Of a stretch of DNA of 64,000 nt, positions 1-64,000 are shown piece after piece. Numbering within the stretch: position 1 is the stretch's first letter; each line of letters opens with the position of its first letter. The notes below the pieces were generated by a model. It saw nothing but the letters and a program-made list of their open reading frames with translations. It was not told the origin of the DNA and did no database searches. The position numbers and the translations under genes are program-made. The stretch covers positions 62,001 through 126,000 of the forward strand of contig NZ_SLVM01000002.1 of assembly GCF_004339675.1 (NCBI RefSeq). Reading direction: 5' to 3'. Source of the stretch: Rhodovulum steppense (GTDB lineage: Bacteria; Pseudomonadota; Alphaproteobacteria; Rhodobacterales; Rhodobacteraceae).

Positions 1-101
1 CGCAGGAAGTGCATGCTGTCTACATGAGCGGGCTTTGGCTGTTCTCGGCTGTTGCCGTTTTCGCTCACCTGGCAGTGTACATCTGGCGTCCGTGGCTCTG
101 A
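1..101 (+). CDS. pufB: Light-harvesting 1 beta subunit (3' end)
   Basis: The window opens inside this gene, so only the last 32 codons are present, ending with TGA at 99-101. They hold the single membrane helix of the core antenna beta polypeptide. The histidine in the AHLAVYIW stretch is the expected axial ligand of the bacteriochlorophyll a, and the protein ends in the family-typical WRPWL. PufB pairs with PufA in the LH1 ring around the reaction centre. pufA starts 16 bases downstream, as in other puf operons. The call is firm although the start is missing. Confidence 0.93.
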
Positions 102-117
102 GAGAGGGACCTGAAAA

Positions 118-282
118 ATGGCCAAGTTCTATAAAGTCTGGATGATTTTCGACCCCCGTCGCGTGCTTGTCGCGCAGGGCGTCTTCCTCTTCCTGGTTGC
201 GGTGATGATTCACCTCTTCGTTCTCAGCAACCCCTACTTCAACTGGCTGAACGTCGCCGCCGAGAAGGCCGCTGGCGCGTAA
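118..282 (+). CDS. pufA: Light-harvesting 1 alpha subunit
   Basis: This gene encodes 54 residues, the normal size for the LH1 alpha polypeptide, with one membrane helix at about residues 15-36. His32 in the AVMIHLFVL segment is the expected bacteriochlorophyll ligand. The N-terminal [11 protein letters not shown] stretch is typical of LH1 alpha. With PufB it forms the ring antenna that passes excitation to the reaction centre in the intracytoplasmic membrane. It is followed by a very stable RNA hairpin (325-361), the known device in this family for giving the pufBA message a longer life than pufLM. Confidence 0.95.
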
Positions 283-324
283 GCCGCCCGGCCTTCCGGT
301 GGACAGCACTGGAAGTGACATCAG

Positions 325-361
325 CGCCGCGGGCGGGAGCCCCGATCTCCCGCCCGCGGCG
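325..361 (+). promoter_or_regulatory. pufA-pufL intercistronic RNA hairpin
   Basis: A perfect 14-bp stem is formed by GCCGCGGGCGGGAG (326-339) and its complement (347-360), extended by one C-G pair, around the loop CCCCGAT. There is no T tract, so it is not a terminator. In Rhodobacter puf operons the hairpins at this position stop 3'-5' decay and raise pufBA mRNA over pufLM, setting the antenna to reaction-centre ratio. The fold is seen here; the role is inferred from those species. Confidence 0.85.
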
Positions 362-425
362 ACCTCGAAGAACAAGGACGGCTGAGGCCCCTTACGGACA
401 CGGCCGCCATTTGCGGAGACAGACG

Positions 426-1286
426 ATGGCACTGCTCAGTTTTGAGAGAAAGTATCGCGTCCGTGGAGGGACGCTCATCGGTGGCGATCTGTTCGACTTT
501 TGGGTGGGGCCTTTCTACGTAGGCTTCTTCGGAGTGACGACCGCCTTTTTCGCCACCCTCGGGACCGCGCTGATCTTCTACAGTGCGTCCCTGCAAGGAA
601 CCTTCAACCCGTTCACGATCCACGTTGCGCCGCCTGACCTTTCGCATGGCCTGGGCATCGCGCCGCTGGCCGAGGGCGGGCTTTGGCAATTCATCACCGT
701 ATGCGCCATCGGCGCATTCGTCAGCTGGGCGCTCAGGGAAGTCGAAATCTGCCGCAAACTCGGAATGGGCTACCACGTTCCGATCGCGTTCAGCGTTGCG
801 ATCCTGGCCTATGTTACCCTCGTTGTGTTCCGCCCGCTGCTTCTGGGCGCTTGGGGCCATGGCTTCCCCTACGGTATCTTCAGCCACCTCGACTGGGTGT
901 CGAATACCGGCTACGCCTACCTGCACTTCCACTACAACCCGTTCCACATGCTCGGTGTGTCGCTGTTCTTCGCCACCTGTCTGGCGCTGGCTTTGCATGG
1001 CGGTCTGATCCTGTCGGCCTGCAACCCGGAAAAGGGCGAGGAAGCCAAGACCCCCGACCACGAAGACACCTTCTTCCGTGACCTCATCGGTTACTCGGTC
1101 GGGACGCTGGGGATTCACCGGCTTGGCTGGCTGCTGGCCATGAACGCGGTCTTCTTCTCGGCCGTCTGCATCATCATCTCCGGTCCGCTCTGGACCGAGG
1201 GCTGGCCCGAGTGGTGGACCTGGTGGAGCAACATGCCGATCTGGCCCGATATCGAGGCCGCCGGCGCAGGCCAAGGAGTTATGTAA
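426..1286 (+). CDS. pufL: Photosynthetic reaction centre L subunit
   Basis: This protein of 286 residues has five membrane helices and binds the special pair, accessory bacteriochlorophylls, bacteriopheophytin, QA/QB and the non-haem iron together with PufM. The [11 protein letters not shown] and [13 protein letters not shown] stretches carry the histidines that ligate accessory and special-pair chlorophylls. The ATG at 426 was chosen over the upstream open frame because GGAG (415-418) lies seven bases before it and the protein then starts [10 protein letters not shown], as PufL proteins do. pufM follows after two bases, with its ribosome site inside pufL. Confidence 0.97.
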
Positions 1287-1288
1287 CC

Positions 1289-2260
1289 ATGGCTGAGTAT
1301 CAGAACATCTTTACCCAGGTCCAGGTTGCCGGCTCCGGTGACTGGGGCATGGACAACGAGAACAACATGATGGAGGAGCGGGTCGGCGGCGTCGGCAACT
1401 TCCCGATCCTCGGCTGGTTCGGCAACGCACAGCTCGGCCCGATCTATCTGGGCTATGCGGGTGTGATCTCGATCTTCGCAGGCTTCACCGCCTTCTTCAT
1501 CATCGGGTTCAACATGCTGGCGCAGGTCGATTACTCGATCGTCCAGTTCCTGCGCCAGGGCTTCTGGCTGGCGCTGGAACCGCCCAGTCCGGAATATGGC
1601 CTGCGCATTCCGCCGCTCAGCGATGGCGGCTGGTACATGATCGCCAGCTTCTTCCTGCTGATCTCGGTCTGGGCCTGGTGGTGGCGCACCTATGCGCTGG
1701 CTGCCGAGCACAAGATGGGCAAGCATATTGCTTGGGCTTTCCTGGCCGCGATCTGGCTGTTCATGGTGCTGGGCTTCTTCCGCCCGATCCTGATGGGCAG
1801 CTGGTCGGAAATGGTGCCCTATGGCATCTTCCCGCACCTTGACTGGACCACGGCCTTCTCGATCCGCTACGGCAACCTCTACTACAACCCCTTCCACGCG
1901 CTTTCGATCGCGTTCCTCTATGGCTCTGCCCTGCTCTTCGCGATGCATGGCGGAACCATTCTCGCCGTGACCCGCTTCGGCGGCGATCGCGAGTTGGAGC
2001 AGATCTATGACCGCGGCACCGCCTCCGAGCGTGCGGCGCTGTTCTGGCGCTGGACCATGGGCTTCAACGCCACGATGGAAGGTATCCACCGCTGGGCCTG
2101 GTGGTTTGCGGTTCTCACCCCGATCACGGGCGGGATCGGCATCCTGCTGACCGGCACGGTTGTCGACAACTGGTTCATCTGGGCTCAGGAGCACAACTTC
2201 GCTCCGGAATACATGGAGCCCTATGGCTACGAAGCCTATACCGGGCGGACAGGAGGCTGA
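1289..2260 (+). CDS. pufM: Photosynthetic reaction centre M subunit
   Basis: This 323-residue partner of PufL starts [13 protein letters not shown], the usual PufM N terminus. It has five membrane helices and the conserved [14 protein letters not shown] and [12 protein letters not shown] stretches with the chlorophyll-ligating histidines, followed by [10 protein letters not shown]. The start has a clear AAGGAG site at 1273-1278. There is no pufX between pufM and pufC; the next start is one base after the stop, and its AGGAGG (2251-2256) overlaps the last PufM codons, so the two are translationally linked. Confidence 0.97.
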
Positions 2261-2261
2261 C

Positions 2262-3356
2262 ATGTTGAAACTCCCGAAATGGTTCTTCAAGTGGAGTGAA
2301 GACAACCCCACCGATCTGATCGGGCCCGGTATCCTTGCAGGGGTCGTGGGCGGGGCGGCGGCGATCACTGCGATCATCGTGGCCTTCGACAACCCCTACA
2401 AGACAGTCGACTACCAGACCGGCCCGCGCGGCATCGGCATGGACGTGTCCAAGTTCGTGAAGGACAACCCGCAATACGATCCCTACGAGGAAACGTATGA
2501 GGCGTTCGCACGGCCCGAGGCTCAGGAAGGTGAGCCGACGGCAGCCGAGGCGTATGGCGAAACCGTCATCGCCTTTGGCGACCTGCCGCAAAGCAGCTTT
2601 GACCGGCTGCAGGAGGCGATGAGCGCTTGGGTGGGCGCGCCTGTGGTTCTGTATGACAATGGCGAGGTCGACGAGACCACGCTGGCGATCACGCAAAGCT
2701 GCGTCGAGGCCACCCAGTATCTCAACACCGACTGGGATACCCACAACCTGGCGTCCGACGGCAAGGGGGTGAACTGCTACACCTGCCACCGCGGCCAGCC
2801 GACGCCTCCGGGATCGTGGCTCAAGGCCGGCGTGGTCAACTCGGCCGCGTCGGGCTGGGCGGGGATCCAGAACCGGCTGCTGACCTATGAGCGTGCCGGA
2901 ACGACCGCCTTCGTTCACAAATACACCCAGAGCGAGTTCACCTCGCTTCCGGTGGATGCGGTCGAGAAGTTCCTGCTGGACGGCGAGAACATCAAGGTCC
3001 ACGACCTTGAAAGCCGCGTCGCCCAGCAGCCGGGCGATCCGACCTGGCAGGACGCCGAGCGCACCTTCACGCTGATGAACCATCAGTCGAACGCGCTCGA
3101 CGTGAACTGCGTCTTCTGTCACAACACGCGCGCCTTCTACGACGCGACCCAGGTCACCCCGGCCTGGTCGATCACGACGCTGGCGCAACAGATGACGATC
3201 GACATCAACCAGAACATCTACGAGCCCCGCTCGGAGATTCTGGGTCGCGAATCCGCCAAGGTGAACTGCATGACCTGCCATATGGAGGTGATCAGCCCGC
3301 TGAACGGCCGCGACATGGTTGCCGAGTGGCCGGAACTGGCCAGCCCGGTGCAGTGA
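2262..3356 (+). CDS. pufC: Reaction-centre-bound triheme cytochrome c
   Basis: PufC sits on the periplasmic face of the reaction centre and re-reduces the oxidised special pair. The 364-residue protein has one N-terminal membrane helix (about 20-42) and no lipobox cysteine near the start, so it seems to be helix-anchored and not a lipoprotein. Only three CxxCH sites exist: 172-176, 283-287 and 336-340. The first haem site of the tetraheme family is replaced by a GAPVVLYDNGEVDE stretch after the AMSAWV helix. Cys147 lies where the methionine ligand of the next haem is expected. This matches the triheme cytochrome described from Rhodovulum sulfidophilum. Confidence 0.94.
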   Translation: MLKLPKWFFKWSEDNPTDLIGPGILAGVVGGAAAITAIIVAFDNPYKTVDYQTGPRGIGMDVSKFVKDNPQYDPYEETYEAFARPEAQEGEPTAAEAYGETVIAFGDLPQSSFDRLQEAMSAWVGAPVVLYDNGEVDETTLAITQSCVEATQYLNTDWDTHNLASDGKGVNCYTCHRGQPTPPGSWLKAGVVNSAASGWAGIQNRLLTYERAGTTAFVHKYTQSEFTSLPVDAVEKFLLDGENIKVHDLESRVAQQPGDPTWQDAERTFTLMNHQSNALDVNCVFCHNTRAFYDATQVTPAWSITTLAQQMTIDINQNIYEPRSEILGRESAKVNCMTCHMEVISPLNGRDMVAEWPELASPVQ

Positions 3357-3365
3357 CGTGAATTC

Positions 3366-3400
3366 CGGCCGGGCGGCGCGCATCGCATGCCGCCCGGCCG
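3366..3400 (+). promoter_or_regulatory. Hairpin just after pufC
   Basis: A perfect 12-bp stem, CGGCCGGGCGGC (3366-3377) with its complement at 3389-3400, encloses an 11-base loop ten bases after the pufC stop. No T tract follows, so it probably protects the 3' end of the puf message and does not end transcription; a true terminator lies about 80 bases further on. Confidence 0.6.
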
Positions 3401-3480
3401 AACGCGATCGGGTCCCTTGCGGGGCCCGGTATTCGGGGCCTCCACACCCCGGTTCCCTTCCTGTCAGACACAGGACACTG

Positions 3481-3516
3481 GCGCCGTGTGGAGACGTGTC
3501 CACACGGCGCTTTTTT
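3481..3516 (+). terminator. Rho-independent terminator of the puf operon
   Basis: A perfect 12-bp stem, GCGCCGTGTGGA (3481-3492) and its complement (3499-3510), has a six-base loop and six T residues at 3511-3516. It lies 28 bases before the dxs start, so dxs either depends on read-through or has its own promoter close by. Confidence 0.9.
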
Positions 3517-3544
3517 ATGAAGAGAAACGCGCGGGAGAAGACCA

Positions 3545-5464
3545 ATGACCAAGCCCCCGACCCCGATGCTGGACCGCGTTGCCGGTCCGGCCGACCTGAA
3601 GGGCATGAGCCAGGCCGACCTGACCCAATTGGCGCGGGACGTCCGGCAAGAGGTGATTTCCGTGGTCGCGCAGACCGGCGGCCATCTGGGCTCGTCGCTG
3701 GGCGTCGTGGAACTGACCGTGGCGCTGCATGCGGTCTTCAACACGCCGTTCGACAAGCTGGTCTGGGATGTCAGCCACCAGTGCTATCCCCACAAGATTC
3801 TCACTGGCCGCCGCGACCGGATGCACACGTTGCGTCAGGGCGGCGGGCTGGCAGGGTTCTGCAAGCGGTCGGAAAGCGAATATGACGCCTTCGGTGCGGG
3901 GCACAGCTCGACCTCGATCTCGGCCGCGCTTGGCTTTGCGGTGGGTCGCGAGATGGGCCAGCCGACCGGCGACGCCATTGCGGTCATCGGCGACGGCTCG
4001 ATCTCGGCGGGGATGGCCTATGAGGCGCTGAACCATTCGGGCCATCTGAAAAGCCGACTTTTCGTGATCCTGAACGACAACGAGATGTCCATTGCGCCGC
4101 CCGTCGGTGCGATGTCGAAATATCTTTCGGGGCTTTATTCCGACACGCCCCTGGGTAAGCTCAAGGACATGGCCGAGGATTTCGAGGCCGTCCTGCCCGG
4201 CCCGATCCGCGAAGGCGCGCGCCGCGCCCGGCAACTGGTCACCGGCTTCCCCGGTGGCGGCACGCTGTTCGAGGAACTGGGCTTCGACTATATCGGCCCG
4301 ATCGACGGGCATGACATGGGCCAGTTGCTGACCGTCTTGCGCGCCGCGCGGGCGCGGGCCTCGGGGCCGACGCTGATCCATGTGTGCACCGTCAAGGGCA
4401 AGGGCTATCATCCGGCCGAAAGCTCGGCCGACCGCGGTCATGGCGTGTCGAAATTCGACGTGGCATCGGGCGCGCAGGCGAAAAGCCAGCCGAACGCGCC
4501 AAGCTATACCTCGGTCTTCGGCAAGACCCTGACCGACGAGGCCGCGCGCGATCCCAAGGTGGTCGCGATCACCGCGGCGATGCCCTCGGGCACCGGGCTC
4601 GACATCATGCAGGGCCGGTTTCCACAGCGGGTCTTTGACGTGGGCATCGCCGAACAGCATGCGGTGACCTTCGCGGGCGGGATGGCGGCGTCGGGTCTGA
4701 AACCCTTCTGCGCGATCTACTCGACCTTCCTGCAACGCGGATACGACCAGATCGTGCATGACGTGGTGCTGCAAAAGTTGCCCGTGCGGTTCTGCATCGA
4801 CCGGGCCGGGCTTGTTGGCGCGGACGGCTCGACCCATGCGGGGGCGTTCGATGTGGCGTTCCTGTCGAACCTGCCGGGCATGACCGTGATGGCCGCGGGC
4901 GACGAGGCGGAACTGGTCCATATGGTCGCGACGGCCGCGGCCTATGACGACGGCCCCATCGCCTTCCGCTATCCGCGGGGCGAGGGGATCGGCGTCGAGA
5001 TGCCGGAACGCGGCCGGATCCTGGAAATCGGCAAGGGCCGGATCGTCAGGGAAGGCACGAAACTCGCGCTGCTGTCGCTGGGCGCGCCGCTGATCGACTG
5101 CCTGAAGGCCGCCGAAGAGTTGGAGGCGCGCGGTATCTCGGTCACCGTGGCCGATGCCCGCTTTGCCAAGCCGTTCGACACCGATCTGGTGGCGCGTCTG
5201 GTCAGGGAACACGAGGCGCTGGTGACCGTCGAGCACGGCGCCGAGGGCGGTTTCGGCGCGATGGTGCTGCACTGGCTGGCGCGGACCGGGCGGCTGGACC
5301 GCGGTCTGCCGGTGCGGACGATGACCCTGCCCGACGCCTTCATCGAACAGGACAGCCCCGCGCGGATGTATGCCGAGGCCGGGCTGACCGCGCAGGACAT
5401 CGCCAATACCGGGCTCGAGGTTCTGGGCATCGCGGCGGCGCGGTTCGGCAGCGCGGCGGGCTGA
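3545..5464 (+). CDS. dxs: 1-deoxy-D-xylulose-5-phosphate synthase
   Basis: Dxs condenses pyruvate and glyceraldehyde 3-phosphate in a thiamine-diphosphate-dependent reaction, the first step of the MEP isoprenoid pathway that feeds carotenoids and the bacteriochlorophyll tail. The protein has the normal length of 639 residues. The N-terminal [13 protein letters not shown] stretch carries the active-site histidine, [13 protein letters not shown] is the thiamine-diphosphate and Mg motif, and [11 protein letters not shown] holds the catalytic glutamate. A GGGAGAAG site precedes ATG 3545. A dxs copy downstream of puf is known in photosynthesis gene clusters of Rhodobacter relatives, which fits its role in pigment supply. 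Confidence 0.97.
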
Positions 5465-5485
5465 GGTTCAATCGAACGACAGCGG

Positions 5486-5510
5486 ACGGCCCCGTCAAAG
5501 GCGGGGCCGT
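5486..5510. terminator. Bidirectional terminator between dxs and the ABC1 gene
   Basis: A 9-bp stem, ACGGCCCCG (5486-5494) with CGGGGCCGT (5502-5510), and a seven-base loop sits between two convergent genes. A short T-rich stretch follows on the plus strand. It can serve both directions. Confidence 0.65.
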
Positions 5511-5518
5511 TCTGCGTT

Positions 5519-6841
5519 TCAGACATGCCGCTCGATGATCGCGCGCAGGTCGACGCGGGCCTTCAGGCGGCTGGCCAGCAGGTAGATGCCGCCGAACTTG
5601 CGCTGGATGAACAGCGTGTCCATCGGCGGGATGTGCCAGAAATCGCGGTCGGCCCCCAGTTCCATCCCCGCATCCCGCATCCGCAGCGCCAGATCGGTAC
5701 TGGCGAAGTCGAACGCGCCGGGACGACGCAGGGGTTCCATCGACATCTCGAACATGGCCAGCATCGTTTCCTGGTGATGCGCCGCCGTATCCTCGGCGAA
5801 GAAGCCGATATCGAGAATCGCGCGCCGCATCGCCGCCCGCTCGCCCGAGAGCCCCGCCGCCATCAGCGCGCGGAATTGTTCGGCCATTTCGGGGCCAAAG
5901 TCGCGCGAGGCGCCGAAATCCAGAAGCACGATCCGCCCCGTGTCAGGCTGGTAGCGGTAATTGGCGAAATTGGGGTCGGTCTGCATCAGCCGGAACTCGA
6001 ACAGTTCTCGGAACAACAGCCCGATCAGCAGGCCCATCACCCGGTCGCGTTCCGCCTGCGGGGCCTCGGCCAGCGTCTCGATCGGCATGCCCTCGACGAA
6101 ATCCATCGCCAGGATGTCGGGCGTGGTCAGGTCCGGCAGAAGCCCGGGCACCACGAAATCGGGGGCTTCCGCCAGCAAGTCGCCGAACCGGCGCATGTAG
6201 CGGCCTTCGCGCTCGTAATCGGCTTCTTCGTGAAGCTGGCGCTTGGCCTCGTCCAGCATCGGCGCGATGTCGAGTTCCCGGGGCATCACGCCGGACAGCC
6301 GCATCAGCGCGGCCACGTTGTTCACGTCGCTGTCGATCGACCGGCGCACGCCGGGATATTGCACCTTGATCGCCAGATCGCGCCCGTCCTTCGTCTGTGC
6401 CCGATGGACCTGCCCGATCGAGGCCGCGGCGATGGGCCGGACCTGGAACTTGTCGAACCGTTTCAGCCAGTCCGCGCCCCAGGCGTCGGTCAGCACCTTC
6501 TTCAGCTGCCCGCCCGGCATGTGATGCGCATCCGCCCTGAGCCGGGCCATGATCTCGGCGAGTTCGGGGGGCAGCATGTCGCCCGCATCCATCGAGATCA
6601 GTTGCCCCACCTTCATCGCCGCGCCGCGCATCTGCGCAAGCTGGTCGGCCACGCGCCGTGCATTGGCGGGCGTCATCAGCAGATCCGCTGCCCTCGGCCG
6701 CTTGCCCTGCGCCACCTGCCGTGCGCCCGCCAGCGCCATGTTGCCCGCGACGGAAGAGGTCAGCGCGCCGAACCGGGCAAGCCGGGTCAGCCGCCCGGAG
6801 GGAACGGCAAGGGCGCGTGCATCGGGTTTCGGCAGGGTCAT
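5519..6841 (-). CDS. ABC1/UbiB-like atypical kinase
   Basis: This 440-residue protein belongs to the AarF/UbiB/COQ8 family of atypical protein kinase-like ATPases, several of which support ubiquinone synthesis. Visible marks are MKVGQLISMD (the KxGQ motif), the Ala-rich AAASIGQVH nucleotide loop, AIKVQYPG with the ATP-binding lysine, QTDPNFANY in the catalytic loop and LLDFGASR, the DFG-like metal motif. The start at 6841 is preferred over an upstream ATG because a GAAGGA site lies seven bases before it. It converges on dxs. Its exact target is unknown; the call to family is firm. Confidence 0.88.
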   Translation of the reverse strand: MTLPKPDARALAVPSGRLTRLARFGALTSSVAGNMALAGARQVAQGKRPRAADLLMTPANARRVADQLAQMRGAAMKVGQLISMDAGDMLPPELAEIMARLRADAHHMPGGQLKKVLTDAWGADWLKRFDKFQVRPIAAASIGQVHRAQTKDGRDLAIKVQYPGVRRSIDSDVNNVAALMRLSGVMPRELDIAPMLDEAKRQLHEEADYEREGRYMRRFGDLLAEAPDFVVPGLLPDLTTPDILAMDFVEGMPIETLAEAPQAERDRVMGLLIGLLFRELFEFRLMQTDPNFANYRYQPDTGRIVLLDFGASRDFGPEMAEQFRALMAAGLSGERAAMRRAILDIGFFAEDTAAHHQETMLAMFEMSMEPLRRPGAFDFASTDLALRMRDAGMELGADRDFWHIPPMDTLFIQRKFGGIYLLASRLKARVDLRAIIERHV

Positions 6842-7012
6842 GGTGCGATCCTTCGGGGATGGGCAATTCGGGGGGTGAGGCGCGACCATAGGCAAACCGG
6901 TCCACTCCCGCAGTGACATAGGCACAAAACCCGCGCCCGCAACGCGGCGGGCGTGATCCCAGCCCCGACCGCCCTAGGTTGGCGGGAACAGACAGGCAGG
7001 ACGGGTCAGGCC

Positions 7013-8131
7013 ATGAGTGTGAATGCGATGATCGTTTCGGCCGGCGAGGCGCTTGATGTGCTGCGCGCGGGCTGGCAGGCGCAGGCGGGGGGGCACATGC
7101 TGGCCTCCTACATGATGCATGGGCGGCCGGGGGTCGGAAAGACGCAAGTGGTCGAGCAACTGGCGGACGAGATCGGCGCGCGGCTGTTCGATCTGCGCCT
7201 GACCACGATCGAGCCGCAGGACCTGCGCGGGCTGCCCTATTACGATCACGAGGCGCAGAAGACCAAGTGGTATCGCCCCGAGGATCTGCCCGACGATCCC
7301 GAGCATCCCTCGATCCTGTTTCTGGACGAATTGACCGCCGCCTCGCCCATGCTGCAACCGACGGTCTACGGGCTGTTGCAGGAACGCCGGGTGGGCCGCC
7401 ACAAGCTGCCGGGCAATGTCTTCATCGTGGCGGCGGGCAACACGGTCGAGGATGGCGCGATTGCCTATCAGATGAACACCGCGCTGTCGGACCGGCTGAT
7501 CCACCTGCATGTGCAGGCCGCCGCCGCCGACTGGCTGGACAATTACGCCGTGCCGCGCGGGCTGCACCCCACGGTCGTCGCCTTCATCAAGACCCGGCCC
7601 GACCTGCTGGACACGACGGAACGCACGGTTGCCGAGGGTCAGTTGATCGCCACGACGCCGCGCAGTTGGGAACGTGTCAGCCAGATCCTGCGCGCCGTGC
7701 CCGACCGGCGGATGCGCAACGTGCTGGTCGCGGGCACGGTGGGCGAGGCCGTCGCCGCCGAATTCGCGATGATCGCCGACGACATTTCCGCCACCGTGCA
7801 GGTGCAGGAAATGCTGGAGGCCGACCGCAAGGAGCGGATCAGGCTTTATCCCGTCTCGATGCACGGGCTGAACGCGCTGATCTATGGGCTGATCGGGATT
7901 CTGGACGGGCGCAACGTCAATGGGGTGATCGACATCATGGCCGATATCCGCCAGCTTGCCCGGCTTCGCGAGGAGGAGGAGTTCAAGCGCATGCCGCTGT
8001 CCGAGCTGTGCACCTACGGGTTCGAGGGGCTGATCCGCAAGGGGCTGGATCTGGGGCTGGGCGAACGTTTCCTTGGCCATGACGCCTATCGCGCCTATGC
8101 GGCCGAGCGCAAGGAGGCCGGGCTCGCGTGA
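7013..8131 (+). CDS. MoxR-family AAA+ ATPase
   Basis: This is a 372-residue AAA+ ATPase of the MoxR type. Walker A is GRPGVGKT (residues 37-44), Walker B is ILFLDEL with Asp105/Glu106, and the sensor region is VAAGNTVEDGA. MoxR proteins work as chaperone-like partners of proteins with a von Willebrand A domain, inserting cofactors or remodelling complexes. Such a partner is encoded directly downstream and overlaps by four bases, so the two form an operon. The ATG at 7013 was taken because the sequence upstream is not conserved-looking. The client is not known. Confidence 0.85.
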   Translation: MSVNAMIVSAGEALDVLRAGWQAQAGGHMLASYMMHGRPGVGKTQVVEQLADEIGARLFDLRLTTIEPQDLRGLPYYDHEAQKTKWYRPEDLPDDPEHPSILFLDELTAASPMLQPTVYGLLQERRVGRHKLPGNVFIVAAGNTVEDGAIAYQMNTALSDRLIHLHVQAAAADWLDNYAVPRGLHPTVVAFIKTRPDLLDTTERTVAEGQLIATTPRSWERVSQILRAVPDRRMRNVLVAGTVGEAVAAEFAMIADDISATVQVQEMLEADRKERIRLYPVSMHGLNALIYGLIGILDGRNVNGVIDIMADIRQLARLREEEEFKRMPLSELCTYGFEGLIRKGLDLGLGERFLGHDAYRAYAAERKEAGLA

Positions 8132-9489
8132 CGCCGCTGCGTCATTCCACCCGGGCGCGGCGGGCGCTGACCAAGCTGGCCGAGCAGGACCCGGCCTTTG
8201 CCGCGCTGGCGCTGTGGTGCACGCATGTCGACAGCGATCGGCGCGCGGGGGCGGCCTGGACCGATGGCCGGGCAATCCATTACGGCGCCGATTTCGAGGC
8301 GCTGAGCCTGCCCGAGCAGATCGGCCTTGCCGCCCACCACATCCTGCACATCGCCTTTCGCCACGCGCCGCGGTCGCGCGCGATGTATCTGCGCTTCGGC
8401 GACCGGTTCGACGAGGACCTGTTCAACCTCGCCACCGATGCCATCGTGAACGAGACGCTGATGCTGACCGGTTTCATCCTGCCGCGGCCCGCGGTGCGGT
8501 TGACGGGGCTGTTGCTGGCCACCACGCGGGAAAAGATCTCGGGCCAGGATGCGGTCACGAAATACGATGCCGAACGGCTTTACATCGCGCTGATGCAGGA
8601 CAATGCGCCGACCCGGACCACAAGGCCCGGCGACAAGGGGGTGGCCAGCGGCGGCGGCGGGCGGACAGGCGGGCAGGGCGGCACCGGCGGCGAGAAGCCG
8701 CGCCCCGGCGGTGCGCTGGCGGACGCGGCGCGGGCCTATGCCGACCAGATGGCCTTTGCCCCCGATCTGGACAGCGCGCGGGACGAGCGTGACGACGGCG
8801 CGGGCCGCGAGGAGGATGCCGAGTGGCGTCAGCGTGTCGCCCGCGCGATGGAGGCGGGCCGGCTGGCCGGGCACGGCATCGGTGCGCTGGGTCACCGGCT
8901 GGCCGATCTGCCCGAGGTCCACACCCCATGGGAGGTGCTGCTGCGCGGGCTGGTCAGCCGCGCGGTCCTGTCCAGCCCCCGGCCGCTGGCCACACGGCCC
9001 GCGCGGCGCTGGCTGGCCCGCGATGCCGATGCCCGCGCCCATGGCGGCCCCGATCCGGCCTTCGAGCCGGGCATCCTGCGCGACCGCGACATTCCCCGGA
9101 TCGTCGTCGGCATCGACAGTTCGGGCTCGGTCGATGGCACGCTTCTGGCGAAATTCGCGGCCGAACTGGGCGCCATCGCCAAGCGCACGGGGGCCGAAAC
9201 CCATGTGCTGGTCTTCGATACCGAGGTGCGCAGCCGCGCGGTGATGGGGGGGGCGGCCTGGGAAAAGCGGATCACCGACATCCTGTTCAGCCGCGACGGC
9301 GGCACCTCCTTCATCCAGGTGATGGACGAGGCGCTGGCGCTTGACCCCTCGGCGGTGGTGATCCTGACCGACCTTGAGGGGCCTTTTGGCCCTGTCCCCC
9401 GCCGGCGGCTGCCGATCCTCTGGGCCGTGCCGGGCGATCCGCCGTCCACGGGTGCGCCTTTCGGTCGCGTCCTGAGCCTTGCGCGCTGA
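8128..9489 (+). CDS. VWA-domain protein with metallopeptidase-like N domain
   Basis: This 453-residue partner of the MoxR ATPase starts with GTG inside the preceding stop (GTGA overlap), with AAGGAGG at 8111-8117. The N-terminal half resembles the DUF2201 putative metallopeptidase domain. The middle is a Gly/Pro-rich charged linker (about 160-225). The C-terminal half is a VWA-like domain with the metal-site motif GIDSSGS. The zinc-motif position reads HHILHIAFRH (70-79), with His where the catalytic Glu of HExxH is expected, so the domain may bind metal without cutting peptides. It is cytoplasmic, with no signal peptide seen. Confidence 0.8.
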   Translation: MTPLRHSTRARRALTKLAEQDPAFAALALWCTHVDSDRRAGAAWTDGRAIHYGADFEALSLPEQIGLAAHHILHIAFRHAPRSRAMYLRFGDRFDEDLFNLATDAIVNETLMLTGFILPRPAVRLTGLLLATTREKISGQDAVTKYDAERLYIALMQDNAPTRTTRPGDKGVASGGGGRTGGQGGTGGEKPRPGGALADAARAYADQMAFAPDLDSARDERDDGAGREEDAEWRQRVARAMEAGRLAGHGIGALGHRLADLPEVHTPWEVLLRGLVSRAVLSSPRPLATRPARRWLARDADARAHGGPDPAFEPGILRDRDIPRIVVGIDSSGSVDGTLLAKFAAELGAIAKRTGAETHVLVFDTEVRSRAVMGGAAWEKRITDILFSRDGGTSFIQVMDEALALDPSAVVILTDLEGPFGPVPRRRLPILWAVPGDPPSTGAPFGRVLSLAR

Positions 9490-9498
9490 TGCGGCCGC

Positions 9499-10185
9499 TC
9501 AGGCGGTCGCCAGCGCCTCCAGCCGTGCATGGGCCGACACGCCCTTCGTCTCCAGCGTCACGTCATGCAGGAAGCGGCCCAGCGCAAGGCTGGTGATGTG
9601 CATGCGCTGCTCGGTGAACTCGGCATCGAACAGCGTTGTCTCGATCAGCCCGCGCTCTTCCTCGTCCAGATCCAGCACCTGGGGTTCGGGGATGTCGGTC
9701 TGAACCGATACGAAGGTCAGCGGCGAAATCCGGGCCAGTGCGGATTGTTCGATCACCAGATGCAACTCGCCCGCCTTCAGCCCCCGTTTCGCGGCGATCC
9801 GGGTCAGGATCTCGCGGCCCCGGGCGCGTGCGATGTCGGCGCCGCGCTCGGCCTCTTCCTCGGGCATCAGGCGGCGGCGGCGTTCGGGGTTGTCGACCGA
9901 AAGCACGCGGGATTCGACCAGATAGACCACCAGGAACATCAGCGCGGGCGCCTGACCGATCGCCAGCGCATGTTCGGGCAGCATCAGGATCAGGACCGGG
10001 AACGGACTGAGCGCCAGCAGATAGCGCAGGAACGAGACCTCGACCACCATCCTTCGGTAAAGCGGACTGCCGAACGAGCCCCGCGGCAGGACCGAGAATC
10101 CATGCGCGAAAAGCCCCCGCGGCACCTTGCGGATCTTCATGGTCGAGGGGCTGGACACGGTCGAAGGCGTGATGACGTGAAGCAT
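9499..10185 (-). CDS. Membrane protein of unknown function
   Basis: I do not recognise this 228-residue protein. Two membrane segments are visible at about 50-69 and 76-92. A charged cytoplasmic C-terminal half follows, with an Arg-rich turn after the second helix and many Glu/Asp residues. The start at 10185 has an AGAGG site upstream; a second ATG 15 codons in is also possible. It ends ten bases from the stop of the VWA gene, on the opposite strand, and has no operon partner in view. Confidence 0.65.
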   Translation of the reverse strand: MLHVITPSTVSSPSTMKIRKVPRGLFAHGFSVLPRGSFGSPLYRRMVVEVSFLRYLLALSPFPVLILMLPEHALAIGQAPALMFLVVYLVESRVLSVDNPERRRRLMPEEEAERGADIARARGREILTRIAAKRGLKAGELHLVIEQSALARISPLTFVSVQTDIPEPQVLDLDEEERGLIETTLFDAEFTEQRMHITSLALGRFLHDVTLETKGVSAHARLEALATA

Positions 10186-10408
10186 GGCGCAGCCTCTGCT
10201 ATGTCGAAGACGAATAACTCTAGCCCCGCCCGGCCCGCCGTCCAGCCCGGTGCCCGGCAGGGATTCGACGCGCCGCCCGGCCCCTGCTAACCTGACGGTC
10301 GAGTCCGGGCCCGGCGGCCCGCCCCGCCGGGTGCGGCAAGAGCGGGGCATTGACCAAAGGGGGGCGCCCCCTTAACCCCGAAGACCGACAGCGACCGGAG
10401 GACGGCCC

Positions 10409-11017
10409 ATGCGACCCGCCAACGAAGCCCTGATCGTGATCGACGTGCAGAACGATTTCTGCACCGGGGGCGCGCTTGCCGTTCCCGGTGGCGAAGACGT
10501 GGTGCCGCGGATCAACACGCTGATGGACGAGTTCCAGACCCGCGTGCTGACCCAGGACTGGCACCCGGCCGACCACGCGTCCTTTGCGGCCAGCCACCCG
10601 GGCAAGCAGCCCTACGAGGTGGTCGAGATGCCCTATGGTCCGCAGATCCTGTGGCCTGTCCATTGCGTGCAGGACACGCCGGGCGCGGCCTTCCATGCCG
10701 ATCTCGACCTCACGCTGGCCGACCATGTCGTGCGCAAGGGCTTTCGCCCCGGGATCGACAGCTATTCGGCCTTCTTCGAGAACGATCACGAGACGCCCAC
10801 CGGGCTTGACGATTTCCTGACCGCGCGCGGGATCGACCAGTTGACGCTGGTGGGACTTGCCACCGATTTCTGCGTGCTCTACTCGGCGCTCGATGCCGCG
10901 CGTCTGGGCTATCGCGTGACGGTGATCGAGGGGGCGTGCCGCGGCATCGACCTGAACGGCTCGCTGGAAGACGCGCGCCAGGCGATGCTGGATGCGCATA
11001 TCGTGCTGGAGCCCTGA
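10409..11017 (+). CDS. pncA: Nicotinamidase
   Basis: PncA hydrolyses nicotinamide to nicotinate and ammonia in the NAD salvage (Preiss-Handler) route. The 202-residue protein has the full catalytic triad of the family, Asp12, Lys110 and Cys155 (in [10 protein letters not shown]), and the metal site Asp50, His52 and His56 in [16 protein letters not shown] site precedes ATG 10409. The next gene, pncB, uses its product and starts two bases after the stop, so the two steps of nicotinamide salvage are encoded as one operon. Confidence 0.95.
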
Positions 11018-11019
11018 GA

Positions 11020-12312
11020 ATGCTGGACATCGCCAAGCGGGTCTACAACCACCACTGGAAGATCGACCCGATTGTCCGCTCGCTGCTCGATACGGATTTC
11101 TACAAGCTGCTGATGTGTCAGTCGGTCTTTCGGAACCGGCCCGACACGCAGGTGACTTTCAGCCTGATCAACCGCACAACCGATATCCGGCTGGCCGAGC
11201 TGATCGACGAGGGCGAGTTGCGCGAGCAGCTTGACCATATCCGCACCCTGCGGCTGGCCCGCGGCGAAAGCACTTGGCTGCGCGGCAACACCTTCTACGG
11301 CAAGCGGCAGATGTTCCGCCCCGATTTCATGGAATGGTACGAGGGGCTGCAACTGCCGCCCTATCACCTGGAAAAGCGCGATGGGCAGTATGAACTGACC
11401 TTCGAGGGGCGCTGGCCCGAGGTGATGATGTGGGAAATCCCTGCGCTGGCCGTGCTGATGGAACTGCGCTCGCGCGCGGTGTTGCAGGCGATGGGCAAGT
11501 TCGAGCTTCAGGTGCTTTACGCCCGGGCCATGACCAAGCTTTGGGAAAAGATCGAGCGACTGCGCCCCGTCGAGGGGCTGAAACTGGCCGATTTCGGCAC
11601 GCGGCGGCGGCATTCCTTCCTGTGGCAGGACTGGTGCGTTCAGGCGATGATCGAGGGGCTGGGACCGAAATTCGTCGGCACCTCAAACTGCCTGATCGCG
11701 ATGCGACGCGATATCGAGGCGATCGGCACCAATGCCCACGAACTGCCCATGGTCTATGCTGCGCTGGCCGAGACCGACGAGGATCTGCGCCAGGCGCCCT
11801 ACAGGGTGCTGGCCGACTGGCACGAGGAGCATGACGGCAACCTGCGCATCATCCTGCCCGACACGTTCGGCACCAGGGGCTTTCTGCAGCACGCGCCCGA
11901 CTGGCTGGCGGGCTGGACCGGGATCCGCGTCGATTCCGGCGATCCCGTCGAAGGTGCCGAGACTGCCATCGCTTGGTGGACCGAACGCGGCGAGGACCCG
12001 CGCAAGAAGCTGATCATCTTCTCGGACGGGCTGGATGTGGACGTTATCACCGACCTGCACGCCCGGTTCGCGGGGCGCGCCCGGATCAGCTTTGGCTGGG
12101 GTACGTTGCTGACCAATGATTTCCGCGGGCTGGTGCCGGGTGACACGCTGGCGCCCTTCTCGCTGGTCTGCAAGGCCGTCAGCGCGAATGGTCGGCCGAC
12201 GGTCAAGCTGTCGGACAACCCCAACAAGGCGATGGGGCCAGCAGACGAGGTCGCGCGTTACAAGCGTGTCTTCGATGTGGGAGCGCAGCGCCCGCTCGAC
12301 GTCGTGGTCTGA
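11020..12312 (+). CDS. pncB: Nicotinate phosphoribosyltransferase
   Basis: PncB makes nicotinate mononucleotide from nicotinate and PRPP with ATP, the step after PncA. The protein is 430 residues, close to the E. coli type. It begins with the typical [15 protein letters not shown] substrate-binding stretch, and FGTRRRHS and GTSNCLIA, conserved around the active site, follow. The start at 11020 lies two bases after the pncA stop; a longer frame upstream only overlaps pncA out of frame. Its place with pncA supports the function. Confidence 0.95.
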
Positions 12313-12497
12313 CCGCCGCCCCGTCCCGGCCGGGCGAGATCGCCTTTTTCGCGTCCGATTGGCCCAGAAATCGCGTCAAGAGGTTTTCAACAATGCCCTG
12401 CAACAGTATCTCACACTAGGGTGGCGGTCTGTGCGCCATCACCCGACGCGCCGCGACTCCGGTCCGGGGGAAACCGAAGCAAGAGGCACATGATCTG

Positions 12498-14219
12498 ATG
12501 GATATCATTCTCAACTCGGCCTTCGGAGAAGTCGCCTCGCTTCTGGTCATGGCGGCGGTGATCGGCTTTCTGGGGATCATCCTGCGCCAGCCGCTGATCG
12601 TCAGCTTCATCGCGGTAGGGTTGATCGCCGGGCCTTCGGCGCTGGACCTCGTGCGTTCGGACGAACAGATCAACCTGTTGTCGCAACTCGGTATCGCGCT
12701 GCTGCTGTTCCTTGTCGGCATCAAGCTCGACGTCAAGCTGATCCGCTCGCTTGGGGGGGTGGCGATGCTGACCGGGCTGGGGCAGGTCGCCTTCACCTCG
12801 ATCTTCGGTTACCTGATCGGGCTGGCGCTGGGGCTGGGCCATATCACCAGCCTTTACGTCGCCGTCGCGCTGACCTTCTCCTCGACCATCATCATCGTCA
12901 AGCTGCTCTCGGACAAGCGCGAGATCGACAGCCTTCATGGCCAGATCGCGCTGGGCTTCTTGATCGTGCAGGATCTGGTCGTGGTTCTGGCCATGATCGT
13001 GCTGTCGGCCATCGGTATCGGCGCTGCGGCCGACGGCCATGGCGGCGGCTCGGTCGTGGTGGTGCTCTCCTCGGGTGTGGCGATGGTGGCGCTGGTGATC
13101 CTGTTCGTGCGCTATGTCGCCAATCCGCTGACCGAGCGGCTGGCGCGCGCGCCCGAATTGCTGGTGATCTTCGCCATCGCTCAGGCCGCGATCTTTGCCG
13201 CGATCGGCGATTTCGTGGGTTTGGGCAAGGAGGTGGGCGGGCTTCTGGCGGGTGTGTCGCTGGCCTCGACGCCCTATCGCGAAACCATCGCGGCACGCCT
13301 CTCGCCGCTGCGGGATTTCCTGTTGCTTTTCTTCTTCATTGCGCTGGGCTCGTCGCTCGATCTGTCACTTCTGGGCGCGCATGTCGGCGGCGCAATCATC
13401 TTTTCGCTGTTCGTGCTGATCGGCAATCCGCTGATCGTGCTCGTCATCATGGGCGCGATGGGGTACCGCAAGCGCACCGGTTTCCTGGCCGGTCTGACCG
13501 TCGCGCAGATCAGCGAATTCTCGTTGATCTTCATCGCTATGGGGGTGACGCTTGGTCATCTGGAACAGAATGCGCTGGGTCTTGTGACCATGGTCGGCCT
13601 CGTGACCATCGCGGCCTCGACCTACATGATAACCTATTCGCATCAGCTTTACCGTCTGTTCGAGCCGGTGCTCGGCATCTTCGAACGCCGCGAGACCCCG
13701 CGCGAGCCGAATGGGGGAAGCGTCCCCGGCCAGGACGGCTATCCGGTGCTGGTGTTCGGACTGGGTCGGTTCGGTGCGGCCATCGCGGTGCGGCTTCAGA
13801 AACGCGGCATCAAGGTGCTGGGAGTCGATTTCAATCCTCAAGCGGTGCGCCGTGCCCGCGCGCTGGGGATACGGGCCAAATACGGTGATGCATCGGACCC
13901 GGAATTCGTGAGCGAACTGCCGCTGGAGCGGGCCGACTGGATCGTCTCGACCGTTCCGATCCATGTCGGCGGCCTCAGCCACGAGGATACCCGCCGGACC
14001 CTGATCCAGCTTGCGCGCACCGCGGGTTTTCGCGGGCGCATCGCGGTCACCTCGCACACGGCCAGGGACACCGAAGAACTGACCGTCGCGGGCGCCGATA
14101 TCGTGCTGGAACCCTTCCAGGACGCCGCCGACCGGGCCGTGGAACTGCTGACGGGTGCTCCCGAAACGGAGCGCACCGAAATCCCCGAGATCGACGGCGA
14201 GGAACTGCAGACCGCCTGA
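12498..14219 (+). CDS. CPA2 cation/proton antiporter with TrkA-N domain
   Basis: This inner-membrane transporter of 573 residues is of the KefB/KefC type. About twelve helices span residues 1-385, including the paired-helix FSSTIIIVKLLSD region and the FLIVQDLVVVLAM helix with the ion-coupling Asp typical of CPA2 proteins. A cytoplasmic Rossmann (TrkA-N/RCK) domain begins at VLVFGLGRFGAA and would bind NAD(H) or a related regulator. It most likely exchanges K+ or Na+ for H+. The P-type ATPase 39 bases downstream is in the same direction, suggesting shared control of ion balance. Confidence 0.88.
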   Translation: MDIILNSAFGEVASLLVMAAVIGFLGIILRQPLIVSFIAVGLIAGPSALDLVRSDEQINLLSQLGIALLLFLVGIKLDVKLIRSLGGVAMLTGLGQVAFTSIFGYLIGLALGLGHITSLYVAVALTFSSTIIIVKLLSDKREIDSLHGQIALGFLIVQDLVVVLAMIVLSAIGIGAAADGHGGGSVVVVLSSGVAMVALVILFVRYVANPLTERLARAPELLVIFAIAQAAIFAAIGDFVGLGKEVGGLLAGVSLASTPYRETIAARLSPLRDFLLLFFFIALGSSLDLSLLGAHVGGAIIFSLFVLIGNPLIVLVIMGAMGYRKRTGFLAGLTVAQISEFSLIFIAMGVTLGHLEQNALGLVTMVGLVTIAASTYMITYSHQLYRLFEPVLGIFERRETPREPNGGSVPGQDGYPVLVFGLGRFGAAIAVRLQKRGIKVLGVDFNPQAVRRARALGIRAKYGDASDPEFVSELPLERADWIVSTVPIHVGGLSHEDTRRTLIQLARTAGFRGRIAVTSHTARDTEELTVAGADIVLEPFQDAADRAVELLTGAPETERTEIPEIDGEELQTA

Positions 14220-14258
14220 TCCGAACGCATTCACCATGTCCGCGCCAAAGGAGACAGG

Positions 14259-16988
14259 ATGCCCGAAATGTCGCAATCCCTCCACGCGCTGTCCGCCCGG
14301 CAGGCGCTGTCGGCGGTCGAGTCCAGCCCCGACGGGCTGAGTTCCGGCGAGGCCCGCCGCCGCCTTGACTCCCATGGCGAGAACCGTCTGCCCGAGCCGC
14401 CCCGGCGCAGCGCGATCATGCGTTTCCTGTTGCAGTTCAACAACGTGCTGATCTACGTCCTGCTGGTCGCGGCGGTGGTTACGGCCGCCTTGAACCATTG
14501 GATCGACACCGGCGTCATCATCGCGGTCGTCGTCGTCAACGCGATCATCGGCTTCATCCAGGAGGGCCGCGCCGAACAGGCGATGGAGGCGATCCGCGGC
14601 ATGCTCGCGCCGCGCTCGGCGGTGCTGCGCGACGGCAGGCGCATCGGCGTCGATGCCGCGGAGCTGGTCCCCGGTGACATCGTGCTGATCGAGGCGGGCG
14701 ACCGGGTGCCTGCGGATATCCGGCTGATCGAGGCACGCGGGCTGAAGGCCGAAGAGGCGATCCTGACCGGCGAATCCATGCCGGTCGACAAGGGCCCCGA
14801 GCCCGTAGCCGCCGGGGCCGCGCTGGGCGACCGCACGCCGATGCTGTTCTCGGGCACGCTGATCGCTACCGGCGCGGGCCGCGGGGTCGTCGTCGAGACC
14901 GGCGCGCGCACCGAGATCGGCCAGATCAGCGGCATGCTGGCCGATGTCCAGACGCTGACCACCCCGTTGGTGCACCAGATGGACATCTTCGCGAAATGGC
15001 TGACGGTGTTCATCCTGCTCGTGGCGGCGAGCCTGCTGGGCTATGGCTATTTTGTCAGCCACATGGAGTTTTCCGAACTGTTCATGGCGGTTGTCGGCCT
15101 GTCCGTCGCGGCAATCCCCGAGGGGCTGCCTGCGGTACTGACGATCACGCTGGCGGTGGGGGTGCAGGCCATGGCGCGGCGCAACGCCATCGTCCGGCGG
15201 CTTCCGGCGATCGAGACGCTGGGCTCGGTCTCGGTGATCTGTTCGGACAAGACCGGCACGCTGACCCGCAACGAGATGATGGCCGCAAGCCTTGCCACCG
15301 CCGCCCATGTCCTTGCGGTCGAGGGCGAGGGCTATGCCCCCGAGGGGCGGGTGCGTCTTGACGGCGACGATCCCGATGCCGAGGCGCAGGCAATCCTGTC
15401 GGAATTCGCCCATGCCGCGGGGCTGTGCAACGATGCGGTGCTGCATGACACCGAAGCGGGCTGGCGGGTCGAGGGCGATCCGATGGAAGGGGCGCTGATG
15501 GCGCTGGCCGGCAAGATCACGGGCTATGGTCCCGACCCCTTCCGCAGCTGGACCCGTACCGACGCGATCCCCTTCGATGCGGCGCATCGCTACATGGCCA
15601 CGCTGCATCACGACCACGAGGGCCACGCCGCGATCCATGTCAAGGGCGCCCCCGAGGCGGTGCTGGCCATGTGCGCCGACCAGCGGGCCGAGGACGGCGG
15701 CACCGCGCCGCTGGCCCCCGGGCACTGGCATCACATGGTCGAGCAACTGGCCGCGCAGGGTCAGCGCGTGATCGCCATTGCCGCGCGCAGCGTGCCGCAG
15801 GAGCACACGATCCTGAACACCGCCGATCTGGACGGGCATCTGACGCTGATCGGGCTGATCGGGCTGATCGACCCGCCCCGGCCCGAGGCGATTGCCGCAG
15901 TGGCCGAGTGTCACGAGGCCGGGATAAGGGTCAAGATGATCACCGGCGACCATGCCGCCACCGCGCAGGCCATCGCCGCGCAGATCGGGCTGAAGAACAC
16001 CGCCACCGTCCTGACCGGCGCCGATATAGAGGCGATGGACGATGCCGAACTGGCCGAGATCGCGGTCGGGACCGACATCTTCGCCCGCACCTCGCCCGCC
16101 CACAAGCTGCGGCTGGTGACGGCGCTGCAATCGCGCGGGCTGACCGTGGCGATGACGGGCGACGGGGTGAACGACGCGCCTGCGCTGAAACGGGCCGATG
16201 CCGGCATCGCGATGGGCAGGAAGGGCAGCGAGGCGGCCAAGGAAGCCTCGGAACTGGTGCTGGCCGACGACAATTTCGCCTCGATCGCGGCGGCGGTGCG
16301 CGAGGGGCGCACCGTCTATGACAACATCAAGAAGGTCATAAGCTGGACGCTGCCCACCAATGGCGGCGAGTCGATGACCATCGTTCTGGCGCTGGCGCTG
16401 GGCATGGCGCTGCCGATCACCCCGGTCCAGATCCTGTGGACCAACATGATCACCGCGGTCACGCTGGGCATCGCGCTGGCCTTCGAGCCGACCGAGGCGA
16501 ATACCATGCGCCGCCCGCCCCGGCCGCGCGACGAACCGTTGCTGACCGGCGAACTGGTCTGGCATATCGTGCTGGTCTCGGTGCTGTTCCTGGCGGGGAT
16601 CTACGGCGTCTACGCCTATGCGCTGGACCGCGGCTACGATCAGGACGTGGCCCGCAGCATGGCGCTGAACACGCTGGTCGTGCTCAAGATCTTCCACCTG
16701 TTCTTCATCCGCAACATCCACGGCACCTCGCTGACCTGGGCTGCCGCCAGGGGGACGCGGGTGGTGTGGATCTGCGTCCTCACCGTGACGGCGGCGCAGT
16801 TCGCGATCACCTATCTGCCGCCCTTGCAGATGCTGTTCGGCACCGCGGCGATCCCGTTCTGGGACGGTGTGCTGATCGTCGCGGTGGGGGTGCTGTTCTT
16901 TGCGCTGATCGAGACCGAAAAGCAGATGCGGCTGGCCTTCCGCCGCCCGGCCAGACCCTCGGCCAGCGGCAGAGCGGGCCGCGTCTAG
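14259..16988 (+). CDS. P2-type cation-transporting ATPase
   Basis: This 909-residue P-type ATPase has an N-terminal cation-ATPase domain, the actuator motif TGES (170-173), the M4 motif PEGLP (287-291), the phosphorylated Asp330 in DKTGTLT and the hinge motif TGDGVNDAPALK. It looks like the Ca2+/Na+ branch, but the M6 segment reads LWTNMITAVTLG, without the Asp that forms part of the Ca2+ sites in SERCA-like pumps, so the ion is uncertain. AAAGGAGA precedes the ATG. The stop codon shares a CTAG with the stop of the opposite gene. Confidence 0.9.
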   Translation: MPEMSQSLHALSARQALSAVESSPDGLSSGEARRRLDSHGENRLPEPPRRSAIMRFLLQFNNVLIYVLLVAAVVTAALNHWIDTGVIIAVVVVNAIIGFIQEGRAEQAMEAIRGMLAPRSAVLRDGRRIGVDAAELVPGDIVLIEAGDRVPADIRLIEARGLKAEEAILTGESMPVDKGPEPVAAGAALGDRTPMLFSGTLIATGAGRGVVVETGARTEIGQISGMLADVQTLTTPLVHQMDIFAKWLTVFILLVAASLLGYGYFVSHMEFSELFMAVVGLSVAAIPEGLPAVLTITLAVGVQAMARRNAIVRRLPAIETLGSVSVICSDKTGTLTRNEMMAASLATAAHVLAVEGEGYAPEGRVRLDGDDPDAEAQAILSEFAHAAGLCNDAVLHDTEAGWRVEGDPMEGALMALAGKITGYGPDPFRSWTRTDAIPFDAAHRYMATLHHDHEGHAAIHVKGAPEAVLAMCADQRAEDGGTAPLAPGHWHHMVEQLAAQGQRVIAIAARSVPQEHTILNTADLDGHLTLIGLIGLIDPPRPEAIAAVAECHEAGIRVKMITGDHAATAQAIAAQIGLKNTATVLTGADIEAMDDAELAEIAVGTDIFARTSPAHKLRLVTALQSRGLTVAMTGDGVNDAPALKRADAGIAMGRKGSEAAKEASELVLADDNFASIAAAVREGRTVYDNIKKVISWTLPTNGGESMTIVLALALGMALPITPVQILWTNMITAVTLGIALAFEPTEANTMRRPPRPRDEPLLTGELVWHIVLVSVLFLAGIYGVYAYALDRGYDQDVARSMALNTLVVLKIFHLFFIRNIHGTSLTWAAARGTRVVWICVLTVTAAQFAITYLPPLQMLFGTAAIPFWDGVLIVAVGVLFFALIETEKQMRLAFRRPARPSASGRAGRV

Positions 16989-17560
16989 CTGCGGCCGCGC
17001 CAGTAGGAATAGACGACGCCGGACGAAATCAGCATGATCAGCACGCCCAGCATGCTGAACACCTTGCCCAGCCAGGACAGCAAGGGCCAGTCCGGCAGGG
17101 CAAGGCCGGTCAGCAGCAGCGCCGCGCCCGCAAGGCCGATCAGCAGGAAATCCCGCGCCATGGCGGCCGGGCTGCGCCAGCCGCGGCCCAGAAGCGCCCG
17201 CAGCAAGGGCGAGCCCGAGGTCAGCCCGCGCCGGTCGGCCATGTCCGGGCTGCGCGCGGGCGCCGTCGCGATCAGGCCCTGGCGCAGCGGCGCGCTGCGC
17301 GGGGCAGGCGCCGGGCGGGGCGGGGCGGGCTGGCGCCGGGGACGCGCCTGCCACGCGGCCCGAAGGCGGGCCAGCAAGCGGTGGAAACGGTCGGGATTTT
17401 TCAGATAGGCTAGGATCAGCACGACCGTCGCCGCTGCCAGCAGAACCAGAAGCGGCACCGCCGTACCAAGCAGCACGCCCGACAGCGCCAGCAGATAGAC
17501 CACCAGCACCACAAGCGCGGCCAGCCCCCCGCGTCCGAAGAAATCCCGTCCCGAAGTCAT
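16985..17560 (-). CDS. Membrane protein of unknown function
   Basis: This 191-residue protein has two hydrophobic segments near the N terminus (about 11-32 and 34-53), an Arg/Pro/Ala-rich cytoplasmic stretch (about 65-105) and two more hydrophobic segments near the C terminus (about 140-157 and 165-187). I do not recognise a family. It is convergent with the P-type ATPase and the two stop codons interleave in the palindrome CTAG at 16985-16988. A GAGAGG site lies upstream of the ATG. Confidence 0.6.
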   Translation of the reverse strand: MTSGRDFFGRGGLAALVVLVVYLLALSGVLLGTAVPLLVLLAAATVVLILAYLKNPDRFHRLLARLRAAWQARPRRQPAPPRPAPAPRSAPLRQGLIATAPARSPDMADRRGLTSGSPLLRALLGRGWRSPAAMARDFLLIGLAGAALLLTGLALPDWPLLSWLGKVFSMLGVLIMLISSGVVYSYWRGRS

Positions 17561-17871
17561 CCTGCCCGCGCCTCTCTGGTTGTTTCGATGCCCGCCGCAT
17601 ATGGGTCACCGCTGCGGTCGATGCACGAGCGACGTTGTGTCGCATCCGCAGCTTCGGCCCTGCCCGAACCCCAAGTCGATTCGCAGCACCCCGGGGCCCG
17701 GTCGCCCCGTTTCCGCCCTGTTCCCGCATTGACGGCCGTCAAGATCACTCTCCCGCACGCATGCTAGCTTGACCGGGCGCAGGAACGGCCTGACACTTCC
17801 CCCGGAGGGGGAAGACGGGCTGTGCGCCGCATGCGGCCCGCGCGGTCGCGTCTAGCAGAGGAGGAATACCC
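17561..17871. other. Divergent control region with candidate operator sites
   Basis: This 311-base gap separates the divergent membrane-protein gene and the sugar ABC operon. It holds a perfect 14-bp palindrome, TTGACGGCCGTCAA, at 17729-17742, whose TTGAC-N4-GTCAA form has the half-site and spacing of a CRP/FNR-family box. It also holds a GC-rich 8-bp stem, CTTCCCCC at 17796-17803 with its complement at 17807-17814, in the leader of the binding-protein gene. No coding sequence was seen. Which regulator binds is not known. Confidence 0.45.
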
Positions 17872-19125
17872 ATGTTCCGTTACAAGACGGTTACCCCGCT
17901 CGTGGCAGCGGCGGGTCTGGCGTTTTCCGGCGCCGCCCAGGCCGGGGGCACGGTCGAGGTGTTGCACTGGTGGACTTCGGGCGGCGAGGCCCGCGCGGTG
18001 GGCGAACTCAAGAACAGCTTCGAGGCCGAGGGCGGCACCTGGATCGATTCGCCCATCGCGGGCGGCGGCGGCGATGCCGCGATGACCGCGCTGCGCGCCC
18101 GCGTGGTGGCCGGAAACCCGCCGGCCGCGGTACAACTGAAAGGCCCCGGCATCCAGGAATGGGCCGAGCAGGGCGCATTGGCCGATGTCGAGGATGTCGC
18201 CACGGCCGAGGGCTGGGATGCAGTCCTGCCCTCCGTTCTGGCGGGCATCATGAAATATCAGGGCGAGTATGTCGCCGCGCCGGTCAATATCCACCGCGTC
18301 GACTGGATGTGGGCCAATCCCGAGGTTCTGGCCAGGGCAGGCATCGAGACCATGCCCGCCACCTGGGAGGAGTTCAACGCCGCGGCCGATGCGCTCTTGG
18401 CCGCGGGCATCACGCCCTTGGCCCATGGCGGCCAGCCCTGGCAGGATGCTACGATCTTCGAGAACGTGGTTCTGGGGGTGGGCGGGGCCGATTTCTTCCG
18501 CGCAGCGCTGGTCGAGCTCGATCAGGACGCGCTGAACTCGCCCACCATGGTCGCGGCCTTCGACCAGTTGCGCAGGATGCGCGGCTATGTCGATCCGAAC
18601 TTCTCGGGCCGGGACTGGAACCTTGCCACCGCCATGGTGATGAATGGCGAGGCCGCGTTCCAGATCATGGGCGACTGGGCCAAGGGCGAGTTTCTTGCCG
18701 CGGGCAAGGTGCCGGGCGAGGATTTCCTGTGCGCACCGACGCCGGGCAACGGTTTCGTGCTGAACTCGGACAGCTTCACCTTCTTCAAGGTGTCGGGCGA
18801 GGACAACATCGCCGGGCAGAAACTGCTGGCGAGCCTGATCATGTCGCCCGGGTTCCAGGCGACCTTCAACCTGGCCAAGGGGTCCATCCCGGCGCGGACC
18901 GATGTGCCGCTGGACGCCTTCGACGCCTGTGCGCAACGCTCGCATGACGATCTGCTCAAGGCGACCGAGGCGAACGCGCTGGTGCCCTCGATGGCGCATG
19001 AAATGGCGATCTCGCGCTCGGTCCGGGGCGAGTTCCTGGATCTGGTGACCGAGTTCTTCAACTCGAACATGAGTTCCGAGGATGCCGCAGAGCGGCTGGC
19101 CGCCGCCGTCAAGCGCGCGATGTAG
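17872..19125 (+). CDS. CUT1 sugar ABC transporter binding protein
   Basis: This is a periplasmic extracellular-solute-binding protein of family 1, 417 residues long. A Sec signal peptide occupies about 1-24 and is cut after AAQA. The mature N terminus GGTVEVLHWWTSGGEARAV and the GGGGDAAMTALRARV stretch look like the glucose/mannose-binding proteins of Pseudomonas and Thermus, so glucose or mannose is the best guess. An excellent GAGGAGG site precedes the ATG. Two permeases and an ATPase follow in the same operon, after a hairpin that probably keeps this transcript segment abundant. Confidence 0.88.
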   Translation: MFRYKTVTPLVAAAGLAFSGAAQAGGTVEVLHWWTSGGEARAVGELKNSFEAEGGTWIDSPIAGGGGDAAMTALRARVVAGNPPAAVQLKGPGIQEWAEQGALADVEDVATAEGWDAVLPSVLAGIMKYQGEYVAAPVNIHRVDWMWANPEVLARAGIETMPATWEEFNAAADALLAAGITPLAHGGQPWQDATIFENVVLGVGGADFFRAALVELDQDALNSPTMVAAFDQLRRMRGYVDPNFSGRDWNLATAMVMNGEAAFQIMGDWAKGEFLAAGKVPGEDFLCAPTPGNGFVLNSDSFTFFKVSGEDNIAGQKLLASLIMSPGFQATFNLAKGSIPARTDVPLDAFDACAQRSHDDLLKATEANALVPSMAHEMAISRSVRGEFLDLVTEFFNSNMSSEDAAERLAAAVKRAM

Positions 19126-19134
19126 GGGACAATC

Positions 19135-19159
19135 CCGGCCGGGGGCAATCCCCGGCCGG
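19135..19159 (+). promoter_or_regulatory. Hairpin between binding-protein and permease genes
   Basis: A 10-bp perfect stem, CCGGCCGGGG (19135-19144) and CCCCGGCCGG (19150-19159), has the loop GCAAT and no T tract. In binding-protein-dependent transport operons, stem-loops here protect the upstream message, so that binding protein is made in excess over permease. That role is inferred from position. Confidence 0.6.
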
Positions 19160-19180
19160 TGCCGGGGGCAGGGGGCTGAC

Positions 19181-20065
19181 ATGCTGAGGGCCATGTCACG
19201 GGCGATCGAGCGGCGCCTGCCGCTCATCGTGGTCTCGCCGCTTTTCGCGGTCAGCCTGTTTTTCGTCTATGGCTTCATCGCTTGGACGATCTGGATTTCC
19301 TTTACCAAGTCCGGCGTGATGCCGGTCTACGACTTTCACGGTCTGGCCCAGTATGAACGGCTCTGGGCCACGCCGCGCTGGTATGTGGCGCTGAAGAACC
19401 TGTTCGTCTTTTCGGGCCTGTTCATTGCGATCAGCATGGGCCTTGGCATCCTTCTGGCGATCCTGCTGGACCAGCGCATCCGGATCGAGGGGGCGATCCG
19501 CACGATCTACCTTTACCCCATGGCGCTGTCCTTCATCGTTACCGGCACCGTCTGGAAATGGATCCTGAATCCCGGGCTGGGCATCGAGAAGGTGATGCGC
19601 GACTGGGGGTTCGAGGGCTTTACCTTCGACTGGCTGGTGAATCCCGATTTCGCGATCTACACGATTGTCATCGCGGGCGTCTGGCAAAGCTCTGGCTATG
19701 CCATGGCGCTGTTCCTGGCCGGGCTGAGATCCGTCGATGACGAGGTGCTCAAGGCCGCCGCCATCGACGGCGCGGGGCCGTGGCGGGTCTATACCGGGAT
19801 CGTGCTGCCGTCGCTGCGCCCGGTCTTCCTGTCGGTGGTCATCATCCTGGCGCATCTGGCGATCAAGAGTTTCGATCTGGTCGTGGCGCTGACCGGCGGC
19901 GGTCCCGGCTTTGCCACCGACATGCCCGCGACCTTCATGTATGCCTTTGCCTTCCAGCGGTCCGAACTGGGGGTGGCCGCGGCCAGCGCGGTGATGATGC
20001 TGGCGACCGTCTGCGCGATCATCGTGCCCTATCTTTATTCCGAGCTTCGGGGGGCGCGGCGATGA
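19181..20065 (+). CDS. CUT1 sugar ABC transporter permease 1
   Basis: This is a 294-residue inner-membrane permease of the MalF/UgpA type with about six helices. The cytoplasmic coupling motif is around DDEVLKAAAIDGAGPWRVYTGIVLPSLRP (EAA loop). The first helix starts near residue 18. The ATG at 19181 was chosen because the longer open frame overlaps the binding-protein gene and the hairpin. It ends with an ATGA overlap with the next permease, so translation is coupled. Confidence 0.9.
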   Translation: MLRAMSRAIERRLPLIVVSPLFAVSLFFVYGFIAWTIWISFTKSGVMPVYDFHGLAQYERLWATPRWYVALKNLFVFSGLFIAISMGLGILLAILLDQRIRIEGAIRTIYLYPMALSFIVTGTVWKWILNPGLGIEKVMRDWGFEGFTFDWLVNPDFAIYTIVIAGVWQSSGYAMALFLAGLRSVDDEVLKAAAIDGAGPWRVYTGIVLPSLRPVFLSVVIILAHLAIKSFDLVVALTGGGPGFATDMPATFMYAFAFQRSELGVAAASAVMMLATVCAIIVPYLYSELRGARR

Positions 20066-20955
20066 GGGCGCGCAGGACCGACGGCATCGTGCGCGCCTCG
20101 GGGCCGGGGGCCAGGCTCTTGCGCGTGCTGCTGTTCGTCGTGCTGGGGCTGTTCTGCCTTTACTACCTGTTCCCGCTTTTCGTGATGGTCTCGACCTCGG
20201 TCAAGTCGCTGGCCGAGATCCGCGAGGGCAGCTTTCTGGCCTTGCCCCGGGCGATCAGCTTCGAGGCATGGGCCAAGGCCTGGGGGTCGGCCTGCGTGGG
20301 CGTGCGCTGCGACGGGTTGCAGCCCTATTTCATGAACTCGGTGATGATGGCGGTGCCCGCGGTGCTGCTGTCGACCCTGCTGGGCGCGCTGAACGGCTAT
20401 GCGCTGACCAAGTGGCGTTTCCCCGGGGCCGACATCATCTTTGCGCTGATGCTGTTCGGCGCCTTCATCCCGTTTCAGGTGGTGCTGCTGCCGATGGCGC
20501 GCACGCTGGGGCAATTGGGGCTGGCGGGCACCGTGCCGGGGCTGATCCTTGTGCATACGGTCTATGGGCTGGCCTTCACCACGCTGTTCTTCCGCAACTT
20601 CTTCATCGGCGTGTCCGATGGCATCGTGAATGCGGCCAAGGTGGACGGGGCGGGTTTCTTCGGTATCTTCTTTCGGATCGTTCTGCCGATGTCGCTGCCC
20701 GCCATCGTGGTGACCGTGATCTGGCAGTTCACCCAGATCTGGAACGACTTCCTGTTCGGCGTGTCCTTCACGGTGGGCGATTCAAACCCGGTGACGGTGG
20801 CCTTGAACAATGTCGTGAACACCTCGACAGGGGTCAAGGAATACAACGTGGACATGGCCGCGGCGATCATCGCGGGGCTGCCGACGCTGTTGGTCTATGT
20901 CGTGGCGGGGGCGTATTTCGTGCGCGGGCTGTCGGCCGGTGCGGTCAAGGGGTAG
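20062..20955 (+). CDS. CUT1 sugar ABC transporter permease 2
   Basis: This is a 297-residue MalG/UgpE-type permease with six predicted helices. The EAA-type loop runs through DGIVNAAKVDGAGFF and IFFRIVLPMSLP. It starts within the stop of permease 1 and ends three bases before the ATPase gene, so the four transporter genes are one unit. It forms the membrane channel together with permease 1. Confidence 0.9.
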   Translation: MRARRTDGIVRASGPGARLLRVLLFVVLGLFCLYYLFPLFVMVSTSVKSLAEIREGSFLALPRAISFEAWAKAWGSACVGVRCDGLQPYFMNSVMMAVPAVLLSTLLGALNGYALTKWRFPGADIIFALMLFGAFIPFQVVLLPMARTLGQLGLAGTVPGLILVHTVYGLAFTTLFFRNFFIGVSDGIVNAAKVDGAGFFGIFFRIVLPMSLPAIVVTVIWQFTQIWNDFLFGVSFTVGDSNPVTVALNNVVNTSTGVKEYNVDMAAAIIAGLPTLLVYVVAGAYFVRGLSAGAVKG

Positions 20956-20958
20956 GGC

Positions 20959-22071
20959 ATGGCATCGGGCATCCGGCTGGAAAACCTGCGCAAGAGTTTC
21001 GGTGGAACAGAGGTCATCAAGGGCGTCGACCTGGAAATCGAGCCGGGCGAGTTCGTGGTTCTTGTCGGCCCTTCGGGATGCGGGAAATCCACGCTGCTGA
21101 ACCTGATCGCGGGGCTGGAAACCGTCAGTTCGGGCGACATCCTGATCGGCGGGCAGAACGTCAACCGCGTACCGCCGCGCGATCGCGACATCGCCATGGT
21201 GTTCCAGTCCTACGCGCTTTACCCCACAAGGACGGTGCGGGCGAACATCACCTTCGGCATGGAAACCCGCCGCGTGCCCAAGGACGCGCAAGAGGCCGCG
21301 CTGGAAGAATTCTCGCGGCTCTTGCAGATCGACCACCTGCTGGACCGCAAGCCCGGCCAGTTGTCGGGGGGCCAGCGCCAGCGCGTCGCGATGGGGCGCG
21401 CGCTGGTCCGGCAACCGGCGGTGTTCCTGTTCGACGAGCCGCTTTCCAACCTCGACGCCAAGCTTCGGATCGAGATGCGCACCGAGATCAAGAAGCTGCA
21501 CCAGCGGCTGGGCAAGACCGTGGTCTATGTCACCCATGACCAGATCGAGGCGATGACGCTGGCCACCCGCATCGCGGTGATGGATAACGGCCATATCCGG
21601 CAATTCGCCGATCCGGCCACGATCTATGAAAGCCCCGTTGATCTGTTCGTCGCGGGCTTCATGGGCTCGCCGCCGATGAACATGATCCCCGGGCGGCTGT
21701 TCCACGAGAACGGGCAGGTCTTTGTCCTGCCCCGCGGCGCGCGTGAACGTATCCGCTTTCCCCTCGACGGGCCGGCCGGGCAGGGCGAGGGGCTGACCGA
21801 TGGCCGCGAGGTGGTGCTGGGCCTGCGCCCGGAAACGATCTTTGCGGCCGGGGCCAAGCTGCCGGGGCCGAACCGCTACCTGTTCGAGGCGCCGGTCGAG
21901 GTTGTCGAACCCACCGGCCCCGACACGATGCTGGTCTTCCAGATCGGCGATCAGGATATGGTCGCCCGCGTCCGCCCCGAGGATGTCGCCACCCCCGGCG
22001 CGGCCTTTCGGTTCGAGGTGGACATGGGCAAGGCCAAGCTGTTCGACGCCGGGACGGGCAAGGCGCTGTGA
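20959..22071 (+). CDS. CUT1 sugar ABC transporter ATPase
   Basis: This 370-residue ATPase of the UgpC/MalK/MsmK group powers the sugar importer. Walker A is GPSGCGKST (37-45), the signature is LSGGQRQRV, Walker B is [12 protein letters not shown] and the switch His is in YVTHDQ. A C-terminal TOBE/OB region of about 130 residues, as in MalK, may take regulatory contacts. It is the last gene of the operon; the next gene starts 95 bases on and belongs to iron storage. Confidence 0.93.
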
Positions 22072-22166
22072 CCGGGGCCGCGCCCTTGCCCGAGTGAAAG
22101 ACTCGGATTGACAAAGCCGACAGGATCGCTCAGGAATAGGGGGTGCCGCCGCCGGAGCCATCCGCG

Positions 22167-22469
22167 ATGATCGTCTGTCACTGCCGCGCCATCACCGACC
22201 GGGATATCCATGCAGCGATAGACTGGATGCGCGCATCCGATCCGCAAACGCTCATCACGCCGGGTAAAATTTTCCACGCTTTGGGGAAAACCTCCGATTG
22301 CGGCGGCTGTTTGTCACTGTTCCTCGACACAATGCGCCTGAATGATAACCTTGAGGTGCCGTTGGAATTCGGCGCCCTCAAGGAACTTCCGCGCAGAAAG
22401 GAACATGCGACATGCAAGGCGACCCAAAGGTCATCGACTACCTCAACCGCGCCCTCCGCAGCGAGTTGA
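22167..22469 (+). CDS. bfd: Bacterioferritin-associated ferredoxin
   Basis: This is a small [2Fe-2S] protein that reduces the haem of bacterioferritin to release stored iron. The four ligands Cys4, Cys6, Cys45 and Cys48 (MIVCHC and DCGGC) fit the Bfd/NirB-like fold. At 100 residues it is longer than the usual 60-75. The extra C terminus is basic and Ser/Thr-rich, and its last 58 bases overlap the start of bfr in another frame. A sequencing slip near the end could also produce such a tail. The partner gene directly downstream makes the function likely. Confidence 0.82.
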
Positions 22470-22897
22470 CCGCAATCAACCAGTACTGGCTGCATTACCG
22501 GCTTCAGGATGACTGGGGGCTTGGTGCCATGGCCCGGAAAAGCCGCGAGGAAAGCATCGAGGAGATGAACCACGCCGACAAGCTGGTCGCGCGCATCCTG
22601 TTCCTCGAAGGCCACCCGAACCTGCAGAAGCTCGACTCCTTGAGGATCGGCCAGACCCCGAAGGAAACGCTGGAATGCGATCTTGCCGCTGAGCACGAGG
22701 CGCATGCGCTGTACAAGGAGGCGCGTGAGTACTGTGCCGGCGTCGGCGATCATGTCACCAAGGAACTGTTCGACGAACTGCTGGCCGACGAGGAGGGGCA
22801 TATCGACTTCCTCGAAACCCAGCTTGACCTGCTCGCGCGGATCGGCCCCGAGAACTACGCGCATCTGAACGCGACCCGGATGGACGAGGCCGAGTAA
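22412..22897 (+). CDS. bfr: Bacterioferritin
   Basis: The product is a 161-residue four-helix-bundle subunit of the 24-mer haem-containing iron store. The ferroxidase ligands are seen at Glu18 ([10 protein letters not shown]), Glu51 and His54, and the haem-ligating Met52 is in [10 protein letters not shown]-terminal [10 protein letters not shown] and [10 protein letters not shown] supply the other di-iron ligands. AAAGGAA lies before the ATG at 22412. Position behind bfd fits a joint store-and-release unit, likely under iron control, though I saw no clear iron-regulator box. Confidence 0.96.
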
Positions 22898-23191
22898 GGC
22901 CCGTCCAACCGCCCGGACCGGTGGCCATCCCGGCCGCCGGGCCTTGGCATGGACGGCGTCCCCTAGAGGCAACGAAAGGGCAGTCGACCCCTGGCCGTCA
23001 CGAAATGCCCCTCGCTTGACAGTCGCCCAGCGTCACGAAGGAGCCTTGCAGGAAGACAATCCCCAAGGCCCTTGGCCATTGGTGCGAAAATACCAGAGTT
23101 CCTGCCCCATTCATGGTTTTTTTACGGGTTTCTCTGGGCACCGAGTCGTGCTGGTGCCATATTCGCGCCGTGAAGATAGGGGTAGATCGGC
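22898..23191. other. Intergenic region before the polysaccharide genes
   Basis: This 294-base stretch holds no gene. Visible features are a 13-base palindrome CCAAGGCCCTTGG (23063-23075), a T7 run near 23115 and an inverted repeat GGCACC-N10-GGTGCC close to 23135-23160, upstream of the UDP-xylose synthase gene. Promoter and operator functions are plausible but not shown. Confidence 0.3.
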
Positions 23192-24157
23192 ATGTCTGAA
23201 CGAGTGGTCTTGGTAACCGGAGGCGCGGGGTTTCTGGGGTCTCATCTGTGTGATCGCCTGATGGCCCTGGGGGCCCGCGTGATCTGTCTCGACAACCTGA
23301 TGACGGGCTCGATCGCGAACATCTCGCACCTGATCGGCAGGTCCGGCTTTCGCTTCGTCCAGCATGACGTGATCGCGCCCTTCGATCCGAATGAGCCTGT
23401 CGACGAGATCTTCAACCTCGCCTGCCCGGCCTCGCCGCCGCAATACGCGCGCGACCCCATCCACACCTTCCAGACATGCGTTCTGGGGGCGATGAACATG
23501 CTTGAACTGGCGCGTGCAAACGGCGCGAGGATCGTCCAGGCCTCGACCTCCGAGGTCTATGGCGATCCTACCGTCAGCCCGCAGCCCGAAACCTATCGCG
23601 GCAGCGTCAACCCGGTTGGTCCGCGCGCCTGCTACGATGAGGGCAAGCGCGGTGCCGAGACGCTGTTCTACCATTACCGTCAAAGCCACGCGCTGGATGC
23701 GAGGATCGCGCGGATCTTCAACACCTACGGCCCGAGGATGAGCCCCGATGACGGCCGCGTGGTGTCGAACTTCATCGTCCAGGCGCTGACCGGTGCGCCG
23801 CTGACGGTGTATGGCACCGGCCAGCAGACCCGGTCCTTCTGCTATGTCGACGATATGGTCGAGGGGCTGATGCGGCTCATGGCCGCGCCGGGGCGTGGAT
23901 TGGGTCCGGTCAATCTGGGCAATCCGGGCGAGTTCACGATGCTGGAACTGGCCGAACTGGTGCTTTCCAAGACGGGCTCGGGCTCGTCCCTGACCTTTGC
24001 GCCGCTGCCCCAGGACGATCCGCGCCAGCGCCGCCCCGATATCGCACTGGCCGACCAGCTGTTGGACTGGGCGCCCGGCGTGCCGTTGAGCGAGGGGCTG
24101 GACCGCACCATCGCCTATTTTGCCGAGAGCATCCACCAGGGCAAGACCGGCGAATAG
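23192..24157 (+). CDS. UDP-glucuronate decarboxylase (UDP-xylose synthase)
   Basis: This 321-residue short-chain dehydrogenase/reductase converts UDP-glucuronate to UDP-xylose with bound NAD. The NAD motif is GGAGFLG (10-16). The family-specific blocks [24 protein letters not shown] (Glu121) and [11 protein letters not shown] (Tyr148, Lys152) match the catalytic residues of UXS enzymes closely. It is the first gene of a five-gene polysaccharide run: GalE starts ten bases after its stop. A xylose-containing surface polymer is the natural inference. Confidence 0.9.
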
Positions 24158-24166
24158 GAGCGGACC

Positions 24167-25168
24167 GTGACCCAGGCGAAAGCGGTTCTGGTCACCGGCG
24201 GCGCCGGTTACATTGGCTCTCATACCTGCAAGCGGCTGGCCGAGGCGGGCTATCTGCCGGTGACCTATGATAACCTGTCGACCGGCCATGCCGATGCGGT
24301 GCGCTGGGGGCCGCTGGTGCGGGGTGATACCCGCGACGCTGCGGCCATTGCGGATGCGATCCGCGCCCATGCGCCGCTGGCCGTGATCCATTTCGCCGCC
24401 GCAGCCTATGTCGGGGACTCGGTGCGCGATCCGGCCTTCTACTACGACAACAACGTGAACGGCATGCAGGGGCTGCTGACCGCGTGCCGCGAGACCGGGC
24501 TTTCGCGGGTGATCTTCAGTTCATCCTGCGCCACCTATGGCGTGCCCGAGCGGCTGCCGATCACCGAGGACACCCCCCAGAACCCGATCAACCCCTATGG
24601 CCGGACCAAGCTGATCGGGGAATGGATGCTGGCCGATTTCGCCCGCGCCCATGGCATCCGCTACGCCGCGCTGCGCTATTTCAATGCCTGCGGCGCGGAT
24701 CCGGACGGCACGCTTTGCGAACGCCACGACCCCGAGACGCATCTGCTGCCGCTGGCGCTGTTCGCGGCAGACGGGCGGCGTCCGGCACTCGATCTTTACG
24801 GCACCGATTACCCCACGCCCGACGGCACCTGCATCCGCGACTACATCCATGTCGGCGATCTGGCCGAGGGGCATCTGGCCGCGCTGCGCCATCTGGAAGC
24901 GGGGGGCGACAGCGTTGCAGTGAACTTGGGCACTGGCACCGGCCATTCCAACCGCGAGGTGCTGGCCGCGGTCGGTCGCGTGCTGGGCCGCCCGGTGCCC
25001 GTGAACGAGGTCGCGCGCCGCGAGGGCGATCCGCCCGCGCTGGTCGCCGACCCGACCCGTGCCCGTGATCTGTTGGGCTTTGCGGCCCGCCACTGCGACC
25101 TTGACGCGACCGTTGCCGATGCGGCGCGGGCCTTCGGCATGAAGCCCGGCGATGACGCCACGCCCTGA
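24167..25168 (+). CDS. galE: UDP-glucose 4-epimerase
   Basis: This 333-residue protein interconverts UDP-glucose and UDP-galactose. The NAD motif is GGAGYIG, and the catalytic SSSCATYG and NPYGRTK (Tyr144, Lys148) are present. It starts with GTG at 24167, preceded by TAGGAG that overlaps the stop of the previous gene. Its last 17 bases overlap the glycosyltransferase frame. With UDP-xylose synthase upstream it supplies sugar nucleotides for a polymer made by the next gene. Confidence 0.93.
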   Translation: MTQAKAVLVTGGAGYIGSHTCKRLAEAGYLPVTYDNLSTGHADAVRWGPLVRGDTRDAAAIADAIRAHAPLAVIHFAAAAYVGDSVRDPAFYYDNNVNGMQGLLTACRETGLSRVIFSSSCATYGVPERLPITEDTPQNPINPYGRTKLIGEWMLADFARAHGIRYAALRYFNACGADPDGTLCERHDPETHLLPLALFAADGRRPALDLYGTDYPTPDGTCIRDYIHVGDLAEGHLAALRHLEAGGDSVAVNLGTGTGHSNREVLAAVGRVLGRPVPVNEVARREGDPPALVADPTRARDLLGFAARHCDLDATVADAARAFGMKPGDDATP

Positions 25169-26996
25169 CGCAAGGACCGCGCGCCCGCGTCCGCGCCATC
25201 TTGTTTCGGTCTACACGCCGCGCATGAAGCTGCGTTACTGGCTGTCGGTCCTGCTATGGGCTGCGACGGCCCTGTGGTTCTGGGCCTGGTGGTTCCAGCC
25301 GCACCACAATATCGGCACCTTCCGCTATGTGGTCATCACGCTGGCCGTGGCCTGGGTGATGTTCCTGCAGGTCTATTTCCTGACCGTGATGCTGCGCGCG
25401 GTGCGTCCCTCGGGCGATCTGGCGGCGCTGAACGGCGCGCGGGTGGCCATGGTCGTGACCAAGAGCCCCTCCGAGCCCTTCGAGGTGGTGCGCCGCACGC
25501 TGGAGGGGATGCTGGCGCAGGACTGGCCGCATGACACTTGGCTGGCCGACGAAGACCCCGCGCCCGAGACGCTGGCCTGGTGCGCGGCCCATGGCGTCAA
25601 GGTCTCGACCCGCAAGGACAGGCCCGACTATCACCGCGCCGAATGGCCGCGCCGGACCCGCTGCAAGGAAGGCAACCTTGCCTTCTTCTACGACAGCTAT
25701 GGCTACGAGAACTACGACTTCGTCTCGCAGCTCGACGCCGATCACGTCCCCCAGCCCGGTTATCTGCGCGAGTTATTGCGCGGTTTCGTCGATCCGGAGG
25801 TGGGCTATGTCAGCGCGCCCTCGATCTGCGCCAGCAATGCGCGCGAAAGCTGGGCGGCGCGGATGCGGCTGGATCACGAGGGGATGTTCCACGGCATCCT
25901 TCAGGCGGGCTATTCCAATGGCTGGGCGCCCATGTGCATCGGCTCGCATTACGCGGTGCGCACCGTCGCGCTGCGCGAGATCGGCGGGCTGGGCCCGGAA
26001 CTGGCCGAGGACCATTCGACCACGATGATGATGAACGCCTTCGGCTGGCGCGGTGTGCATGCCTTCGACGCGATCGCGGTGGGCGACGGGCCGGTGACCT
26101 TTGCCGACATGCTGACGCAGGAATTCCAGTGGTCGCGCAGCCTGGTGACGCTGTTCCTGCGCTATACGCCGGGCTATTTCTCGGGGCTCCGGCCGATCCT
26201 CAAGTTCCAGTTCCTGTTCTCGCAGCTCTGGTATCCGGGCTTCGCCTTCTTCATGGCGGCCACGCTGCTTGTGCCGATAACGGCGGTCCTATTCGACATG
26301 CGCTTCGCCAATGTCACTTACCCGGCCTTTGTCGGCCATAGCGCGCCGGTGGTGCTGGCCTTCATCCTGATCGCCTATCAGCTCAAGGCCGACGGGCTGT
26401 TCCGCCCGACCGATGCCAAGGTCATCAGCTGGGAAAAGGGGCTGTTCCAATGCGCGCAATGGCCCTGGGTCCTGTGGGGCTGCCTGATGGCGGTGCGCGA
26501 CAGCGTCACGGGCCGCTTCGTCGATTTCCGGATCACGCCCAAGGGAACCTCGGCGGCCACGCGGATGCCGTTCCGGGTGCTTTTGCCCTACATGGTGATC
26601 GCGGCGGCGGCGATCCTGCCGGTCCTGGCCGTCGATCACCTCGAGAATTCGGCCGGTTTCTACCTGCTGTGTCTATTGAACGCAGCCCTCTATATCGCCG
26701 TTCTCGTCGTGGCGCTCACCCATCATATCCGCCAGACTGGCCTCGGCTGGATGGGCAATGCGCTGCGGCTGGGTCCGCAGGTGGCGATCACCCTGGCGCT
26801 GGCGGCCACGTTGTTGTTTTCGGGCTGGCTAAGGGGCATGCAAAGCCTGCATTATCTGTCCACCGGACTGGGGCCCTACCAGTTCACCAAGGTGGAATTC
26901 CTGGTCTCCGGGGCCGGGCAAGGGGGCAAGAGGTCGATGCGCTATTCGTTCGACATTCCCTTTGCGCGGCAGGACCGCAGACCGTTCATCGAGTGA
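25152..26996 (+). CDS. Membrane GT2 glycan synthase (cellulose synthase-like)
   Basis: This 614-residue inner-membrane processive glycosyltransferase has two N-terminal helices, a cytoplasmic GT2 domain of about 230 residues and about six C-terminal helices. Catalytic marks are the first Asp (LADED, about 133), the DAD motif (195-197) and the base motif ED (286-287). The QxxRW acceptor motif is altered to Q323-E-F-Q-W327 followed by SR. No PilZ domain is seen. It overlaps galE by 17 bases and is followed by a secreted hydrolase, as in bacterial cellulose, curdlan or mixed-linkage glucan loci. The polymer cannot be told from sequence. ATG 25224 is an alternative start. Confidence 0.85.
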   Translation: MTPRPDARTARPRPRHLVSVYTPRMKLRYWLSVLLWAATALWFWAWWFQPHHNIGTFRYVVITLAVAWVMFLQVYFLTVMLRAVRPSGDLAALNGARVAMVVTKSPSEPFEVVRRTLEGMLAQDWPHDTWLADEDPAPETLAWCAAHGVKVSTRKDRPDYHRAEWPRRTRCKEGNLAFFYDSYGYENYDFVSQLDADHVPQPGYLRELLRGFVDPEVGYVSAPSICASNARESWAARMRLDHEGMFHGILQAGYSNGWAPMCIGSHYAVRTVALREIGGLGPELAEDHSTTMMMNAFGWRGVHAFDAIAVGDGPVTFADMLTQEFQWSRSLVTLFLRYTPGYFSGLRPILKFQFLFSQLWYPGFAFFMAATLLVPITAVLFDMRFANVTYPAFVGHSAPVVLAFILIAYQLKADGLFRPTDAKVISWEKGLFQCAQWPWVLWGCLMAVRDSVTGRFVDFRITPKGTSAATRMPFRVLLPYMVIAAAAILPVLAVDHLENSAGFYLLCLLNAALYIAVLVVALTHHIRQTGLGWMGNALRLGPQVAITLALAATLLFSGWLRGMQSLHYLSTGLGPYQFTKVEFLVSGAGQGGKRSMRYSFDIPFARQDRRPFIE

Positions 26997-27006
26997 GGAA
27001 CGCATC

Positions 27007-27900
27007 ATGGCCTACGCTCTGAAACCCGCGATGACCGCATTGGCCGCCAGCCTGGCGCTGTCCGGCGCCGCGCTTGCGGAATCCGCGCCTCCGGGTGAGT
27101 TGCCCTTTGGCGTCTACGATCCCGACGGGCTGTTCGCGGACGATCCCGGGGTCACCATCGAACATCTGTTCCTGCCCTGGGAGGACGTGTTCCTGCCCAG
27201 CCTGATCGAGGCGGATGCCTATGCGCTGGCGCGCGGACGGTCGATCCTGGCCACGATCGAGCCCTGGACCTGGAACCGCAGCGAGCGCAATACCCCCGAG
27301 ATCCTGCAACAGGGCATCGCCTCGGGCGAGTATGATCGCTACATGGCCTCGATCTGCGCGGTGCTGAACCTGTTCGAAAGCCCCGTCACCGTGCGCTGGG
27401 CGCAGGAGATGGAGGACGAAAGCGGCCAGTTCATCTGGGCCGACTGGGAGCCGGAGACCTATATCGCCGCCTATCGCCGCATGGTCGATGTCTGCCGCGT
27501 CCAGGCGCCCGACGTGAACTACATGTGGTCGCCGCTCGGCTTCGAGGAGCTTGCCGAATATTATCCCGGCGATGACTATGTCGACATCGTCGGGCTGTCG
27601 GTCTTCGGCCTGCAACCCTGGGAGCGCGAGATCCTCGGCGAGGGGCAGTCCTTCGAGTCGATCCTCGCGCCGCGCTACGCCCGCGCCGAGCCTTTCGGCA
27701 AGCCAGTGGTGGTGGCCGAACTGGGCTATTCGGGCAGCGCTGACTATGTCGCGAAATGGGACAGCGAGATCCGGCTGATCTATCCTGAGTTCCCCAGCCT
27801 GGTCGCCGTGGTCTATTTCAACCAGAAAGAGGTCTATCCTTGGCCCGACGGCTATGGTCTGCCGAACTGGCGCTTTGACTCGCGCGTGATCGACGAATAA
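27007..27900 (+). CDS. Secreted GH26-like glycoside hydrolase
   Basis: This 297-residue protein has a signal peptide (about 1-24, ALA cut). It looks like a (beta/alpha)8 hydrolase of the GH26 type: Glu134 in VRWAQEMED sits where the acid/base Glu of the RxxHEMNG motif lies, and Glu238 in VVVAELGYSG is the likely nucleophile. The usual His before the acid/base Glu is Gln here. It follows the glycan synthase by ten bases, like BcsZ-type hydrolases that trim or release the nascent polymer in the periplasm. A strong terminator ends the operon behind it. Confidence 0.75.
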   Translation: MAYALKPAMTALAASLALSGAALAESAPPGELPFGVYDPDGLFADDPGVTIEHLFLPWEDVFLPSLIEADAYALARGRSILATIEPWTWNRSERNTPEILQQGIASGEYDRYMASICAVLNLFESPVTVRWAQEMEDESGQFIWADWEPETYIAAYRRMVDVCRVQAPDVNYMWSPLGFEELAEYYPGDDYVDIVGLSVFGLQPWEREILGEGQSFESILAPRYARAEPFGKPVVVAELGYSGSADYVAKWDSEIRLIYPEFPSLVAVVYFNQKEVYPWPDGYGLPNWRFDSRVIDE

Positions 27901-27931
27901 GCGCAGTATTACATCCTTGACGCGAAGACCG

Positions 27932-27966
27932 GCCGAGGGCCGCCCGGAAATCGGGCGGCCCTCGGC
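27932..27966 (+). terminator. Terminator after the polysaccharide synthase operon
   Basis: A perfect 15-bp stem, GCCGAGGGCCGCCCG (27932-27946) and its complement (27952-27966), has the loop GAAAT and is followed by a T-rich AGTTTCTTG. It lies 31 bases after the hydrolase stop. Confidence 0.8.
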
Positions 27967-28163
27967 AGTTTCTTGCCTGTGACGGCTGGTATGCCCTGTG
28001 ATGTCTCGCCTTTGCCATCGTGATGCCACAAAAAGGCCCCACCACTCGACGACGCTCAATTTGATCTGGGGGCCTTCGGCCTGTTTCGGCAACGCCGTGC
28101 GCATGCCGGGAAGCGGATCTTGTGTCGGGCACCCGTGGACAGTCAACGCAGGAACCACTCGTC

Positions 28164-28460
28164 ATGCGACTGAAAAGACGCCCATTCCGCGCCGCATTTC
28201 CGCTGCTCGCCGCGCTGGCGGCGGCTGGAACGATGGTCAGTGCTGCCCCGGCTGCGGCCGAGGGAAAGATCGTCCAGCGCCCGGCCATCGTCGGCGCCTC
28301 GGTCATGCGCTGGTTGAACCCTGCGCCCCGGACGGACAGGTCGCTGTCCACGCGCGAACGCAAGGCCATGGCCAGCCGGTTCGATTCCCGGCATGGCAGC
28401 GGCACTTATATCTGCACCGCCTCGGGCTTCGGCAAGCGGCCCAGCTGCTTCACCCGCTAA
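28164..28460 (+). CDS. Small secreted protein of unknown function
   Basis: This 98-residue protein has a basic start and a Sec signal peptide ending near AAPAAAEG (about residue 33). The mature part ends in GTYICTASGFGKRPSCFTR, with two cysteines that could form a disulphide. Short exported proteins of Rhodobacteraceae often end in such a CTASGFG motif, but no function is known to me. An AGGAA site lies before the ATG. It has its own region between two terminator-like elements. Confidence 0.6.
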   Translation: MRLKRRPFRAAFPLLAALAAAGTMVSAAPAAAEGKIVQRPAIVGASVMRWLNPAPRTDRSLSTRERKAMASRFDSRHGSGTYICTASGFGKRPSCFTR

Positions 28461-28566
28461 GGCCCCACGCCCCTTTCCCCACGCCCCCGTTCCGGGCTAT
28501 GCCCGGCATGCAGGCGGCCGTGTCCGGGTTCCGGCCGGGCCTGCGGCAGCGGCAGGGACCAGAGGC

Positions 28567-29769
28567 ATGAGACCCCCAGACCCCCGAGACACCAGCGCGC
28601 CACCGGCGATCGTCTGGCTGGCCGAATGGACCCGCCGCAAGGACGCGATCTTCGCCGCGATTGCCAGCCAATCGGGCGGCGGGCGGCGCCTGCCGCTGAT
28701 CGGGCTGTCGTTCCGCAACTTTCCCGAAACGCAAGAACGCGCCGCCGCCGCGCTGGCCGTGGCCAAGCGCCAGCCCAGGGGGCGGCTTGGCCGGGCGCTG
28801 AAACGCGCGCTGATCGCTGCGCAATACAATTGGTCGCGCCGCTTCTTCACCCGCCAGCCCGGCGCGGTTGCCGTCTGCTGGAACGGGCTGACCGGCTCGC
28901 GCCGCGCCTTCATGGAAGGGGCGCGGGATGCGGGTGCAGGGCGGCTATATGCGGAACTCGCCCCCTTTCCGGGGCGGATCACCCTCGACCCGCTGGGCGT
29001 GAACGCGCAGAACGCCCTGCCGCGCGACCCCGGTTTCTACCGCGACTGGGCCGCCGCCGACCCGGCCCGGCAGGGCGAGGGCTGGCGCGCGCTGGGCGCG
29101 AACCTCACCGCGCGCGCCTCGCGCCGGGCCGATGTGGGGCAGGGGGATGGGGATGCGCTGGCGGGGGCGGGGCCGTTCCTGTTCTGCCCGCTCCAGGTGC
29201 CGAATGACAGCCAGATCACCCTGTTCGCGGGCTGGGTCGGCAGCGTCGAGGGGATGATCGCGGCCCTTGCCCGCACCGCCCGCACCCTGCCCGAAGGCTG
29301 GCATGTCCGACTCAAGGAACACCCCTCGGCGCGCAGTTCGCTGGCCGATCCGCTGGCCCGTGCCGTGGCCGAGGCGGGCGGGCGGCTGGTGATCGACAAC
29401 GCCACCGACAGCTTTGCCCAGCTTGCCGCCTCGCGGGGCGTTCTGACCATCAACTCCTCGATGGGGTTGCAGGCGTTCTTTCACGACAAGCCGGTGATCG
29501 TGCTGGGGCAGGCCTTCTTTGCCATCCCCGGCCTTGTGACCCCGGTCCATTCCGAGGCCGCACTGGCCGAGACGCTGGCCCATCCGCAGGCGCTGAGCTT
29601 CGATCCCGCGCTGCGCGCGGCCTTCATGTCCTGTCTCGACCTTGTCTATTACCCGCGCGTGACCGAAGCCCCCGATGGCCGCGTCACCATCGACCCTGCC
29701 GCGCTGGCCCGGATGCTGGACGCCGCGCGGTCCGGAACGGCCCTTTCGCCCGGCGGCGCTTTCCTGTAA
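28567..29769 (+). CDS. Capsule polysaccharide biosynthesis protein, KpsS/KpsC-like
   Basis: This 400-residue cytoplasmic protein resembles the capsule polysaccharide synthesis family (PF05159; KpsC and KpsS Kdo-transferase types). Marks are CPLQVPNDSQI, RLKEHPS and the donor-site block TINSSMGLQAFFHDKPVIVLG. In group 2 capsules these enzymes build the poly-Kdo lipid anchor. The ATG at 28567 was chosen over the longer open frame because the upstream part has no conserved features and an AGGGA site precedes this start. No export genes (kpsMTED) are in the window. Confidence 0.8.
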   Translation: MRPPDPRDTSAPPAIVWLAEWTRRKDAIFAAIASQSGGGRRLPLIGLSFRNFPETQERAAAALAVAKRQPRGRLGRALKRALIAAQYNWSRRFFTRQPGAVAVCWNGLTGSRRAFMEGARDAGAGRLYAELAPFPGRITLDPLGVNAQNALPRDPGFYRDWAAADPARQGEGWRALGANLTARASRRADVGQGDGDALAGAGPFLFCPLQVPNDSQITLFAGWVGSVEGMIAALARTARTLPEGWHVRLKEHPSARSSLADPLARAVAEAGGRLVIDNATDSFAQLAASRGVLTINSSMGLQAFFHDKPVIVLGQAFFAIPGLVTPVHSEAALAETLAHPQALSFDPALRAAFMSCLDLVYYPRVTEAPDGRVTIDPAALARMLDAARSGTALSPGGAFL

Positions 29770-29812
29770 GGCTCCGCCCCGGGAATCCACCCGACGCTGA
29801 AGGAAAAACCCG

Positions 29813-30835
29813 ATGGGCTACAAGGTCGCCGTCGTCGGCGCCACGGGCAACGTGGGCCGCGAAATGCTGAACATCCTCGCCGAGCGCGAGTTTCCGGTGG
29901 ACGAGATCGCCGCGCTTGCCTCGCGCCGCTCGCTCGGCACCGAATGCAGCTTTGGCGACCGGACCCTCAAGACCCAGGACCTGGAACAGTTCGACTTCAC
30001 CGGCTGGGATATCGCGCTGTTCGCCATCGGCTCGGATGCGACCAAGGAATACGCCCCCAGGGCCGCCCGCGCGGGCTGCGTGGTGATCGACAACTCGTCG
30101 CTCTACCGCTACGACCCCGACGTGCCGCTGATCGTTCCGGAAGTGAATGCCGACGCGGTCATGGGCTATGCGAAGAAGAACATCATCGCCAATCCCAACT
30201 GTTCCACCGCGCAGATGGTGGTGGCGCTCAAGCCGCTGCATGACCGTGCGCGGATCAAGCGGGTGGTGGTCTCGACCTATCAATCCGTCTCCGGCTCGGG
30301 CAAGGAGGCGATGGACGAGCTGTGGGACCAGACCAAGGGGATGTATGTGCCCGGGCAAGAGGTCGCGCCCAGCGTCTATCCCAAGCAGATCGCCTTCAAC
30401 GTGATCCCGCAGATCGACGTCTTCCTCGATTCCGGCGAGACCAAGGAAGAATGGAAGATGGTCGCCGAGACCAAGAAGATCATGGACCCCGCGATCAAGG
30501 TCACGGCGACCTGCGTGCGTGTGCCGGTCTTTGTCGGCCATTCCGAGGCGATCAATATCGAGTTCGAGGATTTCCTGGACGAGGACGAGGCGCGCGACAT
30601 CCTGCGCGAGGCGCCCGGGGTCATGGTGATCGACAAGCGCGAGCCCGGCGGCTACATCACGCCGGTCGAATGCGTGGGCGATTATGCCACCTTCGTCAGC
30701 CGCATCCGTCAGGATTCCACCATCGAGAACGGCCTGAACCTGTGGTGCGTGTCCGACAACCTGCGCAAGGGCGCGGCGCTGAACGCGGTGCAGATCGCCG
30801 AGGTTCTGGGCCAGCGCGCGTTGAAGAAGGGGTGA
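29813..30835 (+). CDS. asd: Aspartate-semialdehyde dehydrogenase
   Basis: Asd reduces aspartyl phosphate to aspartate semialdehyde with NADPH, on the path to lysine, diaminopimelate, threonine and methionine. The protein has 340 residues, with the nucleotide motif GATGNVG (9-15), the catalytic Cys130 in NPNCST and the substrate-binding SVSGSGKEA block. GAAGGAA precedes ATG 29813. It is monocistronic here, with a terminator-like hairpin behind it. Confidence 0.96.
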   Translation: MGYKVAVVGATGNVGREMLNILAEREFPVDEIAALASRRSLGTECSFGDRTLKTQDLEQFDFTGWDIALFAIGSDATKEYAPRAARAGCVVIDNSSLYRYDPDVPLIVPEVNADAVMGYAKKNIIANPNCSTAQMVVALKPLHDRARIKRVVVSTYQSVSGSGKEAMDELWDQTKGMYVPGQEVAPSVYPKQIAFNVIPQIDVFLDSGETKEEWKMVAETKKIMDPAIKVTATCVRVPVFVGHSEAINIEFEDFLDEDEARDILREAPGVMVIDKREPGGYITPVECVGDYATFVSRIRQDSTIENGLNLWCVSDNLRKGAALNAVQIAEVLGQRALKKG

Positions 30836-30928
30836 GAGGCGGTCCGGGGCGCACGCCCCGGCAAACGCTCCGGTGGCGAGTTTGAGCCTCGAACGGGCGG
30901 AGCCCCGGCCAGCCCTTGACGGCAGAAC

Positions 30929-30956
30929 ACGGCGCGGCGGCCCGGCCCCGCGCCGT
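30929..30956 (+). terminator. Terminator-like hairpin after asd
   Basis: A 9-bp stem, ACGGCGCGG (30929-30937) and CCGCGCCGT (30948-30956), has a ten-base loop and is followed by TTGTCGTT. It lies 93 bases after the asd stop. Confidence 0.55.
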
Positions 30957-31041
30957 TTGTCGTTCCGGCGCCTTTGTCCTTGCCAAGCCCCGGCCCCCTG
31001 CCGCACCCTGCAGGCCGCAGCCCCCCGCCGGAGCGATCCCC

Positions 31042-32664
31042 ATGCGCCGCCTTGCCCTTGCCTTGCCCTTCGTCCTGATCCCTGCCCCGCTTGTGGCCGA
31101 GGATTTTCCCCTGACCAGCGCGGTCAGCGCCGTCACGCTCTATCCGCAGGGCGCGACCGTCACCCGCGCGGTTCCCTATGACATCCCCGCCGGGCGTCAC
31201 CGGTTGATCCTGACCGATCTGCCCGCCTCGACGCCGCTGCATGCGGTGCGCGTGGGCGTGACCGGCGCCACGCTGGGCGGCGTCACCACGCGCGCCGATT
31301 TCGTGCCGCCCCGCAGCGCCGAGAAGGGCGCCGCGCTTGCCGCCGCCGAGGCCGAGGTCACGCGGCTGGAGGATGCGCTGCGCAGCGCCGAGGCCGACAT
31401 CGCGGCGATCCGGCTTGAGGCCGAGGCGGCGCATGCCCGCATCGCCTTTTTCGAGCGGCTGGGGGCCACCGAATTGCCCCCCGGCACCGACATCGCCGCC
31501 CTTGCTGGCACTATCGGCGCGGGGACGCTGGAGGCGCTGCGCGCGGCCCATGCGGCCGAGCAACGCGCCGATACGGCCGACCGGGGGTTGAAGGACCTGC
31601 GCGAGGCGCTGACCCGGGCGCGGCAGGCGTTGGCGGCGCTTGTTCCCGAGGATGAGGTTCGGGCGTTTCTGGCGGTGGACTTGTGGTCCGATGTGCCGGC
31701 CAGCGGCGATCTGAGCGTCAGCTATACCATCGCCGAGGCGGGCTGGATGCCGGTCTATGACCTGCGGCTGGACCGCGCCGCCGGGCGGCTGGAGATCGAG
31801 CGCGGGGCCTTCGTGACGCAGGACACGGGCGAGAACTGGGCCGGTGTGGCGGTGACGCTGTCGAGCGTGCGCCCCTCGGAACGGACCGCGCCGGGCGAGG
31901 TCTGGCCGGACCTGCGCAGGATCGTCGATCCGGGCCAGGTGATGCCGCGATCTGGTGCTGCGCCGATGGCCGAGGCCGACATGGCGCGGGGGGGATTCGA
32001 ACTGGCCGCGGCGCCCGCGCCGAAGGTCGAGGCGGTGGCGCAGGCCGATGCGCTGGCGGTCAATTATGCCTATCCGGACCCGGTCGATATCGCCGCGGGC
32101 GCGGACCGGGTGCGGCTGGCGCTGGGCGCGCTGACGGCCCCGGCCGAGATCTTTGTCCGCGCCGTTCCCTTGTGGGATTCCAATGGCTTCGTGGCTGCCA
32201 GCTTTACCAATGAAAGCGGCGAGGTGATCCTGCCGACGGGCGAGGCGATGTTCCATCTGGACGGGCGTTTCGTGGGTCGGCAGGACCTGGCGCTGATCCC
32301 GGCAGGGGGCGAGGCGGAGCTGGCCTTTGGTCCTGTCGAGGGGCTGCGCCTGAGCCGTGTCGTGACGCGCAGCGAGGGCGATCGGGGCGTGATCCGCAAG
32401 GCGAACGAATGGGCCGAGACCGTGCGGATCAGGGCCGAGAACCTGACCGCCGAGCCGTGGTCCGTGCGGCTGACGGACCGGGTGCCCTATTCCGAACAGG
32501 AGGATCTGAAGATCACCTGGACCGCCGATCCGCCGCCCGCCGGGACCGATCTGGACGACCGGCGGGGCGTGCTGGAATGGCACTTCGATCTGGCCCCCGG
32601 TGCGGTGCAGGAGGTCGGGGTGACCCAGCGGATGACCTGGCCCGAGGGCAAGGTCCTGCAGTAG
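31042..32664 (+). CDS. DUF4139-domain (MuiA-like) envelope protein
   Basis: This 540-residue exported protein has a signal peptide at about 1-20 (LVAED junction). The N-terminal part has the VTLYPQGATVTR start of the DUF4140 domain, a long Ala/Glu-rich coiled coil follows at about 95-200, and the C-terminal half with SYTIAEAGWMPVYDLRLD is DUF4139. Relatives are annotated as mucoidy-inhibitor-like proteins; the biochemical role is unknown. GGAG lies before the ATG at 31042. Confidence 0.82.
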   Translation: MRRLALALPFVLIPAPLVAEDFPLTSAVSAVTLYPQGATVTRAVPYDIPAGRHRLILTDLPASTPLHAVRVGVTGATLGGVTTRADFVPPRSAEKGAALAAAEAEVTRLEDALRSAEADIAAIRLEAEAAHARIAFFERLGATELPPGTDIAALAGTIGAGTLEALRAAHAAEQRADTADRGLKDLREALTRARQALAALVPEDEVRAFLAVDLWSDVPASGDLSVSYTIAEAGWMPVYDLRLDRAAGRLEIERGAFVTQDTGENWAGVAVTLSSVRPSERTAPGEVWPDLRRIVDPGQVMPRSGAAPMAEADMARGGFELAAAPAPKVEAVAQADALAVNYAYPDPVDIAAGADRVRLALGALTAPAEIFVRAVPLWDSNGFVAASFTNESGEVILPTGEAMFHLDGRFVGRQDLALIPAGGEAELAFGPVEGLRLSRVVTRSEGDRGVIRKANEWAETVRIRAENLTAEPWSVRLTDRVPYSEQEDLKITWTADPPPAGTDLDDRRGVLEWHFDLAPGAVQEVGVTQRMTWPEGKVLQ

Positions 32665-32676
32665 GATTCCCGTATC

Positions 32677-32698
32677 TGAATTCCATATGAATTCCATA
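32677..32698. repeat. Short AT-rich tandem repeat
   Basis: The 11-bp unit TGAATTCCATA occurs twice in tandem at 32677-32687 and 32688-32698, directly after the DUF4139 gene. The unit is AT-rich in an otherwise very GC-rich region. It lies between convergent genes and may be a remnant of replication slippage; no function is seen. Confidence 0.6.
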
Positions 32699-32764
32699 TG
32701 AAACCCATCGGACCTTTTTCGAACCCGTGCCGCGCCCGGTTCCCGCCCGGAGGGGGGGCGCGGG

Positions 32765-33076
32765 TCAGAACCGTTCGGCGCGCAGCACCTGGCAATCGGT
32801 GACCGAGACGACGCCGATATGTCGCTCGACCACGGCGAAGGCGGCGTCCAGCAGCGCGTCCAGCCGTTCGGGCCGGATCAGGCAGACGACGGCGACCATG
32901 CCGCCCGCGCGCCCCACCTGGCCTTCGCGGCTCCACTCGCCCGACCGGCCGGTGCCGCCGAGGACCGGCAGCACCGTGTAGCCGGTGACGCCCGCCTCGC
33001 GCAGCGCGGCGGTCAGGCGGCGCTCCATCGGCGCCTCGATGATGATTTCCACCCGTTTTGCGGCATGGGTCTGCAT
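32765..33076 (-). CDS. sbtB: SbtB-like PII signalling protein
   Basis: This 103-residue protein has the ferredoxin-like fold of PII relatives: VEIIIEAPMERRLTAAL then GYTVLPVLGGTGRSGEW, the typical T-loop start of SbtB proteins. SbtB binds the bicarbonate transporter SbtA and senses adenine nucleotides, including cAMP, in cyanobacteria. The gene lies four bases behind sbtA with a CGGAGG site, so the pair is coupled. The C-terminal redox CxxxxxC found in some cyanobacterial SbtB proteins is not present. Confidence 0.85.
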   Translation of the reverse strand: MQTHAAKRVEIIIEAPMERRLTAALREAGVTGYTVLPVLGGTGRSGEWSREGQVGRAGGMVAVVCLIRPERLDALLDAAFAVVERHIGVVSVTDCQVLRAERF

Positions 33077-33080
33077 GCGG

Positions 33081-34075
33081 TTATCCTCCGGTCACAAGCC
33101 GGGCCGCGGCAAGGTAAAGCGGGATGCCCAGCGTCAGGTTGAACGGGAAGGTGATCCCCAGCGACAGCGTCAGGTAGATCGAGGGCTTCGCCTCTGGCAG
33201 CGCCACCCGCATCGCCGCCGGCACCGCGATATAGGAGGCCGAGGCCGCCAGCGTCATCATCAGCACCACGCCGCCCAGGCTGAGCCCCAGCGCGAGCCCC
33301 GCGGCCAGCCCGAAGGCGGCGCCGATGGGCGGCATGACCACCCCGAAGGCCAGGAGCCCCGGCGTGATGACCCCCCGGCTTTCGCGCAGGTTCCGCCCCG
33401 CCACCAGACCCATGTCCAGCAGGAACAGGCAGAGCACGCCCTTGAAGGGTGCGATGATGAAGCTTTCGATCTCGGCCAGCCCGGCGGGTCCGGTGATCCA
33501 GCCGATGGCGAAGGCGCCGATCAGCAGCACGATCGAGCCGTTGAGCAGGATCTCGCGCCAGAGGCCCGACTCCATGTCGGTCTGGCCGCCCTTGCGCATC
33601 ACCAGCCACAGCGCGGCGAGGATCGCGGGCGCCTCCATGATCGCGGCGACGGCGACCATGAAGCCCTCGGACGCGATGCCCTGGCTGGTCAGCACCGATG
33701 TCGCGGCCACGAAGGTCACGATCGAGATCGAGCCGTAATGCGCCGCGACCGCGCCCGCATCCACCGTGCCCAGCCGCGTCATTGTCCGCAGCAGCGCAAA
33801 GGCCACAAAGGGGATGCCCGCCGACAGCACCAGCCCGGCGATCAGCGCCAGAAGAAGCGTGCCGTCCAGCCCGTGCGCGGCAACGCCCGCGCCGCCCTTG
33901 AAGCCGATGGCGAACAGAAGGTAGATCGACAGCGCCTTGGCTGCGGCCTCGGGCACGGAAAGATCGGATCGCGCCAGCGACGCCGCGACTCCGAGCGCGA
34001 AGCTGAGGATGATCGGCGACAGCAGGTTGCCTGCCGCGAGTTCGACGATGCCGGTCAGGTGCGGCCCCCGTTCAT
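33081..34075 (-). CDS. sbtA: SbtA-like sodium/bicarbonate symporter (start region possibly frameshifted)
   Basis: This is a membrane permease of the SbtA family with ten helices in two inverted halves; KALSIYLLFAIGFKGG is diagnostic. The first normal start codon in the open frame is GTG at 33956, but family-like protein (ELAAGNLLSP, then ILSFALGVAASLARSDLSVPE) continues upstream in frame to about 34060 without a usual start. An ATG at 34075-34073 lies one frame away, just before a run of five G (plus-strand C 34065-34069). One more G would give a continuous protein of about 331 residues. So either the start is unusual or the sequence carries a one-base deletion. SbtB and carbonic anhydrase flank it. 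Confidence 0.83.
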
Positions 34076-34113
34076 GCTGTTGGACCCCGATGGATCATGC
34101 GCCAAGGACAGGC

Positions 34114-34764
34114 TCAGATCGCCACGAACCGCCCGGCCTCGGAATCGTAGCATTCCACCACGCCCTCGGCGATATCCTTCCAAAGCCCGTGCAGGGCCAG
34201 TTCCTCGGCCTCGACCGCGGCGCGCACATAGGGAAAGGTCATCAGGTTTTCCAGCGAGACCAGCACCGCGTCCTTTTCCATCGCCTCCAGCCGGTCCGCC
34301 TCGGTCGCGGCCCCTTCGGTCCGGTCGTAGCTGGGGCGCAGGATGTCCATCCAGCGGCCGATGAAGCTGGTCTTTTCCTCAAGCTCCGGCGCGAGGCCCG
34401 CGCACATGTCATGGCAGCCCTTGATGCCGCCGCAGCGGGAATGGCCCACCACCAGCAGGTTCGCCACCTTCAGCACGGTGACCGCATACTCGATTGCCGC
34501 GGAGGTGCCGTGATTGCCGCCATCGGGCGCATAGGGCGGCACCAGCGCCGCAATGTTGCGATGGATGAAGAACTCGCCCCCGTCCGCGCGGAACATCGCG
34601 CTGACATGCACGCGCGAGTCGCAGCAGGAGATGACCATCGTGCGCGGGCGCTGTCCTTCCTCGGCGAGGCGGCGAAACCAGGCCTTGTTCTCGGCATGGG
34701 CGGTGGCCTTCCAGCCCTGGTAACGCTGGACGAGGTATTGCGGCAGAGGGCGGGCGTCTTTCAT
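34114..34764 (-). CDS. Beta-carbonic anhydrase
   Basis: This 216-residue zinc enzyme interconverts CO2 and bicarbonate. The zinc ligands are Cys47 and Asp49 in SCCDSRV, and His108 and Cys111 in VVGHSRCGG. The ATG at 34764 has a GGAGAA site and follows no signal peptide, so it acts in the cytoplasm. It is the first gene of a minus-strand run with sbtA (38 bases to the probable start) and sbtB, so CO2 hydration and bicarbonate uptake are encoded together. Confidence 0.93.
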   Translation of the reverse strand: MKDARPLPQYLVQRYQGWKATAHAENKAWFRRLAEEGQRPRTMVISCCDSRVHVSAMFRADGGEFFIHRNIAALVPPYAPDGGNHGTSAAIEYAVTVLKVANLLVVGHSRCGGIKGCHDMCAGLAPELEEKTSFIGRWMDILRPSYDRTEGAATEADRLEAMEKDAVLVSLENLMTFPYVRAAVEAEELALHGLWKDIAEGVVECYDSEAGRFVAI

Positions 34765-34904
34765 CACGTTCTCCGTTTTCTCTGCCGCTGCATAAAGCGC
34801 ATTTGCCGGTAATTCGAGAGATTTCGGCGTCGCGGTGAAACGCTTTCTTGACGCTGAGGGGGCAGTTTCCCCGCAGGTGTGGTGCGATAAATCGGAGGGG
34901 TTCC

Positions 34905-35285
34905 GTGTCCCGAGTTGTGGTCTTGCGTCAGGATGAACCGTTGAGTGTGGATTCGGATCGTCTGGCGGACATGTTCGTCGATCTGGGCGAGGCGAGGGCC
35001 GCGCATCTGATCTCGGTCTCGGTCGAGCGGCTGGAGGAGCTGATGGTCTGCCTCGATCTGGCGGTGGTGCAGGTGCGCCCGGGAGATTGCGTCGATCTGG
35101 TGGGCCAGATCCGTGCTCTGGGCGATTCGCTGGGGCTGATCGGCCTGTCGATCGCCGCGCGGGGCGTGTCGCGTGCGGTGCAGACCGGCGATGCGGTGGC
35201 GGTGGCCGCCACGATGGAGCGGCTGCGGCGGATCGCGCAGCGGTCGTTCCGGATCGCGGCGGAGTTGCAGCACCGCTCGGGCTGA
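34905..35285 (+). CDS. Small helical protein of unknown function
   Basis: This 126-residue protein is mostly helical and acidic at the front; I do not recognise it. The start is taken as GTG 34905 because GGAGG (34894-34898) sits six bases before it; the longer frame has no such site. One or two cysteines and a C-terminal basic helix (RLRRIAQRSFRIA) are present. It precedes the leucyl aminopeptidase gene and is divergent from carbonic anhydrase. Confidence 0.65.
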   Translation: MSRVVVLRQDEPLSVDSDRLADMFVDLGEARAAHLISVSVERLEELMVCLDLAVVQVRPGDCVDLVGQIRALGDSLGLIGLSIAARGVSRAVQTGDAVAVAATMERLRRIAQRSFRIAAELQHRSG

Positions 35286-35359
35286 ACCCGCTTGCGGGCG
35301 CGGGCGAAGCGGCTAGGCTCGGGGTCCATCCCGATCCACGACCGAAGGACGCCCCGCCC

Positions 35360-36742
35360 ATGCCGCCTCGTTTCGCCGCGCCCGATGCGCCCTCGCTGCC
35401 GCTTCATGTCGTCGAGGAGGCAGCCCTTGCCGCATGGCGCGCCGCCCGTCCCCCGGCCGAGGCCGAATGGCTGAATGCCACGGGCTTTGCCGCCGGTCTG
35501 GGCGAGGTCGCGCTGTTGCCCGGGCCCGATGGCCGGGTCGCGGGGGCGGTTGCGGGCTACGGAACGGCGGACAAGCGCGCGCGCGGGCGGTTTCACCTTG
35601 CGGGCGCGGCGGCGCGCCTGCCCGAAGGCCCGTGGCATCTGGAGACCGCGCTTGCGGGGGCAGAACTGGCCGCCGAGGCGCTGGGCCTGCTGCTGGCCGC
35701 CTACCGCTTTGACCGCTACCGCGCGCAGCCGCCGCTGAAGGCGCAGGTCAAGGCGCCGCCCGGCATCGACGCGCCCCGGATCGGGGCGCTGGCCGCGGCC
35801 GAATGGCTGACCCGCGATCTGATCAACACGCCCGCCTGCGACATGGGCCCCGAGGCGCTGGAGGATGCGCTGGTCGCGCTGGCCGCGCGCCACGGCGCAA
35901 GCGTCACCGCGATCCGGGGCGACGATCTGATCGCCCAGAATTTCCCCCTGATCCATGCCGTCGGCCGCGCCGGGCCGCAGGCGCCGCGGCTGCTGGACCT
36001 GCGCTGGGGCGATGCGGGGCCGCGTCTGACGCTGGTCGGCAAGGGGGTCTGTTTCGACACCGGCGGGCTGAACCTGAAACCGGGCGAGTCGATGGGCCTG
36101 ATGAAGAAGGACATGGGCGGGGCCGCGACCGCGATGGGGCTGGCGCAGGCGATCATGGCGCTGGGCCTGCCCGTGCGACTGCGGCTGCTGGTCCCGGCGG
36201 TGGAAAACAGCGTCTCGGCCAACGCCTTTCGCCCGCAGGATATCCTGAGGGCGCGCAACGGGTTGAGCGTCGAGATCAACAATACCGATGCCGAGGGGCG
36301 GCTGGTGCTGGCCGACGCGCTGGCGCTGGCCTGCGAGGACCAGACCGACCTGCTGATCTCGATGGCCACGCTGACCGGGGCGGCGCGCGTTGCCGTCGGC
36401 CCCGATATCGCGCCCTTCTATACCGGCGACGAGGCGCTGGCCGCAGCGCTGGCCGCCGCGGGGGCAGAGGGCGCCGATCCAGTCTGGCGCATGCCCTTCC
36501 ACGCGCCTTACGAGGCGATGATCGAGCCCGGCATCGCCGATCTCGACAATGCGCCCCGGGGCGGTTTTGCCGGGTCGATCACCGCCGCGCTGTTCCTGCG
36601 CCGCTTTGCCGGGGACGCGCGCTATGCCCATTTCGACATCTATGGCTGGCAACCCGCCGATGCGCCCGCCCGGCCCAAGGGCGGGCTGGGACAGGGCGCG
36701 CGCGCGATCCTGGGCGCGCTGCCGCAGGTGCTGGGGCTGTGA
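35360..36742 (+). CDS. Leucyl aminopeptidase (M17)
   Basis: This 460-residue cytosolic M17 metallopeptidase removes N-terminal residues from peptides and takes part in glutathione and peptide turnover. The active site carries GKGVCFDTGGLNLK (metal lysine and aspartate) and the family signature NTDAEGRLVLADAL. The ATG at 35360 lies after a GAAGGA site; the longer frame runs into the preceding gene. It ends in a GTGA overlap with the NlpC/P60 gene, so the two are coupled. Confidence 0.92.
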   Translation: MPPRFAAPDAPSLPLHVVEEAALAAWRAARPPAEAEWLNATGFAAGLGEVALLPGPDGRVAGAVAGYGTADKRARGRFHLAGAAARLPEGPWHLETALAGAELAAEALGLLLAAYRFDRYRAQPPLKAQVKAPPGIDAPRIGALAAAEWLTRDLINTPACDMGPEALEDALVALAARHGASVTAIRGDDLIAQNFPLIHAVGRAGPQAPRLLDLRWGDAGPRLTLVGKGVCFDTGGLNLKPGESMGLMKKDMGGAATAMGLAQAIMALGLPVRLRLLVPAVENSVSANAFRPQDILRARNGLSVEINNTDAEGRLVLADALALACEDQTDLLISMATLTGAARVAVGPDIAPFYTGDEALAAALAAAGAEGADPVWRMPFHAPYEAMIEPGIADLDNAPRGGFAGSITAALFLRRFAGDARYAHFDIYGWQPADAPARPKGGLGQGARAILGALPQVLGL

Positions 36743-37569
36743 GCGACCGGCGCGAGACACCGGCGAATGCCCGCGTCGCGGCGCTGCATCTGCGGGGCAA
36801 GGTCGCGGCCGAGCGGTTCGTTGCGCCCATCCGCCACCGGGTCATCCCGCCGCTGACGGACCTGCTGCGCGCCCCCGGCGGCCCGCGCGAGCGCCAGCTT
36901 GTCCATGGCGAGGCGTTCGAGGTGCTGGACACGCATGAGGGCCATGCCTTCGGCTGGGCCGCGCGCGACGGTTATGTGGGCTACATCGGCGCTGCGGCGC
37001 TGTCGGACGGGCTGCCCGAACCCAGCCATGCCGTCGCCGCGCCTGCCACCCATGCCTATCCCGCGCCCGACCTGAAATGCCCCGAGATCTGCGCCCTGTC
37101 CTTCGGCACGCAGATCCGCGTCACCGCCGAGAGCGGCGATTTCTGCGAGACCGCCGAAGGCTGGTTCCTGCCCAGGCCGCATCTGCGCGCGCTGGATGCG
37201 CCCTTTGCCGATCCGGTCGCGGTGGCAGAGCTGTTCCTCGGGGTGCCCTATCTGTGGGGCGGCAACTCGATCCGGGGGATCGACTGTTCGGGGCTGGTCC
37301 AGGCGGCCTTTCTGGCCTGCGGCCGGGCCTGTCCCGGCGACAGCGACCAGCAGGCCCGCGCGCTGGGCGCGCCGCTTCCCCCGGACAGCCCGCCCCGGCG
37401 CGGCGACCTGATCTTCTGGACCGGCCATGTCGCGCTGGTCGCCGACCCCCTTACGCTGATCCATGCCACGGCGCATGCGATGTCGGTGGTCCGCGAACCC
37501 ATCATAGGTGCGCTTTCCCGGATCGCGGCCATGGGCGGCGGCGCGCCCAGCGCGCATCGCCGCCCCTAG
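36739..37569 (+). CDS. NlpC/P60 cell-wall peptidase
   Basis: This 276-residue protein starts with GTG within the stop of the aminopeptidase gene. Two bacterial SH3-like regions occupy about 20-80 and 95-150, and the C-terminal NlpC/P60 domain (about 155-265) has the catalytic Cys in GIDCSGLVQ and His in WTGHVALVAD. Such enzymes cut gamma-D-glutamyl-diaminopimelate bonds in muropeptides. No signal peptide is seen, so it may act on recycled peptides in the cytoplasm, in line with the aminopeptidase upstream. Confidence 0.88.
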   Translation: MSDRRETPANARVAALHLRGKVAAERFVAPIRHRVIPPLTDLLRAPGGPRERQLVHGEAFEVLDTHEGHAFGWAARDGYVGYIGAAALSDGLPEPSHAVAAPATHAYPAPDLKCPEICALSFGTQIRVTAESGDFCETAEGWFLPRPHLRALDAPFADPVAVAELFLGVPYLWGGNSIRGIDCSGLVQAAFLACGRACPGDSDQQARALGAPLPPDSPPRRGDLIFWTGHVALVADPLTLIHATAHAMSVVREPIIGALSRIAAMGGGAPSAHRRP

Positions 37570-37588
37570 CCGACCGCCCCTAGCCGAC
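37561..37588. repeat. 14-bp tandem duplication carrying both stop codons
   Basis: CGCCCCTAGCCGAC occurs at 37561-37574 and again at 37575-37588. The TAG in the first copy (37567-37569) ends the NlpC/P60 gene, and the CTA in the second (37580-37582) is the reverse-strand stop of the DUF2794 gene. Each copy contains the stop palindrome CTAG. Confidence 0.9.
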
Positions 37589-37924
37589 CGGGCGGATCAG
37601 CGCCTTGTCCAGCACGCGCAGCACCTGTTTCAGGTCAGGACCGCGCTTCAGGATGCGCCCGTCCATCCCGATCACCGCATAGATCCCCTGGCGGGCGCGC
37701 AGGCGCGGGCGCTTCTCGATGCGGTAAAGCGGGTGCTCGGCGGTGCGGCGAAAGACGGAAAAGACCGCCGCCTCGCGCAGCGACGAGATGGCATAATCGC
37801 GCCACTCCCCCGCGGCGACCATCCGTCCGTAAAGCGCAAGGATCACCCCAAGCTCAGCGCGGTCGAAGCTGATCTGCTCGGGCGGGCCGGCGTGGACGAA
37901 CGGGGGCGGTGTCACGACGTTCAT
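37580..37924 (-). CDS. DUF2794 family protein
   Basis: This 114-residue protein is of a family conserved across Alphaproteobacteria. The marks are ILALYGRMVAAGEWRDYAIS, AVFSVFRRTAEHPLYRIEK and the C-terminal VLRVLDKAL. No catalytic residues are evident and the role is unknown. The start MNVVTPPPF was chosen because the family begins so; an ATG ten codons upstream is also open. It is convergent with the NlpC/P60 gene. Confidence 0.85.
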   Translation of the reverse strand: MNVVTPPPFVHAGPPEQISFDRAELGVILALYGRMVAAGEWRDYAISSLREAAVFSVFRRTAEHPLYRIEKRPRLRARQGIYAVIGMDGRILKRGPDLKQVLRVLDKALIRPVG

Positions 37925-38332
37925 CCGCCCAGCGTGCCGCCGCCGCGTCGTCAAATCAAGTCCTGCCCGGATCGCGCCCCGAAATTACCTTGCGATGGTC
38001 GCGCGCGGTCCGCGATGCCGCCCGGATTCGCGGGAATATTGCCTTCATAGCGAAGACGCTACCCCGGTGCTGCGGATTAACAGCCCCCACCCAGCCTGCG
38101 GCATCGGGGACTTTCGCTTCCTGTCCCCTCAGAATGCTGGACGGTTGTCGCGATGCGGGCAGTTCAGTTGGCCTGTCGTGGGATGGTCAGGCGAGTCATC
38201 CTATCTGTGGCGGTCGGCCGGGCCGATATAGGGCCTGGCGCAGCGATACGCTGGCGCTGGCTGTTCGGACGATTCTGCTGATGCCCTTCTGTTCTGCCAA
38301 ATTCGGTCGGGGGCTCGACGGCAGTTCTCCGA
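37925..38332. other. 408-base gap without a recognisable gene
   Basis: No gene, RNA or repeat is recognised here. Open frames in it carry no family features. The right part (about 38230-38350) is less GC-rich than its neighbours. The gap separates the housekeeping block from the hydrogenase operon end, so it may be a junction or the decayed remains of a gene. Confidence 0.3.
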
Positions 38333-39013
38333 TCAGGATACGGGGGCGTTCATCCGTGATGTGAATGCGCTTATGCAGGCGTCGACCGAGGCGGTTTGCT
38401 CGATCCGGCCCGGCGCCATGATGGCCAGGCGGTCGGCGTGTTCCATCGCCTCGTCTTGGTCATGGGTGACGAAGAGGATGGTCAGGCCGGTGCGCGCGCG
38501 CAATTCGTGCAGCAACTGCCAGAGTTTGGCGCGCACCGGGGCATCGAGCGCGCTGAAGGCTTCGTCGCAAAGCAGCAAATCCGGCGCGACCGCCAGCGCA
38601 CGGGCCAGCGCCACCCGCTGACGCATGCCGCCCGAAAGCTGGCGGGGGTATTTCCCTGCATCGCCGGGGCCCAGCCCGACCGCATCCAGCATCGCCCGGG
38701 CACGCGCGCGCCGCTCTGCCCGGCCAAGGCCCAAGCCGCGCAGCGCGAAGCCGACATTGCCCAGCGCCGTCTTCCAGGGCAGCAGCGCGGGGTCCTGGAA
38801 CACGATCCCCAGCCGGGCACAGCGCCGCGCGACCCGGCCCGCATCGGGGGTCAGCAGCCCCGCGGCCAGCGCGATCAGCGTGCTCTTGCCGCAGCCCGAC
38901 GGCCCCATCAGCGCGGTGATCGTGCCCGCGGGCAGCGACAGGTCAAGCCCGCGCAGCACCGGCCTGCCGTCATGGGCGAAATCGACGCCGTCAAGGCGCA
39001 GCGGTTCGGTCAT
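38333..39013 (-). CDS. NitT/TauT-type ABC transporter ATPase
   Basis: This 226-residue ATPase is of the SsuB/TauB type. Walker A is GPSGCGKST (37-45), the Q loop is GIVFQDPALLPWKT, the signature is LSGGMRQRV, Walker B is LLLCDEAFSALD and the switch His is in FVTHDQDEAM. It has the short length typical of this branch, with no TOBE domain. It overlaps the permease gene by ATGA and is the last gene of the hydrogenase operon. Confidence 0.9.
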   Translation of the reverse strand: MTEPLRLDGVDFAHDGRPVLRGLDLSLPAGTITALMGPSGCGKSTLIALAAGLLTPDAGRVARRCARLGIVFQDPALLPWKTALGNVGFALRGLGLGRAERRARARAMLDAVGLGPGDAGKYPRQLSGGMRQRVALARALAVAPDLLLCDEAFSALDAPVRAKLWQLLHELRARTGLTILFVTHDQDEAMEHADRLAIMAPGRIEQTASVDACISAFTSRMNAPVS

Positions 39014-39783
39014 GTCCCGACGCCCCGCCCGTCATCGCGCCAATGGACCATGCGGCGCTGAAGCGGCTGCAACAGCGCCAGATCGACCGCGACCAGCACC
39101 GCCACCACGACCAGCACCCAGGCCATCATCGCGGCCGTATCGACATGGGCGCGCGCGGTGGCCAGTCCGTCGCCGATACCGCCCGCACCGGCCAGCAACT
39201 CGGCCATGACCGACACCTTCCACGACATCGCCAGCGTGGTGGCCAGCGCGGGAAACACATGGCCCAGCATATGCGGCAGGTGCATGTGGGCAAGCCGTGC
39301 ACCAAGCGGCACGCGGAACGCCCGCGCCATGCGGACCAGCCCGCCATCGAGGCTGTGAACCCCGGCCACGGCCGCGGCAAAGACCAGCGGGCCGGTTGCC
39401 ACGGCCACGGTGAACACGACCGCCCAGCGCCCGCCGAACCACAGAAGCGCCAGCACCACCCAGGCAATCGCGGGGATCCCCAGCAGCACCACCGCGACCG
39501 GCTGCAACGCCCGCTGTGCCTCGGGGCGCAGGCCGGCCAGTGTTCCGGCGATCATGGCCGTCGCCGCGCCCAGCACCCAGCCCATCCCGGCATTTCCAGC
39601 GGTCTGGGCCAGCGCCGGGGCAACGCGGCCCTCGGCGATCATGTGCCAGAGCGTGACGCCCGTCTCGGCCAGACCGGGCAGCACCAGCGGCCCCCAGATG
39701 CGATGCCCGGCCTCCCAAAGGACCAGCAACAGGGCAAGGCCCGCAAGGCTCCAGAGCCGGGAGGGAGGGCGTTTTCGCGCCAT
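39010..39783 (-). CDS. NitT/TauT-type ABC transporter permease
   Basis: This 257-residue inner-membrane permease is of the SsuC/TauC type with about six helices. The coupling loop includes VRMARAFRVPLGARLAHMHLP, and GAGGIGDGLATARA follows as in these permeases. The start at 39783 lies four bases after the binding-protein stop. The transporter's substrate is unknown; it could be an organosulfur compound, nitrate-like anion or another small metabolite. Confidence 0.88.
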   Translation of the reverse strand: MARKRPPSRLWSLAGLALLLVLWEAGHRIWGPLVLPGLAETGVTLWHMIAEGRVAPALAQTAGNAGMGWVLGAATAMIAGTLAGLRPEAQRALQPVAVVLLGIPAIAWVVLALLWFGGRWAVVFTVAVATGPLVFAAAVAGVHSLDGGLVRMARAFRVPLGARLAHMHLPHMLGHVFPALATTLAMSWKVSVMAELLAGAGGIGDGLATARAHVDTAAMMAWVLVVVAVLVAVDLALLQPLQRRMVHWRDDGRGVGT

Positions 39784-39787
39784 GGCC

Positions 39788-40759
39788 CTAGCCCCAGTAG
39801 AAATCGGCATCGGGCAGGCGGTGCGCGACGATGCCCGGGGCCAGCGTCATGAGGTGCTGGAAATAGGTCTCGATATCCTGCTGCGCCTGCCGCGCGCTGG
39901 CCACGCCCAGCCGCACGAAGGGCAGCGAGCGGGCCACGATCTCGGGCGCAAGACCGAGATGCGGCGCGGCCAGCGCGCCCGCCGCCATGGGGTCGGCCTG
40001 CGCCCAATCGGCGGCCTCGATACAGGCGGCATGGGCGGCGGCGACGACTTCGGGCGCGCGGTCCAGAAATTCGGCGCTGACCGCCAGCCCCACCTGCGGA
40101 ATCCGCGGGCCGCGCCCGGTGTGCTGGCCATAGATCTCGGCGATGTCGAGCGCGCGGATCATGGGCAATCCTTCGCGTTCGGCGCGGATCTGCGCGGCCG
40201 TGGCGGCGGGTTCATGCAGCAGCGCCACATCGCCCCGCCCGGACAGGAACAGCGGCACCGCCTCGCCGGGCGAGCCGACATAGTCGAGCCGCAGATCGCG
40301 GTCGGGGTCCAGCCCGGCCCAGCCCAGCACCATGCGAAACAACAGATCCGGCGCCTCGTTCTTGTTCGACAGCAGCACCCGGCGGCCCGCCAGATCCGCG
40401 ATCGAGCGGATGCGGTCATCGCGCGCCATGACGTAGAGCACGCCCCAGGTCACGACATTCACCATGCGCGTGCCCGCGCCGCGATTGAAGAAATTGGCCG
40501 CGGCATAGGTGGAACTGGCAAACAGCCGGAACGCGCCCGAGGCGATGCCTGCGCGCAACTGGTCGGTGCTTTTCCAGATCTCGAACCGCGCGCCGGGGGC
40601 TGCGGCCTGAAATCGGTCAGAGGCCACCGCCCCGGCAAAGACCGCCGAAGGCGTGCCCGGAATACCCCAGAGAGTCAGCGGCTCCGCCCCTCGCGCCGGG
40701 GCCGCAAGGGGCAGCGCGGCCAGCCCGGCCAGCACCGCGCGGCGGTCGAGGGACGGCAT
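39788..40759 (-). CDS. NitT/TauT-type substrate-binding protein
   Basis: This 323-residue periplasmic binding protein is of the SsuA/THI5/NMT1 fold. The N terminus, LDRRAVLAGLAALPLAAPARGA, has twin arginines before a hydrophobic core, so export may be by Tat. The core TLWGIPGTPSAVF and the VLLSNKNEAPDLLFR hinge are as expected of this fold. It starts five bases after the hydA stop and four bases before the permease, so it is part of the hydrogenase transcript. The ligand is not evident. Confidence 0.82.
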   Translation of the reverse strand: MPSLDRRAVLAGLAALPLAAPARGAEPLTLWGIPGTPSAVFAGAVASDRFQAAAPGARFEIWKSTDQLRAGIASGAFRLFASSTYAAANFFNRGAGTRMVNVVTWGVLYVMARDDRIRSIADLAGRRVLLSNKNEAPDLLFRMVLGWAGLDPDRDLRLDYVGSPGEAVPLFLSGRGDVALLHEPAATAAQIRAEREGLPMIRALDIAEIYGQHTGRGPRIPQVGLAVSAEFLDRAPEVVAAAHAACIEAADWAQADPMAAGALAAPHLGLAPEIVARSLPFVRLGVASARQAQQDIETYFQHLMTLAPGIVAHRLPDADFYWG

Positions 40760-40764
40760 CGGGG

Positions 40765-42618
40765 TCAATAGACCATCGTGCTCATGGTGATGTCGTCCCA
40801 GATTTCCTTGACGGTGTGCTTCAGCTCGCGTCGGCGATCCTCGTAGCTCGTGTGCAGCAATTGGTGCGCAAGTTCCGAGTTCGGCGCGCCCAGGAAATCG
40901 CGGTACAACGCCTGCACCTGCGGGTTGTTGTGCGACTGGCGCACGCGGGCCGCGCGGTCGACCGCATAGATCGTTTCGCGCCGTTTCTGGGCCAGCGGCA
41001 GATACGCCTTTTTCGAACGCAGCGACCCGCCCCCATCGACGCAGCCGCCGGGGCAGGCCATCACCTCGATGAAATCGTAATCGGCCCTGCCTGCCAGCAC
41101 CGAGTCCACCAGCGCGCGCGTGTCGCCAAGCCCGTGGACCATGGCCACCCTGACCTCGCCCACCTGCCCGCCCAGATCGACGCGGGCCTCGCGGATGCCT
41201 TCGAAACCGCGCAACTGGGTCAGTTCGATCTGCTCCAGTTCGCGGCCGTTGACGATGGCGTAGACGGTGCGCAGCGCGGCCTCCATCACGCCGCCGGTGG
41301 TGCCGAAGATGGCACCCGCGCCGGAATATTCGCGCAAGAAGGGGCTGTCGAAGCCCGAGGGTTCCAGCGTCTTCAGGTCGATCCCCTCGCGGCGCAGCAG
41401 GCGGGCGAATTCGCGGGTGGTCAGCACCAGATCGGTATCGGGCCGCCCGTCCCGCGCCAGTTGCGGGCGCGTCGCCTCCTCTTTCTTGGCGACGCAGGGC
41501 ATGACCGAGATCACGCGGATCCGATCCGGCGCGACGCCCAGTTTTCCGGGCAGCCAGGTCTTGGCAATGGCCGACAGCACCTGTTGCGGCGACCGGGTCG
41601 AGGACAGAAGCGGCAGGATCTCGGGATAATGGATCTCGGCAAAGTCGATCCAGGCCGGGCAGCACGAGGTAAAGGTGGGCCGCCGCCCCGCCTTGAGCCG
41701 GCCCAGCAACTCGGCGCCTTCCTCCATGATGACGACGTCGGCGGCGAAATTGGTGTCCAGCACCACGTCGAAGCCGAGCTTGCGGCAGGCGGTGGCGATA
41801 TGGCCCTCGACATTGGTGCCGGGGGGCATGCCGAATTCCTCGCCAAAGGCGACGCGCACGGCGGGGGCGAATTGCACCACCGTCACAAGGTCGGGGTCGC
41901 AGATATAGTCGATGGCCCGGTCGGTCTCGTCGCGTTCGCCCAAGGCGCCGGTGGGGCAGACCAGCACGCATTGCCCGCAGGACACGCAGGCCGACGAGGG
42001 GTAATCCTCGGCGCCCCGCAGCGCCACCAGCCGGTCAAGCCCGGTGCCCTCCATCGCCAGCGCGTCGACCTGCTGGTGATGGCGGCAGATCGCGACGCAG
42101 CGCTGGCAGCGCACGCAGCGGCGCATGTCGCGCACCATCGCGGGCGAGGTCAGGTCGATGGGCCGCGCCTCGGTCCGGGCACGGTCGAAGAAACGGTTTT
42201 CCTTGAGACCCACGAACTGCGCCAGATCCTGCAATTCGCAATCGCCATGCCGGATGCAGGTCGCGCAATCCTGCAAATGGTCGGCCATCAGCAGTTCCAC
42301 CTGCAAGCGCTGCATGTCGCGCGCGCGCTTGCTGCGGGTCCGCACCTCCATCCCGTCGCGGATGGGCGTGTTGCAGGCGGTCACGATCTGCGGCGCGTCA
42401 TGGCCGGCCTGCACGATCTCGACCACGCAGACGCGGCAGGTGCCGGGGGTGTGGTCGATGTCGTCCAGTTCGCACAGCGTCGGGATATAGATGTCATGCC
42501 GCCGCGCACAGGACAGGATGGTTTCGTTCGCCCGGCCGGTGCAGGGCGTCCCGTTGAGGATCAGCGCCACGGTCTCGGGCGCGTCGGGGCCGGGTGTGTC
42601 GGGGCCGGAGGTGCACAT
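40765..42618 (-). CDS. hydA: [FeFe]-hydrogenase catalytic subunit
   Basis: This 617-residue cytoplasmic [FeFe]-hydrogenase is of the CpI-like modular type. In order it has a [2Fe-2S] domain (Cys49, 61, 64, 82), a His-Cys3 [4Fe-4S] site (His114, Cys118, 121, 127), two ferredoxin [4Fe-4S] clusters (Cys168-178 and Cys211-221) and the H-cluster domain. The H-cluster motifs are complete: L1 TSCCPAW (317-323), L2 MPCVAKK (373-379) and L3 MACPGGC (520-526). It would evolve or oxidise H2. It starts three bases after the NuoF-GltD fusion stop. No HydE, HydF or HydG maturase is in the window, and the enzyme needs them. Confidence 0.93.
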   Translation of the reverse strand: MCTSGPDTPGPDAPETVALILNGTPCTGRANETILSCARRHDIYIPTLCELDDIDHTPGTCRVCVVEIVQAGHDAPQIVTACNTPIRDGMEVRTRSKRARDMQRLQVELLMADHLQDCATCIRHGDCELQDLAQFVGLKENRFFDRARTEARPIDLTSPAMVRDMRRCVRCQRCVAICRHHQQVDALAMEGTGLDRLVALRGAEDYPSSACVSCGQCVLVCPTGALGERDETDRAIDYICDPDLVTVVQFAPAVRVAFGEEFGMPPGTNVEGHIATACRKLGFDVVLDTNFAADVVIMEEGAELLGRLKAGRRPTFTSCCPAWIDFAEIHYPEILPLLSSTRSPQQVLSAIAKTWLPGKLGVAPDRIRVISVMPCVAKKEEATRPQLARDGRPDTDLVLTTREFARLLRREGIDLKTLEPSGFDSPFLREYSGAGAIFGTTGGVMEAALRTVYAIVNGRELEQIELTQLRGFEGIREARVDLGGQVGEVRVAMVHGLGDTRALVDSVLAGRADYDFIEVMACPGGCVDGGGSLRSKKAYLPLAQKRRETIYAVDRAARVRQSHNNPQVQALYRDFLGAPNSELAHQLLHTSYEDRRRELKHTVKEIWDDITMSTMVY

Positions 42619-42621
42619 GGC

Positions 42622-44604
42622 TCAGACCGCTCCTTCGGGGATGGGATGGCCGGTAAGGACCGTGTAGACGCGATAGCAGCGCATGCAGCGCTGCGCCTCG
42701 GCATAGGCGGCCCTGGCGCTGATCGTCTGCTCGACCTCCTCGAACATGCGCTTGCGCAATTCGGGGTCGAGTTCGGGATTGTGCACGCGATAGGCGTTGC
42801 GCACCGGCGTCTCGACCACGTCATTGGCCAGGAAATCGTTGTCGGCGATCAGCTTGCGCATCCGCGCACGCTTGTAGAACCTGACCGAACCGCGCTGGAT
42901 CCAGTCGTCGATATTGCGCGCGGCCTTCAGCCCGTCGGCCATCGCCCAGATCAGCGTCGAGGGGCCGGTGACGCAATCGCCCCCCGCAAAGACACCCGGC
43001 CGCGAGGTGGTGAGCGCATCATCCGCGGCCACGCAGCGCCAGCGGTCCAGCGCGATGCCGTCCGCCTCGATCCGGCTGCCATCCTCGACCTGCTGGCCGA
43101 TGGCCGCGATCAGCGTGTCGCAGGGCAATGTCACCTCGCTGCCGGGGATCGGGCGGACCTTGCGCCGGCCGCTGTCGTCGGGCTCGCTCTGTTCCATCTG
43201 CGCGACCACCACGCCGGTGACGCGGCCCGCCTGGGTCAGCACGCGGACCGGGTTGCAAAGCGTGTGAAAGGTCACGCCCTCGGCCTCGGCATCCGCGATC
43301 TCGCCGGGATCGGCGGGCATGTCCGCGCGGGTGCGACGGTAAAGGACATGCACGCGCCCCGCCCCCAGCCGGATCGCCGAGCGCACGCAATCCATCGCGA
43401 CATTGCCCCCGCCGACCACCAGCACCTCGCCCGACAAGGACAGCGGCACCTTGCCCGCGACATGGTCATGGACCCGCAGAAGGAAGTCGATGCCGCTGAA
43501 ATAGCCGGCGCGCGCCTCGTCCTCGCCCGCGACCCCCAACCGCGAGCCCGCCTGGCAACCGAGCCCCAGGAACACCGCCCGGTAGCCGCGCGCGAACAGA
43601 TCGTTGATGCTGAAATCGCGGCCGAGCTGCTGGCCGAACAGGAAGCGCCCGCCCAGATCGGCGATGATTTCGGTTTCCAGCGCCAGCGTGTCCTTGGGCA
43701 GCCGGTAGGCGGGAATGCCGATCTGCGCCATGCCGCCCGCCTGGCTTGCCTTGTCGAACACATCGACGTGATAGCCGCGCAGCAGCAGATGATAGGCGCA
43801 GGAAATCCCCGCCGGACCCGCACCGACCACCGCCACCCGCATGGCCGGATCCAGCGGTTTGCGGATCATGTCGCGGGTGAATTCCAGCGCGTTCGGGCCG
43901 CTTTGCTGGTCGGCGACAAAGCGTTTCAGGGTCTTGATCCCCACCGCCTCGTCCACGAACTTGCGTCGGCAGGCCTGTTCGCAATAGCGCACGCAGACCC
44001 GCCCGCAGGTCGCCGCCATCGGGTATTTCTGCAACAGAACCCCCAGCGAGTTCTCGGGCTTGCCGTCGCGGATATAGTCGATATAGCGCGGCACGTTGAC
44101 CTTGGAGGGGCAGGCCTCGATGCAGGGGGCGGTCATGTAGGCCATGCCATGCTGGGCGCGGATCGGGCGTTTCGGGGCCAGTTCGGCCTCGATCCGGCCG
44201 CGGAAATGGCCCAGCGCATCCAACAGCGCCACCGCACAGGTCTGGCCCAGACCGCAAAGCGAGGTTTCGCGCATCTGCTCGCCCAGCATCGCGATCTGAT
44301 CCAGATCCAGCGGTGCATCCAGCCCGCGCCGCATCGCGTCCAGCGCGTCGCGCACCAGCACCGTGCCCATCCGGCAGGGCGTGCAGACGCCACAGGATTG
44401 TTCGGCCGCCTTGCGCATGTAGTGGTAAAGCGCGTCCACAAGGCTGACGCTTTCATCGAACACGAAGAATCCGCGGTCGCCGAAAAAGGCGCGGATCGGG
44501 TTGCCCTCGTCGAACTCGTCGAAATTGCGGGGCTCAAGGGTGGCTTGCCCTGCCTGCCGGTCATGGACGACCCCGTCCCAGACCCCATAGGCCACCTGTG
44601 TCAT
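42622..44604 (-). CDS. NuoF(C-terminal)-GltD fusion, hydrogenase NAD(P)H partner
   Basis: This 660-residue fusion starts with about 145 residues like the C-terminal iron-sulfur part of NuoF/HydB, with a [4Fe-4S] site at Cys71, 74, 77 and Cys117. The NADH/FMN-binding domain that normally precedes it is missing. From about 155 it is a GltD/NfnB-like domain with ferredoxin-type cysteines (161, 165, 200, 204, 208, 212), the FAD motif VVGAGPAGISCA (259-270), a second NAD(P)H Rossmann motif VVGGGNVAMD and ATG-like FAGGDCVTGPST. It therefore likely passes electrons between NAD(P)H and HydA. AAAGGAG precedes the ATG at 44604. Confidence 0.88.
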   Translation of the reverse strand: MTQVAYGVWDGVVHDRQAGQATLEPRNFDEFDEGNPIRAFFGDRGFFVFDESVSLVDALYHYMRKAAEQSCGVCTPCRMGTVLVRDALDAMRRGLDAPLDLDQIAMLGEQMRETSLCGLGQTCAVALLDALGHFRGRIEAELAPKRPIRAQHGMAYMTAPCIEACPSKVNVPRYIDYIRDGKPENSLGVLLQKYPMAATCGRVCVRYCEQACRRKFVDEAVGIKTLKRFVADQQSGPNALEFTRDMIRKPLDPAMRVAVVGAGPAGISCAYHLLLRGYHVDVFDKASQAGGMAQIGIPAYRLPKDTLALETEIIADLGGRFLFGQQLGRDFSINDLFARGYRAVFLGLGCQAGSRLGVAGEDEARAGYFSGIDFLLRVHDHVAGKVPLSLSGEVLVVGGGNVAMDCVRSAIRLGAGRVHVLYRRTRADMPADPGEIADAEAEGVTFHTLCNPVRVLTQAGRVTGVVVAQMEQSEPDDSGRRKVRPIPGSEVTLPCDTLIAAIGQQVEDGSRIEADGIALDRWRCVAADDALTTSRPGVFAGGDCVTGPSTLIWAMADGLKAARNIDDWIQRGSVRFYKRARMRKLIADNDFLANDVVETPVRNAYRVHNPELDPELRKRMFEEVEQTISARAAYAEAQRCMRCYRVYTVLTGHPIPEGAV

Positions 44605-44704
44605 GGCGCACTCCTTTCCGGGGACGGCCAGCGCCACCGCCCCTGTCGCCCCGAACCTCGCGCGGCGGGACCGGCCCCACCATGATCCAGCGCAAGGACA
44701 GGGG

Positions 44705-46564
44705 TCAGAGCGGCCAGGCCACCAGCAGAAGCGGCAGGCTGACCACGACCACCAGAATCTCCAGCGGCAGGCCAAGCCGCCAGTAATCGCCAAAGCGAAA
44801 GCCGCCGGGGCCCAGGATCAGCGTGTTGTTCTGATGCCCGATGGGGGTCAGGAACGCGCAGGAGGCCCCGATCGCCACCGCCATCAGAAAGCTGTCGGGA
44901 TTGACACCGAGCGCCGCGGCGATGCCCAGCGCGACCGGGCACAGCACGGCGGCGGTGGCGGCGTTGTTCATCACGTCCGACAGGAACATCGTCGTCACCA
45001 GCACCACCGCCAGCGCCGCGACGGCATTGCCCTGCGCGATGGTCTCGACCAGCACGCGCGCCAGCAGATCGGCCGCACCCGTTGCCTGCATCGCACCCGC
45101 CACCGGGATCAGCGCGCCCAGCAGCACGATCACCGGCCAGTCGATCGCGGAATAGACCTGCCGGGGCGGCACCGTGCGCAGCAGCATCGAGGCCAGGACC
45201 CCGAGCGCAAAGGCCGGGGCCGCGGGCAGAAGACCCAGCGTGACAAGGGCAACGGCGCCCAGCATGATCGCGCCCGCGATGATCGCCATGCGCTTGTCGG
45301 GGATGCGCAGTTCCCGCTCGCGCAGGGGCACGCAGCCGGTATCGTTGACGAAATCGGCCATCACCTCGGCCGGCCCCTGCATCAGCAACAGATCGCCCGA
45401 GCGGATCCGCAGCGACCGCAGCCGGGTCGGCGGCGGCCGCCCCTCGCGCGAGACGGCCAGCAGGTTCAGCCCGAACCGCGTGCGCAGCCGAAGATCGGTA
45501 GCCGATCGTCCCACGATGCTGGACCCCGGCAGAACGGCCAGTTCCCGCAGCACGATATCCTCGTCTCGGTCCGGCTTGTCCTCGGCGCTCTTCTCGTCAT
45601 GCTTGCCTGCGCCATCTTCCGCGACGTCCTGCGGTCGCGACCCGGGCGCCGTGTCGCCTGCCTCTTCCGAGGATGGACCCTGCTCCTCCAGTTCGATGCC
45701 GAACAGCGCCAGCGCCTCGGCCAGTCCCTCGACATCGGCATCCAGAACCAGGATGTCGCCCGCGCGGATGCGTCGGCCGCCATGGGGCGCGGTGATGCGG
45801 ACCTCGTTGCGCACGAGACCGACCACCTGCGCGCCGCTCTCCTCGATCTCGCGTTCGAAGCCGCGCAGGGTCAGGTGAACGGCCTTGCTCTTTTCGGGCA
45901 CGCGCACCTCGGTCAGATAGGTGCCGGTGTCGAACGCCTTTCCTGTGGCCGATTTGCGCGCGGGCACCAGCCGCCAGCCGACCAGCACCACGAACAGCAC
46001 GCCCGCCAAAGCCACCGCGACGCCCACGGGCGCGAAATCGAACATGCCGAAATGCCCCGGCCCCGCCTCGGCGCGAAAGCCCGAGACGATCAGGTTCGGC
46101 GGCGTGCCCACCAGCGTCGTCATCCCGCCCAGGATCGTCCCGAAAGCCAGCGGCATCAGCACCTGTCCCGGCATCAGGTCCAGCCGCCCGGCAAGCTGCA
46201 CCGCGACCGGCATCAACAGCGCCATGGCGCCGACATTGTTCATGAACCCCGACAGCGCCGCACCCAGCCCCATCAGCGCGGCCATGCTGGCCAGTCGCCC
46301 GGCCTCGCGCGGCAGAACGCTGCGCGCCAGCCAGTCCACCGCGCCGGTGGTCTGCAGCCCGTGGCTCAGCACCAGCACGCAGGCCACCGTGATCACCGCC
46401 GGGTGGCCGAATCCCGCAAAGGCGTCCGCGGCCGGAACGACGCCCGCGACGACGCAGGCCAGAAGTGCCGCCAGCGCCACCACGTCATGGCGATAGCGCC
46501 CCCACAGGAACGCCGCCAGCGTGGCGCCAAGGATTGCGAAGATCAGGAACTGGTCCGCGCTCAC
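44705..46564 (-). CDS. SLC13-family permease with RCK_C domains
   Basis: This 619-residue inner-membrane protein has two blocks of about five to six helices (residues about 1-190 and 430-619), each with a GTPPNLIV/AFLTPIGHQNN type ion-binding turn. Between them lie two cytoplasmic TrkA-C (RCK_C) domains joined by a charged acidic linker. Such SLC13/DASS-like proteins take up sulfate or dicarboxylates with Na+ or H+. It starts with GTG 46564 after GGAGG. It lies between the phosphonate and hydrogenase operons, in the same direction; the gap to the fusion gene is 100 bases. Confidence 0.83.
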   Translation of the reverse strand: MSADQFLIFAILGATLAAFLWGRYRHDVVALAALLACVVAGVVPAADAFAGFGHPAVITVACVLVLSHGLQTTGAVDWLARSVLPREAGRLASMAALMGLGAALSGFMNNVGAMALLMPVAVQLAGRLDLMPGQVLMPLAFGTILGGMTTLVGTPPNLIVSGFRAEAGPGHFGMFDFAPVGVAVALAGVLFVVLVGWRLVPARKSATGKAFDTGTYLTEVRVPEKSKAVHLTLRGFEREIEESGAQVVGLVRNEVRITAPHGGRRIRAGDILVLDADVEGLAEALALFGIELEEQGPSSEEAGDTAPGSRPQDVAEDGAGKHDEKSAEDKPDRDEDIVLRELAVLPGSSIVGRSATDLRLRTRFGLNLLAVSREGRPPPTRLRSLRIRSGDLLLMQGPAEVMADFVNDTGCVPLRERELRIPDKRMAIIAGAIMLGAVALVTLGLLPAAPAFALGVLASMLLRTVPPRQVYSAIDWPVIVLLGALIPVAGAMQATGAADLLARVLVETIAQGNAVAALAVVLVTTMFLSDVMNNAATAAVLCPVALGIAAALGVNPDSFLMAVAIGASCAFLTPIGHQNNTLILGPGGFRFGDYWRLGLPLEILVVVVSLPLLLVAWPL

Positions 46565-46639
46565 GGCCCCCTCCGTCCGGTCCTTGCCCGAGGGGACCAG
46601 ATCGGCGGTCCGGCTGCAATCGTCCTTTCGCCGCGCGCC

Positions 46640-47461
46640 TCAGATGATCGCGTGCCGCACCCGGGCCGAGACCCATTCGCTGACCACGACGGTCGCCAGG
46701 ATCACCAGGATAATCAGCGTGACCTGCGGCCAGGCCAGCACGTTCAGGCTGGCCTGAAGCTGCGCCCCGATGCCGCCCGCGCCCACCAGCCCGAGGATCG
46801 CGCTTTCGCGGATGTTGATATCCCAGCGGAACACAGAGATGCCGTAGAAGCTGGGCAGCACCTGCGGCACGATCCCGTAATTCAGGATCTGCGCCTTGGT
46901 CGCCCCGGTGGCGGTGATCGCCTCGATCTGGGCGATATCCGTCTCCTCGATCGCCTCGTAAAGCAGCTTGCCGATGAAGCCGACCGAGCGGAAGCCGATG
47001 GCAAGGATCCCCGCAAGGATCCCGGGGCCCAGGATCGACACCAGCAGCAGCGCCCAGATCAGCGAGTTGATCGAGCGGCTGGCCACGATGCAGAACAGCG
47101 CGACGGGCCGCAGGATCATCCGCGAGGGCGTGGTGTTCGAGGCCGCCAGGAAGGCCAGCGGAACCGCCAGCACGATGCCCAGCAGCGTGCCCAGCGTGGC
47201 GATGTTGATCGTGTCCCACAACGGCTGCCAAAGCCTGTCCATATACGACCAGCGCGGCGGCCAGGCGCGGCTGGCCAGGTCGGCCGCGGCATGGGGCGCG
47301 TCATAGACGAAGACCCACATCGTGCGTTCCGTCATGATGTTCCAGCACCAGACGAACAGCGCGACCAGCCCCAGCCATCCGGCATAGATCGCCAGTCGGC
47401 CAAGAAGGGTGCGGTGGTGCCAGACGGGACGTTCGGCGGCGGGAATGTCGGTCACGCTCAT
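46640..47461 (-). CDS. phnE: Phosphonate-type ABC permease, PhnE2
   Basis: This 273-residue permease is the second of a PhnE pair. It has a long first periplasmic stretch after helix 1 and the coupling region QIEAITATGATKAQIL then RWDINIRESAILG, a PhnE family hallmark. The start at 47461 overlaps the stop of the upstream permease (ATGA). It works with PhnE1, PhnC and PhnD for import of phosphonates, phosphate esters or phosphite. Confidence 0.9.
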   Translation of the reverse strand: MSVTDIPAAERPVWHHRTLLGRLAIYAGWLGLVALFVWCWNIMTERTMWVFVYDAPHAAADLASRAWPPRWSYMDRLWQPLWDTINIATLGTLLGIVLAVPLAFLAASNTTPSRMILRPVALFCIVASRSINSLIWALLLVSILGPGILAGILAIGFRSVGFIGKLLYEAIEETDIAQIEAITATGATKAQILNYGIVPQVLPSFYGISVFRWDINIRESAILGLVGAGGIGAQLQASLNVLAWPQVTLIILVILATVVVSEWVSARVRHAII

Positions 47462-48297
47462 TGCACCCACCTGCGCAGATAGCCCGAGGAATATTCCGAG
47501 ATCATCACGATGGCGATGATGATGAGCAGCACCGCCCCCGCGCTGTCGTATTCATAGCGGTTCAGCGCGGTGTTCAGCGTCGCCCCGATCCCGCCCGCGC
47601 CGACGATGCCGATCACGGCGGATTCGCGGAAATTGATGTCGAGCCGGTAGAGCGACAGCCCGATCAGTCGCGGCATGACCTGCGGCTGGATCGCGTAGTT
47701 GATCAACTGGAACCACGAGGCGCCGGTCGCCCGGATCGCCTCGGCCTGGGATTCGTCGATATCCTCGATATCCTCGGCCAGCAGCTTGCCGATGAAGCCG
47801 ATGGTGGCAAAGGTCAGCGTCAGGAACCCCGCAAAGGCGCCAAAGCCGAACAGCGCCACGAAGAAGATCGCGACGATGATTTCCTGCAACGCGCGGGACA
47901 CGGCGATGATCCCGCGGCAGATCGCGTAGATCCAGCGTGGCGCCACATTCCGCGCCGCGCCGATGCCGATGGGGATCGAGATCAGGACGCCGACCACGGT
48001 CGAGGTCAGCGTCATCGTCAGGCTCTCGATCAGCCCGGTAGAGATGTCGCGCCAGCGGGTGGTGAAATCGGGCTGAAGGAACCCCGCGATGAAGCGCTGG
48101 CCGCGCTCCATCCCGACCATGACGCGCTGCCAGTTCACCTCGATGGTACCAAGGGCCAGCACCAGCCAGACCAGCGCCCCGATGGCAAGCGCATAGCGCC
48201 AGAAGCGCGACTTGATCATCTGCGGCGGGCGCTTCCACCGCGTCGGATAGGTGCCCGGGGACATGCCCGGGGACACGGGGGCGGCGGTGTCGGTCAC
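47458..48297 (-). CDS. phnE: Phosphonate-type ABC permease, PhnE1
   Basis: This 279-residue permease starts with GTG 48297 inside the phnC stop (GTGA). It has about six helices and the conserved [15 protein letters not shown] and [21 protein letters not shown] segments. It forms a heterodimer with the downstream PhnE2. Marine Rhodobacteraceae commonly have such phnCDE1E2 sets without C-P lyase next to them, as here. Confidence 0.9.
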
Positions 48298-49121
48298 AGC
48301 GCCCTCATCATCTTCTTGGCCTCGTCGCGCTGTTCGGCCTCGGCGGCCTCGTCCTCGGCGGCGGCCTGGCGCATCGCGGTCCAGTCCTCCTCGCCATAGA
48401 TCTGGGTCAGGACCGCTTCGGTCAGCCCCGTTGCCGGACCGTCGAAGACCACCCGGCCCGCCTGCAACCCGATGATCCGGTCGGCGAATTGCTGGGCCAG
48501 GACCACGTCATGGATGTTGATGATCGCAGGCAGGCCGCTTTCGCGGCAGATCTCGACGATCAGCCGCATGATCTGGCGGCTGGTCTTGGGGTCGAGGCTG
48601 GCGGTGGGTTCATCCACCAGCAGCAGCTCGGGATCCTGTTCCAGCGCCCGGGCGATGCCCACCCGCTGGCGCTGCCCGCCCGACAGCGCATCGGCGCGCT
48701 TGTCGGCATGGGCCGACAGGCCGACGCGATCGAGCAGGCGAAACGCCTTGGCAATGTCCTCGCCGGGAAAGCGGCGGGTGAAGCTGCGCCAGAACGGCAC
48801 ATAGCCCAGCCGCCCGGACAGAACGTTCTCCATGACCGTCAACCGCTCGACGAGGGCGTATTCCTGAAAGATCATCCCGATCCGCCGCCGTGCCCGGCGC
48901 AGCTCGCCCGCGCGCAGGCGGGTGATGTCCAGATCGTTCAGCCGCACCGTCCCCTCGGTCGGCTCCACCAGCCGGTTGACACAGCGGATCAGCGTGGACT
49001 TGCCCGCGCCCGACGGCCCGATCAGCCCCACGACCTGCCCCTTGGGCACGGTAAAGCTGACATCGGTCAGCGCCTTGTCGCCGGTCTTGTAGACCTTGGT
49101 CAGCTTGTCGACGCTCAGCAT
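48294..49121 (-). CDS. phnC: Phosphonate-type ABC ATPase PhnC
   Basis: This 275-residue ATPase has Walker [10 protein letters not shown] (35-43), signature [14 protein letters not shown], Walker [14 protein letters not shown] and the switch His in INIHDVVLA. The [24 protein letters not shown] stretch is typical of PhnC. A C-terminal acidic tail of about 30 residues is extra. GGAGG precedes the ATG. It lies between phnD and the two permeases, the usual order. Confidence 0.92.
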
Positions 49122-49189
49122 GGGGCCTCCGCTCGGGACAGGGAAAACGGCAGGCGAGGGGCGCCTGCCGTGTGCATGTTCATATCGAG

Positions 49190-50140
49190 TCAGTTGCAGG
49201 TATAACTGACGCCGGTCGCGGCATCGATCTCGCGCACCACCGACCAGTGTTCCTGGAAGGTGATGGGCATGAACTCGTCCATGTCGAAGGGCGAGAACTC
49301 CTGCTGCAGCCGCGTGCCCTCCCAGTCGAAGGAGAAGAAGGCTTCGCGGATCCTGTCCTGCAATTCGGGGGTCAGGTTGTGGACCACGCCGTAGCCGGTG
49401 GTCGGGAACGGATCGGATTCATAGACTGTCCGGATATCTGCAAGGTCGATCACGTCGCGCGCTGCCATGCGGATCATCACCTCGTCGGCGATGGCGGCCG
49501 CGTCGTAATCCCGGTTCACGACGCCCAGCACCGAATTGTCATGCGCACCGGAAAAGGCCGGGGTATAGTTGGTGCCCGGCTCCCAGCCGAACATCTCGCG
49601 CAAGAGCGCCGAAGGTGCCTTGTAGCCGGAATTCGAGGTTTCCGAGGTAAAGGCCAGCGTCAGGCCCTCGATATCGGCCAGGTCCGCGATGTCGCTGTCG
49701 ACATGGGTGATGAAGGCCATCCGATAGCCATAGCTGCCATCCTTCGCCGCCATGATCGCGAAGGGACGAAAGCCCGCGCAGGCCACGGCCAGCGGGTTCG
49801 CGCCGGTGTTGAAACCCGCGACATGCAGACGACCCGCACGCATCGCCTCGATCTGGGCGGCGTTGGACTGGACCGGGAAGAACTGAACCGGTTTGCCGGT
49901 CGCTTCCGACAGGTGGTCGATGAACTCGGCCCAGACCTCGGCATAGACGGCCGGATCCTCCACAGGCGTGTAGGCGAAGATCAGAACCGAAGGATCGACC
50001 AGTTGCGCCGGGTCGGTGGGAATGTCGGCGATCAGGTCGCCATCGGCATCCGTGAAGCGCGGATCGAGCGTGAAATCGGCCGCAACAGCCGCACCGGCAA
50101 GCATGGCCGACAGGGCCACCGAGGTGACGAGGGTCTTCAT
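49190..50140 (-). CDS. phnD: Phosphonate-type binding protein PhnD (second copy)
   Basis: This 316-residue periplasmic binding protein has a signal peptide (about 1-20). It has [38 protein letters not shown] and the [15 protein letters not shown] ligand region expected of PhnD. It is about two-thirds identical to the neighbouring copy at 50230-51177, with one nearly unchanged DNA tract. It may bind phosphonate, phosphite or phosphate esters. A 68-base gap separates it from phnC. Confidence 0.9.
49821..49900. repeat. Near-identical tract shared by the two phnD copies (copy 1)
   Basis: The 80 bases at 49821-49900 match 50861-50940 at 78 positions, with differences only at the 12th and 72nd bases, while the genes around the tract are clearly diverged. 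Recent gene conversion between the copies, or strong selection on this ligand-domain segment, could explain it. Confidence 0.85.
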
Positions 50141-50161
50141 GTGGTCGTTCTCCCTGACTGG

Positions 50162-50184
50162 GCCGACGGGACCGTCCCGTCGGC
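50162..50184 (-). promoter_or_regulatory. Hairpin between the two phnD genes
   Basis: A 10-bp perfect stem, GCCGACGGGA (50162-50171) and TCCCGTCGGC (50175-50184), has a three-base loop and sits between the tandem binding-protein genes. It has no T tract and is likely an RNA processing or stability element. Confidence 0.55.
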
Positions 50185-50229
50185 GCGATGCCTTGGCCGG
50201 GGCAGACCCCGGTCCGTGACATTCTTGTG

Positions 50230-51177
50230 TCAGTTACAGGTGTACTGCACGCCCATCGCCGCATCAATCTCGCGGATCACCGACCAGTTGTCCTTGAAGG
50301 TGATCGGGATGAACTGCGCCTCGCCCGAGCGCTCGAACTCGGCCTGCAGCGTCGTGCCTTCCCAGTCGAAGCTGAAGAACGCCTCGCGCACCTTTTCCTG
50401 CAGGTCGGGATGCAGGTTGTAGACCGTGCCGTAGCCGGTGGTGGGGAAGGTGTCGGACTGGTAGATCACGACCAGTTGATCCTCGGTAATCACGCCACGG
50501 TCGAGCATCCGCGCCTTCACCGAGTTGGCAATGGCGGCGGCATCGTAATCCTTGTTCGCGACGCCAAGGATCGAGTTGTCATGCGCGCCCGAGAAGGCCG
50601 GGGTGAAATCCGCGCCCGCCTCCATGCCATATTGCGCCGCCAGCAGCGCCGAGGGAGCCTTGAACCCCGAGTTCGAGGTCTCGGAGGTAAAGGCCATGGT
50701 GCGGCCCTTGATGTCCTCGACCTTCTCGATGCCCGAACCGGGATAGGTGATGAATTCCATCTCGTAGCCGAAGCTGCCATCGGCGGCGGCCATCATCGCA
50801 AAGGGACGGAAACCCGCACAGGCCACCGCCAGCGGGTTCGAGCCGGTGTTGAAGCCCGCCACATGCAGACGGCCCGCACGCATCGCCTCGATCTGGGCGG
50901 CGTTGGACTGGACCGGGAAGAACTGAACCGGCTTGCCGGTCACGGCCTCCATATGGGTCAGGAAATCCGACCAGGCTTCGGCATAGACGGCCGGATCCTC
51001 GACCGGCGTGTAGGCGAAGATCAGAACCGAGGGGTCAATCCACTGGGCGGCATCCTCGGGGATGTCGGCAATGAGGTCGCCATCGGCATCGGTGAATCGC
51101 GCATCAAGCTGGAAGGCGGCGGCGGGCAGTGTCAGCACGGCGGACAGGGCGACGGTCGAGAAGAGACGGGCGATCAT
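50230..51177 (-). CDS. phnD: Phosphonate-type binding protein PhnD (first copy)
   Basis: This 315-residue binding protein has a signal peptide (about 1-21, PAAAF). The same motif set as the downstream copy is present, ending in an almost identical QYTCN tail. It is the first gene of the phnDDCEE unit, with a Pho box 63 bases before its ATG at 51177. Having two binding proteins for one transporter suggests a wider range of ligands. Confidence 0.9.
   Translation of the reverse strand: MIARLFSTVALSAVLTLPAAAFQLDARFTDADGDLIADIPEDAAQWIDPSVLIFAYTPVEDPAVYAEAWSDFLTHMEAVTGKPVQFFPVQSNAAQIEAMRAGRLHVAGFNTGSNPLAVACAGFRPFAMMAAADGSFGYEMEFITYPGSGIEKVEDIKGRTMAFTSETSNSGFKAPSALLAAQYGMEAGADFTPAFSGAHDNSILGVANKDYDAAAIANSVKARMLDRGVITEDQLVVIYQSDTFPTTGYGTVYNLHPDLQEKVREAFFSFDWEGTTLQAEFERSGEAQFIPITFKDNWSVIREIDAAMGVQYTCN
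50861..50940. repeat. Near-identical tract shared by the two phnD copies (copy 2)
   Basis: This is the partner of 49821-49900, offset by 1,040 bases, with 78 of 80 positions identical. Confidence 0.85.
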
Positions 51178-51239
51178 TGGACGAGACCTCGGAATTGGAA
51201 AGGACTGTCCGGCGGGTAGTCTGGCCACATGAAGATCGC

Positions 51240-51268
51240 CTGACGGTTTTGTTAACTTTTTGTGACAG
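51240..51268 (-). promoter_or_regulatory. Candidate Pho box before phnD
   Basis: On the minus strand three 7-base units, CTGTCAC (51268-51262), AGTTAAC (51257-51251) and CCGTCAG (51246-51240), are each separated by four A residues. The 11-base spacing and the sequences fit the PhoB binding consensus of CTGTCAT-like repeats. It ends 63 bases before the phnD ATG, so induction at low phosphate is expected. Confidence 0.75.
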
Positions 51269-51289
51269 GCGCCGTCCGACGCGTCCGGC

Positions 51290-51868
51290 CTATTCGATCG
51301 GAGCGATGTCAAGCCGGATGCGCGCATACCAGTCTGCGGCGGCCCGGATTTCCTCGTCGGTCATCTCGGCAGCGATTTCGGACATGATCGCGTGACGGCG
51401 CTTGCCGCTGCGGAACGCCTTGAGCTGGGTGTCGATGTAGATGTTGACCTCGCCCGCAAGGTTCGGCGCATTCAGCGCGACCGAAATGCCGTCGACCCCG
51501 TGGCAGGACACGCAGGCGACCGGCGCATCGGCGGCGCTGACACCGTCGGGCAGGGTTGCCGTGGCGACATGCGCGGCATACCAGGCCGCCACATCCGAAA
51601 TCTGCTGCGCCGACAGGCTGGTGGATACGACCGACATGATCTCGTGCTCCCGCGCGCCGGTCTTGAAGGCCATCAGTTGGGCCTCGATATACTCCTTCGG
51701 CTCGCCGCCGATATGGGGGGCAATCGGAACCTGCGCATAGCCGTCCAGTCCATGACAGGTCCGGCACATGTTCGCGACCTGCCGTCCGGCCTCCGGATCC
51801 TCGGCCAAGGCAGGGCCGCCCCCGGCGAGCGCAAGCCCGCCGAGGACGAAAAGCACCGAAAGCCGCAT
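51290..51868 (-). CDS. Diheme cytochrome c (c4-like)
   Basis: This 192-residue periplasmic protein has a signal peptide (about 1-22) and two CxxCH haem sites, CRTCH (35-39) and CVSCH (119-123), each followed by an IM or HAIM type methionine, as in c4-like or class I diheme cytochromes. Its start overlaps the stop of the PQQ dehydrogenase by one base (TAATG). It most likely takes electrons from that dehydrogenase and passes them to the respiratory chain. Confidence 0.88.
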   Translation of the reverse strand: MRLSVLFVLGGLALAGGGPALAEDPEAGRQVANMCRTCHGLDGYAQVPIAPHIGGEPKEYIEAQLMAFKTGAREHEIMSVVSTSLSAQQISDVAAWYAAHVATATLPDGVSAADAPVACVSCHGVDGISVALNAPNLAGEVNIYIDTQLKAFRSGKRRHAIMSEIAAEMTDEEIRAAADWYARIRLDIAPIE

Positions 51869-53130
51869 TACTCGGCCGGTGCCGGGTTGTAGGCGATGCG
51901 CCAGATCGCGCCCGCGAAATCGTCGGAGACCAGCATCGAGCCATCGGGCAGGAAGGCGATGTCCATCGGACGGCCGCGATATTCGCCCGTGTCCTCGTTC
52001 AGCCAGCCATCGGCAAAGACCTCGGTCCCGGCGGCGTTGCCGTCTTCGTCCAGCGTGGTGAACATCACCCTGGCGCCGATCGGTGTGGTGCGGTTCCACG
52101 ACCCGTGCTGGGCCGAGAAGATGCCGCCGCGATACTTCTCGGGGAAGGAATTGCCGCGGTAGAAGCTCATGCCCAGATCCGCGGCATGGGCCGGCATCTC
52201 GATCTGCGGCTCGATGAACTCGACGCCCTCGGGACGCGGCACGTTCCTGTATTCGGGGATCTCGACCCGCGCATTGGTCCAGGGGAAGCCGAAATGCTGG
52301 CCCGCCGCGGTCTGGCGGTTCAGCTCGCCCGGCGGGATGTCGTCGCCCATGCCGTCAACCTGGTTGTCGGTGAACCACAGGTCGCCATTCGCCGGGTTGA
52401 AGTCATGGCCGACCGAATTGCGGATGCCGCGGGTATAGACCTCGCGGCCAGAGCCGTCGGTGTTGATCCGGATGATACCGCCGATGCCGATCTGGTCATA
52501 CATCTCGTGCTTGTCCACCGGCTGCACGTTGTAGGGCTGGCCGAGCGAGATATAGAGCTTGCCATCCGGCCCCACGCGGCAGACCCGGGCAGTGTGGTTG
52601 AAGCTTTCCTCCTCGGGCGGGACCAGTTCGCCCTGCGCCACCACGACGCCCACGGCCGGGTCCGGACCCTCGAAGAAGAACTCCGCCGCCGGGAAGACGA
52701 GAACGCGGTTGCGTTCCGCGATGTACAGGAACCCGTCGCGCGAGAAGCACGGCCCGTTGGGGATGTCGAAGGTGATCGAGGGCGCGAAATCCATGACCTG
52801 ATCGGCCACGCGGTCACGGTCGCGGTCGACCACCGACCAGACCTTGTCCTTGCGCGTGCCGACGAAGATGACCGTTCCCTGCGGCGCCACCGCCATCGAG
52901 CGGGCATCGGGCACGACCGCGTAAAGGCTGATCTCGAAACCCTCGGGCACGTTGATATGCGGGATGATGTTTCGCAGCGCCGCGGCCCGGTCCCCTTCCT
53001 GGTCGATAAAGGTAAAGGTCGCATCCGTGCGCTGCATGTTCGTGAGCTTGTCCATGTTGTCCTGGGCCGCAAGCGGCGTGGTCATCACGGCGCCGAGCAA
53101 CAGCCCGGACAACACTCTTTTGCTGAGCAT
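51868..53130 (-). CDS. PQQ-dependent sugar dehydrogenase (sorbosone/aldose type)
   Basis: This 420-residue periplasmic six-bladed propeller has a signal peptide at about 1-23 (PLAAQ). Marks are RTDATF-type start, PEGFEISLYA, YIAERNRVLVF, RVGPDGKLYISLGQPYNV, RGIRNSVGHDFNPANGDLWFTDNQVD and DDFAGAIWRI, all typical of the PQQ sugar or sorbosone dehydrogenases. GGGAGG precedes the ATG at 53130. The diheme cytochrome c gene follows with a one-base overlap. Substrate is not clear; PQQ synthesis genes are not in the window. Confidence 0.86.
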   Translation of the reverse strand: MLSKRVLSGLLLGAVMTTPLAAQDNMDKLTNMQRTDATFTFIDQEGDRAAALRNIIPHINVPEGFEISLYAVVPDARSMAVAPQGTVIFVGTRKDKVWSVVDRDRDRVADQVMDFAPSITFDIPNGPCFSRDGFLYIAERNRVLVFPAAEFFFEGPDPAVGVVVAQGELVPPEEESFNHTARVCRVGPDGKLYISLGQPYNVQPVDKHEMYDQIGIGGIIRINTDGSGREVYTRGIRNSVGHDFNPANGDLWFTDNQVDGMGDDIPPGELNRQTAAGQHFGFPWTNARVEIPEYRNVPRPEGVEFIEPQIEMPAHAADLGMSFYRGNSFPEKYRGGIFSAQHGSWNRTTPIGARVMFTTLDEDGNAAGTEVFADGWLNEDTGEYRGRPMDIAFLPDGSMLVSDDFAGAIWRIAYNPAPAE

Positions 53131-53956
53131 TCTTTTCCTCCCGATCTGGTGGATCCCTTGCGATAGGGAATCCCATGTCGCTCCTCCCGCGACAGCCTCA
53201 GCTTTGGACACAGCAAGATTTTTTGTCAATTATTATAATTAAAACAATGGTTTGGTCAAAAATGAAGTCACCAGAAAGGGCGCCGGAAAGTAGGCTTCCC
53301 GGTCTGGGCGGCGCTGTGCCGTCGTCAGTCGAGGTGATCTGCCCGCGCCCTCGACGCGGTCAGGCGTCCAGCCTCGGAGATTGCCTCGCTTGATTGCCCG
53401 TGGTTTCCGTCGACGCGTCTCACATGCCCGAACGGCTCTGCAATCCATCCATGTGCCGGGTTGCCACGCCCGCCGCGCGAACCGCCCGGGACGGCAGGGC
53501 GCCGCCCTTGCCGGATTTGCCCCCAGACGATTCATCACGCCGTCATGCGTGCTCTCCGGAATAGGCCCTCCCGCACTCCTTCCCTGTTCGGGGAAAGCTT
53601 AGACCCATGCGGGGCTGGCAGTGGTAGTAGCAACCTACTACATGCCGCCCGGGCTTTTCTGGCAGACTGGGTAACCTGGTGCAGCGCGTCACGCGCGGAT
53701 CAGGGCGGACCTGAGCGTGGCAGAATAGCCGTTTTCCGCGTAATCTGACGGCATGTCCCCATTGCGCCGCATGCAGGGCGCCTTTGCATATTGGCAATCC
53801 GGGTCGCGGCGGCTAAGGGCAGGGGCAGAACATGGACCCGGGGGAGGCTCCCGGGTGGCTCTTCCGGCCGCCGATCCGCCGGTCAACCCGAAAAGCCCAA
53901 AGACCCCATTCCGGAAGCGGGCTGAACGCCCCGGCCGGTTCCCGACGAGGTTTCCC
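53131..53956. other. 826-base gap between divergent genes
   Basis: No gene is seen in this stretch. It holds an AT-rich island (about 53210-53275) with a consensus promoter for the PQQ dehydrogenase, and a perfect inverted repeat GTAGTAGCAACCTACTAC at 53624-53641 whose position suits an operator for the divergent genes. Open frames across 53690-53960 look non-coding. Confidence 0.45.
53232..53259 (-). promoter_or_regulatory. Consensus sigma-70 promoter of the PQQ dehydrogenase operon
   Basis: On the minus strand, -35 TTGACC (53259-53254), a 16-base spacer and -10 TATAAT (53237-53232) are seen. Transcription would start near 53225, about 95 bases before the ATG. It is unusual to see such a full match in this GC-rich window. 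Confidence 0.65.
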
Positions 53957-55447
53957 ATGATGACCCTTTCCGCCTACCGCAACCAATGGCTGGGCAATGT
54001 CCGCGGCGACGTGCTGTCGGGCCTTGTCGTGGCGCTGGCCCTGATCCCCGAGGCCATCGCCTTTTCCATCATCGCCGGCGTCGACCCCAAGGTGGGGCTT
54101 TATGCCAGCTTCTCGATCGCGGTCATCACCGCCATCACCGGCGGCCGGCCGGGCATGATCTCGGCGGCCACGGCGGCGACCGCGGTGCTGATGGTGACGC
54201 TGGTCAAGGACCACGGGCTGCAATACCTGCTCGCGGCCACGGTTCTGGCCGGACTGTTGCAGATCGCGGCGGGGTTCCTCAGGCTGGGGCGGGTGATGCG
54301 CTTCGTCTCGCGCTCGGTGATGACGGGGTTCGTCAACGCGCTGGCGATCCTGATCTTCATCGCGCAATTGCCCGAGCTTGACCCGACCAGGGTGACATGG
54401 CTGACCTATGCGCTGGTCGCCGCCGGCCTGGCGATCATCTACCTGTTGCCGCTGGTCACCAGGGCGGTGCCTTCGCCGCTGGTGACGATCCTGGCGCTGA
54501 CCGCGCTGACCATCTGGTTCGGCTGGGACGTGCGCACCGTGGGCGACATGGGCGCGCTGCCCGATACGCTGCCGATGTTCCTGATCCCCGACATCCCGCT
54601 GACGCTGGAAACGCTCAGGATCATCCTGCCCTATTCGGTGGCGGTGGCGGTCGTGGGCCTTCTGGAAAGCCTGATGACCCAGCAGATCGTCGATGACCTG
54701 ACCGACACCACCAGCGACCGCAACCAGGAATGTATCGGACAGGGGCTTGCCAACACCGCGACCGGCTTTGTCGGCGGGATGGCGGGCTGCGCGATGATCG
54801 GGCAATCCATCATCAACGTGAAATCCGGCGGGCGGGGGCGGCTGTCGACCTTTACCGCGGGGGCGATGCTTCTGTTCTTCTGCGTGGTGCTGGGCGACTG
54901 GGTGGGCCAGATCCCGATGGCCGCGCTGGTGGCGATCATGATCATGGTCTCGATCGGGACCTTCTCGTGGTCCTCGATCAAGGCGCTGCGCACCCATCCG
55001 GCCTCCAGTTCCATCGTGATGGTCTCGGTGGTGGTCGCGGTCGTCTGGACCCACAACCTCGCCATCGGGGTGCTGCTGGGGGTGCTGTTGTCCGGCATCT
55101 TCTTCGCCGCCAAGATCGCGCAGCTGTTCCGCGTGACCTCGACGCTTTCCCCCGACGGCCGGATGCGGACCTATTGCATCGAGGGGCAGCTTTTCTTCGC
55201 CTCGACCGAGGATTTCATGCGCTCCTTCGACTTCCGCGAGGCACTGGACCGCGTCGTGATCGATGTCAGCCGCGCCCATATCTGGGACATCTCGTCCGTT
55301 GCGGCGCTGGACATGGCCGTGCTGAAGTTCCGCCGCGATGGCGCCAGTGTCGAGATCGTCGGGCTGAACGAGGCGTCGGAAACCATCGTCGACCGGCTTG
55401 CCGTCCATGACAAGTCAGATGCGCTGGACAAACTGAGCGCCCATTGA
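53957..55447 (+). CDS. SulP-family anion transporter with STAS domain
   Basis: This 496-residue SulP/SLC26 transporter has about 12-14 helices (residues 1-390) with [21 protein letters not shown] as the family signature, then a C-terminal STAS domain (about 395-490). SulP members move sulfate, bicarbonate (BicA) or other anions; the substrate cannot be fixed here. The start is ATG 53957 with GAGG six bases before; another ATG follows directly at 53960. The UspA gene starts 19 bases behind, as often found for such pairs. Confidence 0.88.
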
Positions 55448-55466
55448 GTCCGAGGGGGACGACACC

Positions 55467-56321
55467 ATGACCGACACGATCATCGCCTTCGTCGACGGCT
55501 CGATCTATTCGCACAGCGTCTGCGAACATGCGGCGTGGATTGCAGGGCGCACCGGGGCTGTAATCGAGCTTTTGCACGTTCTGGGTCCGCGTGAGGGGGC
55601 GGCCAAGGCCGACCTTTCGGGCTCGATCAAGCTTGGCGCGCGCAGCGCGCTGATGGAGGAATTGGCCAGTCTCGATGAACAGCGGTCCCGTTTGATGGTT
55701 CACCGCGGCCGCGCCATCCTCGACGACGCGGTGGCCGTGATCAATGCCGCCGGTATCACCAACGTCAACTCGCATCTGCGCCATGGAGACATCGCCGAAA
55801 CCGTCGGAGAGCAGGATCTGGCCGCCGCGATGGTACTGATCGGCAAGCGCGGCGAAACCGCCGAAAAGCCGCAGCGCCACCTGGGGCAGAACCTGGAACG
55901 GATCGTCCGGTCGAGCCACCGGCCCGTCTTCGTCGCCTCGCGCGCCTTCCGCCCGATCGAGCGGGTTCTGGTCGCCTGGGACGGCGGCCCGTCGGCGATG
56001 CGGGCGGTCGATTACATGGCGCGCAACCCCTTGTTCGCCGGGCTCTCGGTGCGGCTTGTCACCGTCGGAAACGCCACGTCCGAGGCAGCCCGCAGCCTGG
56101 GCGACGCGGCGGCGATGCTGCGCGCTGCCGGCATCGAGGCTGCAACCGATATCCTGTCGGGTCAGCCCGCCGCCGTGCTGGGCAAGCTGGAGCAGGACGA
56201 GGGGTTCGACCTGCTGGTGATGGGCGCCTATGGCCATTCGCGGCTGCGTACCATGATCGTTGGATCGACCACCTCCGAGATGATCCGCACCTGTCGCGCG
56301 CCGGTGCTGCTGGTGCGCTGA
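55467..56321 (+). CDS. Tandem universal stress protein (UspA family)
   Basis: This 284-residue protein has two UspA folds. The second ends with the ATP-binding GxxGxxxxxxxGS-like VMGAYGHSRLRTMIVGSTTSEMI stretch. The first domain's DLAAAMVLIGKRGE differs and may not bind ATP. It lies between SulP and a DksA-like protein in one direction, so it may link transport to stress response. The role is inferred from location. Confidence 0.85.
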   Translation: MTDTIIAFVDGSIYSHSVCEHAAWIAGRTGAVIELLHVLGPREGAAKADLSGSIKLGARSALMEELASLDEQRSRLMVHRGRAILDDAVAVINAAGITNVNSHLRHGDIAETVGEQDLAAAMVLIGKRGETAEKPQRHLGQNLERIVRSSHRPVFVASRAFRPIERVLVAWDGGPSAMRAVDYMARNPLFAGLSVRLVTVGNATSEAARSLGDAAAMLRAAGIEAATDILSGQPAAVLGKLEQDEGFDLLVMGAYGHSRLRTMIVGSTTSEMIRTCRAPVLLVR

Positions 56322-56325
56322 ACCG

Positions 56326-56673
56326 ATGGACGAGCCGTCGCCGGACCAATTGAGGACGAGGTACCTGCCGCGCTTGCGGAACGAGATGGACGGCCTCAGA
56401 CAAGCCTCGGCAGCGACGGGCGAGGCTCGTCGACCGGTGCAGCTTGACCAGGCCAGCGTCGGTCGCCTGAGTCGGATGGACGCGATGCAGCAGCAATCCA
56501 TGGCGGCGGCGCAGGAGGCGCGGCGCCAGGCCCGGGGCCGCGCGCTGGAGGCCGCGATCCGCCGGATCGAGTCCGACGAATTCGGCTGGTGCGACCTGTG
56601 CGGCGAGTTCATCGGCGAGAAGCGCCTTGATGTCGATCCGACGCTGACGCGCTGCGTCGGCTGCGCGCGCTGA
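56326..56673 (+). CDS. DksA/TraR-family zinc-finger protein
   Basis: This 115-residue protein has a helical N-terminal half and a C4 zinc finger with Cys89, Cys92, Cys110 and Cys113 (GWCDLCGEF and RCVGCAR). In this family the finger and coiled coil insert into the RNA polymerase secondary channel. It starts four bases after the UspA gene with no clear ribosome site, so it is translated by coupling. The short form suggests a TraR/DksA-like modulator, not full DksA. Confidence 0.85.
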   Translation: MDEPSPDQLRTRYLPRLRNEMDGLRQASAATGEARRPVQLDQASVGRLSRMDAMQQQSMAAAQEARRQARGRALEAAIRRIESDEFGWCDLCGEFIGEKRLDVDPTLTRCVGCAR

Positions 56674-56713
56674 ACCAAACCGAGAGGTCGGTGCGAATGA
56701 CCTGCCCGGGACC

Positions 56714-58285
56714 TCAATCATGGAAATGCAGCTCCGGCTGCCGCGCGTTCCTGCGGTCCACCCGGTAGCGCGGACCGTCCGCCGGACGCAGATCGTCGAA
56801 CGCGACGAAGCGCTCGCGCCCATCGGCCCAACGCCGGATCCAGCCCAGTTGTGTTCCGTCGAGGTCATGGCGCGCCTCGTCCGACCATGGCGCGGTCCAG
56901 AACAGCACGGGATCGAAACCGACGCCGCGCCCGGCCGCGTCATAGTCGATGGACAGAAGCCGCGGCGCGCCGTCCGGCTCGACCGGGCCATAGCTGCGCC
57001 GCTGATGCGCGGGAAAGGCGACGGTGACGAAGCCGGGCGCGCTGTCCTGCGCGCTGTTATGGGCAAAGACGCCGATATCGACGCGCGCATGGCGGCGGCT
57101 GTCATACTCGTCGCCACCACCGGGCGCGGGCAATGTCCAGGGGTCGTGCCAGTCGATGACGATACGCGCGCGCCGCCCCTCGGGGTCGAGCGGTTCGATC
57201 CTCACCCGCTTGGGATCGCCCGCCAGAAGCCTCCAGTCGAAGCGCAGCGGGCGGCCGTTCGGGTCCGCGGTCTCCTCGGCGCTGACGATCATCTCGCGCT
57301 GCCAGTCGAAATCCCGCCAGATCCGCGCGATCGCCGATGGCGTGTCGAACAGCCGTTCATCCAGCCCCGCCAGCCCGGCCTCCTGCCGGAATCCCTCGTC
57401 GATCACGCGCAGCCGGACCATGGGCGGGATCTCGTCCGCCCGCATCCCGGCGGCCTGGGCCACCATCCGCCCGATCCGGATCTGGCCGGGTTCGAAGGCG
57501 GCGGGATGGGCGCGGCCCGACAGGTAATCATCGCGACTGCCGACCGTGGAGAGGTTACGGCGCAGGATCATCTGGATCGCGGGCGCCACAAGCCCGTGAT
57601 CGCGTAGCGCGGACATCGTGTCGGCGGGAAAGGCGGCCAGCGTCATCGCAATGGCGATCAGAAAGCGCCGATCAGAGCCTGACGAGCCCTGGCTGGTGAT
57701 GGTATAGGGCCAGTTGGCGGGAAACAGATCCTCTGCATCATGGTCGCGATGCTCGGGATAGATGTAGATCGCGTTGCGCTGGTAAAGTTCGGCGGCAAGC
57801 TGCGGCCCCATCGGTCGGGTCATGGCAAGGCGCACAAGGCTGCGCGGGGCCGGTCCGGCGGTCAGCGCGGTCGAGGAATTGCCCAGCACGACCGCGGGCA
57901 GATGGATCTGGCCCGCCAGACCGTAATCGCGCCCCGCCTCGACCAGATCGGCCGCATAGACCAGCCGGGCAAGGCGCGGGAACAGGTCGGGGCGCAGCGT
58001 GGAATGGCCGCGGTCGCGGTTGTCGTAAAGGAGGCCGGCAAAGCCGTTGATCCCGCCCCGCCCCGCCAGATGGCGCAACAGCCGGGTGCCGTCCTCGGTG
58101 TTCTGGTCGCCGACAATGGGCAGGGTCCGGTCCTCGTCGGGCAGCGGCAGGCCCGGGGCGGACCAGAGCCCCGGCGCGATCTCGGCCAGATCGGCGCGGG
58201 ACAGGGTCACCTCTCCGGCAGCCGCCGCCAGCGGAAGCAGCAGCGCCACAAGGGCAAGGCGAAGGAACCGGAGAAGGTCGCGCAT
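56714..58285 (-). CDS. Secreted protein of unknown function
   Basis: I do not recognise this 523-residue protein. A signal peptide (about 1-23) ends in AAAAGEV. It then has long soluble regions with RPMGPQLAAELYQRNAIYIYPEHRDHDAEDLFPANWPY-type stretches, several DxD/HxD pairs and no clear catalytic block or membrane helix. The start at 58285 was picked because the upstream frame overlaps the regulator gene. It is third in a run with a membrane regulator (58330-59046) and a small secreted protein. Confidence 0.65.
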   Translation of the reverse strand: MRDLLRFLRLALVALLLPLAAAAGEVTLSRADLAEIAPGLWSAPGLPLPDEDRTLPIVGDQNTEDGTRLLRHLAGRGGINGFAGLLYDNRDRGHSTLRPDLFPRLARLVYAADLVEAGRDYGLAGQIHLPAVVLGNSSTALTAGPAPRSLVRLAMTRPMGPQLAAELYQRNAIYIYPEHRDHDAEDLFPANWPYTITSQGSSGSDRRFLIAIAMTLAAFPADTMSALRDHGLVAPAIQMILRRNLSTVGSRDDYLSGRAHPAAFEPGQIRIGRMVAQAAGMRADEIPPMVRLRVIDEGFRQEAGLAGLDERLFDTPSAIARIWRDFDWQREMIVSAEETADPNGRPLRFDWRLLAGDPKRVRIEPLDPEGRRARIVIDWHDPWTLPAPGGGDEYDSRRHARVDIGVFAHNSAQDSAPGFVTVAFPAHQRRSYGPVEPDGAPRLLSIDYDAAGRGVGFDPVLFWTAPWSDEARHDLDGTQLGWIRRWADGRERFVAFDDLRPADGPRYRVDRRNARQPELHFHD

Positions 58286-58329
58286 GGCCCGATCCTGACC
58301 CGGCGCGTCGCCTGCGTCCAGCGCAGGCT

Positions 58330-59046
58330 TCAGGTCATGCGGATCACGTCCTTGTCGATGGCCAGCATGTAGCCCCGCCGGGCGACGTTCTTGATAAGGA
58401 GTTCGCTGACCATCTGGTTGCCCAGCGCATCGCGCAGCCGCTTGATCCTTGTGGCGCCCGCCGCCTCGTCGCAATCCTCGGCGCGGCGGCCCGAGATCGT
58501 CGCCTCGATCTCGGCGCCCGACAGCATGTCGTCATCCATCCGCGCCTCGGCCAGCACTGACAGCGTCTCGATCGCGGCAGGCGTCAGCTTGAAGGCCATG
58601 CCGTTCAGGATCACCGTGTTCTCGGCCCGGTTGACCGTCAGCGACGAGACGCGGATCCCCGCACGCTCGATCTCGGACATCCGCCGGTTCAGGGTGATGA
58701 TGGTCAGCAGGAACACCAGCGCCGCGATCAGCAGCGCGGTGGAAAAGACCAGCAGTACGAAGATCACCACCCGGTAGGAGGTCAGCACATCCGCGAATGC
58801 GGTGCCTGACTGGGCGAGGATCTCCAGCAGCTTGATCTCGGCGCCCGAGGTCAGGTCGTCATTCTCGACGAAGATGCGCTCGACCCGGATGTTGAAGGCG
58901 TCGGCATCGGGCAGGCTGAAGAACAGCACCCCCGCCGCGATCAGCAGGATCGCGACGATGGCGACCATGCCCATGACGACCACCCGCCCGGCCTGAAGCG
59001 GGCGGGCGGGCGCCTCGGCGTCGCTATCCGCAGGGGCGCGCACCAT
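58330..59046 (-). CDS. Membrane-bound winged-helix protein
   Basis: This 238-residue protein has two membrane helices (about 21-44 and 92-118) with a periplasmic loop of about 45 residues between, then a C-terminal winged-helix-like region at about 145-232. The stretches NTVILNGMAFKLTPAAIETLSVLAE and RIKRLRDALGNQM then RGYMLAIDKD look like the OmpR/ToxR-type DNA-binding fold. If so it is a one-component membrane regulator with the DNA-binding domain at the C terminus, opposite to ToxR. It starts six bases after a small secreted protein. Confidence 0.65.
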   Translation of the reverse strand: MVRAPADSDAEAPARPLQAGRVVVMGMVAIVAILLIAAGVLFFSLPDADAFNIRVERIFVENDDLTSGAEIKLLEILAQSGTAFADVLTSYRVVIFVLLVFSTALLIAALVFLLTIITLNRRMSEIERAGIRVSSLTVNRAENTVILNGMAFKLTPAAIETLSVLAEARMDDDMLSGAEIEATISGRRAEDCDEAAGATRIKRLRDALGNQMVSELLIKNVARRGYMLAIDKDVIRMT

Positions 59047-59052
59047 GTGGCC

Positions 59053-59346
59053 TCAGAAGCGCAGGAAGAACTGACCGGCGCTTGCCTTGCGCTCGGCCAG
59101 CCCGTCCGCGCCGAAGATCGACATCACGTTCAGCAATTGCCAGCCGTTGCGGCCGATCCGGCGGTCGATCTCGCGCGCGGCATCGCCCCGGCTGCCGCAG
59201 GCCGAGGCGGGCAGTTCGATCACGCCGTAATGCAGCCGCAGCGGGTTGTCCTGCTTGGCCTTGTAATCGGCATAGCACTGGGCCGAGGCGGCCCCTGCCA
59301 GGAAGATCGCCGCCAGCGCGGCCAGGATGAGGTGATGCGTTTTCAT
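59053..59346 (-). CDS. Small secreted protein of unknown function
   Basis: This 97-residue protein has a signal peptide (about 1-22, ASAQ). The mature part has two cysteines (CYADYKAK and SACGSR) that may pair, and a C-terminal GQFFLRF. It resembles conserved small proteins of Rhodobacteraceae of unknown use. It is the first gene of a three-gene minus-strand run with the membrane regulator and the secreted protein, so it could be the ligand-side partner of that regulator. This is inference. Confidence 0.6.
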   Translation of the reverse strand: MKTHHLILAALAAIFLAGAASAQCYADYKAKQDNPLRLHYGVIELPASACGSRGDAAREIDRRIGRNGWQLLNVMSIFGADGLAERKASAGQFFLRF

Positions 59347-59544
59347 GCGGCCGAGCATGGGCCAGCGCGCGGCGCTATTCAATATCACCCATGGCGCAAG
59401 GGGCTTCGCGCCGACGGTTATCCGATAACAGGGGGGCGTTATTGCCTGTCAGCGCGCCCCGGCCGGATGGTCGATCCATCGCAAGGCCGGGCGGGCCGCG
59501 TTCCCGCCGACTCGCCCCGGCGCCAACAGGAAAGGACCACGACC

Positions 59545-59976
59545 ATGCCACGCTTCTTCCTTGCCCCGCTTCTGGCCGCCGCCGTCGCGCTGACCCCGAT
59601 TGCCGCCGCGCCCGCCCGCGCCGCCGACGATCTGGCCAGGATCCTGCTGGGTGCCGCGGCGGTCTACGTCATCGTCGACAAGCTGGAGAGCAACCGCCGC
59701 GCCGTGAACCGGGTCGAGAAGAGCCAGGCCGCGGGCTGGCAGTCCCCTCGCGGCTACAACCGGCACCAGGTGATTCCGGCAAGCTGCGTGCGCACGATCA
59801 ACACCCGCCGCGGACCCGAACGCGTCGTCACCGAACGCTGCCTGCGCAACGAAGGCATCCGCCGCCTGCCCGACCGCTGCGAGATCTCGGTGCGCGGCAA
59901 CCGTGGCAGCGTCGATGCCTACAGGCTGAGCTGTCTGCAGAATGCCGGTTACCGGGTCGAGGGCCGACGCCGCTGA
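59545..59976 (+). CDS. Small secreted basic protein of unknown function
   Basis: This 143-residue protein has a signal peptide (about 1-26, PARAADD), then a basic, arginine-rich chain with four cysteines (ASCVRT, ERCLRN, DRCEIS, LSCLQN) that are evenly placed and may form two disulphides. No family was recognised. AAAGGA lies before ATG 59545. It is followed by a good terminator. Confidence 0.6.
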
Positions 59977-60020
59977 GGCGACGGTTCGAGCAGGGCGCGG
60001 GGGGGTGAGGCCCCGCGCCG

Positions 60021-60055
60021 GGGGGCGGAGGGACGAGCAGCCTCCGCCCCCTTTT
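60021..60055 (+). terminator. Terminator after the small secreted basic protein
   Basis: An 11-bp perfect stem, GGGGGCGGAGG (60021-60031) and CCTCCGCCCCC (60041-60051), has a nine-base loop and is followed by four T residues. It lies 45 bases after the stop and before rnhB. Confidence 0.8.
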
Positions 60056-60094
60056 CGTGTTGCGGCCCGGCGCGAAGGGCGCTTGTGTCATCCC

Positions 60095-60745
60095 ATGACC
60101 CGCGCCACGCCCCGACCGATCCCAGATTTCTCGCTGGAAACCGACGCCCTTGCCCGGGGCGCCCGCATCGTCGTGGGCGTGGACGAGGTCGGGCGCGGCC
60201 CGCTGGCAGGCCCGGTCACGGCGGCGGCGGTGCGGCTGGACCCGGCCGCGATCCCGCCCGGGCTGGACGATTCCAAGCGGCTGACCCCCGCCCGCCGCGC
60301 CGCGCTGGCCGAGGCGCTGATGGGGTGCGCCGAGGTCAGCATCGCCCACGCCAGCGTCGCCGAGATCGACGCGCTGAACATCCTGCGCGCCAGCCATCTG
60401 GCGATGTGCCGCGCCATTGCCGGGCTGTCGGCGCTGCCCGATCTGGCGCTGATCGACGGCAACCTCCTGCCCGTCGACCTGCCCTGCCCGGGCCTTGCCA
60501 TCGTCAAGGGCGATGCGCGCAGCCTGTCGATCGCGGCCGCCTCGATCGTGGCGAAAGAGGCACGCGACAGGATCATGGTGGAGCTTGCGCAACACTTCCC
60601 CGGTTATGGCTGGGACAGGAACGCAGGCTATCCGACCAGGGCGCATGTCCAGGCGCTCCGAGATATTGGGGTCAGCCCACACCATAGGCGTTCGTTCGCG
60701 CCGGTGCACAACATATTGTATCAAGAAAATTCCGTAAGTAGCTGA
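60095..60745 (+). CDS. rnhB: Ribonuclease HII
   Basis: RNase HII cuts RNA in RNA:DNA hybrids and removes single ribonucleotides from DNA. The 216-residue protein has the [14 protein letters not shown] motif with Asp30 and Glu31, Asp121 in LIDGN and Asp140 in [13 protein letters not shown] as the four metal-binding acidic residues. The start at 60095 follows the terminator. The ccrM gene follows, and the rnhB stop overlaps the first GANTC site of its promoter region. Confidence 0.94.
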
Positions 60746-60781
60746 TTCAAAAAGGATTTGACGGCGAATCGGGTTTGACTC
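60744..60781 (+). promoter_or_regulatory. Cluster of three GANTC sites before ccrM
   Basis: GATTC (60744-60748), GAATC (60766-60770) and GACTC (60777-60781) lie within 38 bases, 63-100 bases upstream of the ccrM ATG. CcrM methylates GANTC, and in Caulobacter methylation of GANTC sites in its own promoter shuts ccrM off. The pattern points to the same feedback here. The region between rnhB and ccrM is otherwise AT-rich. Confidence 0.7.
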
Positions 60782-60837
60782 AAAGTCACCGCCAAGCAGC
60801 GACGCCCGCAACAAGGGCGCGCCAAAAGAGGCAGTGA

Positions 60838-61947
<1,110 letters not shown>

Positions 61948-62001
61948 ACCCCATCGCTTACCGCCTGTGCCTGCGGCCTTCGGGCCGCCGCGCACAACCT
62001 T

Positions 62002-62032
62002 GCCCCGCCATTCCCGTGGCGGGGCTTTTTTT
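62002..62032 (+). terminator. Rho-independent terminator of ccrM
   Basis: A 9-bp stem, GCCCCGCCA (62002-62010) and TGGCGGGGC (62017-62025), has a six-base loop and seven T residues. Confidence 0.92.
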
Positions 62033-62104
62033 CGTCCGGACCGGGCCGGGGGTCTCGGAATCGGCACGCCACGCCCTAATCTCTCAACCAAAAGGAGGTG
62101 TCAC

Positions 62105-62743
62105 ATGCGATTTCTTGTGATCGGAGCAAGCAGGGGCATCGGGCTTGAGACCGTGCGCTACGCCCTGCAACGCGAACATGACGTGCGCGCCTTTGCGCGC
62201 AGTGCGGACCGGATCGGGATCGAGGATGACCGGCTGGAAAAGCTGACCGGCGACGCGCTGAACCCCGAGGAGGTGGCAGCCGCGCTGAAGGGCGTGGATG
62301 CGGTGATCGTGGCCCTTGGCATCCCCAAGACGCTGTCGGGGATAGCCGAGCGCACCACGCTGTTTTCCGACGCGACGCGGGTTCTGCTGCCCGCGATGGC
62401 GGCGGCGGGGGTGCGGCGGCTTCTGGTCGTCACCGGCTTCGGTGCGGGCGACAGCAAGGACAGGATCAGCACGGTCGAGAAGATCCCGTTCAAGACGCTG
62501 CTCGGCCGGGCCTATGCCGACAAGGATGTGCAGGAGGAGATGATCCGCGCCTCGGATCTGGACTGGACCATCGCGCGGCCGGGCATCCTGATGAACCGCC
62601 CGCCCAGCCACGCCTACGAGGTGCTTGTCGAGCCCGAGACATGGCGCAACGGCCTGATCTCGCGCGGGGATGTCGCGCATTTCCTGGTCCATGCGGCCGA
62701 GGACGGCAGCCATGTCCACCAAGCGCCGGTGCTGATCCGCTAG
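62105..62743 (+). CDS. NAD(P)-binding short-chain-like oxidoreductase
   Basis: This 212-residue atypical SDR is of the NAD(P)-binding/NmrA-like group. The Rossmann motif is GASRGIG at the N terminus, and the RLLVVTGFGAGDS and TIARPGILMN blocks follow as in such proteins. No classical YxxxK catalytic pair is evident. The start has a full AAGGAGGT ribosome site, the strongest in the window, so it is likely well expressed. The substrate or role is unknown. Confidence 0.82.
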   Translation: MRFLVIGASRGIGLETVRYALQREHDVRAFARSADRIGIEDDRLEKLTGDALNPEEVAAALKGVDAVIVALGIPKTLSGIAERTTLFSDATRVLLPAMAAAGVRRLLVVTGFGAGDSKDRISTVEKIPFKTLLGRAYADKDVQEEMIRASDLDWTIARPGILMNRPPSHAYEVLVEPETWRNGLISRGDVAHFLVHAAEDGSHVHQAPVLIR

Positions 62744-62908
62744 GAACCGCGGCCGGAAGACCCCGCTCGCCCTGGCCTTTGCGCCGGGGCTTCCGTGCCC
62801 GGGCGGGAGGCGGACGCAAAGGTTCCGGATCGCCGTCCGGCGGGCTGGCCTGTGTCTTCCGGGGTGCGGCGCCTTTCCTCTGATTCTTTGCGGGATGCGT
62901 TCGTCTAA

Positions 62909-63970
62909 TCAATCGCGACCGATGCTACCGCGGGCAAGGTCGAACGCCTTGCGCATCACGGTCGGCAGGTCCGAGGGACGGAAATCGTGCCGCGCGACGA
63001 AAGCGCCGCGCCGGGGTGCGCAGTCTGCGGGCAGGTCGGCCACGCGCAGCGCAAGGCGCAGGTGGAAATGGGTGAATGTGTGGCGCACCTCGGCCCCCGG
63101 ATCGCGCCAATCGGCATCGGCCGGGGGGGCACAAACAGGCTCTGTTTCGGCCCAATCCGTGCCCGGCCAGCCCAGCATGCCGCCCAGAAGCCCGCTTTCC
63201 GGGCGGCGCTCCAGCAACCACGCGCCATCGGTCCGGCGGCCGATATAGGCAATGCCAAGCCGCGTGGGTTTCGGCGGTTTCGCCAGCTTGCGCGGCAGAT
63301 CGGCCGCGATGCCCTGCGCCCGCGCCGCGCAGGGTGCGCGCAGCGGGCAGATGCCGCAGGCCGGGCGTTTCGGCGTGCAGATCGTGGCGCCGAGATCCAT
63401 CACCGCCTGGGCATGATCGCCGGGGCGCCGCGTCGGCGTCAGCCGGGCCGCCAGCGCCGTCAGTTCGGGCTTGGCGGTCGGCAGGGGCGTCTGCACCGCG
63501 AACAGCCGCGCCATGACCCGTTCCACATTGCCGTCCACCACCGTCTCGGCCCGGTCAAAGGCGATCGCGGCGATCGCGGCGGCGGTGTAGGGGCCGATGC
63601 CGGGCAGGGCCAGCAGCCCCTCGCGGCTGTCGGGAAAGCGCCCACCATGGTCCCGCGCCACGGCCCGCGCGCATTTCAACAGGTTGCGCGCCCGCGCGTA
63701 ATATCCAAGCCCCGCCCATTCGCCCATCACGGCCGCATCCTCGGCCGCGGCCAGCGCCTCGACATCGGGCCAGCGGGCGGTGAAGCGGTGGAAATAGTCG
63801 CGCACCGCCGCCACGGTGGTCTGTTGCAGCATCACCTCGGACAGCCAGACCGCGTAGGGGTCGGGCTGCACCCCCGCCGCCCGCGCCGCAGGCCCCACCC
63901 GCCAGGGCAGGTCGCGGGCGTGCAGGTCGTACCAGTCCAGGAAGGCCCGGCTTAGCTCCGCGTCACGCAA
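62909..63970 (-). CDS. mutY: A/G-specific adenine DNA glycosylase
   Basis: MutY removes adenine paired with 8-oxoguanine. The 353-residue protein has the SEVMLQQTTV block with the catalytic Glu45, the helix-hairpin-helix LPGIGPYTAAAI, the VDGNVERV Asp and the [4Fe-4S] cysteines in CTPKRPACGICPLRAPC. The C-terminal Nudix-like domain with AEVRHTFTHFHL recognises 8-oxoG. The start is TTG at 63970, since an in-frame TAA lies three bases upstream of the AGA codon before it. Confidence 0.93.
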   Translation of the reverse strand: MRDAELSRAFLDWYDLHARDLPWRVGPAARAAGVQPDPYAVWLSEVMLQQTTVAAVRDYFHRFTARWPDVEALAAAEDAAVMGEWAGLGYYARARNLLKCARAVARDHGGRFPDSREGLLALPGIGPYTAAAIAAIAFDRAETVVDGNVERVMARLFAVQTPLPTAKPELTALAARLTPTRRPGDHAQAVMDLGATICTPKRPACGICPLRAPCAARAQGIAADLPRKLAKPPKPTRLGIAYIGRRTDGAWLLERRPESGLLGGMLGWPGTDWAETEPVCAPPADADWRDPGAEVRHTFTHFHLRLALRVADLPADCAPRRGAFVARHDFRPSDLPTVMRKAFDLARGSIGRD

Positions 63971-64000
63971 TCTTTATGCCCCCGCCCCGGTCATTTGTCT

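What the first reader, a model, noticed from the sequence alone, without database searches (positions are those of the whole stretch)
40765..44604. [FeFe]-hydrogenase operon with a truncated-NuoF/GltD partner in a purple bacterium
Seen: a 617-residue HydA with all H-cluster cysteines (TSCCPAW, MPCVAKK, MACPGGC) and N-terminal clusters, coupled to a fusion of only the C-terminal iron-sulfur part of NuoF with a GltD/NfnB-like flavoprotein. The NADH/FMN domain of NuoF and any NuoE-like subunit are missing. Known: [FeFe]-hydrogenases are uncommon in Alphaproteobacteria (reported for example in Rhodospirillum rubrum and some Rhodopseudomonas), and typical bifurcating partners are NuoE/NuoF types. 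Inferred: an NAD(P)H-linked hydrogenase, perhaps a redox valve, with an unusual partner that could work with NAD(P)H alone or bifurcate.
Basis: partly seen in the sequence, partly recalled or inferred. Interest (0 to 1): 0.82.

Follow-up and report, generated by a model that had tools for sequence, protein, structure and literature searches.

The report
Maturase-less NADP-linked iron hydrogenase operon
A purple bacterium carries an intact-looking iron-only hydrogenase wired to a probable NADP(H) module, yet the known genes for building that enzyme's iron-carbonyl-cyanide centre were not found in its genome or in those of related bacteria with the same pair, so either a new assembly route or a new job for the enzyme may await discovery.

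Summary
In detail: a 617-aa group-A [FeFe]-hydrogenase (HydA) follows a 660-aa fusion of the NuoF C-terminal [4Fe-4S] domain and a GltD/NfnB-type FAD-NADP(H) domain. This is a known kind (close to HydDB group A2), and relatives of the fusion also occur beside molybdopterin oxidoreductases. Nothing supports bifurcation: the NuoF FMN/NADH domain, a NuoE-like subunit and NfnA are missing from the operon. A close relative, StnC, is reported as a non-bifurcating subunit. The surprise lies outside the given coordinates. HydE, HydF and HydG were not found in the 99.98% complete genome, nor in 17 other genomes carrying the same pair (18 distinct; 12 belong to purple-bacterial genera by name or kinship; one is in 2 contigs). 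In 7 of 18 HypD was not found either. Yet 18 of 18 HydAs keep the H-cluster cysteines and proton path, and the pairs tested show purifying selection. In what I could search, missing maturases are noted for Rhodospirillum rubrum but not for these genera. An NMT1-type ABC importer directly follows hydA and often accompanies maturase-less copies. Best reading: an NADP(H)-linked hydrogenase activated without HydEFG. Main rival: a HydA repurposed without its diiron site. No activity was measured.

The parts
42622..44604 (-). Fusion protein, 660 aa: NuoF-C [4Fe-4S] (N3-like) domain, residues about 30-146, plus GltD/StnC-type domain with two predicted [4Fe-4S] clusters, FAD and NADP(H) sites, residues about 157-643
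   Evidence: Pfam and NCBIfam; cysteines 71, 74, 77, 117, 161, 165, 200, 204, 208, 212, 640 and 643 invariant in 29 of 29 aligned; AF2 mean pLDDT 84.4; Foldseek best hits 9bov_A, 8oh5_C, 9n5u_A
40765..42618 (-). HydA, 617 aa group-A [FeFe]-hydrogenase catalytic subunit with NuoG-like N-terminal Fe-S chain, H-domain and small-subunit domain
   Evidence: TIGR02512 511 bits over cut-off 406; PF02906, PF02256; nearest solved chain 8a6t_A, electron-bifurcating hydrogenase subunit HydA1
39788..40759 (-). NMT1/SsuA-like ABC substrate-binding protein, 323 aa, with a twin-arginine-looking signal (DRRAVLAGLAALPLA, my reading); starts 5 nt after the hydA stop
   Evidence: Pfam NMT1_2 / NMT1; gap read directly; AF2 pLDDT 92.9; Foldseek nearest 3hn0, then PqqT 9b1v at 20% identity
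39010..39810 (-). ABC permease, overlaps the substrate-binding gene by 23 nt
   Evidence: BPD_transp_1 6.2e-15
38333..39013 (-). ABC ATPase, overlaps the permease gene by 4 nt
   Evidence: ABC_tran 1.2e-28
44705..46564 (-). SLC13/CitMHS-type transporter with TrkA_C domains upstream; among the loci compared a homologue was found only in R. tesquicola (L010), so probably not part of the system

Best explanation
The operon encodes a soluble two-site H2:NADP(H) oxidoreductase of the HydDB-A2 kind. Shown: domain order, conserved cofactor ligands, operon layout, and no detectable HydE, HydF or HydG in this genome and in 17 others with the pair. Inferred: NADP(H) exchanges a hydride with FAD in the GltD domain; electrons pass one at a time over its two [4Fe-4S] clusters and the NuoF-type N3 cluster into HydA's NuoG-like chain and so to the H-cluster, reversibly, without bifurcation. 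By the standard potentials (recalled) H2 to NADPH is the favourable direction. Inferred and least sure: because the catalytic residues are kept while the known maturases are missing, the H-cluster's diiron part is made or obtained by a route that does not use HydEFG.
For: Own genome: no HydG or HydE match at E<=1e-3; HydF only generic GTPases, best 69.6 bits against a cut-off of 325.6. The same searches find HydG over cut-off in 29 of 50 fusion-bearing genomes and HydF in 26 of 50 mixed genomes, so they work. 18 distinct maturase-less genomes: no HydG match, HydE never over cut-off, HydF never over cut-off; G447 is 2 contigs, 100% complete. In 18 of 18 of their HydAs the cysteines C319, C320, C375, C522, C526, the proton-path residues E300, E303, S339 and S343, P344, Q345, M373, P374, K378, F438, M520 are kept; R307 in 16 of 18. 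H-domain dN/dS is 0.11-0.35 in nine maturase-less pairs, which cover 10 of the 18. L012 (named Rhodopseudomonas) holds fusion, hydA and the ABC genes nested in the Rhodovulum clade, as if the cassette moved without maturases and was kept (or the record is misnamed). Non-bifurcating: no FMN domain, NuoE or NfnA in the operon; StnC reported non-bifurcating. Title seen only in a reference list: Kim et al. [quoted passage not shown] A review mentions mixed reports of HydA activation in cyanobacteria without added maturases (PMC7460606 passages).
Against: No activity, spectrum or expression data. HydEFG are described as essential (PMC7460606 passages). PMC4967309 reports earlier conclusions that R. 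[quoted passage not shown] H-domain columns invariant in 17 non-alpha HydG+ sequences are broken more often in maturase-less HydAs (mean 9.6 of 82 for random sets of 11 of the 18, range 5-12) than in 11 alphaproteobacterial HydG+ ones (5 of 82), while N-terminal columns show no excess (3.0 against 4 of 52): mild relaxation of the H-domain. The [NiFe] Hyp route cannot be the common source of CN/CO: HypD was not found in 7 of 18, the window's genome included. Against 'non-bifurcating': the nearest solved chain belongs to an NfnABC complex titled electron bifurcating (9bov), whose paper I did not read, and R301, the equivalent of NfnB R201, is kept.
Confidence: 0.43

Rival explanations
1. HydA has lost its diiron site and carries only the [4Fe-4S] half-cluster (or another ligand); the pair is an NADP(H)-linked Fe-S oxidoreductase or redox sensor with a new substrate, as proposed in general terms for R. 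rubrum.
For: No known source of the diiron cofactor was found. Mild relaxation confined to the H-domain. PMC4967309 reports earlier authors' view.
Against: The proton path and the residues around the diiron site are kept in 18 of 18 across two separate clades down to 63% pairwise identity; a protein needing only a cubane should have lost them.
Confidence: 0.3
2. Maturases exist but were missed: too divergent for the profiles, or on an unassembled replicon.
For: Absence is always relative to the models and assemblies; most of the 18 genomes are drafts, some are MAGs (one of only 1.3 Mb), and no whole genome could be laid for a scan of my own.
Against: In alphaproteobacterial (or unplaced proteobacterial) genomes with the pair, HydG scores 505-648, HydF 493-546 and HydE 271-321 bits with the same models; a hidden HydG would have to fall below E=1e-3, although that model reports matches in 7 of 14 control genomes, 6 of them below the cut-off. 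Absence repeats in 18 genomes forming coherent clades, one in 2 contigs.
Confidence: 0.14
3. The diiron cofactor or a precursor is taken up from outside, perhaps by the ABC importer that follows hydA, so that the cell lives on cofactor released by neighbours.
For: Substrate-binding and permease genes lie within the fetched flank (up to 8 kb) in 11 of 14 maturase-less loci against 6 of 24 HydG+ loci with usable flanks; 5 of those 6 are Pleomorphomonas, of which one species is reported to have two M3-type HydAs (PMC4967309 table). A different triad lies directly behind hydA in two Desulfobacterota MAGs without HydF or a HydG over cut-off, L040 and L043. The fold is near PqqT, a PQQ-binding protein, among others.
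Against: On independent pairs the association never goes the other way but cannot reach significance (3 pairs, or 5 with the two MAGs). Four Rhodoplanes/Blastochloris-clade loci lack it nearby, one of them with almost no downstream flank. L049, with HydG, has the second kind of triad too. Ligand unknown; nearest folds are also sulfonate and thiamin-precursor binders. No free diiron cofactor is known as a nutrient (recalled).
Confidence: 0.08
4. The genes are relics: maturases were lost recently and hydA and the fusion are decaying.
For: HydG and HydF genes sit beside the pair in several HydG+ loci, such as L051, so loss is easy to picture.
Against: Uninterrupted frames of about full length in the 18 maturase-less hydA copies, dN/dS well below 1 in the nine pairs tested, and at least 3 changes of state forced by starred branches, with deep clades on the maturase-less side.
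Confidence: 0.05

Closest known systems
HydDB [FeFe] group A2, 'glutamate synthase-linked (putative)' (PMC5037454, passages read)
   Same: Group-A catalytic subunit coupled to a GltD-type protein; role listed as undetermined.
   Different: HydDB's rule looks for GltD and not NuoF in the protein downstream; here the GltD protein is upstream and carries a NuoF C-terminal domain, and the downstream gene is an ABC binding protein. No maturases found in the genome.
StnC of the Sporomusa ovata Stn transhydrogenase, and the related NfnABC large subunits (8oh5_C, 9bov_A, 9n5u_A)
   Same: GltD-type FAD-NADP(H) domain including the C-terminal RCxxC motif.
   Different: StnC works with StnAB, which bifurcates; here no FMN module is encoded beside it and HydA is the partner.
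Electron-bifurcating HydABC (8a6t, 7q4v)
   Same: HydA is closest in sequence to their HydA subunits; the NuoF C-terminal [4Fe-4S] domain is shared.
   Different: HydB's FMN/NADH domain and HydC are missing from the operon.
Rhodospirillum rubrum [FeFe]-hydrogenase reported without maturases (PMC4967309, first of five parts and passages read)
   Same: Alphaproteobacterial purple bacterium, HydA-type protein, no HydEFG.
   Different: That paper's main text does not hold the words Rhodovulum, Rhodoplanes, Blastochloris or GltD. I did not test whether the R. rubrum protein is of the A2 kind.
Entamoeba [FeFe]-hydrogenase without maturases (PMC4967309 Table 1)
   Same: HydA retained, all three maturases listed as absent.
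   Different: Eukaryote with other HydA types; a very low activity (0.04 in the table's unit) of the recombinant Entamoeba enzyme from E. coli is listed in PMC7460606.

Membership tests
Group A [FeFe]-hydrogenase (TIGR02512) | Score over the curated cut-off; H-cluster motifs L1-L3 | tested here: met
   511 bits against 406; motifs; residue map from the alignment to C. pasteurianum hydrogenase I
Group A [FeFe]-hydrogenase, as an active enzyme | HydE, HydF and HydG in the genome | tested here: not met
Group A [FeFe]-hydrogenase, as an active enzyme | H-cluster with CO/CN ligands, H2 activity | not testable with these tools
   needs spectroscopy and assay
HydDB group A2 | GltD-type protein coupled to the catalytic subunit | tested here: met
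HydDB group A2 | GltD found downstream and no NuoF domain in that protein (HydDB's literal rule) | tested here: not met
   fusion lies upstream and carries PF10589 and a partial nuoF_fam match; works like A2, literal rule failed; the HydDB server itself was not run
NCBIfam NF040763, NADH-dependent group A6 | Score over cut-off 765 | tested here: not met
   719.4 bits
Electron-bifurcating HydABC (A3) | HydB with FMN/NADH domain and a HydC (NuoE-like) subunit beside HydA | tested here: not met
   only the NuoF C-terminal part, no NuoE in the operon; elsewhere in the genome not searched
NfnAB transhydrogenase | NfnA subunit with [2Fe-2S] and second FAD | tested here: not met
   no such gene in the operon; elsewhere in the genome not searched
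Glutamate synthase small subunit (GltD) | Score over TIGR01317/01318/01316 cut-offs; large subunit next to it | tested here: not met
   175, 286 and 328 bits against 448, 483 and 472; neighbours are HydA and transporters

The most novel reading that the evidence does not exclude
Several lineages of purple bacteria build or obtain the H-cluster of a [FeFe]-hydrogenase without HydE, HydF or HydG, and at least some without the Hyp machinery, by a route not yet described, possibly involving the co-encoded ABC importer.
Probability: 0.35. Interest if true: 0.92.

Novelty: new variant of a known kind. Interest (0 to 1): 0.62.

Why it matters
HydA proteins in organisms without maturases (R. rubrum, Entamoeba) are an old puzzle. 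This operon puts the puzzle into cultured phototrophs with a contrast set: Pleomorphomonas and Magnetospirillum fulvum have the same pair plus HydEFG; the Rhodovulum, Rhodoplanes and Blastochloris genomes tested have the pair without. If the enzyme is active, a second way to make an iron-carbonyl-cyanide centre exists; if not, a conserved hydrogenase active site has been kept for another use. Either answer would be new to me, and it would decide whether such genomes should be counted as H2 producers.

Tried and rejected
Bifurcation: disfavoured for lack of FMN domain, NuoE and NfnA in the operon. Plain glutamate synthase subunit: rejected. Hyp proteins as the shared source of Fe-CN-CO: rejected as a general answer, HypD not found in 7 of 18 maturase-less genomes (two of the seven, G019 and G022, are MAGs). 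Loss of H-cluster ligands in maturase-less HydAs: looked for, not found; GGGS instead of GGGQ after the last motif is not a signature, since HydG+ members have T, N, H or I there too. Neighbourhood scan for a replacement maturase: 39 loci (13 maturase-less, 26 others), no family near the pair in both maturase-less clades except the ABC genes (my gene calling there was crude). SLC13-like gene upstream: among the compared loci found only in R. tesquicola. My first mapping of E282, R286 and F417 was off by one and was corrected. Paper searches listed, by title and abstract start, no paper on maturase-less [FeFe]-hydrogenase in Rhodovulum, Rhodoplanes or Blastochloris; the one listed paper holding both 'FeFe hydrogenase' and Rhodovulum was checked and is unrelated (PMC10423856 passages). 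Most subscription papers, Kim 2008 included, are not held.

Rows dropped: the tree left out L058, L072, L088, L067, L010 and L153 (near copies) and uses SH-aLRT support only; one search also left out short contigs L015, L031, L042, L017, L037 and L050, and L154. G437, G439 and G450 are the same genomes as G002, G007 and G001 (equal contig lengths), so the 21 rows are 18 distinct genomes; recounted. One search took 50 of the 80 loci. One search tested 35 of those 50 genomes for HydF and 15 class-scan positives; one search tested 31 of the 50 for HydE. The fusion alignment used for the model holds 29 rows; the first try had 38, and I left out L069 and eight others.
Full report
What is there. On the minus strand the fusion (44604-42622), HydA (42618-40765), a substrate-binding protein (40759-39788), a permease (39810-39010) and an ATPase (39013-38333) follow each other with gaps of at most 5 nt or overlaps, which I read as one operon. 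The window itself holds a reaction-centre gene and its cytochrome subunit, so it is a purple bacterium.

The fusion. Residues 30-146 match only the end of NuoF/HydB; the FMN/NADH part is missing. Residues 157-643 match GltD-like proteins, best the NfnABC/StnC large subunits by sequence and fold. Twelve cysteines placed for clusters are invariant in 29 of 29 aligned members: four in the NuoF part, six in the GltD N-terminal part, and two in a C-terminal RCMRC. That last motif is also where the match to StnC ends; I infer that it completes a cluster of the GltD part. Among one search's loci, relatives of the fusion also stand near proteins with Molybdopterin and Molybdop_Fe4S4 domains (6 of 6 partners scanned, of 17 loci whose neighbour is not a HydA), so it looks like an exchangeable NADP(H) module. 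NADP(H) rather than NAD(H) is inferred from this kinship, not shown.

Kind. HydDB lists group A2, GltD-linked, role undetermined (PMC5037454 passages). This pair works like that, but HydDB's literal rule (GltD downstream, no NuoF) is not met. NCBIfam's group A6 model is missed (719 against 765 bits).

No known maturases found. In the window's genome HydG and HydE give no match and HydF only generic GTPases. Of 50 genomes holding the fusion, 29 have HydG over cut-off, 14 have no match at all, 7 lie between. Of those 7, four have HydF (G020, G026, G027, G047) and three do not (G025, G031, G034), all three MAGs. The 14 also lack HydF at 1e-30 and any HydE over cut-off; three of them have weak HydE-model matches of at most 42.7 bits. 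In the genus 7 of 16 genomes have HydA, and in none of the 7 did HydG, HydE or HydF pass; three of the 7 are among the 14. Distinct maturase-less genomes: 18. One is a 1.3-Mb MAG (G022), one (G447) is 2 contigs and 100% complete. By genus name or kinship 12 of the 18 are Rhodovulum, Rhodoplanes, Blastochloris or Rhodopseudomonas; phototrophy was tested only in the window. HypD was not found in 7 of 18: G000, G447, G001 (same genome as G450), G003, G008, G019 and G022.

The active site is kept. Mapping to C. pasteurianum hydrogenase I (proton-path residue names from PMC6226526 passages; cluster-ligand and pocket roles recalled): the cysteines and the E279, E282, S319, S323, P324, Q325, M353, P354, K358, F417 and M497 equivalents are present in 18 of 18; the R286 equivalent in 16 of 18. 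Among HydG+ rows 4 of 28 have Ser at one of the two adjacent cysteines. dN/dS in the H-domain is 0.11-0.35 for nine maturase-less pairs and 0.08-0.25 for seven HydG+ pairs. Against this, H-domain columns are broken somewhat more often in maturase-less HydAs, with no excess in the N-terminal part.

History. In a 60-row quick tree (SH-aLRT only) maturase-less HydAs form two supported clades (11 rows, 100; 6 rows, 99) plus L031 and L041; at least 4 changes, 3 forced by starred branches. The tree cannot tell gain from loss. L012, named Rhodopseudomonas pentothenatexigens, sits inside the Rhodovulum clade with the ABC genes in the same order; I read this as transfer of the cassette without maturases, unless the record is misnamed.

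The importer. Substrate-binding and permease genes are near the pair in 11 of 14 maturase-less and 6 of 24 HydG+ loci with usable flanks; in R. euryhalinum (L016) the ATPase was not found nearby. The direction is consistent but, corrected for kinship, not significant. The ligand is unknown; folds nearby bind PQQ, sulfonates and thiamin precursors.

Literature. PMC4967309 (first part and passages) states that R. rubrum has HydA but no maturases and that earlier authors thought it inactive or repurposed, and lists Pleomorphomonas, Phaeospirillum and Pararhodospirillum as having HydEFG; this agrees with my HydG+ set (L018, L020 Pleomorphomonas; L030 Magnetospirillum fulvum, recalled as a former Phaeospirillum). 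Kim et al. 2008 was seen only as a title in a reference list.

Verdict. An ordinary kind of hydrogenase module in an extraordinary genomic setting. I favour activation by an unknown route (0.43) over loss of the diiron site (0.30); this is judgement, and an assay would settle it.

Noticed in passing
L157 (G203:C1:1896000-1915900), 9385-11454 minus: A different 690-aa group-A-like HydA with an extra C-terminal stretch and no fusion in the 20 kb, in a 9-contig, 100% complete alphaproteobacterial genome where HydG, HydF, HydE and HypD were not found either.
   Followed up: partly
G080, G124, G125, G219, G364 (L123, L131, L126, L128, L137): Five small alphaproteobacterial genomes (1.1-1.5 Mb) with HydA but no HydG, no HydF over cut-off and no HydE. 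G194 lacks HydG and HydF (HydE not tested); G425 lacks HydG (HydF and HydE not tested).
   Followed up: no
L040, L043: Desulfobacterota MAGs with the A2 pair, no HydF, no HydG or HydE over cut-off, and an ABC triad of another subfamily directly behind hydA.
   Followed up: partly
L069, L077, L083: The Mo-pterin protein near the fusion ends after about 80 residues of the Molybdopterin domain; a selenocysteine TGA may explain it; not checked.
   Followed up: no
window 46640-51327: Phosphonate-type ABC set with two PhnD-like binding proteins in tandem (49190-50140 and 50230-51327), an ATPase and two permease-like genes, of which one was scanned.
   Followed up: no
window 1211-3353: Photosynthetic reaction-centre subunit and its cytochrome subunit.
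   Followed up: yes
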